A DNA stretch of 64,000 nt from Salinicoccus sp. Bachu38. Lineage in GTDB: Bacteria > Bacillota > Bacilli > Staphylococcales > Salinicoccaceae. Within the stretch, counting starts at the first letter, position 1; the number at the start of each line of letters is the position of its first letter. This document shows positions 1 through 64,000 of the stretch, piece after piece. The stretch spans positions 1,116,001 through 1,180,000 of the forward strand of contig NZ_CP138333.2 of the NCBI RefSeq assembly GCF_038561955.2. Direction: 5' to 3'. Position numbers and translations under genes: made by a program. The notes under the pieces were generated by a model. It did no database searches, was not told the origin of the DNA, and saw only the letters and a program-made list of their open reading frames with translations.

Positions 1-405
1 CTATACAACCATCCGCCGGCAGAGGACAATTCAAGGATGAACCATCTTCTGGTCAATGCCACCCGCTTCGAATATGATGTGGAGCCCCTCGAGACGTATG
101 ACAGGGCAGGCGTGGCGGCACAGGGCCACAGCGAGGATATGGCGGAACGCAACTACTTCGACCATGATTCGCCGGACGGGGAAACATTGAAGGACCGGGT
201 CGAGGAGGCAGGGGTGCAGTACCGCATGGCCGGAGAGAACATCGCCATGGGACACACATCCCCGATATTCTCCCACCACAGCCTGATGAACTCCATCGAC
301 CACCGTGTGAATACGCTGAAGCCGGCATTCACCCATCTCGGTACGGGAACCGCCTATAATGATGAAAATGTGCCATATTATACAGAAAATTATATACAAA
401 AGTAG
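1..405 (+). CDS. CAP-domain (SCP/PR1-like, YkwD-type) protein, 5'-truncated
   Basis: The reading frame is open from the window edge and ends at 403-405, so only the last 134 residues are present. The segment with AQGHSEDMAERNYFDHDSPDG-type residues, followed by GENIAMG and a late H-L-GTGTAY stretch, matches the CAP domain of the bacterial YkwD/CAP family, whose conserved His and Glu residues line one groove. Bacterial members are usually secreted or membrane-anchored and their activity is mostly unknown. The N-terminal part, including any signal peptide or anchor, lies outside the window. The next mapped signal downstream is a mini-ORF region and then the lexA terminator, so this gene is probably the last of its transcript. 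Confidence 0.85.
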   Translation, partial: LYNHPPAEDNSRMNHLLVNATRFEYDVEPLETYDRAGVAAQGHSEDMAERNYFDHDSPDGETLKDRVEEAGVQYRMAGENIAMGHTSPIFSHHSLMNSIDHRVNTLKPAFTHLGTGTAYNDENVPYYTENYIQK

Positions 406-480
406 ATGGAATATTTGCCTTATGGTATAATATTATACAAATCAATGTGTTTGGAATCGTTTCTAAGGGGAATTTAAAAG

Positions 481-644
481 TGAACGTCACGAATGCATTT
501 TTTGACGATTATAACTTTTCCTACAGGCCCATCCTGATAGAATTGTAGAACGAGGGGATGCAGTTGATCAGTAAAACACAGGAAAATGAAACCAAAGATG
601 CTAAAGATATTTTGGAACAAGTGAAAATAATACTTGGCAGATAG
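481..644 (+). other. two mini-ORFs of unknown meaning (possible gene remnant)
   Basis: Two very short frames follow one another in different phases. A GTG-started frame of 22 codons (481-549) sits 9 bases after AAGGGG, and an ATG frame of 28 codons (558-644) starts right after GAGGGG. A TATAAT hexamer lies at about 425. Neither peptide is recognised. They may be small peptides or the frameshifted remains of one gene; in other Firmicutes the lexA neighbourhood often carries small genes, so this is left open. Confidence 0.25.
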
Positions 645-697
645 TCGAATGAACCAGTCTAGCGTATGACAGGATGGCATGGGAAAAGCGATAATAA

Positions 698-730
698 AAA
701 GGGCGCATACCAAAATGGTATGCGCCCTTT
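698..730. terminator. bidirectional terminator between mini-ORFs and lexA
   Basis: A perfect 15-bp inverted repeat (698-712 with 716-730, loop of 3) starts with AAA and ends with TTT, so it can terminate in both directions. It lies 18 bases past the lexA stop codon. Confidence 0.85.
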
Positions 731-748
731 AAATATGCCCGAACCTGG

Positions 749-1363
749 TCAGAAGGACCTGAACAGTCCGACAACCTTGCCGAGGACGGTCACACTATCC
801 AGAATGATCGGTTCCATGGAAGAGTTTTCAGGCTGCAGCCTGTAGTAGCCATTTTCCTTGTAGAAGCGCTTGACCGTCGCTTCATCCTCTTCCGTCATTG
901 CAACGATGATATCCCCATTGTGTGCGATATTCTGCTTCCGTACGATGACCCGGTCCCCGTCGTGTATGCCGGTTTCAATCATGCTGTCACCGACGACATT
1001 CAGCAGGAAGATTTCACTGTTATGGTTTGCCGTGAAATGTTCGGGAAGCGGGAAATATTCATCGATGTTCTCGACTGCTGTGATCGGAAGGCCGGCAGTG
1101 ACCTTACCAAGTACCGGAACATGGATGACGGCACCATGCTGCTCGTTTTCCTCCGTAATGATCTCAATTGCACGCGGCTTCGTCGGATCCCGCTTTATGA
1201 ATCCCTTCTCCTGCAGCTTCGCAAGGTGTCCGTGGACGGTCGAACTGGACTGGAGGCCGACCGCGTTGCCTATCTCCCTTACACTTGGCGGATAGCCCTT
1301 TTCGTGAACGGTAGTCTTTATAAACTGATATATCTGCTTCTGTCTATCTGTTAGCGGCTTCAT
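749..1363 (-). CDS. lexA: LexA SOS repressor
   Basis: This is the SOS regulon repressor, a dimeric DNA-binding protein that cleaves itself when RecA is activated by DNA damage. It has 204 residues, a normal length. The N-terminal winged helix-turn-helix (about 1-65) contains the typical GYPPSVREI start of the HTH. The cleavage bond is Ala90-Gly91 in VTAGLPI. The catalytic dyad is Ser127 in GDSMIETG and Lys165 in ATVKRF. The gene diverges from sosA, and a LexA box overlaps its own -35 element, which indicates autoregulation. An RBS (CGGAGG) lies just upstream of the ATG. Every family hallmark is present. Confidence 0.98.
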
Positions 1364-1392
1364 ATATATACCTCCGGCTTATTATTGATTCA

Positions 1393-1421
1393 ATTTTACC
1401 ATATATATGGATGTGTTACAA
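1393..1421 (-). promoter_or_regulatory. lexA promoter
   Basis: Read on the minus strand, TTGTAA (1416-1421) and TAAAAT (1393-1398) are separated by exactly 17 bases. LexA box 1 (1419-1432) covers the end of the -35 element. Confidence 0.75.
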
Positions 1422-1490
1422 ACGTTTGTTCGTAATCCTGTTGACCCGGAACAGATGTTCTGTTACCATATTGGTACAAACACATGTTCT
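1419..1490. promoter_or_regulatory. three LexA (SOS) boxes
   Basis: Three 14-bp sites fit the Gram-positive LexA consensus CGAAC-N4-GTTCG: 1419-1432 (CAAACGTTTGTTCG), 1448-1461 (GGAACAGATGTTCT, perfect GAAC-N4-GTTC core) and 1477-1490 (CAAACACATGTTCT). Each is 29 bases from the next, so all lie on nearly the same DNA face. Box 1 covers the lexA -35, box 2 fills the sosA promoter spacer, and box 3 lies just downstream of the sosA -10, around the expected start of transcription. Confidence 0.9.
1441..1469 (+). promoter_or_regulatory. sosA promoter
   Basis: TTGACC (1441-1446) and TACCAT (1464-1469) are 17 bases apart, and LexA box 2 fills the spacer, as expected for a tightly repressed SOS promoter. 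Confidence 0.75.
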
Positions 1491-1503
1491 GGAGGGGAAT
1501 ACC

Positions 1504-1752
1504 ATGACATTGAAGGAATTCAAACTATTGAGCGCCATTTTTGCATTTGCCCTGGCGGCCGGTCTTATATTCATGTTCGACTCCCATAATACAGAGAACG
1601 CCTATTCCGATATCGTTTATATAGATGAGTATGAAGTAGTGACAGAAGCGGATATTCTGGAACCTTCAGAGGAAACGCACGTTCCGGACGAACAGTATGC
1701 CGAACGGACACATATGGACCAGCTGATGGAAATGATCGGTTTTATAAAGTGA
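1504..1752 (+). CDS. sosA: SosA-type SOS-induced cell-division inhibitor
   Basis: This 82-residue protein lies divergent to lexA, the position held by sosA in staphylococci and yneA in Bacillus. It has a short basic N-terminus, one membrane segment (about 8-25), and an acidic extracellular tail. SosA/YneA proteins halt septation during the SOS response by acting at the membrane on late divisome proteins. The start is ATG 1504 after GGAGGGG; an in-frame upstream ATG at 1411 lies inside the promoter and is rejected. Unlike YneA there is no LysM domain, which fits SosA. Identification rests on position, size, topology and three LexA boxes rather than on strong sequence recall. Confidence 0.8.
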   Translation: MTLKEFKLLSAIFAFALAAGLIFMFDSHNTENAYSDIVYIDEYEVVTEADILEPSEETHVPDEQYAERTHMDQLMEMIGFIK

Positions 1753-1766
1753 TTATAGTGATTATC

Positions 1767-1796
1767 AAGTATGGGAATGGTCTCATACTTTTTTTT
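1767..1796 (+). terminator. terminator after sosA
   Basis: A 10-bp stem (1767-1776 with 1781-1790, one G-T pair, loop of 4) is followed by a run of T. It isolates the SOS unit from the DUF896-tkt genes. Confidence 0.8.
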
Positions 1797-1833
1797 GTGT
1801 TAAATTATAGGTGAGTGGACAGGAGGTTTCGCA

Positions 1834-2070
1834 ATGCTTGAAAAGGAAAAACTGCAACGAATCAATGCACTGGCTGCCAAAAAGAAGGCGGGCAGCATCA
1901 AAAAGGAAGAGCTTGAAGAACTGAAGGGGCTGCGGGAAGAGTACCTTGAAAACTTTCGATCCTCCTTCAGAAAACAGGTGGAGCACACCAGGGTGGTCGA
2001 TCCAAAAGGCAATGATGTGACACCTGAAAAACTTAAACGCATTCAACAGGATAAAAATATCAGAGAATAA
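1834..2070 (+). CDS. DUF896 (YnzC-family) small protein
   Basis: This 78-residue protein has the family layout: an N-terminal helical hairpin (IQRINALA-type start with KKKAGS..EE) and a C-terminal motif VVDPKGNDVTPEKLK. The related B. subtilis YnzC also sits between the lexA/yneA region and tkt, and the same order is kept here. The function is unknown; structures of relatives show a two-helix hairpin. AGGAGG lies upstream of the ATG. A second member occurs at 38446-38679. Confidence 0.9.
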   Translation: MLEKEKLQRINALAAKKKAGSIKKEELEELKGLREEYLENFRSSFRKQVEHTRVVDPKGNDVTPEKLKRIQQDKNIRE

Positions 2071-2082
2071 AGGAGCATGAAT

Positions 2083-4068
2083 ATGACATTCGACAAAACG
2101 GATCAGCTAGCAATCAATACAATCAGAACCCTTTCAATCGATGCAGTTGAAAAAGCCAATTCCGGACACCCGGGATTGCCGATGGGGGCAGCACCTATGG
2201 CGTATACGCTCTGGAGCCGTCATCTGAACTTCAACCCAAATTCCATGGCGTGGTTCAACCGCGACCGCTTCGTACTCAGTGCCGGACACGGTTCCATGCT
2301 CGTCTACAGCCTGCTTCATCTGAGTGGCGCGCTTGAAATGGAGGAACTGAAGAATTTCAGACAGTATGAATCGAAGACGCCCGGACATCCCGAGTTCAAG
2401 CATACTGAAGGCGTGGAGATCACGACCGGTCCCCTTGGACAGGGCTTTGCGATGAGCGTCGGCATGGCCATGGCTGAAAAGCATCTGGCTGCACGCTTCA
2501 ACCGCAACAATTACAATGTTGTGGACCACTATACGTATGTCGTGGCAAGTGATGGCGATCTGATGGAAGGCGTTTCCCATGAGGCATCGTCCCTCGCCGG
2601 GCACCTGGCTCTCGACAAGCTTATCGTGCTGTATGATTCCAACGATATTTCACTTGATGGGGACCTGGACAAAAGTTTTTCAGAGGACATCAAGAAGCGC
2701 TTTGAAGGCTACAACTGGCACTATATAAAAGTGGCCGATGGCAATGATGTGGAAGCAATCGACAAGGCGATAGAGGAGGCGAAGTCCTCCGATAAGCCGA
2801 CGATGATCGAAGTGAAGACGATCATCGGATATGGCGCTCCGAACAAGCAGGGCAAAAGTGCTTCCCACGGCGCGCCGCTTGGTGAAGAGGAACGCAAGGC
2901 AGCCTTCGAATACTATGGTTTTGATCCGGATGAGACGTTCAAAGTGGATGACGCCGTCTATGACCGCTTCAGTGAAACGATGAAGCAGAGAAGCAATGGC
3001 AGGGAAGCGGCATGGAATAAGATGCTCGAGGACTACAGGAATGAATATCCTGAACTCTACAGCGCACTCGATGATGCGATCAACCATCGTCTGAAGGAAG
3101 ACTACGACAAGGATCTGCCGTTCTACGAAGCGGGCGACTCCAAGGCGACAAGGGCGACTTCAAGCGAAATGATCCAGGCGCTGTCCGGAACCGTTCCGAC
3201 CCTCTTCGGCGGCGCTGCCGACCTCGCAAGCAGCAACAAGACGAACGTCAAGGATGAAGAGGACTTCGGTGCAGGAAACTATGACGGCCGCAATATCTGG
3301 TTTGGTGTCAGGGAATTCGGCATGGCCGCAGCCCTGAACGGCATGGCAGCGCATGGCGGCATCTACCCTTATGGCGGTACATTCTTCGTCTTCAGCGACT
3401 ACATGAAGCCGGCCATCCGACTCAGTGCGCTGATGAAGCTGCCGGTGACATACGTGCTGACACACGACTCCATCGCAGTCGGGGAAGACGGTCCGACGCA
3501 CGAGCCGGTCGAACAGCTTGCCGGACTCAGGGCGATTCCGAACTTGAACACGATCCGTCCGGGGGATGGTAATGAAGTCCGTGCCGCATGGAAAGTGGCG
3601 ATGGAAGCAGAAGATGCACCAACAGCCCTCGTACTGACCCGTCAGAATGTCGAAACGATCGACGTCCCTTATGAAACGGTTGAAGCGGGTGTCAGAAAAG
3701 GTGGTTACCTTGCATTCGACAAAGGTGATGATGCGATCCTGTTCGCTTCAGGCAGTGAAGTGCCATTGGCAGTGAATGCAGCGAAGCAGCTGGATGCGCA
3801 GGGTGTCAGAGTGAAAGTCGCCTCCATCCCGAACATGCAGAATTTCCTCAAACAGGATGCAGAATATATCGAAAGCGTGCTCAATACACACATTGAAAAC
3901 AGGACGGCAATTGAAATGGCCGCAAGCCTTGGCTGGCACCGTTTCATCGGCATGAACGGCAAGCTTCATACGATCGACACTTATGGTGCCAGTGCACCGG
4001 GAGACGTCGTCATCGAGAAGTACGGCTTTACTGTCGAACGCATCCTGCAGACAGTGATGGATAAATAA
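2083..4068 (+). CDS. tkt: transketolase
   Basis: This thiamine-diphosphate enzyme moves two-carbon ketol units between sugar phosphates in the non-oxidative pentose phosphate pathway. It has 661 residues, typical for the family. Visible hallmarks are [13 protein letters not shown] near residue 29 (His29 region), the ThDP/metal motif GDGDLMEG-like segment ([13 protein letters not shown], about 155-165), and the pyrimidine-domain segment [19 protein letters not shown] with the catalytic Glu. The start is ATG 2083: AGGAG at 2071-2075 is too close to the in-frame ATG 2077 but 7 bases from 2083. It follows DUF896 closely and is probably co-transcribed with it. Confidence 0.97.
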
Positions 4069-4134
4069 TCTGTTGAAAAACACCTGCTTTTGATGTAAAC
4101 TTTATTATGGTCTACGAAGAAAGAGGTGAGCAGT

Positions 4135-4392
4135 TTGGATACTTGGATATGGATACTGATTGTTATAGTTGCACTCATCGGTGGCGTTGCGCTTGGATTC
4201 TTCCTCGCAAGAAAGTACATGATGGACTATCTTGAGAAGAACCCGCCGATCAATGAAGACATGCTCAGGATGATGATGATGCAGATGGGACAGAAACCTT
4301 CCCAGAAGAAAATCAATCAGATGATGACAATGATGAATCGCAATACGGATTCAAAATCAGCAAAAGATCGTATGAAAGCTTCAAAAAAATAA
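4135..4392 (+). CDS. yneF: YneF family (UPF0154) membrane protein
   Basis: This 85-residue protein has one N-terminal transmembrane helix ([22 protein letters not shown]) and a cytosolic tail with the family motif [22 protein letters not shown] and a Met-rich end. The role is unknown. It follows tkt as in Bacillus and Staphylococcus. The start is taken as TTG 4135, which gives MDTWIW as in relatives and is correctly spaced from AAGAGGTGA; the GTG at 4126 is part of that ribosome-binding site. Confidence 0.9.
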
Positions 4393-4397
4393 AGATG

Positions 4398-4430
4398 AAC
4401 CCTTCCGCCTGAGCGGGAGGGTTTATTTTT
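4398..4430 (+). terminator. terminator after yneF
   Basis: An 11-bp inverted repeat (4398-4408 with 4413-4423) is followed by ATTTTT and closes the tkt-yneF transcript. Confidence 0.85.
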
Positions 4431-4487
4431 GTAGAATTTCAACTTTCACTTTTTTGTTTAGAAACTTAAAACTTTTTTGAATATTCA

Positions 4488-4516
4488 TTGTATAGGCATA
4501 AGTATTCATATATAAT
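4488..4516 (+). promoter_or_regulatory. promoter of the binding lipoprotein
   Basis: TTGTAT (4488-4493) and a perfect TATAAT (4511-4516) are 17 bases apart, 29 bases before the start codon. Confidence 0.7.
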
Positions 4517-4545
4517 TGAGTTATTCAAACGAAGGAGGAAAATTG

Positions 4546-6225
4546 ATGAACAAACGGTATTTTATGCTATTTTTTGTGATTGTACTCACTCTGGCACTCG
4601 CTGCCTGCACGGATGATTCCGATGTGGAAGAGGGCGCGGATGACAGTGCAGGGGGAGGCGATGGCGGTACGGGTGACCTGACCATCGCGATGATGGATGA
4701 TGCGGTGACCCTGGATCCGCACGGCAGTAATGATTCCGCTTCTGCACAGGTCAGAAGGAACATTTATGAGACGCTTGTATTCCAGGAAGTGGACATGGCA
4801 CTCGCGCCGGGGCTTGCCGAGGAATGGGAAGCGACCGAAGACGATGTATGGAACTTCACATTGAGGGAGGGGACGACTTTCCATAATGGTTCCGAGTTCA
4901 CTGCCGAAGATGTCAAGGCGACGCTGGATCGTGTAAGGGATACGGCGGTTGCATCCCAGGTTGCTTTCCTGTTCGAGATGATTTCCGAGGTGGAGGTTGT
5001 AGGGGACTATGAAGTGAACCTGCATACCGAATATCCTTTTGCACCGCTGCCGAGCCACCTGGCACATAATACAGCCGGAATCATGAGCAAGGAGCTCATC
5101 GACCAGGACTATCAGGCTGCGCTTGATGAAGCGGGTGTGGATATGACTGCAGATGAATACTACGAAATCCGTGAAGAAGGCGGGTCCGAGTATGACGATG
5201 TGGCCGACCAGATCTCCGAGCATATCGGCTCGGTCATCGGTTCCGAAGCGGATGGAACGAACCACCTGATGTTCCAGTCCCGTGCAGCAGGGGAAGAGAC
5301 TGTACTTGAGAAGTTCGATGACTTCCAGGGCGGCGAACGCAACTTCGAAACGGTGACATTCCGTGTCATCCCTGAAAATGGCGCGCGTATGGCGGAACTT
5401 GAAACAGGCGGCATCCAGATTGCTGGAGATGTCGATTCCTCAAGTGCAGTACGCGTGGAAGAAGGGGAAGAGACAGAGCTTGTAGAGCAGGAATCCGTAA
5501 GGATGTCCTACCTCGGTTTCAATACTCAAAAGGAACCGTTCGATGATGTCAGGGTCAGACAGGCGATTTCATATGCGATCGACAGGGATGAAATCATCTC
5601 CGGCGTATATGATGATATGGGCATCAAGGCCGATGGCCCGCTGGCACCAGATGTATGGGGCCATGATGAAAACCTCGAGGGCATAGAGTATGATATGGAA
5701 AGAGCACAGGAACTGCTGGCAGAAACGGATGTTGCGGACGGTTTCGAGACTACGATCTGGGTGGATGAAGATCCGCAGATCATCGATACGGCCGTGTACA
5801 TCCAGGAAAGGCTTTCCGAATTGAACATTGATGTCCAGGTCGAGCAGTTCGAGTGGGGTACGTATCTCGATCGTACAGCACAGGGAGATCATGAGATGTT
5901 CATCCTCGGTTGGACGACGGTGACAGCGGATGCGGATTATGGCCTTTATGCGCTATTCCATTCAAATAGCCATGGTGAAACAGGCAACCGTTCATTCTAT
6001 ACGAATGAAGAAGTCGACAGTCTGCTCGATGAAGGGCGTACAGAACCTGACGAAGAGGCACGGTTCGAAGCATATAGCCAGGCACAGGAAATTCTAATCG
6101 AAGAAGCACCGGCGGCCTACCTGTTCCATACCAACTTTGCGATGGGTGTGAACTCATCACAGGTGAGTGGTGCAGACCTGGATCCAGTCGGCAACATCAG
6201 GATTGAAAATATCACATTTGAATAA
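4546..6225 (+). CDS. peptide/glutathione-type ABC transporter substrate-binding lipoprotein
   Basis: This 559-residue extracellular solute-binding protein belongs to the SBP family 5 (OppA/DppA/GsiB type). The signal peptide ends in LALAAC with lipid-carrying Cys21, followed by a Gly/Asp-rich linker. Family hallmarks include LTIAMMDDAVTLDPHGSND near the mature N-terminus, the RRNIYETLV segment, and VRVRQAISYAIDRDEI in the middle. Such proteins deliver peptides or related ligands to an ABC permease. No permease or ATPase gene lies beside it, so it is an orphan that must work with a transporter encoded elsewhere. It has its own promoter and terminator. The very acidic mature domain suits a halotolerant host. 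The ligand cannot be told from sequence. Confidence 0.9.
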   Translation: MNKRYFMLFFVIVLTLALAACTDDSDVEEGADDSAGGGDGGTGDLTIAMMDDAVTLDPHGSNDSASAQVRRNIYETLVFQEVDMALAPGLAEEWEATEDDVWNFTLREGTTFHNGSEFTAEDVKATLDRVRDTAVASQVAFLFEMISEVEVVGDYEVNLHTEYPFAPLPSHLAHNTAGIMSKELIDQDYQAALDEAGVDMTADEYYEIREEGGSEYDDVADQISEHIGSVIGSEADGTNHLMFQSRAAGEETVLEKFDDFQGGERNFETVTFRVIPENGARMAELETGGIQIAGDVDSSSAVRVEEGEETELVEQESVRMSYLGFNTQKEPFDDVRVRQAISYAIDRDEIISGVYDDMGIKADGPLAPDVWGHDENLEGIEYDMERAQELLAETDVADGFETTIWVDEDPQIIDTAVYIQERLSELNIDVQVEQFEWGTYLDRTAQGDHEMFILGWTTVTADADYGLYALFHSNSHGETGNRSFYTNEEVDSLLDEGRTEPDEEARFEAYSQAQEILIEEAPAAYLFHTNFAMGVNSSQVSGADLDPVGNIRIENITFE

Positions 6226-6249
6226 TTGCTTCATATTTCCAAACGAAAT

Positions 6250-6283
6250 CCCCGTCTGATAAATGATCAGACGGGGGTTTTTA
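6250..6283 (+). terminator. terminator after the binding lipoprotein
   Basis: An 11-bp GC-rich stem (6250-6260 with 6266-6276) with a loop of 5 is followed by a T run. It lies between convergent genes. Confidence 0.85.
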
Positions 6284-6290
6284 TGCTGCA

Positions 6291-6530
6291 TCATACTTTT
6301 TCAACGACATAGGCCTTCTTTTCCCTGAAGTGTTTTTCGCCATCTTCGGAAGAATGTTCGAAGAAGCCTTCGGACTCGTGGAGCACCCTGAACTCGCGTT
6401 CAGGATCTGAGAACAGCTGGTTGTCATTTGTAGACAATATCACTGCATCGGTCGTTGTGATAAAACTGTCGATTTCGTTCGCTTTGTAATGCTCTCCGGG
6501 TTTCAGAGTGTTCAGGCCTGGCTTGGACAT
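6291..6530 (-). CDS. small orphan protein, probable SigB regulon member
   Basis: This is a 79-residue soluble, charged protein that I do not recognise. It starts MSKPGLNTLKPGEHY and contains TTTDAVILSTNDNQLFSDPEREFRVLHES. It has no signal peptide, cysteine or membrane segment. AGGAGGGTGA lies 5 bases upstream of the ATG, so translation is likely. A SigB-type promoter and an 8-2-8 inverted repeat lie directly upstream (separate entries), which suggests a stress-induced role. It converges on the binding-lipoprotein terminator and is monocistronic. Confidence 0.7.
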   Translation of the reverse strand: MSKPGLNTLKPGEHYKANEIDSFITTTDAVILSTNDNQLFSDPEREFRVLHESEGFFEHSSEDGEKHFREKKAYVVEKV

Positions 6531-6547
6531 AAATCACCCTCCTGAAT

Positions 6548-6565
6548 ATTATATTCCAATATAAT
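6548..6565. repeat. 18-bp inverted repeat in the leader of the small stress gene
   Basis: ATTATATT and AATATAAT are perfect inverted copies separated by CC. The repeat lies between the SigB-like -10 and the RBS of the minus-strand gene, so it could be an operator or a weak RNA hairpin. Confidence 0.55.
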
Positions 6566-6566
6566 T

Positions 6567-6591
6567 TTTCCCATTGATCTCTAATTTAAAC
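6567..6591 (-). promoter_or_regulatory. SigB-type promoter
   Basis: On the minus strand GTTTAA (6586-6591) and GGGAAA (6567-6572) are separated by 13 bases. Both hexamers fit the SigB consensus GTTTAA-N12-15-GGGWAW exactly. Confidence 0.7.
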
Positions 6592-6707
6592 CTGTACATC
6601 ACTGGACAATTAAGGAATGAAAAAGTGAAGATCCTGCAATGTTGATTATTTCATATTTCGAAACATATGGTAGAATTTAGATGTATATGACAGCAAGGAG
6701 GATCGAG

Positions 6708-8483
6708 ATGAAAGTATTCAGGAAATTGGGATGGTTTTTCAGCCGGGAATGGCGGAGCTATACTGTCGGGGTCATCATGCTGATTCTTGTGGCATTGATG
6801 GAACTCGTTCCACCGCAGGTGATCGGCTGGGTGATTGATGGCATCACCCAGGAGACGCTGACGGGGAACCGGCTGCTGCAGTTCATTCTGCTGCTTGTTG
6901 CCGTCGCCGTATTGACATACATAGTCAGGTATTTCTGGCGCATCATGATTTTTGGGGCGAGCTACCGCCTTGGGAGGATTCTCAGGTCCCGTCTCTACCG
7001 GAAATATTCCGAGATGAGTCCGGCGTTCTACCAGAAGCGCCGAACGGGCGACTTGATGGCCCATGCGACGAATGACATACAGGCGGTCCAGGCTACGGCC
7101 GGGGCAGGGATACTCACCATTGCAGACTCCCTCATCACAGGGGGTGCGGTGCTGATCACGATGGCGATTACGATCAGTCCGACACTGACGCTCATCGCCA
7201 TGATTCCACTGCCGCTCATGGTCATCCTGACGAGCTATTATGGCACATTGATGAACCGCGGTTTCAAGAAGGCTCAAGCGGCCTTCAGCATGCTGAATGA
7301 CAAGACGCAGGAGAGCATATCGGGCATCAAGGTGACGAAGACATTCGGCTACGAGGGAAGCGACCAGGCGGATTTCCGCAAGCTGAGTGATGATGTGGTC
7401 GAGAAGAACCTGAAGGTTTCGAAAGTCGATGCACTGTTCGACCCGACGATCATGATGGTCATCGGCATCAGCTACTTCCTGTCCATCTTCTTCGGTGCGC
7501 GCATGGTGCTGGACGGCACAATCACCATCGGTGAGCTTGTGACCTTCACTACCTACCTCGGCATGATGGTGTGGCCGCTTCTCGCGCTCGGATGGTTCTT
7601 CAACCTGGTCCAGCGGGGGAGCGCCTCATATGACCGCATTCAGGATATCATGGATACAACGAACCAGATCGGCGCAGACTATCGCATCGAAGATCAGCCG
7701 GACGGGGATATCGACTTCAATATCGGCGCGTTCAACTTCCCGGGCGATGAATCGGATGGACTGAGGGATATCCGTTTCACCATCCGGAAAGGGTCGACGG
7801 TCGGCATTGTCGGACGCACCGGTTCGGGGAAAAGCGCCCTGATCCGTCTGCTGCTCCGGGAATTCGATACGGTCAATCCGGAGGATATCCGGTACGGGCG
7901 CCATGCCCTCCGTGACTACAGTATCCGGAACCTCAGAAGCCAATTCGGGTATGTGCCGCAGGATCATTTCCTGTTCTCGACGACGATACGGAACAACATC
8001 GCCTTCAGCAATCCTGACCTGCAGGATGAAGAGATCTTCCATGCAGCGAGGCTCAGCTACATCCATGAGGACATCAGCGGCTTCCCGGACGGCTACGAAA
8101 CCGTTGTAGGGGAGCGGGGCGTATCGCTCTCAGGCGGACAGAAGCAGCGGATTTCCATCGCCCGTGCACTCATCATGGACCCTGAAGTGCTGATCCTGGA
8201 CGACTCCCTGTCGGCGGTGGATGCCGAGACGGAAGAGCAGATCCTTGCCAATATCCAGTCGAATCGGACCGGCAAGACGAACATCATCACCGCCCACCGG
8301 ATGAGTGCGGTCAGCCACGCCGATCTGATCATCGTCATGGACAGCGGCACAATCATCGAACATGGTGATCATTATGAACTGATGAAGCAGAGGGGCTGGT
8401 ACCATGATACGTATAATGCCCAGGCACTCCGCGAAGCACTCGAGAGCTCGCTGGATGACCTTGTTCAAAGGGAGGATGGTTAG
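6708..8483 (+). CDS. heterodimeric ABC exporter, subunit with degenerate ATPase site (YheI-like)
   Basis: This is a half-transporter of 591 residues: six membrane helices (about 15-310) followed by a nucleotide-binding domain. The NBD has Walker A GRTGSGKSALI, a canonical LSGGQKQR signature, Walker B LILDDSLSAVDAETE and H-loop TAHRMSA. The residue after Walker B is Asp, not the catalytic Glu, which marks the degenerate half of a heterodimeric type IV exporter. The next gene supplies the catalytic Glu. The pair resembles B. subtilis YheI/YheH-type multidrug exporters. The start is ATG 6708 after AAGGAGG; the in-frame ATG at 6681 lies upstream of that RBS. The stop is directly followed by the partner's ATG. 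Substrate unknown. Confidence 0.92.
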   Translation: MKVFRKLGWFFSREWRSYTVGVIMLILVALMELVPPQVIGWVIDGITQETLTGNRLLQFILLLVAVAVLTYIVRYFWRIMIFGASYRLGRILRSRLYRKYSEMSPAFYQKRRTGDLMAHATNDIQAVQATAGAGILTIADSLITGGAVLITMAITISPTLTLIAMIPLPLMVILTSYYGTLMNRGFKKAQAAFSMLNDKTQESISGIKVTKTFGYEGSDQADFRKLSDDVVEKNLKVSKVDALFDPTIMMVIGISYFLSIFFGARMVLDGTITIGELVTFTTYLGMMVWPLLALGWFFNLVQRGSASYDRIQDIMDTTNQIGADYRIEDQPDGDIDFNIGAFNFPGDESDGLRDIRFTIRKGSTVGIVGRTGSGKSALIRLLLREFDTVNPEDIRYGRHALRDYSIRNLRSQFGYVPQDHFLFSTTIRNNIAFSNPDLQDEEIFHAARLSYIHEDISGFPDGYETVVGERGVSLSGGQKQRISIARALIMDPEVLILDDSLSAVDAETEEQILANIQSNRTGKTNIITAHRMSAVSHADLIIVMDSGTIIEHGDHYELMKQRGWYHDTYNAQALREALESSLDDLVQREDG

Positions 8484-10265
8484 ATGCAAGACAATCAGTT
8501 CAATCTCTCCTTCAATGACCAGAAGAATGTACTTTTCAGGCTGATGAAGTATACGCTGCCCTTCAAGGGGACACTGACACTCGGCTTCATCATGCTGATC
8601 CTCTCCACCATCACCGGTGTTGCCACACCGTACCTGGTGATGGTCTTCATCGATGACTACCTCACACCGGGCGTCTTCCCGGAAGGGGACATGATGTGGC
8701 TTGTCACGATCTTCGTTGTGGTGCAGCTGGTCGGGGCGGCGACCACCTATATGCAGATCTATCTGTTCCAGTATCTGGCATTCAAAGTCATCCAGCAGCT
8801 CCGGATAGATGCATTCGACAAGATAGGCAGGCTCGGCATGCGGTATTTTGACAAGGTGCCCGGTGGCAGTGTCGTATCAAGGATCACCAATGATACCGAA
8901 GCGATCGTCGAGATGTTCATCGGTGTGCTGGCCACTTTCCTTATGGCCTTCTTCATGGTCATATCGAGTTTCGTCATGATGTTTATCCTGGATGTCAGGC
9001 TTGCTCTCCTGGCACTCCTGTTCATGCCTGTGATCATATTCATACTCGCGGTCTACAGGAAATACTCCGCCAACTTCTTCTCCCATGCACGCCAGCTGCT
9101 CAGTGATTTGAACGCCAAGCTCGCCGAGTCGATCGAAGGCATGAAGATCATCCAGGTGTTCAATCAGGAAGACCGCCTTGGCAGGGAGTTCAATGAAATA
9201 AACGAAATGCACTACAAGTACAACATGAGGAACGTGAGGCTCGATGGGCTGCTTCTCCGGCCGGCCATCAGTATGATCTATGTACTGGCCATTGCGCTCA
9301 TCCTCGGCTATTTTGGGCTGCTCAGCTTCAGCTCGACGGTGACCGCCGGTGTCATCTTCGCCTTCATCCAGTATATGGAGCGGTTTTTCGAACCGATCAA
9401 CCAGGTCAGCCAGAATCTGAACATATTCCAGCAGGCGCTCGTTGCGGCGAGCCGTGTGTTTGCATTGATGGACGATGGGCGGATCGAACCGCACCAGCCG
9501 GAGGACTCCGGCTACCGGATTACCGATGGCCACATCGAATTCAGGAATGTCACTTTCAGCTATGACGGCAGGACGGATGTGCTGAAGGATATTTCATTCA
9601 CGGCCCGGCCGGGCGAAACGGTTGCACTGGTCGGCCATACGGGTTCCGGCAAAAGCTCGATCATCAACCTCTTCATGCGGTTCTACGAGTTTTCCGAAGG
9701 GGAGATTCTGGTCGACGGACACTCCATAAAGGACATTCCAAAGCGTGAGCTGAAAGGGAAGGTGGGGCTCGTGCTCCAGGATCCCTTCATCTTCTATGGC
9801 ACGGTGGAATCGAACATCAGGCTCTACCATCCGGAAATGACTTTCCAGCAGGTCGAAGTGGCAGCGGAGTTCGTCTATGCGGACAAGTTCATCAACAGGC
9901 TGCCGGACGGGTACCAGCACCGGGTGATCGAAAAGGGCGGAGCCTTCTCGAGCGGCGAACGGCAGCTGCTGGCCTTTGCACGCACCATGGCCATGGATCC
10001 GAAAATACTGATCCTTGATGAGGCGACGGCCAACATCGACTCCGAGACCGAGGAGCAGATCCAACAGTCGCTCGAACGGATGCGCAGGGGCAGGACCACA
10101 CTGGCGATCGCCCACCGTCTGTCGACCATCCAGGATGCAGACCAGATCCTCGTGCTGAACCAGGGTGAAATCGTGGAACGCGGCAACCATGATGCCCTGA
10201 TCCGGTATGGCGGCATCTACCATAAAATGTACCAGCTGCAGAACGGCCAGCATCAATTGTCATAG
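8484..10265 (+). CDS. heterodimeric ABC exporter, subunit with catalytic Walker B (YheH-like)
   Basis: This 593-residue half-exporter has six membrane helices and an NBD with Walker A GHTGSGKSSII, Walker B LILDEATANIDSETE (catalytic Glu present) and H-loop IAHRLST. Its signature is FSSGERQ instead of LSGGQ. Together with the Asp in the partner, this gives one consensus and one degenerate ATP site, the known pattern of heterodimeric exporters. It starts immediately after the partner's stop codon (0 bases), implying translational coupling and 1:1 expression. A paralogous pair is found at 45420-48904. Confidence 0.92.
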   Translation: MQDNQFNLSFNDQKNVLFRLMKYTLPFKGTLTLGFIMLILSTITGVATPYLVMVFIDDYLTPGVFPEGDMMWLVTIFVVVQLVGAATTYMQIYLFQYLAFKVIQQLRIDAFDKIGRLGMRYFDKVPGGSVVSRITNDTEAIVEMFIGVLATFLMAFFMVISSFVMMFILDVRLALLALLFMPVIIFILAVYRKYSANFFSHARQLLSDLNAKLAESIEGMKIIQVFNQEDRLGREFNEINEMHYKYNMRNVRLDGLLLRPAISMIYVLAIALILGYFGLLSFSSTVTAGVIFAFIQYMERFFEPINQVSQNLNIFQQALVAASRVFALMDDGRIEPHQPEDSGYRITDGHIEFRNVTFSYDGRTDVLKDISFTARPGETVALVGHTGSGKSSIINLFMRFYEFSEGEILVDGHSIKDIPKRELKGKVGLVLQDPFIFYGTVESNIRLYHPEMTFQQVEVAAEFVYADKFINRLPDGYQHRVIEKGGAFSSGERQLLAFARTMAMDPKILILDEATANIDSETEEQIQQSLERMRRGRTTLAIAHRLSTIQDADQILVLNQGEIVERGNHDALIRYGGIYHKMYQLQNGQHQLS

Positions 10266-10298
10266 AAAGTTCTAAAATGTGGACCCAAAAACTACTTC

Positions 10299-10340
10299 TA
10301 CCTCCATCATGTCTGTTAAAATGACATCTGAATGGAGGTA
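10299..10340 (+). promoter_or_regulatory. inverted repeat covering the ccdA ribosome-binding site
   Basis: TACCTCCAT (10299-10307) is perfectly complementary to ATGGAGGTA (10332-10340), which contains the ccdA GGAGG. An inner TGTC/GACA pair (10310-10313, 10323-10326) extends it. A TAAAAT hexamer at 10317-10322 lies inside the loop, so it may instead be a DNA operator; which applies depends on the transcription start. Confidence 0.45.
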
Positions 10341-10345
10341 TTTCT

Positions 10346-11050
10346 ATGGGTAGCGAAGTGACTTTTCTCCTCGCATTCGGGGCCGGCGTACTGAGTTTCG
10401 TCTCACCGTGCGTACTTCCGGTCTTCCCCGCGTTCATCTCCTATATAACAGGGATGAGCTATAATGAAGTCGAGAGCCAGAAATTCAATTTCCGGGCGAT
10501 CCTTCATACAGTTTTCTTTCTTATCGGATTCAGTCTTATATATATCGCACTCGGGTTCGGCACAGCGTTCTTTGGCGGCCTGCTCATAGAATATTCCGAC
10601 CTGATCCGCCAGCTCGGCGCCATACTCATCGTCGTATTCGGACTCATCGTCACAGGCGTCCTGAACTTCGACTTCCTCATGAAGGACAGGAAGATCCACT
10701 TCAAGAACAGGCCTTCCGGCTTCATCGGCTCGATCCTGATCGGCATGGCCTTCGGAGCCGGATGGACACCATGCAACGGTCCGATCATCGGTGCCATATT
10801 CGCCATGAGTGCCTCGGAACCGAACGATGCACTGATGCTGATGGTGGTGTACTGCCTCGGATTTGCAGTGCCGTTCTTCACATTGAGCTTCTTCGTATCC
10901 AGGACGCGCTGGATGCTGAAATACTCCAACCGCATCATGAAAATCGGCGGCATCATCATGGTGCTGATGGGTGTGCTCCTGTATTTTGATGGCCTGACAC
11001 AAATCATCATATGGCTACAGCCGTTCTTCGGCGACTTCCAGGGGTTCTGA
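10346..11050 (+). CDS. ccdA: CcdA, thiol-disulfide membrane transporter for cytochrome c maturation
   Basis: This 234-residue polytopic protein (six predicted helices) carries reducing equivalents across the membrane to extracytoplasmic thioredoxin-like proteins used in cytochrome c assembly. The two redox cysteines are visible: Cys22 in FVSPCVLPVFPA and Cys143 in GWTPCNGP, each near a Pro as in the DsbD/CcdA family. GGAGG lies 7 bases before the ATG. It is followed after 2 bases by the ccdC-like gene, the order of the B. subtilis yne region, where ccdA also lies downstream of tkt-yneF. Here a binding lipoprotein, a small gene and an ABC exporter are inserted between yneF and ccdA. Confidence 0.95.
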   Translation: MGSEVTFLLAFGAGVLSFVSPCVLPVFPAFISYITGMSYNEVESQKFNFRAILHTVFFLIGFSLIYIALGFGTAFFGGLLIEYSDLIRQLGAILIVVFGLIVTGVLNFDFLMKDRKIHFKNRPSGFIGSILIGMAFGAGWTPCNGPIIGAIFAMSASEPNDALMLMVVYCLGFAVPFFTLSFFVSRTRWMLKYSNRIMKIGGIIMVLMGVLLYFDGLTQIIIWLQPFFGDFQGF

Positions 11051-11052
11051 CA

Positions 11053-11550
11053 ATGAATATTGAAAGCATACTCTTTGTTGCCGCATCCATCATGGCCGTA
11101 GTCATGGGCATCGCTGCAGTCTTCGTCAGGCAGAAGGCTGCAAAGCGGCCCCTGACGATGGCAAAGGTCGTCATTCCGCCGGTCATGATGTCTACAGGGG
11201 CGCTGATGTACGTATTCCCGTACTTCAGGCTGACGCCGTTTGAAATCATGGAAGCGACGGTCATGGGACTGCTGTTCTCCATCGTGCTCGTCATGACGAC
11301 CCGATACGAGGAGAAGGGCGGGGCGCTGTATGTCAAGCAGTCCAGGATGTTCCCAGTCATACTGGTCGTTCTGCTGGTACTCAGAATCATACTGAAGACA
11401 GTACTGTCCATGAGCATTTCACCCGGGGAAATCGGAGGGATGTTCTTCCTCCTCGCATTTGTCATGATCGTCATCTGGAGACTGTCGATGTTCATCCATC
11501 TGCAGGCATTCAAAAAGCAGCAGATCAATGAAGTGAGTCCAAGAAGCTAG
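11053..11550 (+). CDS. ccdC: CcdC family membrane protein
   Basis: This 165-residue protein has about five hydrophobic helices and the family features ILFVAASIMAVVMGIAAVFVRQKAAKRP at the N-terminus and PYFRLTPFEIMEA in the middle. It matches the CcdC/YneJ family (DUF1453), which is encoded next to ccdA in Bacillus; the B. subtilis member is not essential for cytochrome c synthesis. The start is ATG 11053 after AGGGG, 2 bases past the ccdA stop. Its last codons form one arm of a long inverted repeat shared with the convergent gene. Confidence 0.85.
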   Translation: MNIESILFVAASIMAVVMGIAAVFVRQKAAKRPLTMAKVVIPPVMMSTGALMYVFPYFRLTPFEIMEATVMGLLFSIVLVMTTRYEEKGGALYVKQSRMFPVILVVLLVLRIILKTVLSMSISPGEIGGMFFLLAFVMIVIWRLSMFIHLQAFKKQQINEVSPRS

Positions 11551-11587
11551 ACTTTTTGGACTCGCCATTCATTTTGATCTGCTGCTT
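11515..11587. terminator. long bidirectional terminator built from the 3' ends of two convergent genes
   Basis: Three paired blocks form one stem of 26 pairs: 11515-11527 with 11575-11587, 11528-11532 with 11568-11572, and 11535-11542 with 11556-11563. The plus-strand arm encodes the last residues and stop of CcdC, and the other arm encodes the last residues and stop of the minus-strand gene. A/T runs at the outer ends suit termination in both directions. Confidence 0.75.
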
Positions 11588-12063
11588 ATTTTTTCCGTCT
11601 GTTCGAATATGGAGAATTTCTGCTTTTCATCATCGGCATACTGGAAGAGATCCTCATAGGGGGTGTAGTCGATATCCATCTCGTTCAGCTTCTTCTTCAT
11701 GAACTTATGATCCCGCTTCGGCGTCGCGATGATATAGCCCTTCATGATATGGTCGAGTGTAATATTATCCGCCTTTTCATCGAGTGCAATCTTCGATATC
11801 CGTCCGGCGATCCGTTCCTTCGCCACATCCCTGAACAGTTCGGGGACGGGGCCGACCAGCTCGTTCAGAAGGTGCCGCGCTTCATTATTCCACAGGGGCA
11901 GTGCTCTATCTATATAATGTTCCTGCCAGTCGAGTTCACTATATCCGTCTTCCTTCGGCATCCGCTTCAGAAACTTCCTGAACATGAAATATCCGCCGAT
12001 GGTCATCGCTCCCAGCATGACGAATGTCCACAAAGCAATGCCCCACATAAATACATCGTTCAT
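11569..12063 (-). CDS. YneK-like (DUF2621) membrane-anchored protein
   Basis: This 164-residue protein has one N-terminal membrane helix (FMWGIALWTFVMLGAMTIGGYFMF) and a cytosolic domain that begins GYSELDWQEHYIDRALPLWNNEARHLL. It matches DUF2621, whose B. subtilis member YneK lies next to ccdC; the same neighbour is kept here. The domain contains many charged residues but no recognised catalytic motif, and the function is unknown. It converges on ccdC and shares the terminator stem. Confidence 0.8.
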   Translation of the reverse strand: MNDVFMWGIALWTFVMLGAMTIGGYFMFRKFLKRMPKEDGYSELDWQEHYIDRALPLWNNEARHLLNELVGPVPELFRDVAKERIAGRISKIALDEKADNITLDHIMKGYIIATPKRDHKFMKKKLNEMDIDYTPYEDLFQYADDEKQKFSIFEQTEKISSRSK

Positions 12064-12153
12064 TCCCTCACCTCCCCGTCATTATAGGAAATTAAAGCCG
12101 AATTGTCCATTGAATCATTTGTGACGATATATAGGGTGAAGGAGGTGAGAGAC

Positions 12154-12354
12154 ATGCTGAAGAACATGAGTGCAAAATTCTATTTCTTTGAAGCGGACGA
12201 GACGGGCGATGAAAAACTCCGTTTCAGGTCCGTGAGAAACCTGGACATCACATCGACGGATGAAGCCATCAACACATTGGCCGACATCTACAGGAACCTG
12301 ACGAATGATGTGTACCCGATCGTCGAGAAAGAGCAGACCTACGTCATCAACTAA
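12154..12354 (+). CDS. DUF1659 protein
   Basis: This 66-residue protein contains the segment RSVRNLDITSTDEAINTLADIYRNL, which fits the DUF1659 pattern, and ends in a short beta-rich tail. The start is ATG 12154, correctly spaced from AAGGAGGTGAG; the earlier in-frame ATG at 12103 has no RBS. Together with the next two genes it forms a trio (DUF1659, DUF2922, YvrJ) found together in many Firmicutes and of unknown function. The trio ends at a strong terminator. Confidence 0.8.
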   Translation: MLKNMSAKFYFFEADETGDEKLRFRSVRNLDITSTDEAINTLADIYRNLTNDVYPIVEKEQTYVIN

Positions 12355-12372
12355 TAAGAGGGAGGAAGAGGA

Positions 12373-12585
12373 ATGACTAAAAAGCTTGTGATTGTATTCA
12401 ACACAGAACTGAACCGCCGATTCACGCTGAACATCAGCAATCCCAAGGAGGACCTGACCGAGGCGACACTGCTGCTTGAGGCGGAGCGCCTCATAGAGAC
12501 GGGCGCTCTTGCGCCGATGCAGGGGAAACCGGTATCCGTGCATTCCGCCAAGATTGTCGAGCAGAACGTCACCGAGATCATCTAG
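12373..12585 (+). CDS. DUF2922 protein
   Basis: This 70-residue protein has the pattern LVIVFNTELNRRFTLNISNPKEDLTEATLLLEAERLIETGA, the start of DUF2922. It lies 18 bases after the DUF1659 gene, behind GGGAGGAAGAGG. No enzyme motif is present. DUF1659 and DUF2922 share a similar small beta-strand then helix layout, so the two may be partners or distant relatives; this is inference. Confidence 0.8.
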   Translation: MTKKLVIVFNTELNRRFTLNISNPKEDLTEATLLLEAERLIETGALAPMQGKPVSVHSAKIVEQNVTEII

Positions 12586-12586
12586 C

Positions 12587-12706
12587 ATGGAATGGGTCCC
12601 ACTGGTCAGCGATGTTGGATTTCCGGCCGTGATCACCTTCTTCCTGCTCCATCGCATGGAGCGGAAACTGGACGATCTCATCATATCCATCAGACAGCTG
12701 AGCTGA
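12587..12706 (+). CDS. YvrJ-family mini-protein
   Basis: This 39-residue protein has one hydrophobic helix (SDVGFPAVITFFLLHRMERKLDDL) followed by an amphipathic tail. The sequence fits the YvrJ family, which in other Bacilli also follows DUF1659/DUF2922 genes. It starts one base after the DUF2922 stop and has no clear RBS of its own, so translation is probably coupled. Membrane location is predicted; function unknown. Confidence 0.75.
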   Translation: MEWVPLVSDVGFPAVITFFLLHRMERKLDDLIISIRQLS

Positions 12707-12710
12707 AATG

Positions 12711-12741
12711 CCGTCCCCAAATTTACTTGGGGACGGTTTTT
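12711..12741 (+). terminator. terminator after the YvrJ gene
   Basis: A perfect 10-bp stem (12711-12720 with 12727-12736), loop of 6, is followed by five T. Confidence 0.9.
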
Positions 12742-12773
12742 CTTGTATAATCGTAGTCACATGAGGTGGTAGA

Positions 12774-13898
12774 ATGAAGATATTACATACTGGAGACTGG
12801 CATATCGGAAAACGCCTGAACGGCGTGGACCTGATAGAGGACCAGCAATTCATACTTGACCAGTTGATTGAATATATAGAGAGCAATCCCGTCGACCTGT
12901 TGGTTGTGGCCGGTGATGTATTCGACCGGAGCAACCCGTCCCAGGCGGCGCTCAAGCTCGTCAATGAATACCTGTACAGGATCAATATAGAAAAGGGCAT
13001 TCCGGTACTTGCCATCAGCGGTAACCATGACAGCCGCTCGAGGCTGGACTATGGCAGCTACTGGTTTGAGAAGAGCGACTACCATATGCGGACGTCGCTG
13101 TCCGACATCACCACACCGGTAGTGATGGACGGGCACCACTTCTACATGGTGCCGCATATGGATGTGCTGGAGGCGAAGGTGTATTTCGATGATGAATCGA
13201 TCCGGACGCACCATGATGTCTACCGGCGGATTACGGAGGAGATAGCGGCGGTCATGGACCGGGATGCCTACAATGTCCTCATCGGGCACATGTTCATCTC
13301 GGAAGGGAAGGCGTCCGATTCCGAGCGGCCCCTGTCCGTCGGGCTGTCGGAGGAAGTGGGGGCGGAGCTGTTTGAGGCATTCGACCTGGTCCTCCTTGGA
13401 CACCTGCATCATCCTTTCGCAATCACGCACGAGAAGATATTCTACAGCGGTTCCCTGCTCAAGTACTCATTTTCTGAGGTCAAGCAGCCGAAAGGGTTTC
13501 GCCTCGTGGAGACGGATGCGGGGACGAAGTGCCGTTTCGTACCGCTCAGCTGCCGCCACGACCTGGTGCACTACCAGGGCACTTTCGATGAAGTCATCAA
13601 TGAGGAAGTGACATTCGAGGACAGCGGTTCCTATTTCAAATTCGAGCTTGCCGGCATGGAGACCGTCAATGACCCGATGGCGAAACTGAAGATGCTCTAT
13701 CCCAACACGCTCGAGCTCAGGCCGGTGAAGCAGCATCATGAGCGGAGCCAATCGACGGTCGATGCCCACCGGTCGAGTGATGCCGAAATATTCGAATCAT
13801 TCATCGGGACCGTCCACGGAGAGCCGCCGACGGACTATCAGAAGCAGATTTTCAATACTTATTTCAAAGGTGATGCAGATGAAACCGATTCTGATTAA
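12774..13898 (+). CDS. sbcD: SbcCD nuclease subunit D
   Basis: This 374-residue Mre11-type metallo-phosphoesterase is the nuclease of SbcCD, which cleaves hairpins and protein-blocked DNA ends. The metal-ligand motifs are present in order: TGDWHIGK (His/Asp near residue 9), VVAGDVFDR, ISGNHDSR, and LGHLHHPF. A GAGGTGG RBS precedes the ATG. The 3' end overlaps sbcC by 20 bases, so the two are translationally coupled, as expected for a heterotetrameric complex. Confidence 0.97.
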   Translation: MKILHTGDWHIGKRLNGVDLIEDQQFILDQLIEYIESNPVDLLVVAGDVFDRSNPSQAALKLVNEYLYRINIEKGIPVLAISGNHDSRSRLDYGSYWFEKSDYHMRTSLSDITTPVVMDGHHFYMVPHMDVLEAKVYFDDESIRTHHDVYRRITEEIAAVMDRDAYNVLIGHMFISEGKASDSERPLSVGLSEEVGAELFEAFDLVLLGHLHHPFAITHEKIFYSGSLLKYSFSEVKQPKGFRLVETDAGTKCRFVPLSCRHDLVHYQGTFDEVINEEVTFEDSGSYFKFELAGMETVNDPMAKLKMLYPNTLELRPVKQHHERSQSTVDAHRSSDAEIFESFIGTVHGEPPTDYQKQIFNTYFKGDADETDSD

Positions 13899-16890
13899 TA
13901 TGCAGTATTTCGGACCCTTCGAGAACGAGACGATAGATTTCGACCGTGTCAGGGACAGCATGTTCCTGATCGGCGGCAGGACGGGCTCCGGAAAGACGAT
14001 GATATTCGATGCAATCACCTATGCGCTCTACGGCACCCTGTCGACGAGCGACCGTGCCGAAGGATCAGTCAGAAGCCAGTTCGCGACGGATGATGACATC
14101 AGCAGCATCCGCCTCGAATTTGAGATCAGGGGGAAACGCTATACGATCGAACGCACCCTCTCATACAGCAAGGAGGGCCGCAAGACGCCGGTGCCCCCGA
14201 AGGCTGTACTGTACAATGCATCGGGCGAAGTGCTCGAGGGCAGCATCAATGGCGTGAAGCAGAAGGTGCTCGACATCCTCCAGCTGAATGCCGAACAGTT
14301 CCGGCAGATCCTCATCCTGCCGCAGGGGGAGTTCAAAAGACTGCTGACTTCATCAAGCGAACAGAAGCAGGAGATCTTGAGGACCCTGTTCCGGACGGAA
14401 CGCTTCGTCCAGTTCGAAAAACGGCTGAACGAACTGAAGAAGGAGAAGCTTTCGGAAAGTGAAGCCGTAGAGGCAAAAATAGAGGGACTTTTCAATACGA
14501 TCAGCAGCGGCGGGCTCGCTGAAGCACAAGCACTGCTTGAAGCGGATTATCCGACATTCACCAAAAGGGTGGCTGCCATCCGGGAGATCCAATCACTCAT
14601 CGAAGCGGAGAAGGACAGGATGGAAGCCGGGCTCGAAGAGAACAGGAAGGCCCTGGAAGCAAGACGGCAGGATCTTCAGCAGAAGCAGGAGAACAACAGA
14701 AAACTTCAGGAACTGGAGGAGATCAAAACACAGCTCTCGGCCCTCGAGGCCGACCATTCCGAAATCGCGTCGCTCGAAGCTTCCCTTGAGGAATATCGGG
14801 CGGTCAAGGAGATGGAGTATGCATTGAAGACGGAGGATCAGGCGCTGCGCCGGAAAACGGATGCCGAAGCGGCCTTGTCGGAACTTGAAGTGCAGGCTGG
14901 GCAGGTCTCCCGGGAGCTGGAACAGGTCCTTGGAGACCATGCAGAACTCGGGGAGAAGGATGCCCTGTACAAGAAGGCCGAGCGCTGGCTGAATGCAACA
15001 GAGCGCTTCATGGATGATGATGAAATCGCGCGTCTCGATGAAACGTTCGAGTCCCTCAATAAGAGAAAACGGGAGATCTGCCGGGAAAATGATACGCTCT
15101 CACAGGAGCTGGAATCGATCGAGCAGACACTTGCTTCAGAAGCCTGGGATCATAGGCACTCGGACCAGCTGAATCAGGAAAAGTTCCAGATGGACAATGA
15201 CATCAGCGCCCTCAGGCAGGATATTGAAGAAGAGCGCACCAACAGGCGGTATGATGAAGAGAAGACCGGCCTGTCCGAGGAGATCGAGGCGATTGGCAGG
15301 AAAAGTGAAATCATCGAGGCTGCACGTGATGAAAAGAAGAGCAGTATAAAAAGCAGATTCTCCGCCTCCGATGGTGTACATATAGAACATCTGGTCCGGC
15401 ATCTTGAAGTGGGCAGTCCGTGTCCGGTCTGTCAGCAGAACGTCGAAACGCTGCCTGAGGAAAATGAATATCTGTCGGAAGCGGAAGAGGCAGAACTCAA
15501 AAAGTTCGAGGCGGACCTTGAAGCGCTGGAACAGGAGAAGGACTCCAGGGACCGACGCATCACGGTGATAGAGGAGCTGATCGCAGGGAAGACGCGCAAG
15601 GATATCGCTGCACTCGAAGCATCCCTTCGGGAGAAACAGGAGCGGCGGGACCGGCTGTCTGAAGAAATCGAGGCGGACAGGAAGAAGTTTGAGCATAAAC
15701 AGCACTTGGACCAGCGATATAATAAGCTGAACCGTACACTCAGCGACAACCGGCTGGAAGAGAACAACATCCGGCATTCCCTCTCCCGCGTGGAAAGACT
15801 TGCATCCGAGTTCAGAACCCAATCGGGGTATGAGAGGTACGAAGATTTTACCGCCTCCTTCCGGAAATGCCGGCAGGCGCTCGAGGACTATCAGCGCCGC
15901 CTCAGGGAAAATGAAAAAAGACAGCAGGACTGCCGGGACCAAAAGTCCAGGCTGGAAGAGAAGCTGACCCATCAGAAGGATCAGATCAAGACGTTGATTG
16001 TCGAGCTTGAAGAAGTAACACCACGGATCGACAGCTTCACCAAAAAGACCGGCAGGGACAGAGCGTATCTGCTCTCGGTACTGGAAAGAACGGATGCGGG
16101 GTCCATGGAGGCGTCGATAAAGGCTTTCCACAGCAGAAAGGAAGTATTGGCAAGCCGCAGGGCGGTGCTGCTCGAGACGATATCGACCCGGGAATTCCAG
16201 GACACCGGAGCGGTCGAGGAAGAAATCCGAAAGCTTGAAGAAAAGGACGAATCATTGACCAATGAGCGGGCCCGACTGATGGCGAATCTCGAGCATAATC
16301 AGAAGACTTCGGACAAAATGGAAGCCCTGATTGCCCAGCACAACGAGGAGCTCGAGGAGATCCATGCCCTTGTGGCACTTGTTGACGCAGTCTCAGGTAG
16401 GAATGAGCAGAAGGTTTCGCTGGAACGCTACGTCCTCACGTATTATCTGGACCGCATCCTCCATATCGCGAACGTACGGCTGCTCGAGATGACGAACCAC
16501 CGCTACGAGCTCAGGCGGAGCACTTCAAAAAGCAGCCGCAAGACCGGGCTTGACATTGAAGTGTTCGACTTCTACAACAACCGTCCGCGCCACATCACCT
16601 CGCTGTCCGGCGGCGAATCCTTCCAGGCGGCGCTCACCCTGGCCCTTGCACTCAACGAAGCGCTGCAGCAGGAATCAGGCGGCATCAGCCTCGATACGAT
16701 GCTGATCGATGAAGGGTTCGGCACACTGGATCCGGAAACGCTCGATATGGCGGTGAATACACTGATGGAACTGCAGACGCACGGCAAGATGGTCGGCATC
16801 ATCTCCCATGTTGAGGAACTGAAGGAACGCATGGAGAACATACTCGAAGTCACTGCAGTGAACGAACGGAGTACCACGAACTTCAAATAA
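13879..16890 (+). CDS. sbcC: SbcCD ATPase subunit C
   Basis: This 1003-residue Rad50-type SMC-like ATPase partners with SbcD. The N-terminal lobe has Walker A GGRTGSGKT near residue 32. Two long coiled-coil arms follow, with the zinc-hook motif Cys515-Pro-Val-Cys518 between them. The C-terminal lobe has the signature LSGGESFQAALTLALA (about 909) and Walker B MLIDEGFGTLD (about 941). The start is ATG 13879 after AAAGGTGA, inside the end of sbcD; a longer in-frame start at 13738 would overlap sbcD by 161 bases without an RBS and is rejected. Confidence 0.96.
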   Translation: MKPILINMQYFGPFENETIDFDRVRDSMFLIGGRTGSGKTMIFDAITYALYGTLSTSDRAEGSVRSQFATDDDISSIRLEFEIRGKRYTIERTLSYSKEGRKTPVPPKAVLYNASGEVLEGSINGVKQKVLDILQLNAEQFRQILILPQGEFKRLLTSSSEQKQEILRTLFRTERFVQFEKRLNELKKEKLSESEAVEAKIEGLFNTISSGGLAEAQALLEADYPTFTKRVAAIREIQSLIEAEKDRMEAGLEENRKALEARRQDLQQKQENNRKLQELEEIKTQLSALEADHSEIASLEASLEEYRAVKEMEYALKTEDQALRRKTDAEAALSELEVQAGQVSRELEQVLGDHAELGEKDALYKKAERWLNATERFMDDDEIARLDETFESLNKRKREICRENDTLSQELESIEQTLASEAWDHRHSDQLNQEKFQMDNDISALRQDIEEERTNRRYDEEKTGLSEEIEAIGRKSEIIEAARDEKKSSIKSRFSASDGVHIEHLVRHLEVGSPCPVCQQNVETLPEENEYLSEAEEAELKKFEADLEALEQEKDSRDRRITVIEELIAGKTRKDIAALEASLREKQERRDRLSEEIEADRKKFEHKQHLDQRYNKLNRTLSDNRLEENNIRHSLSRVERLASEFRTQSGYERYEDFTASFRKCRQALEDYQRRLRENEKRQQDCRDQKSRLEEKLTHQKDQIKTLIVELEEVTPRIDSFTKKTGRDRAYLLSVLERTDAGSMEASIKAFHSRKEVLASRRAVLLETISTREFQDTGAVEEEIRKLEEKDESLTNERARLMANLEHNQKTSDKMEALIAQHNEELEEIHALVALVDAVSGRNEQKVSLERYVLTYYLDRILHIANVRLLEMTNHRYELRRSTSKSSRKTGLDIEVFDFYNNRPRHITSLSGGESFQAALTLALALNEALQQESGGISLDTMLIDEGFGTLDPETLDMAVNTLMELQTHGKMVGIISHVEELKERMENILEVTAVNERSTTNFK

Positions 16891-16925
16891 AAACAGGTGG
16901 GTCACCATAAGGAAGTAGTGAGAAT

Positions 16926-18332
16926 ATGCAGATCACACGTTTTACCCGGCCGAGCCAGAAGACGGTCTTGATTGCGACATTGATGATGGGGTCGTTCCTT
17001 GTGCTCCTCAACCAGATGTTGCTTGTCACAGCGGTGCCGCCGATCATGGAGGCATTCAACATTCCATTCAGTACGGCGCAATGGCTGACGACAGGCTTCT
17101 TCCTCGTCAACGGCATCATGATTCCGGTATCGGCATTCCTGATCAATAAATTCACGTCTAGATCCCTGTATCTGACGGGCATGACGATATTCATTGCAGG
17201 GACGATCCTTGCAGCGGTCGCCCCCCTGTATTCGGTGCTGCTGGCAGGGAGGATACTGCAGGGGGTTGCAGCAGGCATCATGATGCCGCTGACACAGGTC
17301 ATACTGCTCACGCAGTTCCCGATTGAACAGCGCGGCAAGGCGATGGGCTATTTCGGACTCGTCATCGGGCTTGCCCCGGCAATCGGCCCGCCGCTCGCAG
17401 GATACATCGTCGGCATCTGGCCATGGCGGTCGCTGTTCTTCATCGTGCTGCCGCTCGTGCTCGCTAACCTGCTGCTTGCGTACCTTTCGATGAAGAATGT
17501 GACCCATCAGACCAATCCGAAGGTCGATATCCCCTCTATCGTACTGTCCACGCTCGGATTCGGCGGACTGCTGTATGGCTTCTCCGTCGCAGGCGTGAGG
17601 GGATGGGCGGATCCGCTCGTGCTGTTCTCGGTCATCGGCGGACTGGGACTTGTAGTGGTGTTCACGAAACGCCAGCTCAAACTGCCGCAGCCGATACTGG
17701 AAATGACCGTCTTCAAGAACCGCTATTTCCTCATGAGTTCACTGATCGGCGTCATCGTCTTCACCTCCATGGTCAGTGCAAACAACATCCTGCCGGTTCT
17801 GATGCAGGACATGCTCGGCTACACCCCGTTCGAATCGGGGCTGGCCCTGCTGCCCGGTGCACTGCTCATGGGGGCGACGATGCCCGTTGCAGGCATACTG
17901 TTCGACAAGTTCGGTATCCGGATTCTGACATTCACAGGCCTCGGCCTGATACTTGCGACTTCGATAATGCTGTCTTTCCTGGCCGAGGAGACGACATTCA
18001 CCTATCTGGCGATCGTCTATACATTCCGTCTGCTCGGGACAGGGCTGACAATGATGCCTCTGACGACCTTCGCGATGAATGCCCTGCATGATTCGAAGAT
18101 CCCCCATGGCACCGCCATGAACAACACGATGCGGCAGATCGGCAGTTCACTGTTTACAGCCGTAATGGTCACCGTAATGACGGGCGTGGCACTGAACCTT
18201 TCTGCGGGAACGCCGTCACTCGGCGATGAAATCGCCGGGGTAAATGTATCATTCATCTTCTCGGCCGTCATGGCCGCTGCAGGCCTTATGATGACCTTCT
18301 TCTTAAAGGAGCAGGCCCACCGTCAGCAGTAG
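16926..18332 (+). CDS. DHA2-family multidrug efflux MFS transporter
   Basis: This 468-residue polytopic protein is of the EmrB/QacA (DHA2, 14-helix) class. It starts in a membrane helix with LLNQMLLVTAVPPIMEAFNI, then the family pattern QWLTTGFFLVNGIMIPVSAFL, motif A-like INKFTSRSLYLTG, and motif C LVIGLAPAIGPPLAGYIV. Such pumps expel lipophilic drugs or cations using the proton gradient. It resembles LmrB/Mdr-type proteins of Bacilli. RBS GGAAG lies shortly upstream. It is not in an evident operon with sbcC, from which it is separated by 35 bases, although read-through is possible. No regulator gene is adjacent. Confidence 0.9.
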   Translation: MQITRFTRPSQKTVLIATLMMGSFLVLLNQMLLVTAVPPIMEAFNIPFSTAQWLTTGFFLVNGIMIPVSAFLINKFTSRSLYLTGMTIFIAGTILAAVAPLYSVLLAGRILQGVAAGIMMPLTQVILLTQFPIEQRGKAMGYFGLVIGLAPAIGPPLAGYIVGIWPWRSLFFIVLPLVLANLLLAYLSMKNVTHQTNPKVDIPSIVLSTLGFGGLLYGFSVAGVRGWADPLVLFSVIGGLGLVVVFTKRQLKLPQPILEMTVFKNRYFLMSSLIGVIVFTSMVSANNILPVLMQDMLGYTPFESGLALLPGALLMGATMPVAGILFDKFGIRILTFTGLGLILATSIMLSFLAEETTFTYLAIVYTFRLLGTGLTMMPLTTFAMNALHDSKIPHGTAMNNTMRQIGSSLFTAVMVTVMTGVALNLSAGTPSLGDEIAGVNVSFIFSAVMAAAGLMMTFFLKEQAHRQQ

Positions 18333-18351
18333 GGCAGAAGGCATAATGCAC

Positions 18352-18390
18352 AGAAAAGGGAGAATTCCATTGAAGAATTCTCCCTTTTCT
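18352..18390 (+). terminator. terminator after the DHA2 pump
   Basis: A perfect 16-bp inverted repeat (18352-18367 with 18375-18390) with flanking A and T runs is suited to termination. Confidence 0.85.
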
Positions 18391-18503
18391 GTTGGCGTTT
18401 GCAGAATATGCCATATTCTTTTCACAAAATCCTGCTTTTTTAAGGTTGCCCGGGGGTTTTTATTTGATATAGTTGGAATTATATATAAATCGGAGGGTTA
18501 TTG

Positions 18504-19115
18504 ATGCGGAAGTCTATTTTTATTGTATTTATTTTAACGCTGGTATTATCAGCCTGCAGTACCTCCGGTGTCGAAACGATGTCACGATATGGCAATACGC
18601 TCGATGATTTTGAAGTGACGGACCACAATGGGGAGACGTTTACGAAGGCGGACATGGAAGGCAAGGTCTGGCTACTCGATTTCATCTTCACCAATTGTGC
18701 GACGGTATGTCCCCCGATGACGGCAAATATGACGGAAGTGGTCACAGAGCTTGAAGCGCGGGGCATCGAGAATTACGGTGTCGTCAGCTTCTCCGTCGAT
18801 CCCGAGACGGATTCTCCGGAAGTGCTTACGGACTACATTCAGTATTATAATGTCCCCGAAGGGACGGACTGGCACCTGGTGACCGGATACGACTATGATT
18901 TCATCAGGAACTTTGCCGAAAACAATTTCAAGACCATCGTGGCACCACCTCCTGAAGGCAGCAACCAGGTGACGCATGGCATCAGTTTCTACCTGATCGA
19001 CCAGCAGGGCAAGATCATCAAGGACTATCCGGGTGTAGATACCGGAGATACGGAATTCCCGCTTGATGAAATCGTCTCCGATGTGGAAACGCTGGCAGAG
19101 GAAGGGCCTCAATAG
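18504..19115 (+). CDS. SCO1/SenC family copper chaperone lipoprotein
   Basis: This 203-residue extracytoplasmic lipoprotein delivers copper to the CuA site of cytochrome c oxidase. The signal peptide ends LVLSAC with lipidated Cys18. The thioredoxin-like domain carries the copper-binding Cys65-x3-Cys69 (NCATVC) and the third ligand His158 (VTHGIS). The start is ATG 18504, 7 bases from GGAGG; the TTG just before it is not used. It may relate functionally to ccdA, since reduced SCO cysteines need a thiol supply, but that is inference. It has its own terminator. Confidence 0.95.
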   Translation: MRKSIFIVFILTLVLSACSTSGVETMSRYGNTLDDFEVTDHNGETFTKADMEGKVWLLDFIFTNCATVCPPMTANMTEVVTELEARGIENYGVVSFSVDPETDSPEVLTDYIQYYNVPEGTDWHLVTGYDYDFIRNFAENNFKTIVAPPPEGSNQVTHGISFYLIDQQGKIIKDYPGVDTGDTEFPLDEIVSDVETLAEEGPQ

Positions 19116-19118
19116 ATG

Positions 19119-19143
19119 CAGAACCGCAAGGTTCTGTTTTTTT
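19119..19143 (+). terminator. terminator after the SCO gene
   Basis: A 7-bp stem (CAGAACC/GGTTCTG) with a GCAA tetraloop is followed by seven T. Confidence 0.85.
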
Positions 19144-19205
19144 GTTCCATGAAGAGGGGAATATGATAGTATGAAATGACAATGCATGCAAAAGAGGGCT
19201 GAATC

Positions 19206-20093
19206 ATGAGTAATAGATATAAGAAGGCACAGATTGCTACAATGATCGGCATTGCCGTGAACCTGCTCCTGGCAGTATTGAAGGCGGTGGGCGGCATACT
19301 CGGCAACAGCCGGGCGCTCGTCGCCGATGCCGCCCATTCGGCATCGGATGTGGTGAGTTCCATTGCCGTCCTCGTCGGCATCCGGGCAGCACAGAAGCCG
19401 CCGGACAGCGAGCACCCATATGGACATGGGAAATCCGAGAACGTGGCGACTCTGATTGTGGCCATCCTGCTTGTCGTCGTCGGCTTTGAAATCATCTATA
19501 ACGCAATCGTTTCACTGATGGAAGGTACTGCACAGAACTATACGACGATGATTGCACTCTATATCATCATATTCTCCATCGTCGTGAAGGAAGTGCTTTT
19601 CCAGTACAAATACAGGTTGGGTACGAAAATCAAGAGCCCTGCGCTCATCGCCGATGCCTGGCACCACCGCTCGGATGCCATATCCTCCGTCGTCGCTCTG
19701 GTGGGCATCGGTCTGTCCATCATCGGCACGGCCTACGGCATCCCTTATCTCGGCTATCTGGACCCGGCCGCCAGTGCCATCATCGCACTGATCATCATGT
19801 ATATGGGGTTCCAGCTCGCGAAAGATGCAGTCAGCATGACGCTTGAAGTCGTCCTGAATGAGGATGAGACGCGTGAGATGCGGAAGACGGTCGTCGAAAT
19901 CGACAAGGTCAGGCAGATCGACCGGCTGATTGCACGGTCGCACGGGTCGTATGTCATCATCGACATCAAGATCAGCGTCGATGCGGACATCACCGTCGAA
20001 GAAGGGCATCACGTTGCAAGAATCGTCAAACAGACATTGCTCAAAAATCACGAAGAGGTGAAAGATGTGAATGTTCACGTCAATCCATACTGA
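19206..20093 (+). CDS. cation diffusion facilitator (CDF) metal exporter
   Basis: This 295-residue membrane protein exports divalent metal ions. Six helices are followed by a cytosolic beta-alpha-beta domain (about 210-295). The metal-site motifs are AAHSASD on helix 2 and WHHRSDAIS on helix 5, and the loop HPYGHGKSE is present. The HxxxD pairing is seen in zinc/iron and manganese (MneP-like) exporters; the metal cannot be told from sequence. AGAGGG precedes the ATG. The nucleoside hydrolase gene follows after 18 bases, so some co-transcription is likely. Confidence 0.93.
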   Translation: MSNRYKKAQIATMIGIAVNLLLAVLKAVGGILGNSRALVADAAHSASDVVSSIAVLVGIRAAQKPPDSEHPYGHGKSENVATLIVAILLVVVGFEIIYNAIVSLMEGTAQNYTTMIALYIIIFSIVVKEVLFQYKYRLGTKIKSPALIADAWHHRSDAISSVVALVGIGLSIIGTAYGIPYLGYLDPAASAIIALIIMYMGFQLAKDAVSMTLEVVLNEDETREMRKTVVEIDKVRQIDRLIARSHGSYVIIDIKISVDADITVEEGHHVARIVKQTLLKNHEEVKDVNVHVNPY

Positions 20094-20111
20094 TGACAGG
20101 AGATGTAGAAA

Positions 20112-21068
20112 ATGACAGCAAGGAAAGTAATTCTGGATTGTGACCCGGGACATGATGACGCAATATCCATCATCATCGCCGCTTCAAAAGAGAGTGACCT
20201 CGAAATCCTCGGCATCACGACAGTTGCCGGTAATGTGGAAGTGGAGAAGAATACGATCAATGCGCTGAAGGTGAAGGACCTGCTCGCACTCGACGTTCCG
20301 GTCGTGCAGGGCGCCTCCCGGCCACTTGTGAAGACCAGCGAGATCGCGACTGAAATCCACGGGGAGTCCGGCATGGATGGCCCCGAACTGCCGGATCCTG
20401 TAAGCATTAAGTCCGAAGGGCATGCGGTGGATTTCATCATCGAACAGGTGATGCAGTCTGAAGAGAAGGTGACACTGGTGCCGACCGGGCCGTTGACGAA
20501 CATCGCCATGGCACTCGTCAAGGCGCCCGAAATAAAGGACAATATCGAAGAGATCGTCCTGATGGGCGGCGGCACCTTCGGCAACTGGACGCCCGCTGCC
20601 GAGTTCAATATATATGTGGATGCGGAAGCGGCAAAAGTAGTCTATGAGAGCGGCATACCGATCACGATGTTCGGACTCGATGCGACGCATGAAGTGATTG
20701 CAACGGATGACATCCAGAAGCGGATATCGAAGATCGATAATAAAGTGGCGGACTTCGTCTCCGAACTGCTCGTATTCTTCGGCGATATGTATCAGGAGCA
20801 CTTCGGCATGACGGGCGGACCAATCCATGATGCATGCACGACGATGTATCTGCTGAAACCGGAACTGTTCGGCTTCAGGCACGTCCATGTGGCGATCGAG
20901 ACAAAAGGCGAATTCACATACGGGGAGACCGCAGTGGATCTGCTCGGTGTCACGGGACGGATTCCGAATACCCGTTTCGCCCATGAGGTGGACCAGGAGG
21001 CATTCTGGAATCTGTTCGAAGAAATTCTCGAATCATACGGCGGGGTGGAAGCGTATGAAGAAGCCTAG
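20112..21068 (+). CDS. inosine/uridine-preferring nucleoside hydrolase
   Basis: This 318-residue enzyme hydrolyses ribonucleosides to base plus ribose. The calcium-binding Asp cluster is plain at the N-terminus (DCDPGHDDAISI) and the family motif LVPTGPLTNIAMAL is present, with a later GLDATHEV and GPIHDACTTMYL containing the catalytic-region His/Asp. The end overlaps the ribokinase gene by 14 bases. The pair forms a clear salvage route: nucleoside to ribose to ribose 5-phosphate, which feeds the pentose phosphate pathway where transketolase acts. Confidence 0.94.
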   Translation: MTARKVILDCDPGHDDAISIIIAASKESDLEILGITTVAGNVEVEKNTINALKVKDLLALDVPVVQGASRPLVKTSEIATEIHGESGMDGPELPDPVSIKSEGHAVDFIIEQVMQSEEKVTLVPTGPLTNIAMALVKAPEIKDNIEEIVLMGGGTFGNWTPAAEFNIYVDAEAAKVVYESGIPITMFGLDATHEVIATDDIQKRISKIDNKVADFVSELLVFFGDMYQEHFGMTGGPIHDACTTMYLLKPELFGFRHVHVAIETKGEFTYGETAVDLLGVTGRIPNTRFAHEVDQEAFWNLFEEILESYGGVEAYEEA

Positions 21069-21924
21069 GATCACAGTCATCGGCAGCATCAACATGGATC
21101 TGGTGACCGTTGCAGAAAATATGCCCGAGCAGGGCGAGACCATATCAGGCGACAGCTTCAAGACCCTGCCCGGCGGCAAGGGCGCCAACCAGGCCGTCGC
21201 GGCTGCCAGGCTCGGTGCAGAAGTACATATGATCGGCAAGGTGGGGGATGACCCATTCGGTAGAGCCCTCCTTGAGAATTTCAAAACACAGGGTGTGAAT
21301 ACGGACCCCATAGAGACGGAAGCAGGCACCTCCTCCGGGCTCGCCAACATCATCGTCTCCAACCATGACAACCGGATCATCATCATCGCCGGTGCCAATG
21401 GCGAAGTGAATCCGGATTATGTGAATGGGTTCAAAAAACAGATTGGGGCAAGCGATTACGTCCTCATCCAGTTCGAAATTCCGAAACGGACCATCGAACA
21501 CATCCTCGATCTCTGCGAGACGCTCGGCGTGCCCGTCATCATCAATCCCGCGCCCGCCATGCAGCTCGATGATGTCCATTGGGAGAAGGCCGCATACATC
21601 ACGCCGAATGACAATGAAGCGGAGAAGCTGTTCGCGTACGATACCGATGGCCTGCCGAAATTCCATGAGAGACTGATCATCACAAACGGTGCCAAAGGTG
21701 CCTCCTTCTTCAGGGAGGACAGGATGATCACCGTGCCGACAGAGAAGGTTGAAGTCACCGACACCACAGGTGCCGGCGACACATTCAATGGTGCACTCGC
21801 CGTTGCACTCGCTGAAGGAAAGGCGCTTGAAGAAGCGGTTGCATTCGCCAATAAAGCCGCGTCGCTCTCCGTACAGAAGCTCGGCGCCCAGAGCGGGATG
21901 CCGAAGCGGGAAGAGATGGAGTAG
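21055..21924 (+). CDS. rbsK: ribokinase
   Basis: This 289-residue PfkB-family sugar kinase phosphorylates ribose at O5. It has the N-terminal GSINMDLV and GGKGANQAVAAARLG (sugar-binding motif 1), and the C-terminal catalytic motif DTTGAGDTFNGAL with the base Asp. The start is ATG 21055 inside the end of the hydrolase gene. It likely acts on ribose released by the neighbouring nucleoside hydrolase. A strong terminator follows. Confidence 0.95.
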   Translation: MKKPRITVIGSINMDLVTVAENMPEQGETISGDSFKTLPGGKGANQAVAAARLGAEVHMIGKVGDDPFGRALLENFKTQGVNTDPIETEAGTSSGLANIIVSNHDNRIIIIAGANGEVNPDYVNGFKKQIGASDYVLIQFEIPKRTIEHILDLCETLGVPVIINPAPAMQLDDVHWEKAAYITPNDNEAEKLFAYDTDGLPKFHERLIITNGAKGASFFREDRMITVPTEKVEVTDTTGAGDTFNGALAVALAEGKALEEAVAFANKAASLSVQKLGAQSGMPKREEME

Positions 21925-21971
21925 CTACCTGATGTCATCAATACACCTGTAATTCCATTCCAATCCAAGCC

Positions 21972-22013
21972 CCTCCCCAAAGTTGAACCGAATCGACTTT
22001 GGGGAGGTTTTTT
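21972..22013 (+). terminator. terminator after rbsK
   Basis: A 12-bp stem (21972-21983 with 21996-22007) is followed by six T. The next 220 bases to the MFS gene hold an AGGAGGTGAG without a convincing ORF and a small GCAAGCC/GGCTT hairpin near 22178, nothing else recognisable. Confidence 0.9.
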
Positions 22014-22239
22014 ATGTGCATATAATATTTATTCAGAAAGAAAACTCGAAATCGTAGCGGTATATATACCTGAAGCAGGAGGTGAGTAATAGGTATATTG
22101 GAATTTCGGGCAGACTGTTCTAAACTATATGAAAACCATAAATTATCTGGTTATAACCTAAACAGACAATTGGATTGCAAGCCTAGCTGGCTTTCAGTTG
22201 CACTACATACTTTATAATTTCAATGGAAGTGAATCTGAT

Positions 22240-23487
22240 ATGAAAAATAAAAATAATTTCTATTATGGATGGGTGATTGTGGCGGTATGCGGACTGGCCG
22301 TCTTCTTCTCGGGACCGGGTCAGACCTACTCCAATGCTGCCTTCATTGATGAATATATAAAAGAGTTCGGGTGGAGCCGTACGGAAGTGTCGAGCCTCTA
22401 TTCATTTGCCACATTGATTGCCGGATTCGTCATGATCGGGGTGGGCAACTTCATCGACCGGTTCGGTCAGAAGAAGATGATGCTCATTGCGGCAATCGTA
22501 CTCGCTTTGGCCACATTCTTCAACAGTTTTGTGCAGAATATGTTCATGCTGGCCATCGGCTTCTTCTTCATCCGCCTTTTCGGACAGGGCAGCATGACAC
22601 TGATTCCGAATACGCTTGTCCCCCAATGGTTCATCCGCAAAAGGGGATTGGCATTCAGCCTGATGATGCTTGGGAGCTTCTCCAGTGCGATGCTGTTCCC
22701 GATCATCAATGTCTGGCTCATATCGGAATGGGGGTGGCGTTTTGCATGGCAGTTCTGGGGCTTTGCGCTGCTCTTGGCCTTTGTTCCGATCGCCTGGATA
22801 TTCATCCGGAATTCACCGGAGGAAATGGGGCTGTCACCGGATGGCCTGCATCAGAAGACAAATGACGATGAAGAAAATGAAGGAGGCGACATTTTCGTTC
22901 TTGAAGACAGCTGGACCCTAAAGGAAGCGAGCCGCACCCTGTCCTTCTGGACACTGCTCATATGCGTCGGCATACCGTCGATGGTCAATACGGGCATCAC
23001 CTTCCACATCGTCTCCATCTTCAAGGAGAATGGGCTCGAAATGGGCGCTTCCGCGATGGTTCTGAGTCTGATGGCCATGGTCGGCATTCCGATGTCCTTC
23101 GTTTCCGGGCTCATTACCGACAGGATCAGGACCAACTATATCCTGGTTATGATATTCGTCATTGAAATCATCCTCCTGCTTTTCCTAAACAACGTGACCA
23201 CCTATGCGCTCGCCATACTCTTCGGTGTCATATGGGGAATGTCGAACGGACTCGAACGGATCGGGACGAATGTTGTCTGGTCGAACTATTTTGGCAGGCG
23301 CTACGTCGGAAGCATCAACGGCGTCGGTTCTACAATGGTCGTCATCGGTTCCTCACTCGGCCCATTGCCGTTCGGTCTCGGATACGATATTTTCGACAGC
23401 TATACATTTATACTCACGCTGATGGTCGTCTTCCCCGTCATCGGCATCATCAGCGCAATGCTGTCGAAAAAACCGCAGAGAACCTGA
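22240..23487 (+). CDS. MFS carrier of the oxalate/formate antiporter-like group
   Basis: This 415-residue, twelve-helix transporter begins with FYYGWVIVAVCGLAVFFSGPGQTYSNAAFI, the typical start of the OFA/monocarboxylate-like MFS group. It has a motif A-like GNFIDRFGQKKM, VPQWFIRKRGLAFS in helix 4-5, and a charged central loop of about 35 residues. The group carries mono- or dicarboxylates and related anions; the substrate here is unknown. The start is taken as ATG 22240, about 9 bases after GGAAGTGA, although an in-frame ATG exists at 22198. It borders the AT-rich island on its GC-normal side. Confidence 0.88.
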   Translation: MKNKNNFYYGWVIVAVCGLAVFFSGPGQTYSNAAFIDEYIKEFGWSRTEVSSLYSFATLIAGFVMIGVGNFIDRFGQKKMMLIAAIVLALATFFNSFVQNMFMLAIGFFFIRLFGQGSMTLIPNTLVPQWFIRKRGLAFSLMMLGSFSSAMLFPIINVWLISEWGWRFAWQFWGFALLLAFVPIAWIFIRNSPEEMGLSPDGLHQKTNDDEENEGGDIFVLEDSWTLKEASRTLSFWTLLICVGIPSMVNTGITFHIVSIFKENGLEMGASAMVLSLMAMVGIPMSFVSGLITDRIRTNYILVMIFVIEIILLLFLNNVTTYALAILFGVIWGMSNGLERIGTNVVWSNYFGRRYVGSINGVGSTMVVIGSSLGPLPFGLGYDIFDSYTFILTLMVVFPVIGIISAMLSKKPQRT

Positions 23488-23538
23488 CAACTATTATGTG
23501 GCGTGACATGTTAAAGTGGAGAGAAATGGAAATAATAA

Positions 23539-23572
23539 AAGAACTGGCTTAATTTCATTAAGGCCAGTTCTT
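23539..23572. terminator. terminator between the MFS gene and the island
   Basis: An inverted repeat AAGAACTGGC / GCCAGTTCTT with a partly paired interior lies between two convergent genes and can act in both directions. Confidence 0.75.
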
Positions 23573-23633
23573 CTAGATAATTTTTTACTATTCAACTGAA
23601 CAATCGAAAGTAACATCAACCATTGTTATATTA

Positions 23634-24509
23634 TTATAAATTGTTGTCTTTTGTTAGACCGAATCTTTCATTTAAAAGTTTCATCTCCTCTATATTCTTA
23701 AATATTGTTGGTCCTTCTTGTGTGGTTAATAAATAGTTTATTATATCTATTATGAATATTGTCCCTATGTGAGAATTAGAAAAAGAAAGTGAATCTACGT
23801 ACGTAGCTAATAAAGTATGAGCATTTTTACTAATATTAGTAAAATGATTATTTGTGATTGCTATCTGTTTGACATTTCTTTCTTTAACATAGTTACTAAA
23901 GTCTTCCATTCTTTTTGAAATTGATGGTATAGAAATAAATATAACCAAATCTTCTTCGCTCAAGCCTCTTATATAATCAAGTGCTTCTATAGTTTCTCCG
24001 TTTATAAGAATTGACTTTGAAAAAATTTCATTGATATGACCGTTTAGAATTTCTGCTGGACCATAGGAATTTTTTCTTGCAAGGATTAATATTTTATTTG
24101 CATTTAATATATCATTTTTAAAATTTATAAATGTTTCAAGATTATTATTATACATAATACTATTTAAATTTCTAATTTCGCTATTATAAACATTCCGTAT
24201 TTCGTCATTTATTTCAAGAAAGTCACCTTCAACATTATTGGGTTCTGTTTCTTTTCCAGTTGTAAAAGATAAAGACAACCTATTTTTTGCCATTTTTTGT
24301 ATTTCTTTTTGTAACTCTGGGAAGCCAGTAAATCCAAGATCTTGAGAATATCTTACTACTACTGATTCACTAACGTTTGCCTCTATTGATACCTTCCTAG
24401 CAGTTGTGAATGCTGCTTCTAACCAATTGTCAAGGATATAGTAAGCAACCCTCTTTTTCGCCTCGCTCACTTCGTTTATTGAATTTTGAATTTTTTCAAA
24501 AAGTGTCAT
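23634..24509 (-). CDS. RpiR/MurR-family transcriptional regulator
   Basis: This 291-residue regulator has an N-terminal HTH of the RpiR type (about 1-77), with the telltale segment ANVSESVVVRYSQDLGFTGFPELQKEI, followed by a SIS-like ligand-binding domain (about 105-250). RpiR regulators usually sense phosphosugars or amino-sugar phosphates, but in this locus the ligand may differ. The gene lies 54 bases downstream of the opine-dehydrogenase-family gene on the same strand, so they are probably one transcript. It is very AT-rich, unlike the flanking genes. It is the obvious candidate to bind the 10-bp inverted repeat in the divergent promoter region at 25645-25677. Confidence 0.88.
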   Translation of the reverse strand: MTLFEKIQNSINEVSEAKKRVAYYILDNWLEAAFTTARKVSIEANVSESVVVRYSQDLGFTGFPELQKEIQKMAKNRLSLSFTTGKETEPNNVEGDFLEINDEIRNVYNSEIRNLNSIMYNNNLETFINFKNDILNANKILILARKNSYGPAEILNGHINEIFSKSILINGETIEALDYIRGLSEEDLVIFISIPSISKRMEDFSNYVKERNVKQIAITNNHFTNISKNAHTLLATYVDSLSFSNSHIGTIFIIDIINYLLTTQEGPTIFKNIEEMKLLNERFGLTKDNNL

Positions 24510-24563
24510 GGTTATCTCCCGTCAAATTCTTGATATAGTCACTAATTAAAGTTTTAACATAAC

Positions 24564-25601
24564 TTAATCGATATACATAGACAAATCCTTTAAGTTTCTT
24601 CCTTCATTATAAAAATCTTTGTTATATATGTCAGAAGCAAACTTTATTAAGGAATTTATTATGGGAACCTCTATCTTTTTTTCTTTAGCAAGGTGAGAGA
24701 TTGGAACTAAACTCATTGGTACATCTTCGAGTACATATCTAGTCATTACTGTAGAAGGAGCTGTAATTGAAGAATAACTTTTATTTTTTTGTAAACTATC
24801 ATATAGATTTGAACTCTTAACACCATATTTAGTATTTAGCCACTCTAGAGCGTTTGGAACCTCTAGGTTATATGCTTTAGCTACTTTTATCCTTTCTTGA
24901 TCAATCTTTTCTATATAAGTTGAAATTAATGGGGTAATACCATCTAAGTAAAATTTAAATTCTTCTTTGTTTTCTATTCTGTTAATGTTGAAAATTAAAG
25001 GAGCGGGATGAAAGACAGCACCCATATTATTCAAACTTGTTTCCAGTATGTTTTCGAAAGGTTTAAAATAAGGGATTGCTTGATTTAAAGAACTAGTTAC
25101 TTCGACTGATTTATCTGAAGGGATTGTAGCTAGTCCTACATAGTTTTTCTTGCCGTAAACTTTAACTTTAGTACCATTTATTTTCCTACAAGAGAATAGT
25201 AATGTCTCAGTTTCCCCTATAATATTATTTTTATTGAACTTATTAAAAATATTTTTAAATATTATAGCACCACCAGTTCTCCCTGGATGTAAAATAACTA
25301 TTTGCTTCTTCTTAATAATACTAGCCAATTCATAAGCCAAAGTTTCATGAATAAATGCAGGTGTGACAACAAAGATAAAGTCAGCATACTGGATTGACTC
25401 ATTTAGATTATCTGTTATCACGTCTAATTGCACAGAGTAATTCTCTTTGTCTTCATTGAATTCTATCTTATTATTGTTTGTTTGAATGGGTTCAATGATT
25501 TCAGTGAATTTATCAAATAAGTTAACGTTATAACCCTGTTTAGATAAAAATGCTGCAAAAGCTAGTCCTCCGTTACCTGCTCCAATAATTGTAAACCTCA
25601 T
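24564..25601 (-). CDS. NAD(P)-dependent opine (octopine/nopaline) dehydrogenase-family enzyme
   Basis: This 345-residue protein opens with a Rossmann motif (RFTIIGAGNGGLAFA, Gly7-Gly12) and has the family's second-domain hallmark NNMGAVFHPAPLIFN with His198, the region that holds the catalytic His and substrate contacts in opine dehydrogenases. HPGRTGGA in the middle also fits. These enzymes reversibly join or split an amino acid and a keto acid through a secondary amine. RBS AAGGGGGG is well placed. It is divergent from an SbnB-like dehydrogenase and a GltS-like carrier and shares their AT-rich composition. Substrate is unknown; synthesis and breakdown are both possible. It is not the staphylopine synthase CntM locus, since no cntK/cntL-like genes are present. 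Confidence 0.85.
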   Translation of the reverse strand: MRFTIIGAGNGGLAFAAFLSKQGYNVNLFDKFTEIIEPIQTNNNKIEFNEDKENYSVQLDVITDNLNESIQYADFIFVVTPAFIHETLAYELASIIKKKQIVILHPGRTGGAIIFKNIFNKFNKNNIIGETETLLFSCRKINGTKVKVYGKKNYVGLATIPSDKSVEVTSSLNQAIPYFKPFENILETSLNNMGAVFHPAPLIFNINRIENKEEFKFYLDGITPLISTYIEKIDQERIKVAKAYNLEVPNALEWLNTKYGVKSSNLYDSLQKNKSYSSITAPSTVMTRYVLEDVPMSLVPISHLAKEKKIEVPIINSLIKFASDIYNKDFYNEGRNLKDLSMYID

Positions 25602-25644
25602 ATAAAATCCCCCTTTGGTTGTTAATTAGCACAAGAGTACATTA

Positions 25645-25677
25645 ATTTATCTAACTATTCAATATTTTTAGATAAAT
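25645..25677. promoter_or_regulatory. candidate operator in the divergent opine-type promoter region
   Basis: ATTTATCTAA (25645-25654) and TTAGATAAAT (25668-25677) are perfect inverted 10-bp copies with a 13-bp spacer. The repeat lies between the divergent genes, just upstream of the plus-strand -35 and over the likely minus-strand promoter, a natural site for the RpiR-type regulator. Confidence 0.6.
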
Positions 25678-25690
25678 AAAAGAATAAATG

Positions 25691-25719
25691 TTGCTTAGCA
25701 AGAAATATTGTGGTAAATT
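25691..25719 (+). promoter_or_regulatory. promoter of the SbnB-like / GltS-like unit
   Basis: TTGCTT (25691-25696) and TAAATT (25714-25719) are separated by 17 bases and lie 30 bases before the start codon. Confidence 0.55.
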
Positions 25720-25748
25720 GATTTTAATAAAGAAAAGGGGGATGCAAT

Positions 25749-26759
25749 GTGGTAAAGGATTTAATTTTTTTAAACCAAAAAGACATTAAGAGTTGTGGTG
25801 GAAATGACATGGGGTTTGCCATTGAAACTATGGAAAAAGTTTTCTCGCTACATGAGAGAAAAGAGTATGTTTTACCGAATAAAACTGTTTTAAGATGGGG
25901 GGATTTGGCATCTGAAAGTTCACTCGGCAGAGTAAACTCAATGCCGGCATCAATCGGAGGTAATTTTAATGCTATTGGTATAAAATGGATTGGAAGCGCT
26001 CCCAAAAATCCAGATGACTTTAACTTGCCTAGAGCTTCAGCAGTAATAGTGCTAAATGACTATGAAACGCTTTTTCCTAAAGCTATTCTCGATGGCATGT
26101 TAATTAGTGCTATGAGAACCGGAGCAAATTCAGGGGTGGCAGCAAAATATCTTGCTAAGAAAAACTCAAAAACTTTAGGTTTAGTCGGTGCAGGTGCTCA
26201 AAATAAAACACAATTATTAGCTATGAAAGAAGTATTGAAGGATTTAGAAGAAGTGAAAATCACAGATTTGAACAGAGGAAGAGCTATTCAATTTTCTGAA
26301 GAGATGTCGACTGAAGTCAACCTTCCTATCAAAGTAGTGGATACAGCCGAAGAAGCTGTTAGAGGATCAGATGTGTTCATTACAGCAACAGTAACAAAAG
26401 AACCCATTATTAAAAAGGAATGGATAGAAAAAGGGATGTTATATCTTCACGTAGGTAGCCATGAAACACATTTTGGTGTAATCGATTTAGCTGATAAAGT
26501 TGTTGTCGATGATTGGGAGGAACTCAAGCATAGGGGGGTTGAGTCTTTACCAATAATGTACAATGAGGGAAAGTTTGATGAAAGTAATATTCACGCTGAA
26601 TTAGGCCAAATAGTCAATGGTGTGAAAAGCGCTAGAGAAAATGATGATGAATTTATTTACTTTAACAGTGTTGGTATGGGGATACAAGATGTAGCTTTAG
26701 CTTCTGAAATTTATAATAATGCAGTTAGGCTTAGAAAAGGGGAGCAAATTACAATGTGA
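25749..26759 (+). CDS. ornithine cyclodeaminase/mu-crystallin family dehydrogenase, SbnB-like
   Basis: This 336-residue enzyme has the family features: GIKWIGS with Lys79, MRTGANSGVAAKYLA (about 122-136), the nucleotide-binding GLVGAGAQNKTQ (145-154), and VVVDDWEE. Several stretches (LNQKDI..GGN, PASIGGN, GIKWIGS..NP, HAELGQIV, NDDEFI) recall SbnB more than true ornithine cyclodeaminase. SbnB oxidises N-(2-amino-2-carboxyethyl)-glutamate to diaminopropionate plus 2-oxoglutarate, itself an opine-dehydrogenase-like reaction. No SbnA partner is encoded here. The start is GTG 25749, 7 bases after AAGGGGG. It is AT-rich and followed by a GltS-like gene. The SbnB comparison is from memory and needs alignment. 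Confidence 0.8.
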   Translation: MVKDLIFLNQKDIKSCGGNDMGFAIETMEKVFSLHERKEYVLPNKTVLRWGDLASESSLGRVNSMPASIGGNFNAIGIKWIGSAPKNPDDFNLPRASAVIVLNDYETLFPKAILDGMLISAMRTGANSGVAAKYLAKKNSKTLGLVGAGAQNKTQLLAMKEVLKDLEEVKITDLNRGRAIQFSEEMSTEVNLPIKVVDTAEEAVRGSDVFITATVTKEPIIKKEWIEKGMLYLHVGSHETHFGVIDLADKVVVDDWEELKHRGVESLPIMYNEGKFDESNIHAELGQIVNGVKSARENDDEFIYFNSVGMGIQDVALASEIYNNAVRLRKGEQITM

Positions 26760-26785
26760 TTTGCATAAACAAAGGGGGATCATTA

Positions 26786-28180
26786 ATGTTACCTAACGAA
26801 GTGATCGATTCTGGAACTTTAAACAATTTATTTTTTTATATAATGATGATGGGACTTCTCTTGGTATTGGCTGTATTTATTAGATTAAAATTCAAAATTT
26901 TCAAGAAGTACTTTATCCCAGCGGCTCTAATAGCAGGTGTTATTGGATTGGGATTAGGACCATATGGACTTAACTTATTCTCTGAAGCTATGGTTTCAAC
27001 TTGGGGTAGCTTGGCTGGTATACTCATTTCTATTGTTTTTGCGCCTATGCTACTAGGAATGAGAAAAAGCGATAGCAAAGGCAAATCAAAATTAATGTTA
27101 AGACACTTAGTGTATAGCTATACAGCAAGTCTGCTTCAAATAGGGGTGCCATTAGTCGTAGCTGCTTTAGTAATAGTGCCACTTTTTGATTTGAATGAAA
27201 TGTTTGGGACTATTATAGAAGTAGGATGGGCAGGTGGTCATGGAACTGCAGCAGGAATGATGGAAGTTTATACAGACCTTGGCTGGGCAGAAGGTGGTTC
27301 ACTGGCTGTTACTACTGCAACGATAGCTATAGTATTTGGAATAATCTCCGGTGTAATCATGATTAATCACGGGGTCAAGAAGGGGTACACTTCTGTAGTA
27401 AAGAGTACTGAAGAAATTAAAGGTGAAAATAAAGACGATCTAATTAACATTGAAAACCAAAAACTCAATTCAAAAGGCACTTTAAATCCTGACATGGTAG
27501 AAGGTTATGCTTTTCATCTAGGGTTGATCTCCATAGCAGTTATTATCGGTTGGTTTATACAGCAATTTGTCACTTTGTTTGTCACAGGCATACCACTATT
27601 TCCGTTGGCGATGATTGGAGGGCTAATAGTAAATGCTATAATTATGAGGACGAAATATAGTGTCACAATTGATAAGCATACTTTAAATCGTATACAAGGA
27701 TTGGCACTAGATTTCTTAGTTTTAGGAGCAGTAGCTTCTATACAAATACCGGTAGTTATTAACTTTGCTTTACCATTGTTAATTATTACAGCAGTTTCTA
27801 TTGCCCTTTTACTATGGTATTTTTATTACCTGGGTCCAAAATTCTTCCCTGAAGAATGGTTTGAAAACGCAATAGTTCATTATGGAGCATATAGCGGTGT
27901 AACAGCTATTGGTTTAATGCTGCTAAGAACCGCTGATCCTGAAATGAAGACTGAAGCAGGGCAAGGGTTCGCGTTGAGAGCACCATTTTACAGCCCTATT
28001 TTAGGTGGAGGACTAATAACTTCTATTATCCCAGTTCTAGTAGTGAACAGTGGCGCATTATTAATTGGATTGGGAGCAATAGGGATAGTGATTATACTAC
28101 TCATTATTAGTCACTTTACAGGCTTAATAAATATAATGCCTAGCAGAAGTGTTAAACTAAGTAGGGCAAGAAGTAATTAA
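26786..28180 (+). CDS. sodium/glutamate symporter (GltS) family transporter
   Basis: This 464-residue carrier has about ten to twelve helices and the GltS hallmark GWAGGHGTAAGMMEV near residues 143-157. A basic hydrophilic loop with many Lys/Glu (about 193-232) separates two halves. GltS proteins import glutamate with sodium; this distant member could take glutamate or a glutamate-containing compound. The start is ATG 26786 after AAGGGGG; the earlier in-frame ATG (26756) overlaps the previous stop and lacks an RBS. It ends the plus-strand unit of the island. Its location beside two dehydrogenases that can act on N-carboxyalkyl amino acids suggests the substrate is such a conjugate or its product. 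Confidence 0.85.
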   Translation: MLPNEVIDSGTLNNLFFYIMMMGLLLVLAVFIRLKFKIFKKYFIPAALIAGVIGLGLGPYGLNLFSEAMVSTWGSLAGILISIVFAPMLLGMRKSDSKGKSKLMLRHLVYSYTASLLQIGVPLVVAALVIVPLFDLNEMFGTIIEVGWAGGHGTAAGMMEVYTDLGWAEGGSLAVTTATIAIVFGIISGVIMINHGVKKGYTSVVKSTEEIKGENKDDLINIENQKLNSKGTLNPDMVEGYAFHLGLISIAVIIGWFIQQFVTLFVTGIPLFPLAMIGGLIVNAIIMRTKYSVTIDKHTLNRIQGLALDFLVLGAVASIQIPVVINFALPLLIITAVSIALLLWYFYYLGPKFFPEEWFENAIVHYGAYSGVTAIGLMLLRTADPEMKTEAGQGFALRAPFYSPILGGGLITSIIPVLVVNSGALLIGLGAIGIVIILLIISHFTGLINIMPSRSVKLSRARSN

Positions 28181-28230
28181 AGAACCAATATTTATATGTT
28201 TAAGATAAAATGGATATTAAGACAATATTA

Positions 28231-28285
28231 AGCTCCCTTTTAGGTGCACAGGTAATTCTGTTAGCCTTAGGGAGTTTTGTTTTTT
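28231..28285 (+). terminator. terminator after the GltS-like gene
   Basis: CTCCCT...AGG pairs with CCT.AGGGAG around a long loop, followed by TTTTGTTTTT. The loop is large, so strength is uncertain. Confidence 0.6.
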
Positions 28286-28620
28286 AGAAATAATTTTAAC
28301 TAAAAAATAGTGATGATATTCTGCTATACCTTTTATCGGTCATATAAAATATATGTTTCTATTATTTACTGATAGTCTTATTTAATAAGAGTTCATTGGA
28401 GTTTGTTTAATAATATTCTAGTGTTTCATTATATTATGGTATATAGAAAGGGGGGTGTTCCATAAACAAGGAGAAGTTCCTACTGAATTTTTGATTCTCA
28501 TTCTATTATAAATCATAATTTTTAACTATCTGACTTAGTTTTACATAAGTTTTGTATAAATTAACATGTGATATACTGGTTTTTATATTTTAAATCACCA
28601 AACGGAAGAAGAGATGCCGC
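28286..28620. other. AT-rich intergenic tail of the island, no gene seen
   Basis: About 335 bases of very AT-rich sequence separate the island from the Bcr-type pump. An 18-codon GTG frame after AAAGGGGG near 28452 is the only coding-like signal and is not recognised. It may be the eroded edge of the transferred segment. No repeat or tRNA marking an insertion boundary was found. Confidence 0.4.
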
Positions 28621-29826
28621 ATGAACTTGACTCAGGAAGAAAAAACCCGGAAGTTCTGGATTGTCGTACTGCTTGGTCTGCTGACTGCAATCGGCCCATT
28701 GTCGATGGACATGTATCTGCCGGCACTGCCGATTGTTGCAACCGACCTCGACACCACTGCATCGCTCGCCCAGCTCAGCCTGACGGCTTGCCTGATCGGT
28801 CTTGCAGCCGGTCAGCTCATCTTTGGGCCGCTCAGCGACATCATGGGGCGGAAACGACCGCTTCTGTATACACTGGCCATATATGCGGTGGTCTCAGCAC
28901 TGTGTGCCTTCACCGGCAACATCTGGGTGTTCGTGCTGCTTCGCTTCATCCAGGGGTTCACAGGCGCAGCAGGCATCGTCATCGCCCGGGCGGCGGCAAG
29001 GGACATGTACATGGGAAAAGAGTTGACGAAGGCATTTGCACTGTTGGCGCTGGTCAATGGGGCGGCACCGATACTTGCCCCAATTTCAGGCGGCATGATC
29101 CTCAGTTTCGGTTCATGGCCGGTCGTCTTCCTGGTCATCGCAGCCATCGGGGTGCTCCTGCTCCTGTCGGTTTCCTTCATGTTCAAGGAGACACTGGAGG
29201 AATCGAACCGTTCAGAGGGCAGCATGTTTGCCGTCGTCAAAACGTTCGGCGACCTCTTCAAAGACAAGGTTTTCATGGGCATCGCCTTCACCCAGGCGCT
29301 GATCATGTCCGCCATGTTCGCCTACATAGCTGGTTCGCCTTTTGTCCTGCAGAACATCTATGAAGTTTCTCCGCAGCAGTTCTCGCTCATATTCGCGATG
29401 AATGGTCTCGGTATCATCGTGGCGGCCCAGGTTGCTGGAAGACTGTCCTCATCGGTGGATGAAGTGAGGATACTGCTGGTGGGCGTGTCGATGTCCGTCA
29501 TCGGCAGCCTGCTGCTCATATTGGTCGTCGTGCTGGAGCTGTCCCTCCTGCCGATGCTCATCGCTCTGCTACTGGTCGTATCCAGTGTCGGCATGGTGTC
29601 GACGACTGCCTTCTCGCTCGGAATGCAGAACCAGAAGAAATCCGCCGGCAGCGCTTCAGCGTTCCTTGGTCTGCTGCCATTCATCGGCGGTGCACTCGTA
29701 TCTCCGCTAGTTGGTATGGCAGGGGACGAGGCGGCATGGCCCATGGGGCTCGTCATCATCCTGTGCAGTATTGGGGCACTGCTCATATTCCTTGGCTTTG
29801 TGAGGCATCGGCCGGTTGCCGACTGA
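28621..29826 (+). CDS. Bcr/CflA-family drug efflux MFS transporter
   Basis: This 401-residue, twelve-helix pump has the DHA1 Bcr/CflA start LGLLTAIGPLSMDMYLPALPIVATDL, motif A GQLIFGPLSDIMGRKRPLL, and motif C-like LVNGAAPILAPISGGMIL. Members expel drugs such as bicyclomycin or export small metabolites like cysteine; the substrate here is unknown. GAAGAGA precedes the ATG. The composition returns to the GC-rich host norm here, which sets the right edge of the AT-rich island. Confidence 0.92.
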   Translation: MNLTQEEKTRKFWIVVLLGLLTAIGPLSMDMYLPALPIVATDLDTTASLAQLSLTACLIGLAAGQLIFGPLSDIMGRKRPLLYTLAIYAVVSALCAFTGNIWVFVLLRFIQGFTGAAGIVIARAAARDMYMGKELTKAFALLALVNGAAPILAPISGGMILSFGSWPVVFLVIAAIGVLLLLSVSFMFKETLEESNRSEGSMFAVVKTFGDLFKDKVFMGIAFTQALIMSAMFAYIAGSPFVLQNIYEVSPQQFSLIFAMNGLGIIVAAQVAGRLSSSVDEVRILLVGVSMSVIGSLLLILVVVLELSLLPMLIALLLVVSSVGMVSTTAFSLGMQNQKKSAGSASAFLGLLPFIGGALVSPLVGMAGDEAAWPMGLVIILCSIGALLIFLGFVRHRPVAD

Positions 29827-29904
29827 CTTTTGCACTTCAGATGATTATGGAGTTCCCAATACGATATGTGCATTACCTGTTAATGAAGCACACTATATTA
29901 TAGT

Positions 29905-29952
29905 AAAGATACCCTTGGCTGATGTTCATGTTCTCCGCCAGGGGTATCTTTT
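29905..29952. terminator. terminator after the Bcr-type pump
   Basis: AAAGATACCC.TTGGC pairs with GCCA.GGGGTATCTTT around a 17-base loop, between convergent genes; an A run and a T run flank the stem. Confidence 0.7.
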
Positions 29953-29984
29953 GTGTTCATATTATATTTTTGAATGGTGATTTC

Positions 29985-30824
29985 CTATTTCTTGCCATTG
30001 AATGTGGCAGGGTCCGAACCAATGCGAGTATCTTTATTCAACTGGTCGATCCGGTTAATCTGCGCATCACTGAGGGAGAAATCGAATACGTCTATATTTT
30101 CTTCGATTCTCTCAGGTGTCACCGACTTCGGAATGGTGACGAGACCATTTTCAATATTCCAGCGGATGACAACCTGGGCTGGAGACTTGCCGGTTTCTTC
30201 CGCAATCTCATTGATGGTCTCATCAGTCAGTATTTTGGCGTTCATCAGTGGTGACCAGGATTCCATGATGATCTTACGGGACTCCAGGAACAGCTTCAAA
30301 TCATTCTGGACAAGGTAGGGGTGATACTCCACCTGGTTGATGACCGGCTTGACATCCGTCCGCTGCAGAAGTCTTTCCAAGTGTGGAATCATGAAGTTGC
30401 TGACGCCGATGTTTTCGACCCGGTCGTTATTGTACAGATGTTCCATCTCCTGCCATGTCTGAATCATAAGCTCTTCATCCGTGCCCGGCCAATGTACGAG
30501 GTACAGGTCCAGATAGTCGAGCTGCAGATTTTCCAAAGAAGTATCGTAGGCCTTCTCCACATTTCCCTGACCATAGTCGTCAAACCATAGTTTGGAAGTT
30601 ACGAAAAGATCGGAGCGGTCGATCCCCGCTTCCTTGATGCCTTCCTTGATCCCTTCTCCGACACTCTTTTCATTTTTGTATATCATGGCCGTGTCGATAC
30701 TGCGGTAGCCATTTACAATCGCATGTTTGACTGCATTTTTACATTCTTCACCATCTTCAACCCTGAATACACCCAGGCCCACTTGTGGCATCGTATTTCC
30801 ATTGTGAAATTCAACATTCTTCAT
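29985..30824 (-). CDS. aldo/keto reductase
   Basis: This 279-residue NADPH-dependent carbonyl reductase of the AKR5-like group has all four catalytic residues: Asp44 and Tyr49 (SIDTAMIY), Lys78 (TSKLW) and His111 (LVHWPG). IPKSVTPERIEEN near the C-terminus is the cofactor-phosphate loop. It probably reduces reactive aldehydes, keto esters or sugars. It lies 15 bases downstream of an SDR gene on the same strand, so the two form an operon, and the operon's promoter looks SigB-like. Confidence 0.94.
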   Translation of the reverse strand: MKNVEFHNGNTMPQVGLGVFRVEDGEECKNAVKHAIVNGYRSIDTAMIYKNEKSVGEGIKEGIKEAGIDRSDLFVTSKLWFDDYGQGNVEKAYDTSLENLQLDYLDLYLVHWPGTDEELMIQTWQEMEHLYNNDRVENIGVSNFMIPHLERLLQRTDVKPVINQVEYHPYLVQNDLKLFLESRKIIMESWSPLMNAKILTDETINEIAEETGKSPAQVVIRWNIENGLVTIPKSVTPERIEENIDVFDFSLSDAQINRIDQLNKDTRIGSDPATFNGKK

Positions 30825-30839
30825 ATCTTTTTTCTCTCC

Positions 30840-31625
30840 TTATTCCTGAGGTTTGGCCTTCTTGGCATGGTTTGCCGCTTTGACAGGCTCAGGTGTTCTT
30901 CTATTTTCCTCTGCCTGTTTCTTCGTTTCTTCATCACCACAGACGACATGGTCCAACCTGTTCATCAGTGCTTCATAGCCCTGCTTGGCAACTTCTTTCT
31001 TATCATTCTTGATGCTGTCGTCACCGAAGTAGGTTGAATCCATACCGGCATTGTGGTGGAAGTCCGTGTTGGTCGCACCAGGAAGCATAGCTGTCACATT
31101 GACTCCTGTATCTTTAAGTTCCTCTCTTAGCGCCTCGGCAAACATGAAGGCGAACGCTTTCGAAGGACCATAGACTGTTTCATATGGCGTAGGAAGGGTG
31201 GCGGAAAGGGAAGAGACGATCAGAATGTTTCCCTCCTTGTTCGGTACCATATGATTCACGACACGTTTGGCTGTATGGACAGTCCCGGAAATATTGATAT
31301 CGATCAGCTTCAGTTCCTCTTCAAGATTATTATCAATGAAAGCACCGCCCAGACTGACACCGACATTCAATACGGCTGCATCGAGCTTGCGATTCCTGCC
31401 TTCTACAAATTTCCAGAAATCCTCGACCCCTTCATAGGTGGATGCATCTGCCTGAAGCGGGTAGGTCTCGACACCCAATTTCTCGATTTCTTTCGCTGAT
31501 TCGTAGATTTTCTCACTTGAGCCGGACATGGCCACATCATAGTTGTCTTTCGCGAATAGTTTTGCCAGTTCAAAGCCGATACCGGAAGTCGATCCCGTGA
31601 TCATTACAAATTTATTTCCAGACAT
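30840..31625 (-). CDS. short-chain dehydrogenase/reductase
   Basis: This 261-residue SDR has the cofactor motif TGSTSGIG (10-17) and the catalytic Ser139, Tyr152 and Lys156 (SSLS...VYGPSK). The usual NNAG is replaced by LNVG, as in several SDR branches. The last 25 residues form a charged Lys/Glu/Pro-rich tail beyond the normal fold. AAAGGAG precedes the ATG. It is followed by an aldo/keto reductase, and together they look like a stress or carbonyl-detoxification operon. Substrate unknown. Confidence 0.9.
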   Translation of the reverse strand: MSGNKFVMITGSTSGIGFELAKLFAKDNYDVAMSGSSEKIYESAKEIEKLGVETYPLQADASTYEGVEDFWKFVEGRNRKLDAAVLNVGVSLGGAFIDNNLEEELKLIDINISGTVHTAKRVVNHMVPNKEGNILIVSSLSATLPTPYETVYGPSKAFAFMFAEALREELKDTGVNVTAMLPGATNTDFHHNAGMDSTYFGDDSIKNDKKEVAKQGYEALMNRLDHVVCGDEETKKQAEENRRTPEPVKAANHAKKAKPQE

Positions 31626-31696
31626 GTTAAAACTCCTTTAGAAATTATGGTATTACTTATAAGTAGAACAGAAGGAATTCTAGTTCATACATAGTA

Positions 31697-31722
31697 TTAC
31701 CCATTAGTCCCTATATATAAAG
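31697..31722 (-). promoter_or_regulatory. SigB-like promoter of the SDR-AKR operon
   Basis: On the minus strand CTTTAT (31717-31722) and GGGTAA (31697-31702) are 14 bases apart. The -10 is a good SigB match and the -35 a moderate one (4 of 6). Confidence 0.4.
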
Positions 31723-31789
31723 AAATGAATATATAAAAAGAGAACCAGACGTGGAAAGCTGTCTCCAATATATCCAATCTTCTTTTAGG

Positions 31790-32287
31790 TCATTTCAAAA
31801 GCTTGTAGTAGACATTTACATTCTTATATTCTCCAAATGGATCCTGTGAATACTCAGGGATTTCACCAATGAGCTTATATCCTTCCGCCTGGTAGAGGAC
31901 ATTTGCCGGACCATCCTTTTCGGTATCCAGCATCAACAGCCACCTATTTTTCCGGATGGCCGCCTGTTCTGCATGCTGCAGCAATGATTTTGCGACACCT
32001 TTCCTGCGGACAGCTGGATGCGTCATCAGTTTGGCGATTTCCGCCCGGTGCTGTCCGTTTTCCTTATCGCTGAGATGCAGCTGGACTGTACCTGCTATCT
32101 GTCCATCCAGTATGGCGACGTATAGATGGACATGGGCGGACAGGACGCCATCCCAATAGCGGATGGCTGTTTCATCACTCATCGGGTGCAGGTAGTTCAT
32201 GGAGGCGCCCTGGGCCACGACTTCCTGGAATAGCCGTGACAATTCCTCCCGGTCGTTCTGAATATCTTTTATTTCTTTGATTTCCAT
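31790..32287 (-). CDS. GNAT-family N-acetyltransferase
   Basis: This 165-residue protein has the GNAT fold signals: motif A with AEIAKLMTHPAVRRKGVAKSLLQHAEQAA (acetyl-CoA pyrophosphate loop RRKGVAKS) and motif B with LYQAEGYKLIGEIPEYS. The substrate is unknown; related proteins acetylate small molecules or protein N-termini. AAAGGAGAT precedes the ATG. It is a single gene between the SDR-AKR operon and a divergent SDR. Confidence 0.9.
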   Translation of the reverse strand: MEIKEIKDIQNDREELSRLFQEVVAQGASMNYLHPMSDETAIRYWDGVLSAHVHLYVAILDGQIAGTVQLHLSDKENGQHRAEIAKLMTHPAVRRKGVAKSLLQHAEQAAIRKNRWLLMLDTEKDGPANVLYQAEGYKLIGEIPEYSQDPFGEYKNVNVYYKLLK

Positions 32288-32420
32288 ACTATGTATCTCC
32301 TTTCATCTTTCCTCATTATAAAATAAAAGCGCGGGGGACAGAAATATCACAACTGCAAACTGAAGCATTTTGAATCACAGTGGAATGATTAAAGGATAGA
32401 CATTTGGATTGCTGGAAAGC

Positions 32421-32445
32421 GTTTAGCTTTTCCATGAAGTGGTAC
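32421..32445 (+). promoter_or_regulatory. possible SigB promoter of the GSP39-like SDR
   Basis: GTTTAG (32421-32426) and TGGTAC (32440-32445) are 13 bases apart; -35 is 5 of 6 and -10 is 4 of 6 against SigB consensus. The related B. subtilis general stress protein 39 gene is SigB-controlled, which lends some weight. Confidence 0.35.
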
Positions 32446-32487
32446 TGAAAGAGTGACTTTAATAATTCTCCAAGGAGGCATTTTATA

Positions 32488-33366
32488 ATGAGTGAACTCG
32501 ATAAACAGACGTATTTATCAGATGGTGTGAAGCCACAGACGCAGTCCCAGCAGCCCGGAGTAGAAAGGGAAATGGAGCCTGAACCGGTCTATGAACTGGA
32601 AAGCCATGTCGGTTCCGGCAAGCTGAAAGGAAAAGTTGCCCTGATTACCGGCGGTGACAGCGGAATCGGAAAAGCAGTTGCCATCGGCTATGCAAAGGAA
32701 GGGGCACATATCGCAATTTCCTACTTGGATGAGCATGAAGACGCCGAGGATACAAAGCAGCGGGTCGAGCAGGAGGGTGTAACGTGTACGCTGCATGCGG
32801 GGGACATTGCGGATGAAGCATTCTGCTTTAAAGTGGTGGAAGAAGTGATTGAAAAGCACGGCAAGCTGAATATTCTGGTCAACAATGCTGCGCGGCAGGA
32901 AGTGAAGAACAGCGTCGTGGACATCAGCGCTGAGCAGTTCAAACACACATTTGACGTCAATTTCTTTGCGATGGTGCATTTTACGAAAGCCGCAATTCCG
33001 CATCTGCAGGCTGGAGACAGCCTGATTTATACGACATCAATCAATGCATATGTCGGCAATAAGGCACTGATTGACTATACATCCACCAAAGGTGCCATAG
33101 TCGCTTTTGCCCGTTCGGTCGCCCAGGAGCTTGCCGAGAAAGGCATCCGGGTGAACGGTGTTGCACCTGGCCCAATCTGGACGCCGCTGATTCCGGCTAC
33201 GATGCCGACCGATATGCAGGAATCATTTGGTGTCTCGTCCCCTCTCGGCCGTCCTGGACAGCCTGCAGATCTGGTCGAACCTTACATTCTGCTGGCTTCG
33301 GAAGGATCCGCCTATATGACCGGCCAGTTCATCCATGTAAATGGTGGGACGTACATCTCATCCTGA
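32488..33366 (+). CDS. SDR oxidoreductase, general stress protein 39-like
   Basis: This 292-residue SDR has a 45-residue N-terminal extension before the Rossmann domain, as in the GSP39/YdaD branch. The cofactor motif is TGGDSGIG (54-61), the NNA motif appears as NNAARQ, and the catalytic Tyr and Lys are in DYTSTKGA. AAGGAGG is 12 bases upstream of the ATG. Members are annotated as oxidoreductases of the general stress response with unknown substrates. It is followed by a strong terminator. Confidence 0.92.
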   Translation: MSELDKQTYLSDGVKPQTQSQQPGVEREMEPEPVYELESHVGSGKLKGKVALITGGDSGIGKAVAIGYAKEGAHIAISYLDEHEDAEDTKQRVEQEGVTCTLHAGDIADEAFCFKVVEEVIEKHGKLNILVNNAARQEVKNSVVDISAEQFKHTFDVNFFAMVHFTKAAIPHLQAGDSLIYTTSINAYVGNKALIDYTSTKGAIVAFARSVAQELAEKGIRVNGVAPGPIWTPLIPATMPTDMQESFGVSSPLGRPGQPADLVEPYILLASEGSAYMTGQFIHVNGGTYISS

Positions 33367-33458
33367 CCCGTCTGATTGAAAATATGAATATGTGATGGAA
33401 CGGCTGGTAAAGGTGAATGTGACTTCTTTGCTCAGCCGGGCACCCATCCACAGAGCAG

Positions 33459-33498
33459 AACTGCAGAAAAATGAAACACTCCATTTTCTGCAGTTTTT
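33459..33498 (+). terminator. terminator after the GSP39-like SDR
   Basis: AACTGCAGAAAA and its complement TTTTCTGCAGTT (starting 33459 and 33484) form a strong stem followed by T residues. Confidence 0.85.
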
Positions 33499-33527
33499 AT
33501 TAATTTTACTATAGGAGGAATGAGCAA

Positions 33528-34727
33528 ATGGCAGATTCACTTGATTCATCCATCGACTTCAAAGATGAAGCGGAATTGAGAAAGCAGGTATTCAAGATAT
33601 TGGATTTCTACTATCCTGCCTGCATCGACCATGAAAAGGGCGGTTATATCAACGGCTTTCTGGACGATGGTTCAATCAACGATACCGTCACAAAGCATCT
33701 GGTGGCGACGAACCGATACATCTACATCTTCAGCATAGGTGCCATACTGGATGGTCCCGAATGGTGCCTTGAATCAGCACGACACGGCATCCGTTTCCTG
33801 AAGGAACATCACCTGGATCAGGATAATAATGGCTACTTCTTCGAGTTGAAAGGCACCGATGTGGAGAACGATTCAAAGATGGCCTACGGGCATGCCTTTA
33901 CGCTTCTTGCATCCGCAATCGCGTATGAAGCGGGCGTCGAAGAAGCGAAAGACGTTCTGGATAATGTGTATGGAGTATTGGAGACGCATTTCTGGGACCC
34001 CGAACATGGATTCTACAAAGACGAATGGAACGCCGCCTGGACGTCTCTTTCGTCTTACAGGGGCCAAAATCCGAACATGCACATGTGCGAAGCAATGCTG
34101 ACTGCATATGAAGCGACCGGGGAAGAGAAGTATCTGGATAAGGCATATACCCTGGCTGAAGGTGTGACCGGGAAACTGGCAGAGCGTTCCGGTGGCATGG
34201 TCTGGGAGAACTATACACCGGAGTGGCAACCCGATTGGGAATTCAATAAGAACAACACCAAAGACGAATTCCGTCCGTTCGGTTTTGTACCCGGACACCA
34301 GTTTGAGTGGAGCAAGCTTTTGATGTGGCTGGATAGGCATCAGTCAGAACCTTGGATGCTCGAGAGGTCTGAAGCACTATTCCATAAAGGCTGGGATCTC
34401 GGCTTGGACCAGGAATACGGCGGCATCTTCTTTGCGTTATCTCCGGAAAGGAAAGTCATCGATGATGACAAGAACTACTGGGTGATGGCAGAAGCCATTT
34501 CCGCTGCATCACTCCTGGCGGCCAAGACCGACAATGCATTCTACTGGGATGCCTACGACCAGCTGTTCCAGTATTCATCGGAGCATCTGATGGATCATGC
34601 GCATGGTGGCTGGTACAAATTGCTGAACAGGGAGAACCAGCCTTATAGTGATGTGAAAACCTCCCCTCCTAAAACGGACTATCATCCTGTGGCTGCATAC
34701 TACCAGTCGATTCTTGCATTTGATTAA
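33528..34727 (+). CDS. AGE-family sugar epimerase/isomerase
   Basis: This 399-residue protein matches the N-acylglucosamine 2-epimerase superfamily, an alpha6/alpha6 barrel that interconverts aldoses and ketoses or epimerises at C2. Visible conserved stretches are YGHAFTLLASAIAYEA, RGQNPNMHMCEAMLTAYEAT, GFVPGHQFEWSKLL with one catalytic His, and KTDYHPVAAY with another. These fit the YihS/mannose-isomerase-like branch more than GlcNAc 2-epimerase. TAGGAGGAATGAG precedes the ATG. It is monocistronic, with terminators on both sides. The exact sugar cannot be told. Confidence 0.85.
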   Translation: MADSLDSSIDFKDEAELRKQVFKILDFYYPACIDHEKGGYINGFLDDGSINDTVTKHLVATNRYIYIFSIGAILDGPEWCLESARHGIRFLKEHHLDQDNNGYFFELKGTDVENDSKMAYGHAFTLLASAIAYEAGVEEAKDVLDNVYGVLETHFWDPEHGFYKDEWNAAWTSLSSYRGQNPNMHMCEAMLTAYEATGEEKYLDKAYTLAEGVTGKLAERSGGMVWENYTPEWQPDWEFNKNNTKDEFRPFGFVPGHQFEWSKLLMWLDRHQSEPWMLERSEALFHKGWDLGLDQEYGGIFFALSPERKVIDDDKNYWVMAEAISAASLLAAKTDNAFYWDAYDQLFQYSSEHLMDHAHGGWYKLLNRENQPYSDVKTSPPKTDYHPVAAYYQSILAFD

Positions 34728-34757
34728 AGTGTTGAAACTTCACTGGTGAAATTACTT

Positions 34758-34793
34758 ATGACTCCGGTATTCACCCGGGGTCATCTTTTATAT
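34758..34793 (+). terminator. terminator after the AGE-family gene
   Basis: A 10-bp stem (ATGACTCCGG with CCGGGGTCAT, one G-T pair) is followed by CTTTTAT. Confidence 0.75.
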
Positions 34794-34910
34794 CCATGGG
34801 GCATGTGGATTTTTCTCTAATTATCCGTCCGGCATCCATCACTTTGAACACGCCCATTTTTTCGATAGTTATGATAGTATTGATATGCTTGATTTTCCAT
34901 ATTTAAAGGA

Positions 34911-35330
34911 TTGCTGAAAGGAAGATGCTCTATCAATATTTGGGCATGGTCTGGTCTATTGGGGATTATTATATTTACTCCTGTACTGGCCAAGAAAGTC
35001 AGGACTGATGCAGAAAAGCGGAAAGCAAGGGTGGCTGTATTGATTGTCCTGTCAATCATCATGACAGTAATAATCTTTAAAATAAGTCTTATCACTGCCT
35101 TTCTAGTTGGTGCCATTGCAATGATTGTGGTTAATAAGGAAAGATATTCAAAGAAGCGGCTGATCATCTATGTGACAATTGCTGCGCTAATAGGCATTGC
35201 AATGTATTTCCTGTTAAAAGGTGAGCAAATGGCACTGCAAGAGGCAGCAAACGGGATGATGATCACGGACAGTTCCAACACCAATAGGGGGCTTCCGGAA
35301 GCATTATTGAAAGCGGTCATCCATTCATAG
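34911..35330 (+). CDS. small membrane protein of unknown function
   Basis: This 139-residue protein has about three hydrophobic helices (residues 12-27, 42-68, 85-102) with basic loops such as KKVRTDAEKRKAR between them, and a soluble C-terminal tail. I do not recognise it. The start is uncertain: the frame opens at TTG 34911 directly after AAAGGA, which is too close to be ideal, and no better in-frame start is visible before the first helix. It is bounded by terminators on both sides. Confidence 0.55.
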   Translation: MLKGRCSINIWAWSGLLGIIIFTPVLAKKVRTDAEKRKARVAVLIVLSIIMTVIIFKISLITAFLVGAIAMIVVNKERYSKKRLIIYVTIAALIGIAMYFLLKGEQMALQEAANGMMITDSSNTNRGLPEALLKAVIHS

Positions 35331-35383
35331 GTGATGATGGCTTTAAAAAATTGAAATTGAATAAAATACAGACTATATAATCA

Positions 35384-35408
35384 ACAGGCTCGCTGAGTCT
35401 GTTTTTTT
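35384..35408 (+). terminator. terminator after the small membrane protein
   Basis: ACAGGCTC and GAGTCTGT pair around a GCT loop with one G-T pair and are followed by seven T. Confidence 0.75.
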
Positions 35409-35498
35409 ATATCTTCATCACTTATTTAAAAGGTCTATAAGGAAACGTTAAATCATCTATAAAAGGTGCGATTGTGGTCCTCCCTATAGAATGATATA

Positions 35499-35527
35499 TT
35501 GTTAGGAATGAAAGCATAGCATAAAAG
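35499..35527 (+). promoter_or_regulatory. promoter of the amino-acid binding lipoprotein
   Basis: TTGTTA (35499-35504) and TAAAAG (35522-35527) are 17 bases apart, 33 bases before the start codon. Confidence 0.5.
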
Positions 35528-35560
35528 TATGATTTTATTTTATAGATGGAGGCAGAGTTT

Positions 35561-36346
35561 ATGAGGAAATGGTATATGTTTTTGGCGTTAACATTTGTAC
35601 TCGTCATGAGTGCATGTGGAGAATCCAGTGCCAATGAAGAGGAAGCAGGTAATGTTATAAAAATTGGTTCGACACCGGATGGATACCCGCAAGTGTATTC
35701 GGAAAATGGTGAAGTCAAAGGGTTCAGCGCAGATGTCTATCAGGAAGTCTTCGATCGCTTGGGATATGAAATCGAATGGTCGCTGACGGACTGGACGGGC
35801 GCTCTGGCTTCCCTCGAGACCGGCAAGGTGGATACACTGGCCAATTTCGCAGTAACACCGGAAAGGCAGGAAAAGTACAACTATACCGATCCCTATTACT
35901 ATTCCAGAGCAGGACTTGGGGTCGCGCAGGACAATGAAGACATCAATTCGCTGGAGGATGTCCAGGGCAAACGGGTAGCCAATGTCACCGGGTCGAACTA
36001 TGGTGATGTTCTGAAGGCCCAGGACCAGGCGGATGGAATAGAACTGGTGAACTACGACACCATGGATGTCATCATCAGCGATGTGGCTACTGGAAATATT
36101 GATGCCTTTGTCACCGGCAGGGAGACGCTGCTTGCACAAATACAGGACAAGGGGATTCCGCTCAGGGTTACGGAAGAGGCATTTGGAGAAAAACTGGTCG
36201 CTCTGCCATTTGCCAAAACCGAAGAGAATAACCAGCTCATCGAGGAGATCAATGGTGCCCTCCAGGAAATGAGGGAGGACGGCACTTTGTCTGAAATCTC
36301 CAATGAATGGTTTGGTGAAGATGTGACCGTAAGTGCTGAGGAATAG
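35561..36346 (+). CDS. orphan amino-acid-type ABC substrate-binding lipoprotein (SBP family 3)
   Basis: This 261-residue lipoprotein has a signal peptide ending LVMSAC, then the family 3 binding domain: IKIGSTPDGYPQVYSENGEVKGFSADVYQEVFDRLG at the start, the LETGKVDTLANFAVTPERQEKYNYTDPYYYS hinge region, and GKRVANVTGSNYGDVLKA. Such proteins bind polar amino acids or related ligands. No permease or ATPase gene is adjacent; an SDR and a broken amidohydrolase follow instead. The start is ATG 35561 after GGAGG. It may bind a ligand processed by the following SDR, but this is speculative. Confidence 0.9.
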   Translation: MRKWYMFLALTFVLVMSACGESSANEEEAGNVIKIGSTPDGYPQVYSENGEVKGFSADVYQEVFDRLGYEIEWSLTDWTGALASLETGKVDTLANFAVTPERQEKYNYTDPYYYSRAGLGVAQDNEDINSLEDVQGKRVANVTGSNYGDVLKAQDQADGIELVNYDTMDVIISDVATGNIDAFVTGRETLLAQIQDKGIPLRVTEEAFGEKLVALPFAKTEENNQLIEEINGALQEMREDGTLSEISNEWFGEDVTVSAEE

Positions 36347-36370
36347 CATCTGATGGATAGGGGAGTTTCT

Positions 36371-37102
36371 ATGAAAAGAGTGGACGGAAAAGTTGCGATA
36401 GTTACCGGGGGCGCCAGGGGCATGGGCGCTTCCCATGTGCAAAAGCTTGCCTCTGAAGGGGCAAAGGTAGTGTTTACGGATCTGGATATCGAAGCGGGGA
36501 AAGCTTTGCAGGAGGATATCGGGCCGGATGTTCTATTCCTGGAACAGGATGTGACGGATGCAGATGCCTGGGGAAGCGTAATAGAGGAAGCGGCGCACAC
36601 CTTTGGCCCTGTCAGTGTACTGGTCAACAATGCAGGCATAAACTACAGTGCTGCAATGGAGGAGTTTTCAGAGGATGCATATGATCGTGTAATAGAAGTG
36701 AATCAGAAAGCGGTATTCCTGGGGATGAAAGCCGTCGTGCCTTCCATGAAACAGGCAGGAGAAGGCTCCATCATCAATATCTCATCCATCGGCGGAATAC
36801 GGGGGCGTCTGGAGAGCATCGCCTACAGCGCCTCGAAGTTTGCGGTGACCGGGATGACGAAAGTTGCGGCCCTCGAACTCGGACAGTACGGTATTCGGGT
36901 CAATTCAATCCACCCGAGCCTTGTGAATACGGACATGTTTTCCGAGAATGCCGGAGGAGGCAGCGTGGCGGGTGACCGGCCGCTTGGCAGGGTGCTGACG
37001 AAGGAGGAAGTCTCCAATCTCGTACTGCACCTGGCCTCTGATGAATCCAGTTATACTACCGGTGCCGAATGTGTAATCGACGGCGGACTGACAGCAAGAT
37101 GA
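36371..37102 (+). CDS. SDR oxidoreductase
   Basis: This 243-residue classical SDR has TGGARGMG (12-19), NNAG (86-89) and the catalytic Ser139, Tyr152 and Lys156 (AYSASK), plus the C-terminal GAECVIDGGLTAR typical of the FabG-like branch. Asp37/Asp39 after beta2 (TDLDIE) suggests a preference for NAD(H). The start is ATG 36371 after AGGGGAG. It lies 24 bases after the binding lipoprotein and 15 bases before the amidohydrolase remnant, so the three were probably one operon. Confidence 0.92.
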   Translation: MKRVDGKVAIVTGGARGMGASHVQKLASEGAKVVFTDLDIEAGKALQEDIGPDVLFLEQDVTDADAWGSVIEEAAHTFGPVSVLVNNAGINYSAAMEEFSEDAYDRVIEVNQKAVFLGMKAVVPSMKQAGEGSIINISSIGGIRGRLESIAYSASKFAVTGMTKVAALELGQYGIRVNSIHPSLVNTDMFSENAGGGSVAGDRPLGRVLTKEEVSNLVLHLASDESSYTTGAECVIDGGLTAR

Positions 37103-37117
37103 GGAGGCGTATATGAT

Positions 37118-37751
37118 ATGGCAATCGACTTCAAGATGAAGGCACCGATTCCAGAATGGGAATCACTTTTTGAACAGGGAAGGACCTCGGTATTGGAGAG
37201 GTTCAGTGTACTGAAGGATGTCACACCGACAGAAACGACCAGTCTGGAGGATGTACTTGATGAGATGGACAACCAGGGGGTTACCCATTCCGTGATTCTG
37301 GGAAGAAACAATCAGGCAGGCAGCTCGAACGCAGAACTGCTGAATTTCCTCTCCGGCAGCGAGGGAAAGCGGTTCTTTGGTTTCATAGGCATTGAGGACA
37401 TGCCGGTGGAAGAAGCGGTGGAGACCATCCACAAGTATGCCGCCACAGGGAAGTTCCATGGCGTAGCAGCGAACCCCGCCAAAATCAGGCCGCTCACTCC
37501 CATTGGTGACCCAAGTCTGGATCCGATATTCGAGGCATGCATGGAGCATGATCTGCCATTCTGCATGACGCTCAGCATGCTGATTACACTTTTGGCTGAG
37601 GGGGCGGACTATGACTATATCCATCCCAGACAGCTGATCCGCGTACTGGATAAGTATCCGGACCTGGATCTCATCATTTCACATGCCTCCTGACATCATG
37701 ACCAAGATTATGGAGGGGAATGCGCGTAGACTGTTGAAGATGGAATCATGA
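37118..37751 (+). pseudogene. amidohydrolase (amidohydrolase 2 family), disrupted by internal deletion and frameshift
   Basis: The first frame gives 191 residues of a TIM-barrel amidohydrolase up to DLDLIISHAS, where intact relatives continue with the HAG metal-ligand region and a later GSDYP. Instead a stop follows at once. In the +1 frame, 37698-37751 encodes MTKIMEGNARRLLKMES, which is the usual C-terminal end (GNA.RLL) of the same family. So roughly 80 codons including the metal-binding Asp region are missing and the ends are out of frame. GAGGAGG lies upstream. The product cannot be active as a normal amidohydrolase. A sequencing error cannot explain the missing length. Confidence 0.8.
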
Positions 37752-37757
37752 ATGTTT

Positions 37758-37788
37758 AACAGTACAGATAAATTCTGTACTGTTTTTT
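37758..37788 (+). terminator. terminator after the amidohydrolase remnant
   Basis: A perfect 10-bp stem (37758-37767 with 37775-37784) runs into TTTTTT. Confidence 0.85.
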
Positions 37789-37806
37789 ATGTTCAAGTCG
37801 TCCCAT

Positions 37807-37864
37807 TTGAACAGAATGGATGTTTCTGTTACAATTTACTTCAATCTGGACAACAATTATCCAG
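37807..37864 (+). promoter_or_regulatory. promoter and candidate operator of the Rrf2 gene
   Basis: TTGAAC (37807-37812) and TACAAT (37830-37835) are 17 bases apart. Just past the likely start point, CTGGA (37846-37850) and TCCAG (37860-37864) form an inverted repeat with a 9-bp spacer, placed to let the Rrf2 protein repress itself. Confidence 0.6.
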
Positions 37865-37891
37865 TTTATACGGAAAGGAAGTGATCAGGAC

Positions 37892-38374
37892 ATGAAAATG
37901 AAGACAGGGGTTGAACAGTCGGTCTATGCTGCCCTGCTGCTCAACATGCTCCCGGATGGGGCAGTGCTGCACAGCGAAGAGATCAGCAGGCAGATCGGCG
38001 CGTCTCCCACGTATTTTCAGAAGCTGCTCAGGAAAATGGGCAGTGCGGATCTGATCACTTCCGTACCCGGCACCAAAGGCGGTTTCAAGCTGAAGAAACG
38101 CCCGGAGGATATCCGTGTGTATGATATATATGTCGCTATAGAAGGGCAGCAGTCCCTCTATACACCGAGCGGCATCTTCGATGGCATGCTCGAACTGGGG
38201 AGTGATGATGAGCACTGCATCCTCGGCAGCCTGATGGATGAGGCGGAGGACTCATGGAAATTCGTACTCAAAAGGGAGACCATTGCTTCCCTGACCGAGA
38301 AGCTTCAGACGGAGCAATACAGCAGCCGGATGGCCGGCCTCAGAAAGTGGCTGGATGAAAAGATGGTCGTCTAG
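37892..38374 (+). CDS. Rrf2-family transcriptional regulator
   Basis: This 160-residue regulator has the Rrf2 winged HTH: GVEQSVYAALLLNML, then LHSEEISRQIGASPTYFQKLLRKM and the wing GLITSVPGTKGGF-like segment (about 55-66). It has a single cysteine, Cys109, so it lacks the three-Cys Fe-S cluster of IscR/NsrR; single-Cys Rrf2 proteins such as HypR sense redox stress. The start is ATG 37892; the earlier in-frame ATG at 37820 lies inside the promoter. A luciferase-like oxidoreductase nearby is a plausible target. Confidence 0.88.
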   Translation: MKMKTGVEQSVYAALLLNMLPDGAVLHSEEISRQIGASPTYFQKLLRKMGSADLITSVPGTKGGFKLKKRPEDIRVYDIYVAIEGQQSLYTPSGIFDGMLELGSDDEHCILGSLMDEAEDSWKFVLKRETIASLTEKLQTEQYSSRMAGLRKWLDEKMVV

Positions 38375-38445
38375 CATATTTGAGTAAACAGAGAAAAATG
38401 TCGCAATAGAGAGTGAGTATAAATATTAAAAGGTAGATGGTAAAT

Positions 38446-38679
38446 ATGATTATAGGACTTGATAGAATCAATGAGCTGGCAAGAAAGCAGAAGCGCATCG
38501 GCCTGACGGACGAAGAGCGTGCGGAACAGCGGCAGTTGAGGGAAGACTATATGCGCCAGTTCCGCGGACAGGTGCTCGACAACCTCGCCGGGCTTACGGT
38601 CATCGATCCGCTCGGCAATGACGTGACACCTGCAAAGCTGAAGCGTGAACAGGAGCTCAATAGACTCTTCGAACAATAG
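38446..38679 (+). CDS. second DUF896 (YnzC-family) small protein
   Basis: This 77-residue protein (from ATG 38446; ATG 38437 is an alternative only 3 bases after AGGTAG) has the full family pattern: RINELARKQKRIGLTDEERAEQ then VIDPLGNDVTPAKLKREQE. It is closer to the canonical YnzC pattern than the copy at 1834, so the genome has at least two paralogues. It lies upstream of the luciferase-like gene. Function unknown. Confidence 0.88.
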   Translation: MIIGLDRINELARKQKRIGLTDEERAEQRQLREDYMRQFRGQVLDNLAGLTVIDPLGNDVTPAKLKREQELNRLFEQ

Positions 38680-38718
38680 CGGCACCAGATTAAACGACAG
38701 ACAAAGAAAAGGATGTTA

Positions 38719-39714
38719 ATGATGAGATTAAGTGTACTGGACCAGGCACCTGTGACAAAAGGCAACACCGGCGTGGACGCGCTGAGAAAATCGGAGGAAC
38801 TCGCTGTTCTTGCTGACGAACTCGGCTATTACCGCATGTGGATGGCCGAACACCACGGCATCGAGTCCGTCGTTAGCTCCGCTCCGGAAATCACGGCAGC
38901 AAGGCTTGCGGCAAAGACTGAGAATATCCGCATCGGCACAGGTGGTGTCATGATGATGCACTATTCACCGCTGAAGATGGCTGAAGTGTTCAAGACGCTC
39001 AGTGCATTCTCACCCGGACGGATCGACTTCGGCGTGGGCCGTGCACCCGGTGGAGACGGCAGGGCGGTATATGCACTGTCTGAAGGCAAGCGCCCCGAGA
39101 TGGACAATATGTATGAGAAGTATCAGATTGCGCTTCAGCTGATTAATGACGAGACACCGGAAGGCAGACTGTTCGGCTCGACCCCTGCAGTGCCCGACGA
39201 TGTAACATTGCCGGAAGCATGGATGCTCGGGTCAAGCGGCAACAGTGCCATCGAGACGGCCAAGATGGGCGTCGGATACTCCTTCGCACAGTTCTTCAAT
39301 GGTGAACTCAGCCGCGAAATACTCGATGCCTACAGAAGGAACTTCAAGCCTTCAGCCTTCATGGAGAAGCCGGAAATCAACGTGTGCTACATGGTGACGG
39401 CGGCGGAGACGAAGGAAGAAGCGGAATACCAGGCACGGCCCCAGGACATTGCAGGCCTCTGGCTCTCCCAGGGCAGGATTGCGAAATCCCTCACACCTGA
39501 AGAAGCCAAAGACTATCCACTCACCGAGATGGACAAGATGAAGATCGAGCAGCGCCGTCCGCTCCATATCGTCGGATCGGCGAAGGAAGTGGCCGAAAAG
39601 CTTCAGGCGGAGCAGGAGATGTACGGCTTCGACGAAGCAATGATCGTCAGCATTCCGCACGCGCAGGAGACACGTCTCGATGTCTACAAGCTGCTTGCGA
39701 AAGAATTGTTCTAA
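38719..39714 (+). CDS. LLM-class flavin-dependent oxidoreductase
   Basis: This 331-residue bacterial-luciferase-like monooxygenase has the family opening LSVLDQAPVTKG, then YYRMWMAEHHGIESVVSSAPEI, RIGTGGVMMMHYSPLKMAEVFKTL and a WMLGSSGNSA flavin-contact stretch. It belongs to the MsnO8/YvbT-like branch of Firmicutes, with unknown substrates. ATG 38719 or 38722 is best spaced from AAAAGG. It follows the second DUF896 gene by 39 bases and is closed by a strong terminator. Confidence 0.92.
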   Translation: MMRLSVLDQAPVTKGNTGVDALRKSEELAVLADELGYYRMWMAEHHGIESVVSSAPEITAARLAAKTENIRIGTGGVMMMHYSPLKMAEVFKTLSAFSPGRIDFGVGRAPGGDGRAVYALSEGKRPEMDNMYEKYQIALQLINDETPEGRLFGSTPAVPDDVTLPEAWMLGSSGNSAIETAKMGVGYSFAQFFNGELSREILDAYRRNFKPSAFMEKPEINVCYMVTAAETKEEAEYQARPQDIAGLWLSQGRIAKSLTPEEAKDYPLTEMDKMKIEQRRPLHIVGSAKEVAEKLQAEQEMYGFDEAMIVSIPHAQETRLDVYKLLAKELF

Positions 39715-39725
39715 TCAATAGATGA

Positions 39726-39756
39726 AGCCAGGATAAATTATATCCTGGCTTTTTTT
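39726..39756 (+). terminator. terminator after the LLM oxidoreductase
   Basis: A perfect 10-bp stem (39726-39735 with 39741-39750) is followed by seven T. Confidence 0.9.
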
Positions 39757-39838
39757 CTGCTGAAATGAATGTCCATCAGCACGTAAAATATGAGAAAATG
39801 AAGGAAACTGTAAGATCAGAAAAAAGAGGTCGATAGAC

Positions 39839-40318
39839 ATGGAACAGATACAGCTGGAGCGGCATGCGGATACATTCCTCAAACGGGAATTCGGCATGCC
39901 ACTCGATATACCCATCCGGATTTCAAAACGCATGAAGTCAAAACTTGGCGCCTTCCGCATCAAATACATACGGGGCAAAGCACAAGACAAGGAGATGGAG
40001 ATTGTGATGTCCCACACTTTCATCAGTAATAATTCCACTGAAACCATCCTCGATGTGCTGTACCATGAATGTGTCCACTATGCACTCTTCGCCAAAAATC
40101 AGCCCTACAGGGATTCGGACGCAACATTCATCAGGACCCTCGACCGCCTGGGGATTTCCAGGACACGGACTCACATGTATAGGGGAGAGAGCCACCTGTA
40201 TGAATGCAGGAAGTGCAGGTACCAGTTCAGCAGGAATATGAAAGGGTATGAGAAGCGGTACATATGTCGTAGGTGTCGTGGAAGGTTTACGTACGCTGGG
40301 GTTGTCGAGAGAAGGTGA
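39839..40318 (+). CDS. SprT-like zinc metalloprotein
   Basis: This 159-residue protein has the SprT-domain HExxH motif His76-Glu77-Cys-Val-His80 followed by a C-terminal zinc ribbon with Cys123/Cys126 and Cys143/Cys146. It matches the SprT-like family of Firmicutes (YdcK-type). Eukaryotic relatives are DNA-protein crosslink proteases, but activity of the bacterial proteins is not established. AGAGGTCGA precedes the ATG. It converges with the two-component genes; no clear terminator was seen in the 120 bases between. Confidence 0.92.
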   Translation: MEQIQLERHADTFLKREFGMPLDIPIRISKRMKSKLGAFRIKYIRGKAQDKEMEIVMSHTFISNNSTETILDVLYHECVHYALFAKNQPYRDSDATFIRTLDRLGISRTRTHMYRGESHLYECRKCRYQFSRNMKGYEKRYICRRCRGRFTYAGVVERR

Positions 40319-40439
40319 CAGACAAAGTTTATCTGATAGCATGCATAGTATCGGCTTTAAAGGCTTCTTTGAATAGAACGGTGTTGCATAAATATAAAAA
40401 CCTCCAACAGAAAAATCAAGAACAGCATATTACTATTCA

Positions 40440-41126
40440 TTACTTCCTAAAGCGATACCCCACACCCCAAATGGTCTCTATGACCTTAGGGGTGGAGGGG
40501 TCTTCTTCTATCTTCTCGCGAATCTTTCTGATGTGGACGGTGACGGTGGAGTTGTCACCGATGGCGTCTATGCCCCAAATGCGTTCAAACAGATGCTCCT
40601 TGCTGAAAACAATGTTCGGATTCTCGGCAAGAAACTTCAACAGGTCGAATTCTTTCGCTGTAAAAATCTTTTCCTCACCGTTTATCATTACTTTACGTGA
40701 ATCGGGTTGGATGAGGAGGCTGCCAATCTGGATTTCATTTGAATCTTTCTGGTTATTCTTCAGCCGGTCATATCGTGAGATATGGGCCTTGACTCGGGCG
40801 ACGAGTTCATTTGGGTTGAAGGGTTTGACGATATAGTCATCTGCGCCCCGGTCGAATCCCCGTATCTTGTCGATGTCCTCTCTTCTTGCCGTAACCATCA
40901 GGATGGGGATGTCAAGTAAGTCCCTGAGCTGCCTGCACAGCTCGAATCCGTCGATGTCGGGAAGCATGAGATCGAGGAGGATAAGGTCATATGCTCCGGT
41001 ACGTGCGAACTTCATGCTATCTTTGCTGTCTGATGCGATGTCGCTGTCGATACCATTCACTTCAAGATAATCCCGTTCCAATTCTGCAATACTCTGTTCG
41101 TCTTCTATAATCAGTACCTTTGTCAC
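40440..41126 (-). CDS. OmpR/PhoB-family response regulator
   Basis: This 228-residue regulator has a receiver domain with the acidic pocket EDE (8-10) and phospho-acceptor Asp52 (LLDLMLPD), Lys in VKPF, and a C-terminal winged HTH ending VIETIWGVGYRFRK. It starts with GTG directly after the kinase stop (TAAGTG), with AAGGTGA inside the kinase end, so the two are coupled. OmpR-type regulators bind tandem 11-bp direct repeats; such repeats occur upstream of the nearby DUF6220 operon (42976-42997). The closest named relative cannot be fixed from sequence alone. Confidence 0.95.
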   Translation of the reverse strand: MTKVLIIEDEQSIAELERDYLEVNGIDSDIASDSKDSMKFARTGAYDLILLDLMLPDIDGFELCRQLRDLLDIPILMVTARREDIDKIRGFDRGADDYIVKPFNPNELVARVKAHISRYDRLKNNQKDSNEIQIGSLLIQPDSRKVMINGEEKIFTAKEFDLLKFLAENPNIVFSKEHLFERIWGIDAIGDNSTVTVHIRKIREKIEEDPSTPKVIETIWGVGYRFRK

Positions 41127-42212
41127 TTATTTCACCTTCTCAAATTGTAAGTAAATGCTTGTTCCCTCGCCCAGACAGCTTTCAGCCCGGACAGTCCCGC
41201 CATGCGCATCCATGATTTTCCTGACTATGGACAGGCCGAGACCACTTCCTCCGGTGGTGGAATTCCGAGATGCGTCTGCACGGTAGAAGCTTTCGAAAAT
41301 ATAGGGTAGGTCGGCTTCCAATACCCCGCTCCCATTGTCCCTTATTTCAACGGTGACATTCCTCTCATTTGAAGCCATATGCACTTCGATGTTCTTCCGC
41401 TCCTTGTCCATATATTTTACGCTGTTCTGTATGATGTTGGAAAAGGCACGTTTCAGCTTGTCCCTGTCCGCATATACAGTAAAGTCATCTGCTGGATTGG
41501 CATAAAGTACTGCCTTGCCTCCCCCCTTTTCAAGGTCGAATGATACATCTTCGAGCATGTCCGTGAGGAACGGGAGAAGGTCGATGCTTTCGAAATGGAA
41601 GGGCAATTGCTCCAAGTCGAGTTTCGAATACAGGAACAGTTCATCGATCAGCCGATCCATATCATCTGTCGTCTTTGAAATGGTGTCGATATAGCGTTCC
41701 ATCTTTTCAGGAGTGTTTGCGACACCATCCTGGATGCCTTTCACATAACCCTTGATCGAGGTGAGAGGGGTCTTCAGGTCATGGGTGATGCCTGCAAGCA
41801 GCTCCTGTCTGTTCTCTTCGTACGCCCGTTGCCTTTTCCTGGCAGCATTCAGCTTCAGCCGCATGGCTTCGAATGTATTGCCGAGTTCACCCAGTTCATC
41901 TTTTCGTTCTGTTTCTACACTGTATCCCAGATCTCCTTCACTGATTCTTTTAGCAGCATGGGACAATTCATTGATGGGTCTGAGGATGCTTCTTGATACA
42001 TAGTACGTCAAAAGACCGTTTGTTATGACGAGTACCAGAATCATTGCCGCAAATCTCAGGCCAAGGAAGAGGGTCATGTCCGAGCCTTCGGGGTTTCCAT
42101 TGAATACGGCGAACAATATGTAGCCGAGAAGTATTTCAATCAGAAAGAAACCGAGGATAGGGATGATAATCATGCCGACATTCGAGAAGAGGAGCCGTTT
42201 CTTAATTGACAA
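41127..42212 (-). CDS. membrane sensor histidine kinase
   Basis: This protein of about 361 residues has two N-terminal helices (about 10-37 and 50-70) with only a short extracytoplasmic loop, a HAMP linker, a HisKA domain with the phospho-accepting His in LLAGITHDLKTPLTS (about residue 144), and an HATPase with N box SNIIQNSVKY, G1 IRDNGSG and G2 GGSGLGLSIV. The tiny sensor loop suggests intramembrane sensing, often of cell-envelope or antimicrobial stress. TTG 42212 is preferred as it lies 5 bases after AGGTGG; GTG 42221 is an alternative. The response regulator gene follows with no gap. Confidence 0.93.
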   Translation of the reverse strand: MSIKKRLLFSNVGMIIIPILGFFLIEILLGYILFAVFNGNPEGSDMTLFLGLRFAAMILVLVITNGLLTYYVSRSILRPINELSHAAKRISEGDLGYSVETERKDELGELGNTFEAMRLKLNAARKRQRAYEENRQELLAGITHDLKTPLTSIKGYVKGIQDGVANTPEKMERYIDTISKTTDDMDRLIDELFLYSKLDLEQLPFHFESIDLLPFLTDMLEDVSFDLEKGGGKAVLYANPADDFTVYADRDKLKRAFSNIIQNSVKYMDKERKNIEVHMASNERNVTVEIRDNGSGVLEADLPYIFESFYRADASRNSTTGGSGLGLSIVRKIMDAHGGTVRAESCLGEGTSIYLQFEKVK

Positions 42213-42308
42213 GGATACCACCTGCCTAAATTTTTTACGTTAATGCCATTATAACCACATGGTCAAAATATAAAAATAGGACTACCATCAAAGGCAGCCT
42301 ACCATTAG

Positions 42309-42506
42309 TCATTTTGAATGCACACTTTTGTGATCGATCATCGGGACCAGTATTGCGCAACCCAATGCAGTGAAGTAGGGCAGATACTTGATGCCGACCG
42401 GCTGATTGAAAACCATCATGCCGAGTACACCAATCATACTGGAGAGTGCAATTCCAAGTATGAAACCGCCGACCACACCGACGATCATAGCCAGAAATAT
42501 TCTCAT
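42309..42506 (-). CDS. small two-helix membrane protein (DUF5957-like)
   Basis: This 65-residue protein has two hydrophobic helices (about 4-31 and 42-58) around the conserved-looking FNQPVGIKYLPYF. It resembles small Firmicute membrane proteins annotated DUF5957, a recall of moderate certainty. Its start overlaps the end of the DUF6220 gene by 4 bases (ATGA), so the two are coupled. It lies upstream of the two-component genes. Confidence 0.6.
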   Translation of the reverse strand: MRIFLAMIVGVVGGFILGIALSSMIGVLGMMVFNQPVGIKYLPYFTALGCAILVPMIDHKSVHSK

Positions 42507-42910
42507 AACATTTCCTCCTTTTCATTTCCAAATACCAATTTGAAGTTTTTCACCACAATCCAAACCGAGAGCATGGACAGCAGAATGGCAAAGACTGTGT
42601 GAAGGGCGTTAATGCCATCGATTCCAATGTTCGCAGTAAAGTACATCAGAAATACCGAGACAAGAATCCCAAACAGCTGCCAATACACCCACCTCGGCAT
42701 GGAGCCGACAAATGCAAATATCAGCATGATGATTGGCAGATTGAATCCAAACATATGAACAAACATCATGTGGTTCATCCAGTGTACCGGATCGTCAAAG
42801 ACCGCCATCCCCGCGATGAAAACTTGAACCGTGACACAGAGTGCGAAAAGAACTGCCAGTAATAGATATATACCTCTCGCGGTCCGAACCCTCAAACTAT
42901 TCTTTTTCAT
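42503..42910 (-). CDS. DUF6220-like four-helix membrane protein
   Basis: This 135-residue protein has four predicted helices, with RTARGIYLLLAVLFALCVTVQVFIAGMAVF first, then a HWMNHMMFVHMFGFNLPIIMLIFA segment rich in His and Met, and a LHTVFAILLSMLSVWIVVK end. The pattern fits DUF6220; function unknown, though conserved membrane His residues raise the possibility of heme or metal contact. The start is ATG 42910 after AGGAG; the TTG six bases earlier is not used. Tandem 11-bp repeats upstream point to control by an OmpR-type regulator. Confidence 0.7.
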   Translation of the reverse strand: MKKNSLRVRTARGIYLLLAVLFALCVTVQVFIAGMAVFDDPVHWMNHMMFVHMFGFNLPIIMLIFAFVGSMPRWVYWQLFGILVSVFLMYFTANIGIDGINALHTVFAILLSMLSVWIVVKNFKLVFGNEKEEML

Positions 42911-42975
42911 AATCAAAACTCCTGTTCTTTTGGAGATGGCTCCATCTTACATAGGAGAGATGAAATATCCCTTAC

Positions 42976-42997
42976 GTAATTCTTAAGTAATTCTTAA
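42976..42997. promoter_or_regulatory. tandem 11-bp direct repeats upstream of the DUF6220 operon
   Basis: GTAATTCTTAA occurs twice in perfect tandem (42976-42986 and 42987-42997), with a degenerate third copy at 42965-42975. Eleven-base spacing is typical of OmpR-family operators, and the matching regulator is encoded about 1.9 kb away. Confidence 0.6.
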
Positions 42998-43165
42998 ATC
43001 GCAAAGTGTGTAATTTTTGGAATGATCAGTGCAGAAATGATGAATCTGCGGTCCTATGGAATCAGAAAAAGAATAAATGCGGAGGAAAGGCTGAGTTTTG
43101 TCGTTTTTGGATTTTTACAACAAAAATCATCGGAGGTAATATATTTGTAGTAGAGGAGGCGGAAT

Positions 43166-43882
43166 ATGATCTGGATCATATTGTTGGGTGGTATATGCGC
43201 ATCATTCATGTATGCAGTTACAGAAGCAAAGCATTTCAGTATTCTATACAGAAGAAGTAGATGTGATAGTTGTCATTATACTTTGAAATGGTCGGAATTG
43301 ATTCCAGTCGTCAGTTTTATACTGCTCAGGGGTAAATGTTCATATTGTAGGAGCAAGATTGATATAGGTGCTTTCATATGCGAGGTTTTATTGATTTTCT
43401 TTTATCTTCTTCCTTTATTTTATGACTTGTCACTTAAGGATCTCACCTTGTATTATCTTATGGTCACTATACTTATACCGATTGCTCTGAATGACTTCAA
43501 GACTTTTACGATTCCAAACCATATGAGCTTACTGTTTCTCTTTACTGGGCTTTTTTTGACGGATTTATCATATATCGAACCATTTAAAGATGTAGTCATC
43601 ATCATTCTTCTCCACTTGTTCTATTTCCTGTTTTCAGACTCTGTAGGTTATGGAGATATCAAGTTGTTCACAGTAATCACATTGGTTACGCCGGTCAACT
43701 TTTTCGTCTATACAATTCTTCTCACCTATATAATTGGAGGATTATTTATCATCATTCTGCATTTCTACAGGAGTGATATGCCACGCAAAATTCCACTTGT
43801 CCCCTTTATAACAAACGCACTCATCCTATCGTTCATCCTTTATGAAGAAATAAATACAATCTATTTCGGAGGGTTCCTATGA
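43166..43882 (+). CDS. comC: prepilin peptidase (A24 family, ComC)
   Basis: This 238-residue membrane aspartyl protease processes the pilin-like proteins of the competence pseudopilus. It has the cytosolic zinc-type CxxC pairs (CDSC near residue 33 and CSYC near 58) and the two catalytic Asp motifs: ALNDFKTFTIPNH and GYGDIKLF. AGAGGAGG precedes the ATG. The stop overlaps radC (ATGA), the usual staphylococcal order comC-radC. The gene is more AT-rich than most neighbours. Confidence 0.94.
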   Translation: MIWIILLGGICASFMYAVTEAKHFSILYRRSRCDSCHYTLKWSELIPVVSFILLRGKCSYCRSKIDIGAFICEVLLIFFYLLPLFYDLSLKDLTLYYLMVTILIPIALNDFKTFTIPNHMSLLFLFTGLFLTDLSYIEPFKDVVIIILLHLFYFLFSDSVGYGDIKLFTVITLVTPVNFFVYTILLTYIIGGLFIIILHFYRSDMPRKIPLVPFITNALILSFILYEEINTIYFGGFL

Positions 43883-44562
43883 CACTATTAATCAAAGAAA
43901 TGCATGACTCTGATAAACCTCGGGAAAGGTTGATGAACTACGGGCCCGACAAACTTACCAATCAGGAACTGTTAAGCATTATCATCAATACAGGCAATAG
44001 GGAAGAATCGAGTATTACAGTGGCCAATAGAATCATAAAAGACATGAAGACCATACGTGAACTCAGAGGACTGACCTATCAGGAATTGATCAGTGTAAAG
44101 GGTATAGGGGAAGCCAAGGCCATAACCATCCTTGCTGTAATTGAACTTGCAATCAGAATGCACACCCACTCACTTGAAGAGGATATTTTCATCAAGAGCC
44201 CGGATGATGTAAGTGATCTTCTGATGGAGAAGATGAGGTATTTTCAGCAGGAGCATTTCGTAGTTCTATATCTATCCACCAAAAATATGGTGATACACCA
44301 GGAAACGATGTTCAAAGGTTCATTGAACACCTCCATCGTTCATCCAAGAGAAGTGTACAAGGAAGCTGTGAAAAGAAGCGCAGCAGCAATCATATGTGTC
44401 CATAATCATCCAAGTGGAGATCCTTCGCCTTCCAGGGAGGATATAGAAGTAACAAGGAGGCTTCATGAATGTGGAGAGATGATAGGGGTCGATTTTCTTG
44501 ATCACATCATTATTGGTTCTGGAAAATATATCAGCTTAAAAGAAATGAATTTCATTAAATAA
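43879..44562 (+). CDS. radC: RadC family protein
   Basis: This 227-residue protein has an N-terminal helix-hairpin-helix region (LTYQELISVKGIGEAKAITI, about 60-80) and a C-terminal JAB/MPN-like domain with the metal motif HNHPSGDPSPSREDIEVT and a Glu near FKGSLN. Despite its name, a direct DNA-repair role is not established. It overlaps comC by 4 bases. In staphylococci mreC normally follows; here about 9.5 kb intervenes. Confidence 0.95.
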   Translation: MTLLIKEMHDSDKPRERLMNYGPDKLTNQELLSIIINTGNREESSITVANRIIKDMKTIRELRGLTYQELISVKGIGEAKAITILAVIELAIRMHTHSLEEDIFIKSPDDVSDLLMEKMRYFQQEHFVVLYLSTKNMVIHQETMFKGSLNTSIVHPREVYKEAVKRSAAAIICVHNHPSGDPSPSREDIEVTRRLHECGEMIGVDFLDHIIIGSGKYISLKEMNFIK

Positions 44563-44573
44563 GGAGTGGGTAT

Positions 44574-44936
44574 ATGGGATTGGATATGTATTTATATCTC
44601 CAGGAACGTGAGACCAATGAAGTCATCGAATATAGTTATTATAGGAAGTTTAACGCCCTGCAGGGTTACTTTGTAAAAAATTTCAGCCTTGGAAACTGTG
44701 ATAGGGTCAAATTATCGGTAGAGATGGTAAATGAGCTATACTTGCTGCTTAATGAGGTTCGTCATTCTCCTGAAAAATCGCATCTTCTTATGCCTGTATT
44801 TCCCGGTCCATTCTTTGGTTCGTATGAGTATGACCGGATATACCACAACTATATCAACCAGGCGGCAGGCGATTTCTATCATGCCAAGTTCATAGACTAT
44901 GGGAAATACGATCTTTTCTTCACTTCTGATTGGTAA
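44574..44936 (+). CDS. phage-type hypothetical protein (MGLDMYL start)
   Basis: This 120-residue soluble protein starts MGLDMYLYLQERE, a start seen in many phage and mobile-element hypothetical proteins, and continues with aromatic-rich segments (YSYYRKFNALQGYF, PGPFFGSYEYDRIYHNYI). No enzyme motif is visible. It lies 11 bases after radC behind AAGGAG and is probably read from the radC transcript. It marks the start of the segment that separates radC from mreC. Confidence 0.65.
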   Translation: MGLDMYLYLQERETNEVIEYSYYRKFNALQGYFVKNFSLGNCDRVKLSVEMVNELYLLLNEVRHSPEKSHLLMPVFPGPFFGSYEYDRIYHNYINQAAGDFYHAKFIDYGKYDLFFTSDW

Positions 44937-44951
44937 AGTGCGATTTTAAAC

Positions 44952-44968
44952 ATTACAAATCGATTACA
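44952..44968 (-). promoter_or_regulatory. WalR-type box upstream of RNA copy 1
   Basis: On the minus strand TGTAAT-N5-TGTAAT fits the WalR (YycF) consensus TGTWAH-N5-TGTWAH exactly. It ends 24 bases before the -35 of the RNA promoter. A nearby TTACAAAT-N7-ATTTGTAA inverted repeat (44964-44986) shares half of it, so another regulator is possible. Confidence 0.45.
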
Positions 44969-44992
44969 AATCTGTAATATTTGTAAATTCTG

Positions 44993-45021
44993 TTGAAAAC
45001 CGAAATAGTTTAGGATATTAT
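44993..45021 (+). promoter_or_regulatory. promoter of RNA copy 1
   Basis: TTGAAA (44993-44998) and TATTAT (45016-45021) are 17 bases apart. A TATAAA three bases further gives 20-base spacing, the same as in RNA copy 2. Confidence 0.6.
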
Positions 45022-45027
45022 AAATAT

Positions 45028-45203
45028 GACTTAAAAATGACATAACAAGGAGGACAACCTGATGATTAATGTAATTCTTTCATCCATAAACCAATTTCAT
45101 AGTGTTGCCTCCTTTGATAGATTCTAATCATTCCGATTGGATCTAGATATCATATATATTATTTCTTATCTGTTGTAGGGAGGCTGCCGCCTCTCTATTT
45201 TTA
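45028..45203 (+). ncRNA. structured RNA element, copy 1
   Basis: This is a novel-looking transcript of about 175 nt with its own promoter and an intrinsic terminator (stem AGGGAGGC/GCCTCTCT, then T run). Its last 60 bases (45143-45202) are nearly identical to 53915-53976. A hairpin just before the conserved block pairs TAGATTC.TAATC (45117 on) with GATTGGATCTA; copy 2 has a different but equally paired hairpin there. Both copies share GACATAACAAG near the 5' end. It also contains a mini-ORF with a sequestered RBS. Exact ends are inferred. Confidence 0.65.
45062..45127 (+). CDS. 21-residue peptide ORF inside RNA copy 1, RBS sequestered
   Basis: ATG 45062 lies 8 bases after a perfect AAGGAGG (45047-45053), and the frame encodes 21 residues with a hydrophobic start (MINVILSSI). 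The RBS region 45047-45058 is complementary to 45104-45114 inside the same ORF, giving 11 base pairs with one bulge. Translation would therefore need the helix to open, as in regulated leader peptides or type I toxin mRNAs. The peptide matches nothing I know. Confidence 0.45.
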   Translation: MINVILSSINQFHSVASFDRF

Positions 45204-45214
45204 TGCCTGAAACC

Positions 45215-45245
45215 AGTGTGCACAAATAGAGTGCGCACTTTTTTT
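45215..45245 (+). terminator. second terminator after RNA copy 1
   Basis: A 9-bp stem (45215-45223 with 45231-45239, one G-T pair) is followed by seven T. It lies 12 bases after the RNA's own terminator, making a tandem stop before the ABC exporter leader. Confidence 0.8.
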
Positions 45246-45352
45246 GACGTCATTTTTAAGAAAATTCCGTAAAAAAGGGGCTGATGATGTGGTATTTTCA
45301 ATTTGCACAAGACAGTTTGATGCTATGACACCAACGAATTACACAACAAGGA

Positions 45353-45414
45353 AAACCAGAGGGGACCATCGACTGTAATTGTGGATTGACTCCCTGGTTT
45401 CAGACAGGGTGGTG
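45353..45414 (+). promoter_or_regulatory. leader with two mutually exclusive hairpins over the ABC exporter RBS
   Basis: CCCTG (45392-45396) can pair with CAGGG (45405-45409), which overlaps the RBS of the exporter gene. The same CCCTGGTTT (45392-45400) can instead pair with AAACCAGAGGG upstream (45353-45363), freeing the RBS. This is the layout of a translational switch; the ligand or trigger is unknown. Confidence 0.35.
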
Positions 45415-45419
45415 ATATC

Positions 45420-47156
45420 ATGTTTGATTTTCTATGGAAATTGAAATGGTATTTTGGAGAGAATAAATGGAAGTATACGACAATCGTACTTGTACTGCTT
45501 GTGGCGAATATCCTTGAAATCATTCCACCGCAGCTGATCGGCTGGACGATCGATTTCATTGCCGGTGGGGAAATGACGGAGCGCCTGATGTGGCAGTTGG
45601 TCGGTGTGTTCATCGTGGTGACGGTACTGACTTACGTGGCGACATACCTATGGTCCTATCTGCTCTTCGACGGGGCGGTGAAGATCGAAAGCATCATCAG
45701 GATGAAGCTGATGCGGAAGTTCCTGCTCATGTCTCCGAGCTTCTATGAACGCAATAGGACGGGTGACCTGATGGCGAAGGCGACGAACGACCTGAAGATC
45801 GTGAACCAGGCTGCGGGCATGGGACTTTTGACCTTGGTGGATGCGACGACTTTCATGCTGACGATCATACTGGTCATGGGGTTCACGATTTCCTGGCAGC
45901 TGACTTTCTTTGCACTGCTGCCGCTGCCGATTCTGGCGATTGTCGAGCAGCGGCTCGGCAAAAGGATCAATGCGGCGCATACGGAGAGTCAGGAGGCATT
46001 TGGATCGATGAATGATTCGGTGCTCGAAATCGTGGAAGGGGTGAAACTCACCCGGAGCTATGTGCAGGAGGAGGCCGAGAACAGGCGGTTCAGGGGGATG
46101 ACGGACGACTATCTGGAGAAGTTCATAAAGGTGGAGCGTCTTGATGCACTATTCCAGCCGCTGACGATCATCGTCACGACATTCAGCTTCATGGTGGCGT
46201 TCGGCTATGGCGCGGTGCTTGCGAACCGCGGCCTCATATCTATCGGAGACATCGTGGCCTTCAATGTCTATCTGAACATGCTGATATGGCCGATGTTTGC
46301 CGTCGGCATGCTGTTCAATGTCATGCAGCGGGGGAATGCCTCGCTGACGCGCATCAACAGTGTTCTGGATACGGAGGATGATGTGAATGATCAAGGCGTG
46401 CATGGAATCCAGAAATCAAATATGGATTTCGACCACGTTTCGTTCCAGTATCCGCTGAGTAGAAGAACGAACCTGGATGATGTATCGTTCACGCTCAGAA
46501 GCGGCCAGACGCTCGGTATCGTGGGGAGGACGGGCAGCGGCAAATCAACGCTCATCAAACAGTTTCTGAAGTTCTACCCGGGAGGTGAGGGCAGCCTGGT
46601 CATTGATGGCCGGCCGATATCGGAACTTGACCGGAGTACGCTGCGGGAGAAGGTGGGGTATGTCTCCCAGGAGAACATCCTCTTCTCAAGGACGGTGCGG
46701 GAGAACATACTGTTCGGAAATCCTGAGGCGACGGAGGCACAGCTTGAGAGCGCCATCCGTCTCAGTGCACTCGACCAGGACCTCAAGCGGATGCCTCACG
46801 GGCTCGATACGATGGTCGGTGAAAAGGGCATTGCCCTGAGCGGCGGACAGAAACAGCGGATCTCCATTGCACGGAGTCTGATCCGGGATCCGGATATACT
46901 GATTCTGGATGACGCCCTCAGTGCTGTGGATGCAAAAACGGAAAAGCGGATCATCGACAGCATCCGTAAGAATCGGACGGATAGGACGACCATCATCGTG
47001 ACACACAGGCTGTCCGCCATCCAACATGCCGATCTGATCGTCGTCCTGGATGATGGACGGATCATCGAGACGGGCACGCACGAGACGCTTTCGGTCTCAG
47101 GCGGCTGGTACAGCCGGCAGAATGAATACTATCTGAAGGGCGGTGCATCGACATGA
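45420..47156 (+). CDS. heterodimeric ABC exporter, degenerate-site subunit (second pair)
   Basis: This 578-residue half-exporter is built like the protein at 6708: six helices, then an NBD with Walker A GRTGSGKSTLI, signature LSGGQKQR, Walker B LILDDALSAVDAKTE (Asp instead of the catalytic Glu) and H-loop VTHRLSA. The opening WKLKWYFGENKWKYT and IIPPQLIGWTIDFI stretches resemble the first pair, so the two operons are paralogous. ATG 45420 follows AGGGTGGTGA, which sits in a possible RNA switch. Its end overlaps the partner gene by 4 bases. Substrate unknown. Confidence 0.92.
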   Translation: MFDFLWKLKWYFGENKWKYTTIVLVLLVANILEIIPPQLIGWTIDFIAGGEMTERLMWQLVGVFIVVTVLTYVATYLWSYLLFDGAVKIESIIRMKLMRKFLLMSPSFYERNRTGDLMAKATNDLKIVNQAAGMGLLTLVDATTFMLTIILVMGFTISWQLTFFALLPLPILAIVEQRLGKRINAAHTESQEAFGSMNDSVLEIVEGVKLTRSYVQEEAENRRFRGMTDDYLEKFIKVERLDALFQPLTIIVTTFSFMVAFGYGAVLANRGLISIGDIVAFNVYLNMLIWPMFAVGMLFNVMQRGNASLTRINSVLDTEDDVNDQGVHGIQKSNMDFDHVSFQYPLSRRTNLDDVSFTLRSGQTLGIVGRTGSGKSTLIKQFLKFYPGGEGSLVIDGRPISELDRSTLREKVGYVSQENILFSRTVRENILFGNPEATEAQLESAIRLSALDQDLKRMPHGLDTMVGEKGIALSGGQKQRISIARSLIRDPDILILDDALSAVDAKTEKRIIDSIRKNRTDRTTIIVTHRLSAIQHADLIVVLDDGRIIETGTHETLSVSGGWYSRQNEYYLKGGAST

Positions 47157-48904
47157 GGGAAATGAAAAGACTGATTGATTATGCCCTTAAGTTCAGAAGG
47201 CAGTTCATTCTGGGGATTTCATTGATGATACTCATGGTTGGTTTCGAACTTCTGGGACCCTTCATTGCGATGCTGATACTCGATCGACACATACAGGAGG
47301 GCACGGGGGAAATTGAACTGCTTCCCATCTATCAGCTGCTTGGGGTATTTCTCGCCATCAAGATACTGCATGCAATCTTCAGCTACCTCCAGGAAATCGT
47401 GCTGCAGAAATCGGGAGCCCTTGTAGTCCAGGAAATTCGCAATGATGTCTTCCGTCATGTGCAGAAGCTGCCGATCCGCTATTTCGACGACCTGCCGGCC
47501 GGAAAGGTGGTCGCCAGAATAACGAACGATACGGAATCCATCCTGCACATGTTCTCAGAGGTGCTGCCGGTGTTCTTGGTGAGTACCCTGACCATCGGCG
47601 GCATTACGGCAGTGACATTCTTCATCAACTTCTGGGCGGGACTTGCCATGCTTATGGTCATTCCTCTCGTAGTCATCTGGATGACGCTCTACAGGAAGTA
47701 CTCGGAAGGATACAATCATATGCGGCGGGAGCGGAACAGCGACATCAACGCCATGATCAACGAGTCGATCAGCGGCATGCCGATCATCCAGGTCTTCAAC
47801 CGGGAATCTCAGGTGACGGAGGAATTCAAAAACCTGAACGATGGATACGTCAGGAGTTCGAACAGCCTGATCAGACTTGAAAGTGCCACCGGAGAGAATC
47901 TTATGGGAACCTTCCGGTCCCTGCTGTTCGCCGTGACGGTCTATATATTCGCCTCCGCTTTCCTCGACGGGTCGGCGGCGCTGTCGGTCGGGACGATGTA
48001 CATCCTGGTCGACTATATTACACGTTACTTCAATCCATTGTTCGAGATCATCCGCCAATTGGATATATATGAGCAGGCACGGGTGGCGGCAATTAAAGTG
48101 TTCGAACTGCTGGATGCGGAGGCTGAAAAGAATGACACAGGTGTGCTGGGTCAATTTGACGGACATATTGCCTTCGGACGGGTCGGCTTCTCATATGACG
48201 GCAAACACCAGGTGCTTGAGGATATCAATATGGAAGTATCACCGGGAGAGACGGTGGCACTTGTTGGCCATACAGGGTCCGGCAAAAGTTCAATCATCAA
48301 TCTGCTGATGCGGTTCTACGATCCGACCGAAGGCACCATACGGTTCGATGGCAGGGATACCCATACCATCGGCAAGCAGTCGCTGAGGCAGCACATGTCG
48401 ATTGTGCTCCAGGATCCCTTCATCTACAGCGGTACGCTGCTGTTCAATCTCAGACTGAACAATGCGGACATTACTGAAGCGGAGGCAGAGGCGGCGCTCG
48501 TGAGCGTGGGTGGTGCCGAAATGCTGTCCAGACTGCCGGAGGGAGTTCATACAGAGCTTGCAGAACGCGGATCGACACTGTCCCTCGGGGAACGGCAGCT
48601 GATTTCATTCGCCCGTGCCATGGTGTTCGACCCTAAGGTGCTCGTACTGGATGAAGCGACGAGCAACATCGATTCGGAGACGGAGCAGATGATCCAGCAT
48701 GCCATGAAGGTCGTAAGCCGGAACAGGACGACATTCATCATTGCGCACAGGCTCTCGACGATCCAGCATGCGGATCAGATTCTGCTGCTTGATGGCGGCC
48801 GTATTGTCGAGCAGGGCAGTCATGAAGAACTTCTCAAGTCAGGCAGGGAGTACGCCAAGATGTACACCATGCAGCTCGGTCAGCCACGAACGATGAATGC
48901 ATGA
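47153..48904 (+). CDS. heterodimeric ABC exporter, catalytic-site subunit (second pair)
   Basis: This 583-residue half-exporter has Walker A GHTGSGKSSII, Walker B LVLDEATSNIDSETE with the catalytic Glu, H-loop IAHRLST, and a signature changed to LSLGERQ. As in the pair at 6708-10265, the changed signature here and the Asp in the partner fall in the same degenerate ATP site. ATGA overlap with the upstream gene indicates coupling. A terminator follows at 48987. Confidence 0.92.
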   Translation: MREMKRLIDYALKFRRQFILGISLMILMVGFELLGPFIAMLILDRHIQEGTGEIELLPIYQLLGVFLAIKILHAIFSYLQEIVLQKSGALVVQEIRNDVFRHVQKLPIRYFDDLPAGKVVARITNDTESILHMFSEVLPVFLVSTLTIGGITAVTFFINFWAGLAMLMVIPLVVIWMTLYRKYSEGYNHMRRERNSDINAMINESISGMPIIQVFNRESQVTEEFKNLNDGYVRSSNSLIRLESATGENLMGTFRSLLFAVTVYIFASAFLDGSAALSVGTMYILVDYITRYFNPLFEIIRQLDIYEQARVAAIKVFELLDAEAEKNDTGVLGQFDGHIAFGRVGFSYDGKHQVLEDINMEVSPGETVALVGHTGSGKSSIINLLMRFYDPTEGTIRFDGRDTHTIGKQSLRQHMSIVLQDPFIYSGTLLFNLRLNNADITEAEAEAALVSVGGAEMLSRLPEGVHTELAERGSTLSLGERQLISFARAMVFDPKVLVLDEATSNIDSETEQMIQHAMKVVSRNRTTFIIAHRLSTIQHADQILLLDGGRIVEQGSHEELLKSGREYAKMYTMQLGQPRTMNA

Positions 48905-48986
48905 AAAATATCATGAAGCTCGAGACTTCTGTATAAAACTGATCAGGCATTGTGCCAAGTATGACAACCTTCCATCCTGCAAGATA

Positions 48987-49020
48987 AAGATCATCTGCCA
49001 TTTGGGCAGATGGTCTTTTT
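48987..49020. terminator. terminator after the second ABC exporter
   Basis: AAGATCATCTGCC pairs with GGCAGATGGTCTT (one G-T pair) and is followed by T residues, between convergent genes. Confidence 0.8.
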
Positions 49021-49101
49021 GGCAACAGAGGCAAAGGAACTTCACTTGGCAGTGCACTGCTTTTCATTCTTAACGTATAGGTGTGTTGATCATAAGCATC
49101 C

Positions 49102-49662
49102 TCAGTTTCTATCGTGGTCAACCGCAAAGCTGAAAACAAGCTTCAATATATATAAAGCGAGCAGAGCATTTAGAATAAGGTGAGTATCCGCCAGTAGGAT
49201 GAGTGCACCTACTCCTGTTAGAGCTGACGCCATCCCAGCGGTACGCTGAATCCCTCTCCCCCCAATATGGGTAATGATCCAGGCAGATGCGATGGCGAAG
49301 AGCCAAACGGCCGTGGACAAAAGCAAATTGCCGAACAGCCATCCCAGTATCAGTGGCTGGATGTGGACTCCTAGAAAAACTAATCTTGCTGTATGGCTTG
49401 TCTGGTAGTATGCATTCGTCCCTTTTGTAACATTAGCTGTGACACCGCCGGTTATGTCTACTGTAAGTATAATCAGTAGTGCCGTTTTCCATACTGTAAG
49501 CCCGGACCATTCGTTATATGTGTAGAACAGCAGGAAAGATGAGAGGATGAGGCAACTGGCCAAGACAATTGTTAATTCTGCTTTTGTTGTTCTTCTTCCA
49601 AATAGCTCATGCAGAATTTTAGGGATTTGCAACGCTCCTTCAGTACTTATCTTTTTATTCAT
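49102..49662 (-). CDS. polytopic membrane protein of unknown function
   Basis: This 186-residue protein has a short soluble start (LQIPKILHELFGRRTTKAE) and about five helices from residue 28 on, with a polar loop GGVTANVTKGTNAYYQTSHTAR after the second helix and THIGGRGIQRTAG later. I do not recognise the family. The start is ATG 49662 after GGGGGAAGG; an upstream in-frame start at 49698 has no RBS. It is monocistronic and convergent with the ABC exporter, and may be a horizontally acquired passenger. Confidence 0.65.
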   Translation of the reverse strand: MNKKISTEGALQIPKILHELFGRRTTKAELTIVLASCLILSSFLLFYTYNEWSGLTVWKTALLIILTVDITGGVTANVTKGTNAYYQTSHTARLVFLGVHIQPLILGWLFGNLLLSTAVWLFAIASAWIITHIGGRGIQRTAGMASALTGVGALILLADTHLILNALLALYILKLVFSFAVDHDRN

Positions 49663-49926
49663 TACCTTCCCCCGTTCTTTCAAAATATTCTCTTGCACAA
49701 AGCAATCCTCTTCTGATTGCAGTAAAATTATTTATAACTACGTAAAGGACCCTCTCTTCCCGGCAACGAAAGATTCATCTATATCAAACCATTGGATAAT
49801 ACCTGGCTTTATACTTCCATTTTAACATTGCCCCTCGTGCTTCAGCCCAGTCTGTTATGAATATTGTACATTTTCAGGGCGAGCCTGACGGCAATTATGG
49901 CTGAATAGACTTTAGTTGTCTGAAAT

Positions 49927-49955
49927 TTGACTTATCTCGCCAATTCATGTAGAGT
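49927..49955 (+). promoter_or_regulatory. promoter of the methionine transporter operon
   Basis: TTGACT (49927-49932) and TAGAGT (49950-49955) are 17 bases apart and lie just before the S-box leader. The stretch 49663-49926 between here and the membrane-protein gene holds no gene. Confidence 0.5.
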
Positions 49956-49975
49956 AATGAGCATTCAATTGAATA

Positions 49976-50117
49976 CTTTTATCCAGAGAAGTGGAGGGAT
50001 TGGGCCCTGTGAAGCTTCAGCAACAGGCCGGGAGGCACTGTGCTAAATCCCGCAAGCCTCAGGCTTGGCAGATAAACGATTGAAGCCATTTGCCATTGGG
50101 CAGAGGGCTTTTTATTT
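49976..50117 (+). ncRNA. SAM-I riboswitch (S box) with terminator
   Basis: The leader shows the S-box landmarks in order: ATCCAGAGAAGTGGAGGGA at the 5' side of P1/P2, GAAGCTTCAGCAACA, then GTGCTAAATCCCGC and a final GGCAGAT closing strand. It is followed by a terminator stem (AAGCC.TTTGCC with GGGCAGA.GGCTT, 50082-50117) ending in a T run. S-adenosylmethionine binding would favour termination, shutting off metN-metI-metQ and the aminotransferase when methionine is plentiful. Confidence 0.93.
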
Positions 50118-50135
50118 TGGGAAGGAAGTGATGGA

Positions 50136-51158
50136 ATGGCCATTGTGCTTGAAGATGTGTCGAAGACATATGAGGTCAAGGGGAGAAGAATCGAGGCTCT
50201 GAAGAAACTCTCCCTGACGATAGAGGACGGGGAGATATTCGGACTGATCGGTTTCAGTGGAGCGGGAAAGAGTACGTTGCTCAGGCTGATTAATCTGTTG
50301 GAAGCCCCGAGTTCCGGTAAAGTGAATGTGAACGGAACCGAACTTGGAAGCCTGTCGGGAGATGATCTCAGGATCCGGCGGCAGAAGATCGGCATGATCT
50401 TTCAGCAGTTTAATCTGATTGAATCGAAAACGGTCTATCAGAATATAGAGTTCGTGCTGAAGGCAAGCAGGTATGACAGGAAGAAGACGCGGGGACGCAT
50501 CGAGGAACTTCTTGATCTTGTGGGACTCGGTGACAAGGTGGACAGTTACCCGAAAAATCTGAGCGGCGGCCAGAAGCAGCGTGTCGGCATTGCCCGGGCC
50601 CTGGCGAACCATCCGGACGTCCTGCTGTGTGATGAGGCAACCAGTGCACTCGACCCAGATACGACGAAGACGATCCTGAAGCTTCTGAAGCGGATCAACA
50701 GGGAACTTGGCATCACAATCGTGCTGATCACCCATGAGATGGAGGTCATAAAGGAGATTGCAGATCGTGTGGGGGTCATGACGGAAGGCGAAATTGTAGA
50801 AATGGATGATGTATACAGCATATTCAGCCATCCCGAGCATGATGTGACGAAGGGGTTCGTACAGGATATATATGATTTCACCATCCCGCCCCATATCGAC
50901 GTGAACGAACGTTCGGAAGTGATCACCATAAAATTCCTCAATGAGCACGCCGAAGCGAACTATGTCAATCAGCTCTACCGCCACTTTGAGTGTGACATCA
51001 GCATTCTGAACGGCCGCATCGAATACATACATGATATGCCGCTCGGCTTTCTGATGCTGCACGTAAAAGGCGAACCGGGGGAGATCATCCGGCTGAAGGG
51101 CTTCATCGACGAATCCAGAGGAATAGAAAGGGCTGGAATCTATGCAAAGATTGACTGA
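50136..51158 (+). CDS. metN: methionine ABC transporter ATPase
   Basis: This 340-residue ATPase drives methionine uptake. It has Walker A GFSGAGKSTLL, signature LSGGQKQRVGIARAL, Walker B LLCDEATSALDPDT and H-loop ITHEMEV. The C-terminal 75 residues form the NIL (ACT-like) domain that binds methionine and inhibits transport. It lies behind the S-box riboswitch, with GGAAGTGAT before ATG 50136. Its end overlaps metI by 17 bases. Confidence 0.97.
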   Translation: MAIVLEDVSKTYEVKGRRIEALKKLSLTIEDGEIFGLIGFSGAGKSTLLRLINLLEAPSSGKVNVNGTELGSLSGDDLRIRRQKIGMIFQQFNLIESKTVYQNIEFVLKASRYDRKKTRGRIEELLDLVGLGDKVDSYPKNLSGGQKQRVGIARALANHPDVLLCDEATSALDPDTTKTILKLLKRINRELGITIVLITHEMEVIKEIADRVGVMTEGEIVEMDDVYSIFSHPEHDVTKGFVQDIYDFTIPPHIDVNERSEVITIKFLNEHAEANYVNQLYRHFECDISILNGRIEYIHDMPLGFLMLHVKGEPGEIIRLKGFIDESRGIERAGIYAKID

Positions 51159-51801
51159 GATTGCACCGCTCCTCTACCGTGCACTGCTTGAGACGACACT
51201 GATGGTGTCCATTTCCATTTTCTTTGCGGTGCTGCTCGGGCTCCCGCTCGGCATACTGCTCTATATCACGGCGAACCCGCTGCTGTTCCGGATAAAGCCT
51301 TTGAACCAGTTTCTGGGTGCAGTCACCAACGTGATCCGCTCGTTCCCGTTCATCATACTGATCGTCGCCATCATGCCGATTGCAACGTGGCTGACGAACA
51401 GTTCACATGGCCCGGTATTTGCAAGCGTGGCATTGTCACTCGCTGCGATTCCGCTGTTCGCAAGGCTCGTCGAAACGAGCTTCAACGGCGTCAATACGGG
51501 CGTCATCGAAGCGAGCATCGCCGGAGGTGCCTCCCTATGGCTGATCGTCACGGACGTCCTGATACCGGAATCGAAACGCGGCATCACCCAGGCGATTACG
51601 CTGACGATCATCTCCATCGTCGCCTTCAGTGCAACGGCAGGCGTCGTCGGCGGGGGCGGCATCGGCGACCTTGCCATCAGATACGGCTACTACCGATATG
51701 ATACGGTGACGATGGTGGCGACGGTCGTCGTACTGATCATCATCGTCCAGCTGATCCAGCTCATCGGAGACTACTTGAGCCAAAGACAGGAGGGGAACTG
51801 A
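51142..51801 (+). CDS. metI: methionine ABC transporter permease
   Basis: This 219-residue permease has about five helices and the family's EAA-type coupling segment (VIEASIAGGASLWLIVTDVLIPES). It starts inside metN and ends one base before the metQ start. Relatives are named MetI or MetP. It pairs as a homodimer with a MetN dimer. Confidence 0.95.
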   Translation: MQRLTEIAPLLYRALLETTLMVSISIFFAVLLGLPLGILLYITANPLLFRIKPLNQFLGAVTNVIRSFPFIILIVAIMPIATWLTNSSHGPVFASVALSLAAIPLFARLVETSFNGVNTGVIEASIAGGASLWLIVTDVLIPESKRGITQAITLTIISIVAFSATAGVVGGGGIGDLAIRYGYYRYDTVTMVATVVVLIIIVQLIQLIGDYLSQRQEGN

Positions 51802-51802
51802 T

Positions 51803-52606
51803 ATGCGTGGAATATTGATATTTCTTGCTTCGGCAATGGCAGTGATCATCGGATCGAGTGCCTTGCTCTATGAAGGGGAGGGCGAGGTCATCACAATCGG
51901 TGCATCAACGGGACCGTACAGTGATATGGTGAATTTCGCCCTGAAGCCGGCACTCGAAGAGCAGGGGTATGTGGTGGAGATCGTCGAATATACGGATTAC
52001 ATCCAGCCGAACAATGCGCTGCATAATGGCGACCTCGATGCCAACCTCTATCAGAACAAATCCTTCATGCAGGATTTCAACAACGAGAATGGCACTGACT
52101 TCATCAATCTGATCCAGGTGCCGACGGCACCGATGGGTCTTTATTCCAGCGAATACGACTCTATCGAGGAGATTGAAAATGGCAGCGAAGTCGCTCTGCC
52201 GCTCGATCCGGTCAATTCCTCAAGAGGATTCCAGACGCTGATGGACGCAGGACTTGTAGAAATCGCTGAAGATGCCAACATGCTGGCCATCGAAGAAGCG
52301 GATATTCTTCAGAACAACAAGAACCTGGAGTTCGTCTACCAGGATTCGGGCCAGCTGCCGAGGAGTGTGGACCAGATCGGACTGTCGCTCGTACCGGGCA
52401 ACTTTGCCCTGGCAAGCGGTATGGACCTGGCAGACGCATTGCAGCTTGAGAACATGAACGAGAACTTCCGAAACCAGATCGTCATCAATGCAGAAGATGA
52501 GGATACGGAACTTGCCCGTGCCCTTGTCCAGGCTGTTGAATCAGATCATTTCAAGCGGACGATAGACAACCAGTTCCAGGGATTCGACAAACCGGAGGGA
52601 TTCTGA
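51803..52606 (+). CDS. metQ: MetQ-type methionine-binding protein lacking the lipobox cysteine
   Basis: This 267-residue protein of the NlpA/MetQ family has TIGASTGPYSDMVNFALKPALEEQG, YIQPNNALHNGDLDANLYQN and GFQTLMDAGL, all typical. Such proteins normally are lipoproteins, but this sequence has no cysteine at all. The N-terminal helix (ILIFLASAMAVIIGSSALLY) instead ends in Ser-Ser-Ala, so it is either anchored by that uncleaved helix or cleaved and released. AGGAGGGGAACTG precedes the ATG. It is translationally close to metI and overlaps the next gene by one base. Confidence 0.92.
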   Translation: MRGILIFLASAMAVIIGSSALLYEGEGEVITIGASTGPYSDMVNFALKPALEEQGYVVEIVEYTDYIQPNNALHNGDLDANLYQNKSFMQDFNNENGTDFINLIQVPTAPMGLYSSEYDSIEEIENGSEVALPLDPVNSSRGFQTLMDAGLVEIAEDANMLAIEEADILQNNKNLEFVYQDSGQLPRSVDQIGLSLVPGNFALASGMDLADALQLENMNENFRNQIVINAEDEDTELARALVQAVESDHFKRTIDNQFQGFDKPEGF

Positions 52607-53760
52607 TGGCAAACAGACTGCTCAGCAGCATACCACCAAGCTACTTCAAAACAGCGATGTCGAGTGATGCGAAACAGGGTCCGTTGCCGCTGATCAATCT
52701 GGCAGTCGGCATTCCGGACGGCGAGACTCCGGAGCCGATTCTGAATGCGGCGGCCGACGCACTATATAAGGAAGAGAATCAGCGGTATGGCCTTTTCAGG
52801 GGAAAGCAGTCCTTCAAGGATATGATCATCAGATTCTATCTTGACCAGTATGGCATCGAACTCGCGGAGCACAATATTGCGCTCCTCTATGGTACGAAAA
52901 GCGCCCTGGTCCAGTTTCCGATGATGTTCATAGAACCCGGGGAGGGCGTCTATCTGCCGAATCCGGGCTATCCGGACTATGCAGCCGGGGTCAGGCTGGC
53001 ACGTGGGGAAGTGTATGATCTTCCGCTTCTGCCGGAAAATGATTATCTGCCCGATTATGACAGCCTCCCGGCAGTTGAGCTCGGAAATGCCCGGCTGGTC
53101 TATCTGAACTACCCGTCCAATCCGCTCGGTGCCGTCGCAGACAGGGGCTTTTTCGACCGCACGATCGAGAAATTCAAAGACACGAAGACCCGCATCGTGC
53201 ATGACTTCGCCTATGCGCCGTTCTCTTTCGGAGGCCCTCATCCGAGCATACTTGAAAGCGACCCGGACCTGGAGTGTGCAATCGAAATATACTCGCTCTC
53301 CAAGGGATTCAACATGTCCGGCTTCCGTGTGGGGTTTGCGGTCGGCAACCATGAGATGATCGAAGCGATCAATACGTATCAGGACCATACCCAGACCGGC
53401 ATGTGGGGTGTTCTGCAGGATGCATCCGTCACGGCACTGGAGAATGCAGCAGAGATACTGCCGCGCCAGGAGGAGAAGTTCCGGCGGAGGAGTAACCGCG
53501 TGACTGGGGCATTTACAGAAATGGGCATCCCGATCAATCCCATCAGAGGCGGGATATTCGGCTGGATCCAGGTGCCGGAAGGCCATGATGGGGAGTCCTT
53601 CAAGGACCTTCTCCTGAAGGACCAGTCCATCCTCGTGACTCCCGGCATTCCATTCGGATCGAGGGGACGGGACTACATCAGAATTTCGCTTGCCGTCAGT
53701 GACCAGGTGCTGGAAAATATCATTTCACGATTTGGAAACATCCGCCATCTATGGCAGTAA
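52606..53760 (+). CDS. PLP-dependent class I/II aminotransferase in the methionine operon
   Basis: This 384-residue fold-type I aminotransferase has the PLP-Lys in SLSKGFNMSGFRVGFAVG, the Asn/Pro stretch YLNYPSNPLGAVAD, and GTKSALVQFPMMFIEPGEGVYLPNPGYPDY. Its ATG overlaps the metQ stop (TGATG), so it is fully in the S-box operon. A role in methionine metabolism is likely, such as transamination of methionine or of the keto acid 2-oxo-4-methylthiobutanoate made in salvage. No other salvage gene is nearby. The exact substrate cannot be read from sequence. Confidence 0.88.
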   Translation: MANRLLSSIPPSYFKTAMSSDAKQGPLPLINLAVGIPDGETPEPILNAAADALYKEENQRYGLFRGKQSFKDMIIRFYLDQYGIELAEHNIALLYGTKSALVQFPMMFIEPGEGVYLPNPGYPDYAAGVRLARGEVYDLPLLPENDYLPDYDSLPAVELGNARLVYLNYPSNPLGAVADRGFFDRTIEKFKDTKTRIVHDFAYAPFSFGGPHPSILESDPDLECAIEIYSLSKGFNMSGFRVGFAVGNHEMIEAINTYQDHTQTGMWGVLQDASVTALENAAEILPRQEEKFRRRSNRVTGAFTEMGIPINPIRGGIFGWIQVPEGHDGESFKDLLLKDQSILVTPGIPFGSRGRDYIRISLAVSDQVLENIISRFGNIRHLWQ

Positions 53761-53833
53761 TGTGGAAAAGTACAACATTTAATTGCAGATCACCCCTTGA
53801 AAGCATGCGGAAATACATGTACTATAATAGATG

Positions 53834-53978
53834 TAATGAAAACGACATAACAAGTCATGAAGTAGTGATGTCCATCGCGAATCGTGGCTTTGATAGAACA
53901 GATCCATTCTTGTTCTAGATATCATATATATTATTATCTTATCTGTTGTAGAGAGGCTGCCGCCTCTCTATTTTTTTG
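53834..53978 (+). ncRNA. structured RNA element, copy 2
   Basis: This second copy has promoter TTGAAA (53797-53802) and TATAAT (53823-53828) with an unusual 20-base spacer, GACATAACAAG at 53844, a hairpin pairing TAGAACA with T.GTTCTA (about 53894-53917), the conserved block 53915-53976 and the terminator stem GAGAGGC/GCCTCTC followed by seven T. The hairpin sequence differs from copy 1 but pairing is kept. The strong AAGGAGG of copy 1 is absent; only a weak 16-codon frame (ATG 53869) remains. It lies directly before mreC. Confidence 0.65.
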
Positions 53979-54057
53979 TTTTACATATGCTTATCAGAAA
54001 CGACCGTCTATGGTATTCTTTTATCATATATCAACGATTTAATGGAGGCGCTCTACT

Positions 54058-54906
54058 GTGAACAGGCTTTTCAACCGTAACCGCATGCTGATCATCCTAT
54101 TCGGCATCATCATACTCATTATACTGATCGGCTTTTCGATCACCGACCGCAGTTCGACAACCAGAGCTGAACAGTTCACTGCCGATGCTGCTGCCGGCTC
54201 CCAGATGATCATCGACGCACCGCTGAACTTCGCAGGCAGCATATTCACGAGCATCAGGCGAAGCTTCAATGCGGTTGAGGAAAACGAGCAGCTCAAGGCG
54301 CAACTGGAGATGCTTCCCCAGATGCAGGCGGACCTGGAACGCCTTAAAACGGAGAATGAGGAGCTGAGGGAGGCTTTGGAAGTGAGTTCCAAGCAATCCT
54401 ACGAGAGCATCAACGCCCGGGTGATTTCGCGTTCCCCGGACCAGTGGCTGGATAATTTTACAATCGACAAGGGGGAGGCAGATGGCATCGATGAAGGCAT
54501 GGCTGTAATGACGACAGAGGGGCTGATCGGCACAGTGGTACGCGCAAACGGCGGCTCCAGCTATGTCGAAATGCTGACGACTTCCGTTTCACAGAACAAC
54601 CTGTCGGTGGAGATCATGCATGAAGGGAATCCGATCTATGGCAACATACGAGAGTATGATACGGAAAGAAACCTTCTGGTCATTGAAAATATAAAGAACC
54701 GCAGCGGACTTGCCCGGGGGGACGAGGTGCTCACGAGCGGACTCGTGGGCAACTACCCTGAAGGGCTCCTGATCGGCACTGTGATGGAGGTCCAAAATGA
54801 CGAATATGGACTGAGCCAGAATGCCTATGTTCAGATGAAGGGTAATGTCGACGATGTCGATGTCGTCTTCATCATCGAGAGAAATCCGGAGTCCATGGAG
54901 GAATAG
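54058..54906 (+). CDS. mreC: cell-shape protein MreC
   Basis: This 282-residue protein has one membrane helix near the N-terminus (MLIILFGIIILIILIGFSI), a coiled coil (about 70-110, ending LKTENEELREALEV) and an extracytoplasmic beta-barrel domain with SRSPDQWLDNFTIDKGEADGI and GLIGTVVRA. It scaffolds peptidoglycan synthesis with MreD. The start is GTG 54058, 9 bases after GGAGG. mreD follows after 1 base. No mreB is nearby, as in cocci. Confidence 0.95.
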   Translation: MNRLFNRNRMLIILFGIIILIILIGFSITDRSSTTRAEQFTADAAAGSQMIIDAPLNFAGSIFTSIRRSFNAVEENEQLKAQLEMLPQMQADLERLKTENEELREALEVSSKQSYESINARVISRSPDQWLDNFTIDKGEADGIDEGMAVMTTEGLIGTVVRANGGSSYVEMLTTSVSQNNLSVEIMHEGNPIYGNIREYDTERNLLVIENIKNRSGLARGDEVLTSGLVGNYPEGLLIGTVMEVQNDEYGLSQNAYVQMKGNVDDVDVVFIIERNPESMEE

Positions 54907-54907
54907 C

Positions 54908-55426
54908 ATGAGGGCAATCATAATATTTCTATTTTCATTCCTGCTGATGTATGTGGACTTCCTGTTTGCAGAATTCAGTCCGATGGCGCTCGGCGGGGTC
55001 GAGGTGTATTTCGTCCCCCGTGCACTGCTGATGTTCATACTGCTCGTTTCCGTCTATGCCAGTCCCCAAATGAGCGTTCTGATCGGCGTCATCTTCGGTG
55101 CCATGCTGGATCTGTACATAGGGTCGATCTACGGCATCCATACTTTTGGAATGGTTGCGTTCGTCCTGTTCATGCACACTGCCTTCAGGGTGTTCCATAA
55201 GGACTTTGTCGCCATGGCCTTCGTCGTGCTGTTCCTCACCCTTTTTTATGATGTATATATATTCTTCATCTATAGGCTGCTTGACATGGTGGATCTGCCG
55301 GCATTCGACTACCTGGCGCTCAGGGCCGCACCGAGTCTGCTTCTGAATGCACTGATCTTCATTCTGGTTTTTATCATCGCCCTGAAAACTTCCAGAATCA
55401 GAAAAGAGGTACTGCCAAAGCATTGA
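54908..55426 (+). CDS. mreD: cell-shape protein MreD
   Basis: This 172-residue protein has about five helices and the family pattern [13 protein letters not shown], then [30 protein letters not shown]. It partners with MreC. The start is ATG 54908, 1 base after the mreC stop. Its stop codon overlaps the -35 of the rplU promoter. Confidence 0.92.
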
Positions 55427-55451
55427 CAGCCCGGAACGCGGTTGGTATAAT
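55423..55451 (+). promoter_or_regulatory. rplU operon promoter
   Basis: A perfect TTGACA (55423-55428) and perfect TATAAT (55446-55451) are 17 bases apart, a very strong housekeeping promoter. The -35 overlaps the mreD stop codon. Confidence 0.92.
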
Positions 55452-55457
55452 GCAGTG

Positions 55458-55546
55458 GTTGGTGATAATGTAGACATCAACCGCTCAATTACAGGTTCAA
55501 GTGATGCATATCCACCTGTAGATGGCGTGTCTTATTTTAAATCAGG
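55458..55546 (+). ncRNA. ribosomal protein L21 leader
   Basis: The stretch between the promoter and the rplU RBS contains ATCCACCTGTAGATGG followed by CGTGTCTTATTTTA, the conserved part of the L21 leader of Firmicutes, which lets excess L21 limit its own operon. The identification is by recalled consensus and position. Confidence 0.8.
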
Positions 55547-55556
55547 AGGTGTAAGT

Positions 55557-55865
55557 ATGTTTGCAATTATCGAAACAGGTGGTAAACAGCTCAAGGTCGA
55601 AGAAGGCCAGACAATCTACGTCGAGAAAATCGATGCAGAAGCAGGAGCAACCTTCACTTTTGACAAAGTGCTCTTCGTAGGAGGAGATTCCGTCAAAGTC
55701 GGTGTACCGACAGTTGAAGGCGCGACTGTATCAGCGAAAGTTGAAAAGCACGGTCGCGGCAAGAAGATCGACGTGGTGAAATTCAAGCGCAGAAAGAACT
55801 ACAAGCGTAAACAAGGACACCGTCAGCCATATACAAAGCTGACTGTTGATAAGATCGACGCGTAA
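55557..55865 (+). CDS. rplU: 50S ribosomal protein L21
   Basis: This 102-residue ribosomal protein begins [11 protein letters not shown] and ends with the conserved [26 protein letters not shown] 55557 follows AGGAGGTG. The stop overlaps the prp start by one base. It heads the L21-Prp-L27 unit. Confidence 0.98.
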
Positions 55866-56185
55866 TGATCAATGTAGAATTCAACATAAACGATGACGGA
55901 CAGGTTACATCCTTCAAAATGGAAGGGCACGCCCAGTTCGATGAACACGGCAAGGACATTGTCTGCGCCGGCGCTTCAGCAGTCGTTTTCGGTTCTGTAA
56001 ATGCAATCCTCAATATGACGGAAGCCAATCCTTCTGTTAATATGGAGGAAGAGACCGGCTATTTCGAATTCAAAGTCGAAGAGCCGGACGATGCAAAACT
56101 GCAGTTACTGCTTGAAAGCATGATCATTTCTTTAAAAACGATAGAAGAAGAATACGGTGAACATATCAGATTATTATTCAAGTGA
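55865..56185 (+). CDS. prp: ribosomal-processing cysteine protease Prp
   Basis: This 106-residue protease removes the N-terminal extension of L27 in Firmicutes. The catalytic pair is His22 (EGHAQF) and Cys34 (IVCAGAS). It is placed between rplU and rpmA as usual, and its substrate is the next gene. Starts one base inside the rplU stop. Confidence 0.96.
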
Positions 56186-56195
56186 GGTGAAAGCA

Positions 56196-56480
56196 ATGCT
56201 TAAACTGAATCTTCAATTCTTTGCATCCAAAAAAGGTGTAGGCTCAACGAAAAACGGTCGTGATTCCATATCCAAACGTCTTGGTGCGAAAAGGCAGGAT
56301 GGCCAGTACGTTACAGGCGGCTCCATTCTTTTCCGTCAGCGTGGAACTAAAATCCACCCGGGTGAAAACGTAGGTCGCGGTGGCGATGATACACTCTTCG
56401 CCAAAATCGACGGCGTTGTAAAATACGAGCGTCTGGGTCGCGATAAGAAACGCGTTTCCGTATACAAGGAAGCAAAATAA
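56196..56480 (+). CDS. rpmA: 50S ribosomal protein L27, Prp-processed form
   Basis: This 94-residue protein has the Firmicute extension [10 protein letters not shown] followed by the mature start [14 protein letters not shown]. Prp cleaves after FFA, exposing residues that reach toward the peptidyl-transferase centre. AAGTGAGGTGAAAG lies before ATG 56196; longer in-frame starts overlap prp and are rejected. Confidence 0.98.
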
Positions 56481-56490
56481 TGAAACGAAT

Positions 56491-56520
56491 GGACATCAGC
56501 AAAGCTGGTGTCCTTTTTAT
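56491..56520 (+). terminator. terminator after rpmA
   Basis: A 10-bp stem (56491-56500 with 56504-56513, one G-T pair) with loop AAA is followed by TTTTTAT. Confidence 0.85.
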
Positions 56521-56572
56521 TTAAGTGTGTTGAAATTGATATGCTATAATATTTAAGGATAGAGGTGAGACA

Positions 56573-57853
56573 ATGTTTATAGATCAGGTAGATATATACT
56601 TAAAAGCCGGCGATGGCGGAAATGGCCTTGTCGCATATAGACGTGAGAAGTATGTGCCGCTCGGCGGACCGTCCGGCGGCGACGGGGGCAATGGTGCGGA
56701 CATCATTTTCGAAGTCGACGAAGGGCTGAGGACACTGATGGATTTTCGTTATCAGCGCCATTTCAAGGCGAAGCGTGGCCAGAATGGGATGAACTCCAAT
56801 GCCCATGGAAAAAACAGTGAGCCGATGGTGCTGAAAGTGCCGCCGGGCACTATTGTCAAAAGGAAGGATACGGGCGAGACGCTTGCAGATCTCGTCCATC
56901 ATGGTGCGCGGGCAGTCGTGGCGAAGGGCGGCCGCGGAGGACGCGGAAATTCAAGGTTCGCCTCTTCCAGGAACCCGGCACCGGATTTTGCTGAAAACGG
57001 TGAACCGGGCGACGAACTCGATGTAATCATGGAGCTCAAATTGCTGGCTGATGTAGGCCTTGTCGGCTTCCCGAGCGTAGGCAAATCCACGATCCTCAGT
57101 GCGGTGTCAAAAGCGAAGGCGAAGACGGGCGATTACCCGTTCACGACGATCAAACCGAACCTTGGTGTCGTTGAAACTGGAGATGGACGTTCATTCGTTA
57201 TGGCCGACCTGCCGGGACTGATTGAAGGGGCTTCCGAAGGTACGGGGCTCGGCCACCAGTTCCTGCGCCATGTCGAGCGTACGAAGGTCATCGTACATGT
57301 GATCGACATCAGTGGTCTTGAGGGCAGGGATGCAGTCGAAGACTACAGGATCATCCGCAATGAGATGGGTCTGTACAACGAAAATCTTCTGAAGCGTCCT
57401 GAAATCATCGTGCTGAACAAGGTCGACCTGGTGGAGGATGAAGAGGTCTTCGACCGCTTCACTGAAGCCGTAGGTGACGACAAGGAGATATTCAGGATAT
57501 CGGCAGCGACGAGAAAGAACCTGGACACTGTGCTCTACAGGGTCGCAGACCTGCTCGAAGAGACAACTGAAGAGGAAGAAGTCATAGAGGAGACGGACCA
57601 CCGTGTGGTCTACCGTCACGAGAAGGACCCGGATGCATTCGAGATCAGGCGGGATGATGATGGTGCCTATGTGGTTGTCGGCGACGCCATAGAGCGCATG
57701 TTCAAGATGACCGACTTCAACCGTGATGCAGCCGTCAGGAGATTTGCCAGGCAGATGCGCTCGATGGGCATCGATGATGCGCTCAGGGAGCGCGGCATCC
57801 AGACGGGCGATACTGTAAGGATACTCGGAGGAGAATTCGAATTCGTAGAATGA
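56573..57853 (+). CDS. obgE: Obg GTPase
   Basis: This 426-residue GTPase acts in late 50S ribosome assembly and stress signalling. The glycine-rich Obg fold is residues 1-158 ([27 protein letters not shown]), followed by the G domain with GFPSVGKST (G1), DLPGLIEGA (G3) and NKVDL (G4), and a C-terminal OCT domain from about 345. AGAGGTGAG precedes the ATG. ruvA follows closely; staphylococcal gene order often has other small genes here, which are absent. Confidence 0.97.
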
Positions 57854-57863
57854 TGGTGATTTG

Positions 57864-58451
57864 ATGTATCAGTATATTATTGGTGTTTTGAAGGAAGTGG
57901 AACCGCAGTATATCACTGTGGAGTCGAATGGGATCGGATACCTGATGATGGTGCCCAATCCTTTTCGCTTTGAGCATAATAAAGAGAGCGAAGTGAAGAT
58001 CCACACGGAACTGATTGTGAGAGAGGACAGCCATACACTCTATGGCTTCAACTCGAGGGATGAAAAGATCCTCTTCAAGTCGCTGCTGCAGGTCACAGGC
58101 ATCGGGCCGAAGAGTGCGATGGCCATCCTTGCAGCCTCCACTCCGGATGAAATCGTCGGAGCGATCGAGGCGGAAGACGAAAAGTATATGCAGAAGTTTC
58201 CGGGCGTGGGCAAGAAGACGGCCAGCCAGATCATCCTTGATCTCAAAGGCAAGCTTGGACATGTGGAGGCTTCTCCTGAGGCACCTGCTGTGGATGACAA
58301 TGACCACTTCATCAGCGAAGCCCTGTTGGCACTGGAGGCGCTTGGCTACAGCAAGCGTGAGCTCAAGCGCATTGAGAAGAACCTGGGCAGTGAATCTTTC
58401 AGTTCAGTGGACGAAGCAGTAAAAAGAGGGCTTAAATACCTAGTTCAGTAA
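57864..58451 (+). CDS. ruvA: Holliday junction branch-migration protein RuvA
   Basis: This 195-residue protein has an N-terminal OB fold (MYQYIIGVLKEVEPQYITVE), a central pair of helix-hairpin-helix motifs (LLQVTGIGPKSAMAIL, and FPGVGKKTASQIILDLKGK), and a C-terminal domain III (about 145-195) that controls RuvB. It starts 10 bases after obg, at ATG 57864; TTG 57861 is not favoured. Confidence 0.97.
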   Translation: MYQYIIGVLKEVEPQYITVESNGIGYLMMVPNPFRFEHNKESEVKIHTELIVREDSHTLYGFNSRDEKILFKSLLQVTGIGPKSAMAILAASTPDEIVGAIEAEDEKYMQKFPGVGKKTASQIILDLKGKLGHVEASPEAPAVDDNDHFISEALLALEALGYSKRELKRIEKNLGSESFSSVDEAVKRGLKYLVQ

Positions 58452-58463
58452 TGGGGTGCTATT

Positions 58464-59483
58464 ATGGATGATCGCATTTTAGATGAAGGAAAGCAGCAGC
58501 ATGAAGAACATTTGGAAATGTCGCTCAGGCCGGAATATCTGAACCAGTATATCGGTCAGCAGACATTGAAGAACAATCTGAACGTTTTCATCGAGGCGGC
58601 AAGGATCAGGGAAGAGGCGCTGGACCATGTCATCCTGCACGGTCCCCCGGGGCTCGGCAAGACGACACTGTCCAACATCATCGCCAATGAGCTCGGTGTG
58701 AACATACGTACGACTTCCGGACCGGCAATCGAACGCGCCGGGGATCTGGCGGCGATTTTGTCGAGCCTTGAAATGGGGGATGTCCTGTTCATCGACGAAA
58801 TCCACCGGCTTCCCCGTGCAGTGGAGGAGATCCTCTATTCAGCAATGGAGGACTTCTTCCTGGATGTCGTCATCGGCAAGGGCGAGGAGGCCAGAAGCAT
58901 CCGGATAGACCTGCCCCCATTCACGCTGGTGGGGGCGACGACCCGCTTCGGCAGCCTTTCGGCCCCGCTTCGTGACCGTTTCGGTGTCCAGTTGAGGCTG
59001 GAATACTACGATATCGACAGTCTGGTCACCATCGTCAATCGTACAGCGGATATTTTTGAAGTCGCAATCGATGATGACAGTGCGATGGAACTCGCCAGAC
59101 GTTCCCGGGGCACCCCGCGGATCGCCAACCGGCTGCTCAGGCGTGTCCGGGACTTCTCGATTGTGAAAAAGGAGCCGTCCATCACCCTGGAGACGACGAA
59201 CCACGCACTGAAGGTGCTGGAGGTCGACCCGAGCGGGCTGGATCCGATCGACCACAAGATCATGAATACGATCCTGAACACCTATGGTGGTGGACCGGTG
59301 GGCCTTGAAACCGTGGCCGTGTCGATCGGCGAGGAAGTGGTGACGCTTCTGGATGTGTATGAACCGTACCTGATCCAACAGGGATTCCTGGAACGGACGC
59401 CGAGAGGGCGGAAGGCGACAGCCAAAAGCTACGACTACTTTAATGGAAAATCACAGATGGATATATTTAGAAATGAGGAATAG
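58464..59483 (+). CDS. ruvB: Holliday junction helicase RuvB
   Basis: This 339-residue AAA+ motor has [20 protein letters not shown], Walker [12 protein letters not shown], Walker B FIDEIHRL, and sensor 1 [10 protein letters not shown], then a winged-helix end ([16 protein letters not shown]). It lies 12 bases after ruvA. Confidence 0.98.
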
Positions 59484-59486
59484 GTT

Positions 59487-60521
59487 TTGAAACTCGACGA
59501 ATTTGATTTTGAGCTTCCTGAATCGCTCATCGCCCAGACCCCTCTGAAAGACCGGGCGCAGAGCAGGCTGCTCGGCCTGAACAAGGCGACCGGCACCGTA
59601 TCGGATGCGAAATTCGAGGATATTACGGAATATCTCAATCCGGGTGACGCACTGGTGCTCAACGATACGAAAGTGCTGCCGGCGAGACTTTTTGGTGTAA
59701 AGAGTGATACGGGCGCAAAAATAGAAATGCTGCTGCTCAAACCGATCGAAGATGGGTATGAAGTGCTTATACGTCCGGCCAAGCGTGTCAAAGAGGGGAC
59801 GGAAATCGACTTCGGTGATGGGCTGCTGAAAGCGGTATGCACAGGCACATTCGATGAGGGCATCAGGCATGTCAGCCTCCATCACGAGGGGCTGCTTGAG
59901 AATGTACTGGATGAACTCGGGGAGATGCCGCTCCCGCCATACATCAAGGAAACACTTCAGGACAAGGACAGGTACCAGACGGTGTATGCCAAACATACGG
60001 GTTCTGCTGCCGCGCCGACGGCCGGCCTTCATTTCACGGAAGCGCTGCTCGAGCGTATCAGGGAGCAGGGTGTACATATCACCTATATCACCCTGCATGT
60101 GGGCCTCGGCACCTTCAGGCCGGTCAGTGAGGAGAACATCGAGGATCACAGGATGCACTCCGAATTCTATATCATGAACCGTGAGACGGCTTCCATACTT
60201 AACGAAGTCAGGGAAAATGGAGGGAAGGTGGTCAGCGTCGGTACGACGAGTACACGGACGCTCGAGACGATCATGCGCGACCACGGCAGATTTGAAGAAG
60301 CGAGCGGGTTTACGGATATATTCATCTACCCGGGCTTCCAATACAGGGCGATCGATGCGCTGATTACGAATTTCCACCTGCCAAAATCCTCCCTGATGAT
60401 GCTGGTGAGTGCCTTCAGTGATAAAGAGACAATCATGAAGGCCTATCAGCACGCGATCGATGAAAAATACCGGTTCTTCAGTTTTGGAGATGCAATGATT
60501 ATATATGAGGATGAAGACTAG
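59487..60521 (+). CDS. queA: S-adenosylmethionine:tRNA ribosyltransferase-isomerase QueA
   Basis: This 344-residue enzyme moves the ribose of SAM to preQ1-tRNA, making epoxyqueuosine. It starts [27 protein letters not shown], typical of the family, and has [19 protein letters not shown] and TSTRTLET. The start is TTG 59487, 3 bases after the ruvB stop. tgt follows with no gap, so the two queuosine steps are coupled. Confidence 0.97.
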
Positions 60522-61667
<1,146 letters not shown>

Positions 61668-61686
61668 CAGAGGAGAAGATGTATAG

Positions 61687-61950
61687 ATGGAATTCTTTAT
61701 GGCCATCCTGCCGTTTCTGGTACTCATCCTGGTAATGTACTTCCTGATGATCCGTCCGGCTCAGAAGAAGCAGAAGGAAGTTCAGAACATGCAGTCAAAC
61801 CTGCAAAAAGGTGACGAAGTCATCACAATAGGCGGTATCCATGGCACAGTGGAATCGTTCGACCAGAAACACATGTACATCCGTACGGATGATGTGAACG
61901 GCGCAGTACTCAAATTTGAGCGTGTCGCGCTTAAAGAAATCGTAAAATAG
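61687..61950 (+). CDS. yajC: preprotein translocase subunit YajC
   Basis: This 87-residue protein has one N-terminal helix (FFMAILPFLVLILVMYFLMIRPAQKK) and the family motif MQSNLQKGDEVITIGGIHGTV. It joins SecDF in the translocase holo-complex. AGAGGAGAAG precedes the ATG, and a terminator separates it from secDF. Confidence 0.95.
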   Translation: MEFFMAILPFLVLILVMYFLMIRPAQKKQKEVQNMQSNLQKGDEVITIGGIHGTVESFDQKHMYIRTDDVNGAVLKFERVALKEIVK

Positions 61951-61961
61951 GAAGACAATCG

Positions 61962-61986
61962 GCTGGCTCATGGAGCCAGCTTTTTT
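61962..61986 (+). terminator. terminator after yajC
   Basis: A perfect 8-bp GCTGGCTC/GAGCCAGC stem with loop ATG is followed by six T. Confidence 0.9.
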
Positions 61987-62058
61987 CATTTTAATTTTTG
62001 GTGGTAACAGTTATAATTGAAACGTTGAGGACTTACAATATAATCGAGGTGTGTTTTT

Positions 62059-64000
62059 TTGAAAGTGAAAACGAATAGAATCATAGCTGCTGTCCTGGTG
62101 GCCGTGCTGCTCCTGACAGTCGTCGGCCTGACCGCCAAGGATCTTGTCAGGAATGTCAATCTCGGCCTGGACCTCCAGGGCGGTTTTGAAGTGCTGTATC
62201 AGGTCGAACCTTTGGAAGAAGGCGATGAAATCGATGATACGGCGGTTCAGAGCACTGCCCAGACCCTCGATTCGAGGGTGAACGTGCTCGGTGTTTCGGA
62301 ACCGAACATACAGATTGAGGAGGGCAACCGGATACGCGTCCAGCTTGCAGGGGTCGAAGACCAGGCGGAAGCACGGGAACTGCTCAGCACTCAGGCTGAA
62401 CTGACGATCCGGGATGTCGATGACAATGTCCTGCTGGACGGCTCCGACCTTGTGCAGGGCGGTGCAAGCCAGAACTTCGATGAAATGAACCAGCCGATGG
62501 TCTCGCTCGAACTGAAAGATCCGGACAAGTTCAGGGAAATCACCGAAGAGATTTCCGAGCGTCCGGCGGGAGAGAATCTGATGGTCATCTGGATGGACTT
62601 TGAGGAAGGGGAGGACAGTTTTGAAGAGGAGGTCCAGAAGGAGGACCCCAAATTCATCTCTGCCCCGAGCGTATCCCAGCCGATCAACTCCTCTGATGTC
62701 ATGATTTCAGGCGGCTTCTCCGGCCAGGAAGGTCTGGAACGTGCACAGAATATTGCCGCCCTGCTGAATTCCGGCGCCCTGCCGGTGAAACTGACGGAGA
62801 TCTATTCGACTTCCGTCGGCGCCCAGTTCGGTGAACAGGCGCTGGATGAAACGGTCACTGCCGGCCTGATTGGTGTGGCACTGGTATTCCTATACATGAT
62901 TGCATTCTATAGGCTGCCGGGTGTTGTTGCTGCAGTGACACTCACAATCTACATCTATCTGACGATATTCGGGTTCAACATGATCAGCGGGGTATTGACG
63001 CTCCCGGGCATCGCAGCCCTCATCCTCGGTGTGGGGATGGCGGTGGATGCCAACATCATCATGTACGAGCGCATAAGGGATGAACTGCGCATCGGCCGGA
63101 ATCTGAAGCAGGCCTATAAGAGGGCTTCTGCGGCTTCATTATGGACGATCGTCGATGCGAATATCACCACTCTGGTTGCCGGAGTCGTACTGTTCATCTT
63201 CGGTACAAGCAGTGTGAAAGGGTTTGCGACCATGCTGCTGCTTTCCATAATCATGAGCTTCATCACTGCGGTCTTCCTGACACGCTTCCTGCTGTCAATG
63301 CTGATCAAGTCGGGCTTCTTCAATAAGCGGCTTGGATGGTTCGGTGTGAAGGATGAGAGCAGGTTCAACATCAATGAAGGCAAGGATATAGAAGATCTGA
63401 CGACGCCATGGGACCGCTTCGACTTCGTCGGTCATGCGAAGAAATTCTTTGCATTCAGTCTGGGAACCATTCTGATCGGGCTGATCATCCTGTCCATCTT
63501 CAGATTGAACCTCGGCATCGACTTCACAAGTGGTACGAGAGCCGATATACAGACTGACGGCGAAGCGACAGTGGAGCAGGTGGAAGAGGAGCTTGAAGCG
63601 ATGGACATGCCGCCGGACAGCATCACGACGTCCGGGGAGGACATGGTGGTCGTACGCTATACGGAAAACCTCCCGCAGGATTCCGTCACCGAGATGCAGA
63701 GCACGTTCGATGACCTCTATGGCAGCGAACCGGCGATCAGTACGGTAAGCCCGGTCATCGGTCAGGAGCTGGCCAAGAATGCGGTCATCGCACTCGCCAT
63801 TGCTTCTGTCGGCATCATTCTCTATGCCTCCATACGGTTCGAGTGGCGCATGGCCCTGCCGAGTGTACTCGCCCTCATCCATGATGCCTTCATCATGGTG
63901 GCCGTCTTCTCCATCTTCCGTCTGGAAGTGGACATCACCTTCATTGCGGCAGTGCTGACGATCGTCGGCTACTCGATCAATGATACGATCGTCACATTCG
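62059..64000 (+). CDS. secDF: fused protein-export membrane protein SecDF, 3'-truncated
   Basis: The frame runs off the window end after 647 codons. It encodes SecD (helix 1, then NLGLDLQGGFEVLYQV, the P1 domain, and helices with MAVDANIIMYERIRDE) fused to SecF (NLGIDFTSGTRADIQT onward), as in other Staphylococcaceae and Bacillus. SecDF uses the proton or sodium motive force to pull exported proteins. The start is TTG 62059, 7 bases after GAGGTG; GTG 62065 is an alternative. The second half of the SecF membrane region is missing because the window ends. Confidence 0.95.
   Translation, partial: MKVKTNRIIAAVLVAVLLLTVVGLTAKDLVRNVNLGLDLQGGFEVLYQVEPLEEGDEIDDTAVQSTAQTLDSRVNVLGVSEPNIQIEEGNRIRVQLAGVEDQAEARELLSTQAELTIRDVDDNVLLDGSDLVQGGASQNFDEMNQPMVSLELKDPDKFREITEEISERPAGENLMVIWMDFEEGEDSFEEEVQKEDPKFISAPSVSQPINSSDVMISGGFSGQEGLERAQNIAALLNSGALPVKLTEIYSTSVGAQFGEQALDETVTAGLIGVALVFLYMIAFYRLPGVVAAVTLTIYIYLTIFGFNMISGVLTLPGIAALILGVGMAVDANIIMYERIRDELRIGRNLKQAYKRASAASLWTIVDANITTLVAGVVLFIFGTSSVKGFATMLLLSIIMSFITAVFLTRFLLSMLIKSGFFNKRLGWFGVKDESRFNINEGKDIEDLTTPWDRFDFVGHAKKFFAFSLGTILIGLIILSIFRLNLGIDFTSGTRADIQTDGEATVEQVEEELEAMDMPPDSITTSGEDMVVVRYTENLPQDSVTEMQSTFDDLYGSEPAISTVSPVIGQELAKNAVIALAIASVGIILYASIRFEWRMALPSVLALIHDAFIMVAVFSIFRLEVDITFIAAVLTIVGYSINDTIVTF

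Follow-up and report, generated by a model that had tools for sequence, protein, structure and literature searches.

An AT-rich gene island in Salinicoccus sp. Bachu38 as a possible cassette for the catabolism of opine-type compounds

Salinicoccus sp. Bachu38 carries an AT-rich island of four genes, encoding an RpiR-family regulator, an opine dehydrogenase (ODH), an SbnB-like dehydrogenase and a GltS-type carrier, for which the best reading is a variant of opine catabolism with a new gene combination. Tentatively, and at somewhat short of an even chance, we regard the island as a cassette for the import and oxidative cleavage of an opine-type compound, i.e. an N-substituted amino acid whose nitrogen, as a secondary amine, is bonded to the alpha-carbon of an organic acid; one half of this substrate most likely derives from glutamate. 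The GltS-type carrier would import the compound, the two NAD(P)-dependent dehydrogenases would oxidize its C-N bond to an imine, and hydrolysis of the imine would release an amino acid plus a 2-oxo acid, with the RpiR protein predicted to turn on both divergent units. Probably the dehydrogenases differ in stereochemistry or in the side of the molecule that they attack: the target of PF02317 enzymes is the D (R) centre produced by reductive condensation and that of SbnB is the L-glutamate centre, so that both C-N bonds or both diastereomers could be opened. The gene set, its insertion, the families with their signature residues, the recurrence and the exchange of partner enzymes and carriers are observed here, and from the substrate to the direction of reaction, the roles of the two enzymes and their regulation, the functional picture is one that we infer.

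Limits, composition and gene content of the island

The island lies in a stretch of 64,000 nucleotides that was analysed as a whole (hereafter the window), and non-homology to sister species, as judged from blastn, gene maps of the sisters and a GC profile, bounds it at approximately the positions given in Table 1. With positions 22000-29900 as query and loci L122 and L123 of the sister genomes G027 and G028 as subjects, blastn similarity ends at 23,510 (L122) or 23,490 (L123) and picks up again at 28,606. In both sisters, the same two MFS genes flank ~3.1 kb of different genes, so that the block was either inserted at a variable site or replaced other genes there. The adjacent MFS gene, of Bcr/CflA type, is found in 6 of the 12 genomes of the genus and adjoins this site in the sisters, and is host backbone rather than part of the island.

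The GC contents of the RpiR, ODH, SbnB-like and GltS-type genes are 0.281, 0.300, 0.366 and 0.368, whereas the window as a whole has 0.489, and their third-position GC is 0.20, 0.23, 0.28 and 0.28, compared with 0.58-0.71 in four neighbouring genes. The 60-base lines quoted in the initial annotation (37% at 26041 versus 65% at 21181) underplay this contrast. GC also drops under 40% in 1-kb windows around 34.75 kb and between 42.5 and 45.5 kb; the island is the deepest and longest of these AT-rich stretches. Gene GC, third-position GC and the blastn limits thus agree with the initial description of an island unlike its host in composition, and the open reading frames, (-),(-) followed by (+),(+), with the two divergent units described there. 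The block looks like a recent gain by horizontal acquisition. No tRNA was found in the window. In the plasmid collection, the relatives of the ODH (20 of 286 records listed, at 23-29%) and of the SbnB-like protein (40 of 1000 records listed, the best among these at 39.9%) all fall below 60% identity, and hence no plasmid source was found.

Table 1. Features of the island (window coordinates)
Feature	Position	Strand	Basis
Inserted AT-rich block	23511..28605		blastn against L122/L123, sister gene maps, GC profile
RpiR-family regulator, HTH_6 + SIS, 291 aa	23634..24509	-	Pfam; 62% identical counterpart at the equivalent position in J. halotolerans
PF02317 opine (octopine/nopaline-type) dehydrogenase, 345 aa	24564..25601	-	Pfam, 1bg6 profile match, His/Asp
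Divergent intergenic region; likely site of promoters and putative RpiR operator	25602..25748		sequence read directly
SbnB-like PF02423 (ornithine cyclodeaminase/mu-crystallin) dehydrogenase, 336 aa	25749..26759	+	Pfam, NCBIfam, trees, model
GltS-type (PF03616) carrier, ~464 aa from ATG 26786	26786..28180	+	Pfam; homologues in SbnB-like loci
Candidate intrinsic terminator: inverted repeat CTCCCT...AGGGAG, then T run	28228..28285	+	by eye, 3' of carrier

All four proteins exceed the Pfam gathering scores: HTH_6 at 53.1 bits and SIS at 39.7 bits, both over the cut-off; Octopine_DH (PF02317) at 150.2 bits against a gathering score of 30, together with a Rossmann domain; OCD_Mu_crystall (PF02423) at 223 bits; and Glt_symporter (PF03616) at 58.8 bits against 26. 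Neither the A nor the B subunit of a flavin opine oxidase/dehydrogenase is among the four by Pfam. The carrier frame spans 26756-28180 (+), its likelier start being the ATG at 26786, which is preceded by AAAGGGGGA.

Recurrence of the neighbourhood and its exchangeable partners

An alignment of the SbnB-like protein, searched as two short peptide patterns, detected 457 relatives in genome contigs, of which the best 80 were compared as loci, 31 nearest (L032-L062) and 49 further. In Jeotgalicoccus halotolerans, whose genome is of the same family as the host genome, the four genes recur in identical order and on identical strands, with 62/48/70/72% identity (G004 and L032 are one record, and this match was counted once), while Pyramidobacter, of a different phylum, has a rearranged set, OCD-GltS-ODH behind an RpiR gene. 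The search for the four-gene neighbourhood proposed in the initial annotation thus found both units together elsewhere. A chance neighbourhood was rejected on the recurrence across loci and on the trees. No description of this gene set was found in the open-access literature searched.

An SbnA gene adjoins the dehydrogenase gene in none of the 31 nearest loci and in 46 of the 49 further ones; a PF02317 gene adjoins it in 9 of the 31 nearest versus 0 of the 49 further loci (best 80 of 457; Fisher values uncorrected for kinship). An adjoining ODH is lacking in 22 of the 31 near loci, and in the window's own nine-row Bacilli clade an ODH occurs only in the window and in J. halotolerans, as far as the contigs extend. 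Other enzymes occur near the SbnB-like gene: L037 has a FAD opine-oxidase-like pair (Fer2_BFD/SO_alpha_A3 plus DAO) where ODH stands elsewhere, and hydantoinase A and B genes adjoin the dehydrogenase gene in L033 and L039. Since some opines of such type form lactams in acid (PMC4192606), hydantoinase partners would fit. On a Cytobacillus plasmid, a 40% identical SbnB-like relative has RpiR, proline dehydrogenase and P5C dehydrogenase as neighbours, a setting that suggests an amino-acid product, not necessarily an opine. The SbnB-like dehydrogenase is the hub of these loci, with varying partner enzymes and carriers.

GltS-type relatives adjoin the SbnB-like gene in seven other loci (42-72% identity; 72% for the J. 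halotolerans copy), five of which, L034, L035, L036, L038 and L042, have no ODH. Among 18 other copies compared from Bacilli, 17 share at most 34% identity with the island carrier, and the eighteenth (G470), at 47%, stands with a fragment of an SbnB-like gene. The island carrier matched no NCBIfam model and no PDB entry, its predicted model has a pLDDT of 43, and its match to the GltS family is distant. This distance counts against the opine reading, as does the fact that sugar phosphates are the usual ligands of RpiR SIS domains.

TAXI-TRAP substitutes for GltS in L037, L040, L041, L043 and L044 and, more distantly related, in L033. Characterised TAXI receptors bind glutamate (PMC11574862, PMC12344293), and this alternative carrier therefore strengthens the glutamate link made in the initial annotation, whereas the import of a glutamate-containing conjugate is a step that we still infer. 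In the glutamate receptor VcGluP, contacts to the amino group are made by Y45, Q93, E125 and M201, the strongest of them by Q93 (PMC11574862). Five of six TAXI receptors from SbnB-like loci keep Y45, S75, E125, G156 and G203 and carry Ala for Q93 and Val or Ile/Gly for Y200/M201; among the four amino-group contacts, only Q93 and M201 are thus altered. Q93 is likewise missing from the two TAXI proteins compared from other contexts, and its loss would also fit an amine-free ligand, e.g. 2-oxoglutarate. The pocket argument bears on the relatives and not on the window.

The two dehydrogenases

The initial designation 'SbnB-like' proved apt for fold, profile and signature residues; it does not extend to SbnB proper. 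The predicted model (pLDDT 94) has SbnB as its best fold match (4mp6, TM 0.93, 36% identity), a profile search likewise ranks SbnB first among solved relatives (286 bits), and the fold comparison with ornithine cyclodeaminase gave 22% identity. In contrast, the NCBIfam SbnB model (TIGR03944) is matched at 277.8 bits, under its cut-off of 326.9. The window protein and SbnB have in common a missing five-residue loop and R61/R95/W256, which are absent in the other enzymes compared, namely two annotated ornithine cyclodeaminases, EutC, BhcD, alanine dehydrogenase and P2CR. Where the two cyclodeaminases carry GGDCPGKTEL, and EutC, BhcD and alanine dehydrogenase variants of it, the window protein has GSH-----ETHF; we take this Asp loop to hold Asp228 of the Pseudomonas putida cyclodeaminase. 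Comparison of 33 loci without SbnA and 46 with SbnA showed R95 in 32 versus 46, W256 in 33 versus 46 and R61 in 28 versus 46.

All trees were built by a quick method, and L059, with 12 stops (frameshift) in its match, was left out of trees and residue counts. In a tree that sampled the near loci (30 of 31) and the further ones (17 of 49), a branch with support 99 separates the six outside enzymes from the window protein, its relatives and SbnB. Hence the window protein did not group with plain ornithine cyclodeaminases; such a grouping is one of three outcomes that the initial annotation had named as refuting its proposal, and neither it nor the second, a failure of the two units to co-occur elsewhere, was seen. 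SbnB proper is nested inside the SbnA-free rows of this tree; nearest to it are L048 and L055 (both without SbnA) and the Cytobacillus plasmid protein, and L066 and L108, also without SbnA, sit inside it. In an earlier, midpoint-rooted tree with only alanine dehydrogenase and P2CR as outsiders, both attached in the window's half on long branches. Two identities were rejected: a plain ornithine cyclodeaminase, by the supported branch, the absent Asp loop and the fold match to SbnB; and a true SbnB, by the NCBIfam score, a branch of its own and the lack of an SbnA partner.

The closest solved protein to the island ODH is 1bg6 (profile match, E 3.8e-95). Its catalytic His/Asp pair, H198 and D293, corresponds to H202 and D297 of 1bg6 and is invariant across an alignment of seven sequences. 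Seven of eight ODHs from SbnB-like loci (the window and seven loci) fall into one eight-row clade with support 93, the eighth row of which is L176, a locus without an SbnB-like neighbour. Within the stretches covered, no SbnB-like gene accompanied any of 20 further ODH-relative loci (14 from the class of G864, six from Bacilli). Close ODH relatives are thus mostly without the hub gene, and this counts against tight pairing of the two dehydrogenases. A single-protein search of genome contigs with the window ODH found no relatives.

Alternative readings and relation to known systems

On Ti plasmids, an opine oxidase is coupled with an ornithine cyclodeaminase in the octopine and nopaline regions (PMC4575208). 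By analogy, only the PF02317 enzyme might split the opine, the SbnB-like protein acting downstream on the freed amino acid as a dehydrogenase or deaminase. Constancy of the SbnB-like gene while the upstream enzyme varies (ODH, FAD oxidase-like pair or hydantoinase), as well as the proline and P5C dehydrogenases beside the 40% identical relative, would suit such a serial pathway. However, loop loss and R61/R95/W256 agree with SbnB and set the protein apart from cyclodeaminases, EutC, BhcD and alanine dehydrogenase, and no arginase-like gene is among the island's four; we consider a serial pathway rather unlikely. More unlikely in our view is uptake and catabolism of some other acidic glutamate-type compound, e.g. 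a cyclic or N-acylated glutamate, with the island ODH as an accessory. Such a substrate is suggested by the five of seven GltS-containing loci without ODH, by hydantoinase/oxoprolinase partners and by a gene near L034 that resembles Asp/Glu/hydantoin racemases (30.6 bits, slightly short of the gathering score of 31), but ODH recurs beside the SbnB-like dehydrogenase in several lineages.

PF02317 enzymes are synthases in plants and molluscs, and SbnB serves siderophore synthesis; both dehydrogenases could therefore run reductively and make an opine-like osmolyte or metal chelator. This is improbable, given that no SbnA-type, synthetase or exporter gene is among the four (the Bcr/CflA-type neighbour being host backbone), that the carriers are from importer families, and that an oxidase-like pair can replace ODH. 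The opposite stereochemistry expected of two dehydrogenases in one locus would also permit epimerization, one enzyme opening one diastereomer and the other closing the opposite one with recycling of NAD(H). The swap with a FAD oxidase-like pair and hydantoinase favours cleavage, and we consider epimerization highly improbable.

Import and oxidative cleavage is the function that we prefer for the island. A wider generalization is possible, though doubtful: SbnB would be one branch of a larger family, other members of which are hubs of modular catabolism of N-substituted glutamates (opines and lactams) in Bacillota, Synergistota, Chloroflexota and beyond, with interchangeable NAD opine dehydrogenases, flavin opine oxidases or ATP-dependent lactamases, and with GltS or TAXI-TRAP receptors with an opened amine pocket. 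To our knowledge, these other members have no link to a pathway as yet. Most of what is known about opine catabolism comes from crown-gall bacteria. If the modular reading is true, it would point to an environmental pool of opine-type compounds beyond plant galls. A compact NAD-based island in cocci of the Jeotgalicoccus family and in other phyla would make N-carboxyalkyl amino acids a wider nutrient class, and SbnB relatives annotated as 'ornithine cyclodeaminase family protein' would gain a function.

The ODH has the His/Asp pair of 1bg6, the Arthrobacter N-(1-D-carboxylethyl)-L-norvaline dehydrogenase, which lies outside the clade of seven of the eight ODHs from SbnB-like loci. The second dehydrogenase shares Pfam family, fold, profile, loop loss and R61/R95/W256 with SbnB of the staphyloferrin B pathway and its kin, e.g. 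CmnK, but it stands on a separate branch, under the NCBIfam cut-off, with no SbnA in the window or in any of the 31 nearest loci and with no siderophore or antibiotic genes among the island's four. The carriers belong to the same two families as GltS and the TAXI-GltS or TAXI-TRAP glutamate transporters, families also linked to each other in published work (PMC12344293, PMC11574862); here, however, the GltS is distant and the TAXI partners of the relatives have an altered amine pocket. As a whole, the island resembles the occ/noc regions of Ti plasmids, where opine oxidase with ocd constitutes known opine catabolism, and the chromosomal flavin opine dehydrogenases (PMC4575208), in that it combines a transporter, an amine-splitting enzyme and a PF02423 gene. 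Unlike those regions, its splitting enzyme is a PF02317 protein, its PF02423 protein is SbnB-like, its carrier is GltS (TAXI-TRAP in relatives) rather than ABC, its regulator is RpiR, an arginase is lacking, and the loci found here are mostly in Bacillota.

Four AT-rich genes at a variable site

The initial annotation had described four open reading frames of low GC content, encoding an RpiR-type regulator, an opine dehydrogenase (ODH; PF02317), an SbnB-like dehydrogenase and a GltS-type carrier, and ORF calls, the GC profile and Pfam bore this out. Overall GC is 0.28-0.37 in the island genes against 0.49, and third-position GC 0.20-0.28 against 0.58-0.71 in four neighbours. Two sister species (genomes G027 and G028) have flanking MFS proteins 94-95% identical to those of the window, and their DNA similarity to the window stops at 23,510 and restarts at 28,606. 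At this spot both carry genes for a paralogue of arginyl-tRNA synthetase, a bPH_4 protein and a 142-aa protein that has no Pfam match. In a third species (G030) the downstream gene is adjoined only by a relative of the 142-aa protein, and the upstream MFS gene has no close counterpart. Because the sister species hold other genes here, the spot is variable and has seen insertion or replacement more than once; the island itself probably arrived recently. Elsewhere in the window, bases 42501-45500 are also AT-rich (36-40% GC), with ORFs that by eye are prepilin-peptidase-like and RadC-like.

Of 32 further genomes in the host's family, one encodes a protein close to the SbnB-like dehydrogenase (71%). 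Counting the host's own genome each time, ODH was found at E 1e-50 or better in 2/157 genomes of the host's order, and the SbnB-like protein in 4/398 genomes of the Bacilli sample (E ≤1e-70) and in 3/398 of the phylum sample (1e-80). The complete neighbourhood, which the initial annotation had proposed to look for elsewhere, is present in that one family member, J. halotolerans DSM 17274 (G004), with identical order and strands. Identities are 62, 48, 70 and 72% for RpiR, ODH, the SbnB-like protein and GltS, so that ODH diverges faster than the other three (62-72%). Recurrence of the set is real but rare. ORFs upstream of the J. halotolerans cassette (L022:1-6876) appear phage-like by eye, and one genome, G470, holds several whole or broken GltS and SbnB-like pairs (L024, L025, L026, L228).

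Gene groups at the loci compared
Feature	Locus	Genome or basis
AT-rich arginyl-tRNA synthetase paralogue, bPH_4 protein, 142-aa protein	L122:3769-6606, same region of L123	spot = window 23511-28605
PF02317 partner of the SbnB-like gene	L032, L040, L041, L043, L044, L045, L049, L058; L050	tblastn; ORF + Pfam (L050)
ODH + ~550-aa protein	L165-L168, L173, L174, L184, L176	G551, G757, G803, G844, G686, G627, G592, G864
RpiR-type regulator, SbnB-like protein, proline dehydrogenase, P5C dehydrogenase in a row	L233:1902-6554	Cytobacillus oceanisediminis plasmid NZ_CP062791.1

The SbnB-like dehydrogenase and its partners

Scanning the species-genome collection by pattern yielded 457 relatives of the SbnB-like protein. 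The best 80 of these were studied as loci, annotated with BLAST and tblastn against the window and partner genes, with Pfam on selected neighbours, and split by identity rank to the window protein. An SbnA-type gene lies within 300 bases in 46 of the 49 more distant loci (L063-L111, ≤40% identity), which are SbnB and its kin, and in none of the 31 nearest (L032-L062, 39-70%). The window protein also scores below the cut-off of the SbnB NCBIfam model.

Two quick trees agree in placing the window protein in a nine-row Bacilli clade with support 100. When EutC, BhcD and two annotated ornithine cyclodeaminases, taken from named plasmids, were added to alanine dehydrogenase and P2CR as outsiders in one of them, a branch with support 99 separated these six from the window protein, the SbnA-free rows and SbnB. 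Thus the grouping with plain ornithine cyclodeaminases, named in the initial annotation as contrary evidence, did not occur. SbnB proper was nested among the SbnA-free rows, closest to L048, L055 and the Cytobacillus plasmid protein; in the other tree, which had fewer outsiders, the long branches of alanine dehydrogenase and P2CR joined the window's half. Tree, SbnA absence and NCBIfam score together make 'SbnB-like' the right label and plain 'SbnB' a wrong one. The predicted model (pLDDT 94) has SbnB as its top fold match (4mp6, TM 0.93), with P2CR and alanine dehydrogenase close behind and ornithine cyclodeaminase lower.

W256 is kept in 79/79 SbnB-like proteins, R95 in 32/33 without and 46/46 with SbnA, and R61 in 28/33 and 46/46 respectively; none of the three occurs in any of the six outsiders. 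R61 or R95 may hold a second carboxylate. Alanine dehydrogenase and P2CR have a five-residue loop that is missing from the aligned loci, except for one residue in L057; its counterpart in ornithine cyclodeaminases, GGDCPGKTEL, is missing too.

Among the 31 nearest of these best 80 loci, PF02317 adjoins the SbnB-like gene in nine, GltS is a partner in seven (L032, L034, L035, L036, L038, L042, L058), and an RpiR-family gene lies within 6 kb in at least nine (L032, L034-L038, L048, L058, L060). TAXI and DctM partners occur in L037, L040, L041, L043 and L044, with a more distant pair in L033. ODH's place is taken by a Fer2_BFD/SO_alpha_A3 protein plus DAO in L037 and by hydantoinase A and B in L033 and L039, and Chloroflexota loci have DAO and an enolase-superfamily (MR_MLE) protein alongside (L050 by Pfam; L049, L052 by tblastn). 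By tblastn, ODH, GltS, TAXI, DctM, RpiR, HyuA, the oxidase pair and MR were found within 5 kb in none of the 49 further loci. Fisher values on these counts were computed without correction for relatedness.

ODH and GltS in other settings

In an ODH tree built without L049 and L050, seven of eight ODHs from SbnB-like loci fell into one eight-row clade (support 93), the eighth row being L176, from a B12/GlmL context; L045 lay outside on a long branch and 1bg6, a solved relative, elsewhere. Within the window's own clade of SbnB-like proteins, ODH is present only in the window and J. halotolerans, as far as the contigs reach. H198 and D293 of ODH are invariant in 7/7 sequences and align to H202 and D297 of 1bg6.

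Of 26 genomes in the class to which G864 belongs, 24 have ODH, G864 with the paired copy among them, and none of 14 ODH places opened in this class has an SbnB-like gene. Eight of the 14 encode ~550-aa proteins of a single kind, and in seven places the gene is overlapped by ODH by 1-4 bases; in L176 the two are separated by a GlmL-type mutase accessory gene (above the NCBIfam cut-off). Pfam detected an N-terminal B12-binding domain in both ~550-aa proteins scanned (L165, L176), the remaining six being recognised by similar start and length. At 1e-90, ODH occurs in 7/398 Bacilli genomes, and the six besides the host's own have SSF, YfcC-like or TAXI carriers and no SbnB-like gene. A tight pairing is opposed by the commonness of ODH without an SbnB-like gene, by its presence in only two members of the window's own clade and by its faster divergence.

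Bacilli loci L178-L182 combine a PF02317-type enzyme with an SSF carrier (L178, L179) or a YfcC-like DcuC carrier (tested in L180, judged by likeness in L181 and L182) and a GntR-type regulator, the latter tested in L178 alone, and are perhaps further opine-type catabolic units. The host has a second PF02317-type gene (L125:6285-10385) downstream of an Amidohydro_3 protein, with, by eye, a possible Na:alanine-type symporter on its other side; Amidohydro_3 and a Na:Ala symporter are also near ODH in L043.

GltS relatives occur at 1e-60 in 20/398 Bacilli genomes, and the copies with E <1e-200 (G000, G254, G470) adjoin an SbnB-like gene. Of 26 places in all, 18 further ones were opened: 16 have no SbnB-like gene, L223 has one (GltS 33-34%, SbnB-like relative 32%), and L228, another copy from G470, has a fragment of it.

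Uptake and the candidate pathway

GltS and TAXI-TRAP interchange beside the same dehydrogenase; glutamate-binding TAXI receptors, and TAXI genes coupled to gltS, have been reported (PMC12344293, PMC11574862). In the glutamate receptor VcGluP, Q93 contacts the amino group, and its loss is reported to cost 990-fold affinity (PMC11574862). We mapped the VcGluP contacts onto six TAXI proteins of SbnB-like loci, all from relatives, as the island's four genes include no TAXI gene. Five keep Y45, S75, E125, G156 and G203, with Ala at Q93, Gly at S40, Val or Ile at 200 and Gly at 201; the sixth, from L033, shares 30% identity with the reference TAXI and is different at most of the positions. Two TAXI proteins from other contexts were tested, and both lack Q93 as well, one keeping S75, E125, G156 and Y200 and not Y45, the other having lost S75, E125 and G156. 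An opened amine side would fit an N-substituted glutamate, and a keto acid as well.

The most economical reading of these sequences is uptake and then oxidative cleavage of an opine-type compound, which would have a glutamate-like half. The strongest hint of cleavage rather than synthesis is the exchange of ODH with an opine-oxidase-like pair. Hydantoinase partners could open lactams, since cyclisation in acid is reported for nopaline, succinamopine and leucinopine (PMC4192606). Alternatively, the two enzymes may act in series, ODH splitting the opine and the SbnB-like enzyme acting downstream on the released amino acid. The Cytobacillus plasmid, whose SbnB-like protein is 39.9% identical, is another pathway context for the family; its proline and P5C dehydrogenases support the view that proteins of this sort act in catabolism, and favour the serial scheme as much as cleavage of an imported opine-type compound. 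The cyclodeaminase tree and this context left the odds of the readings unchanged. We found no description of such a gene set in the open-access literature, and we rate the cassette as a new variant of opine catabolism.
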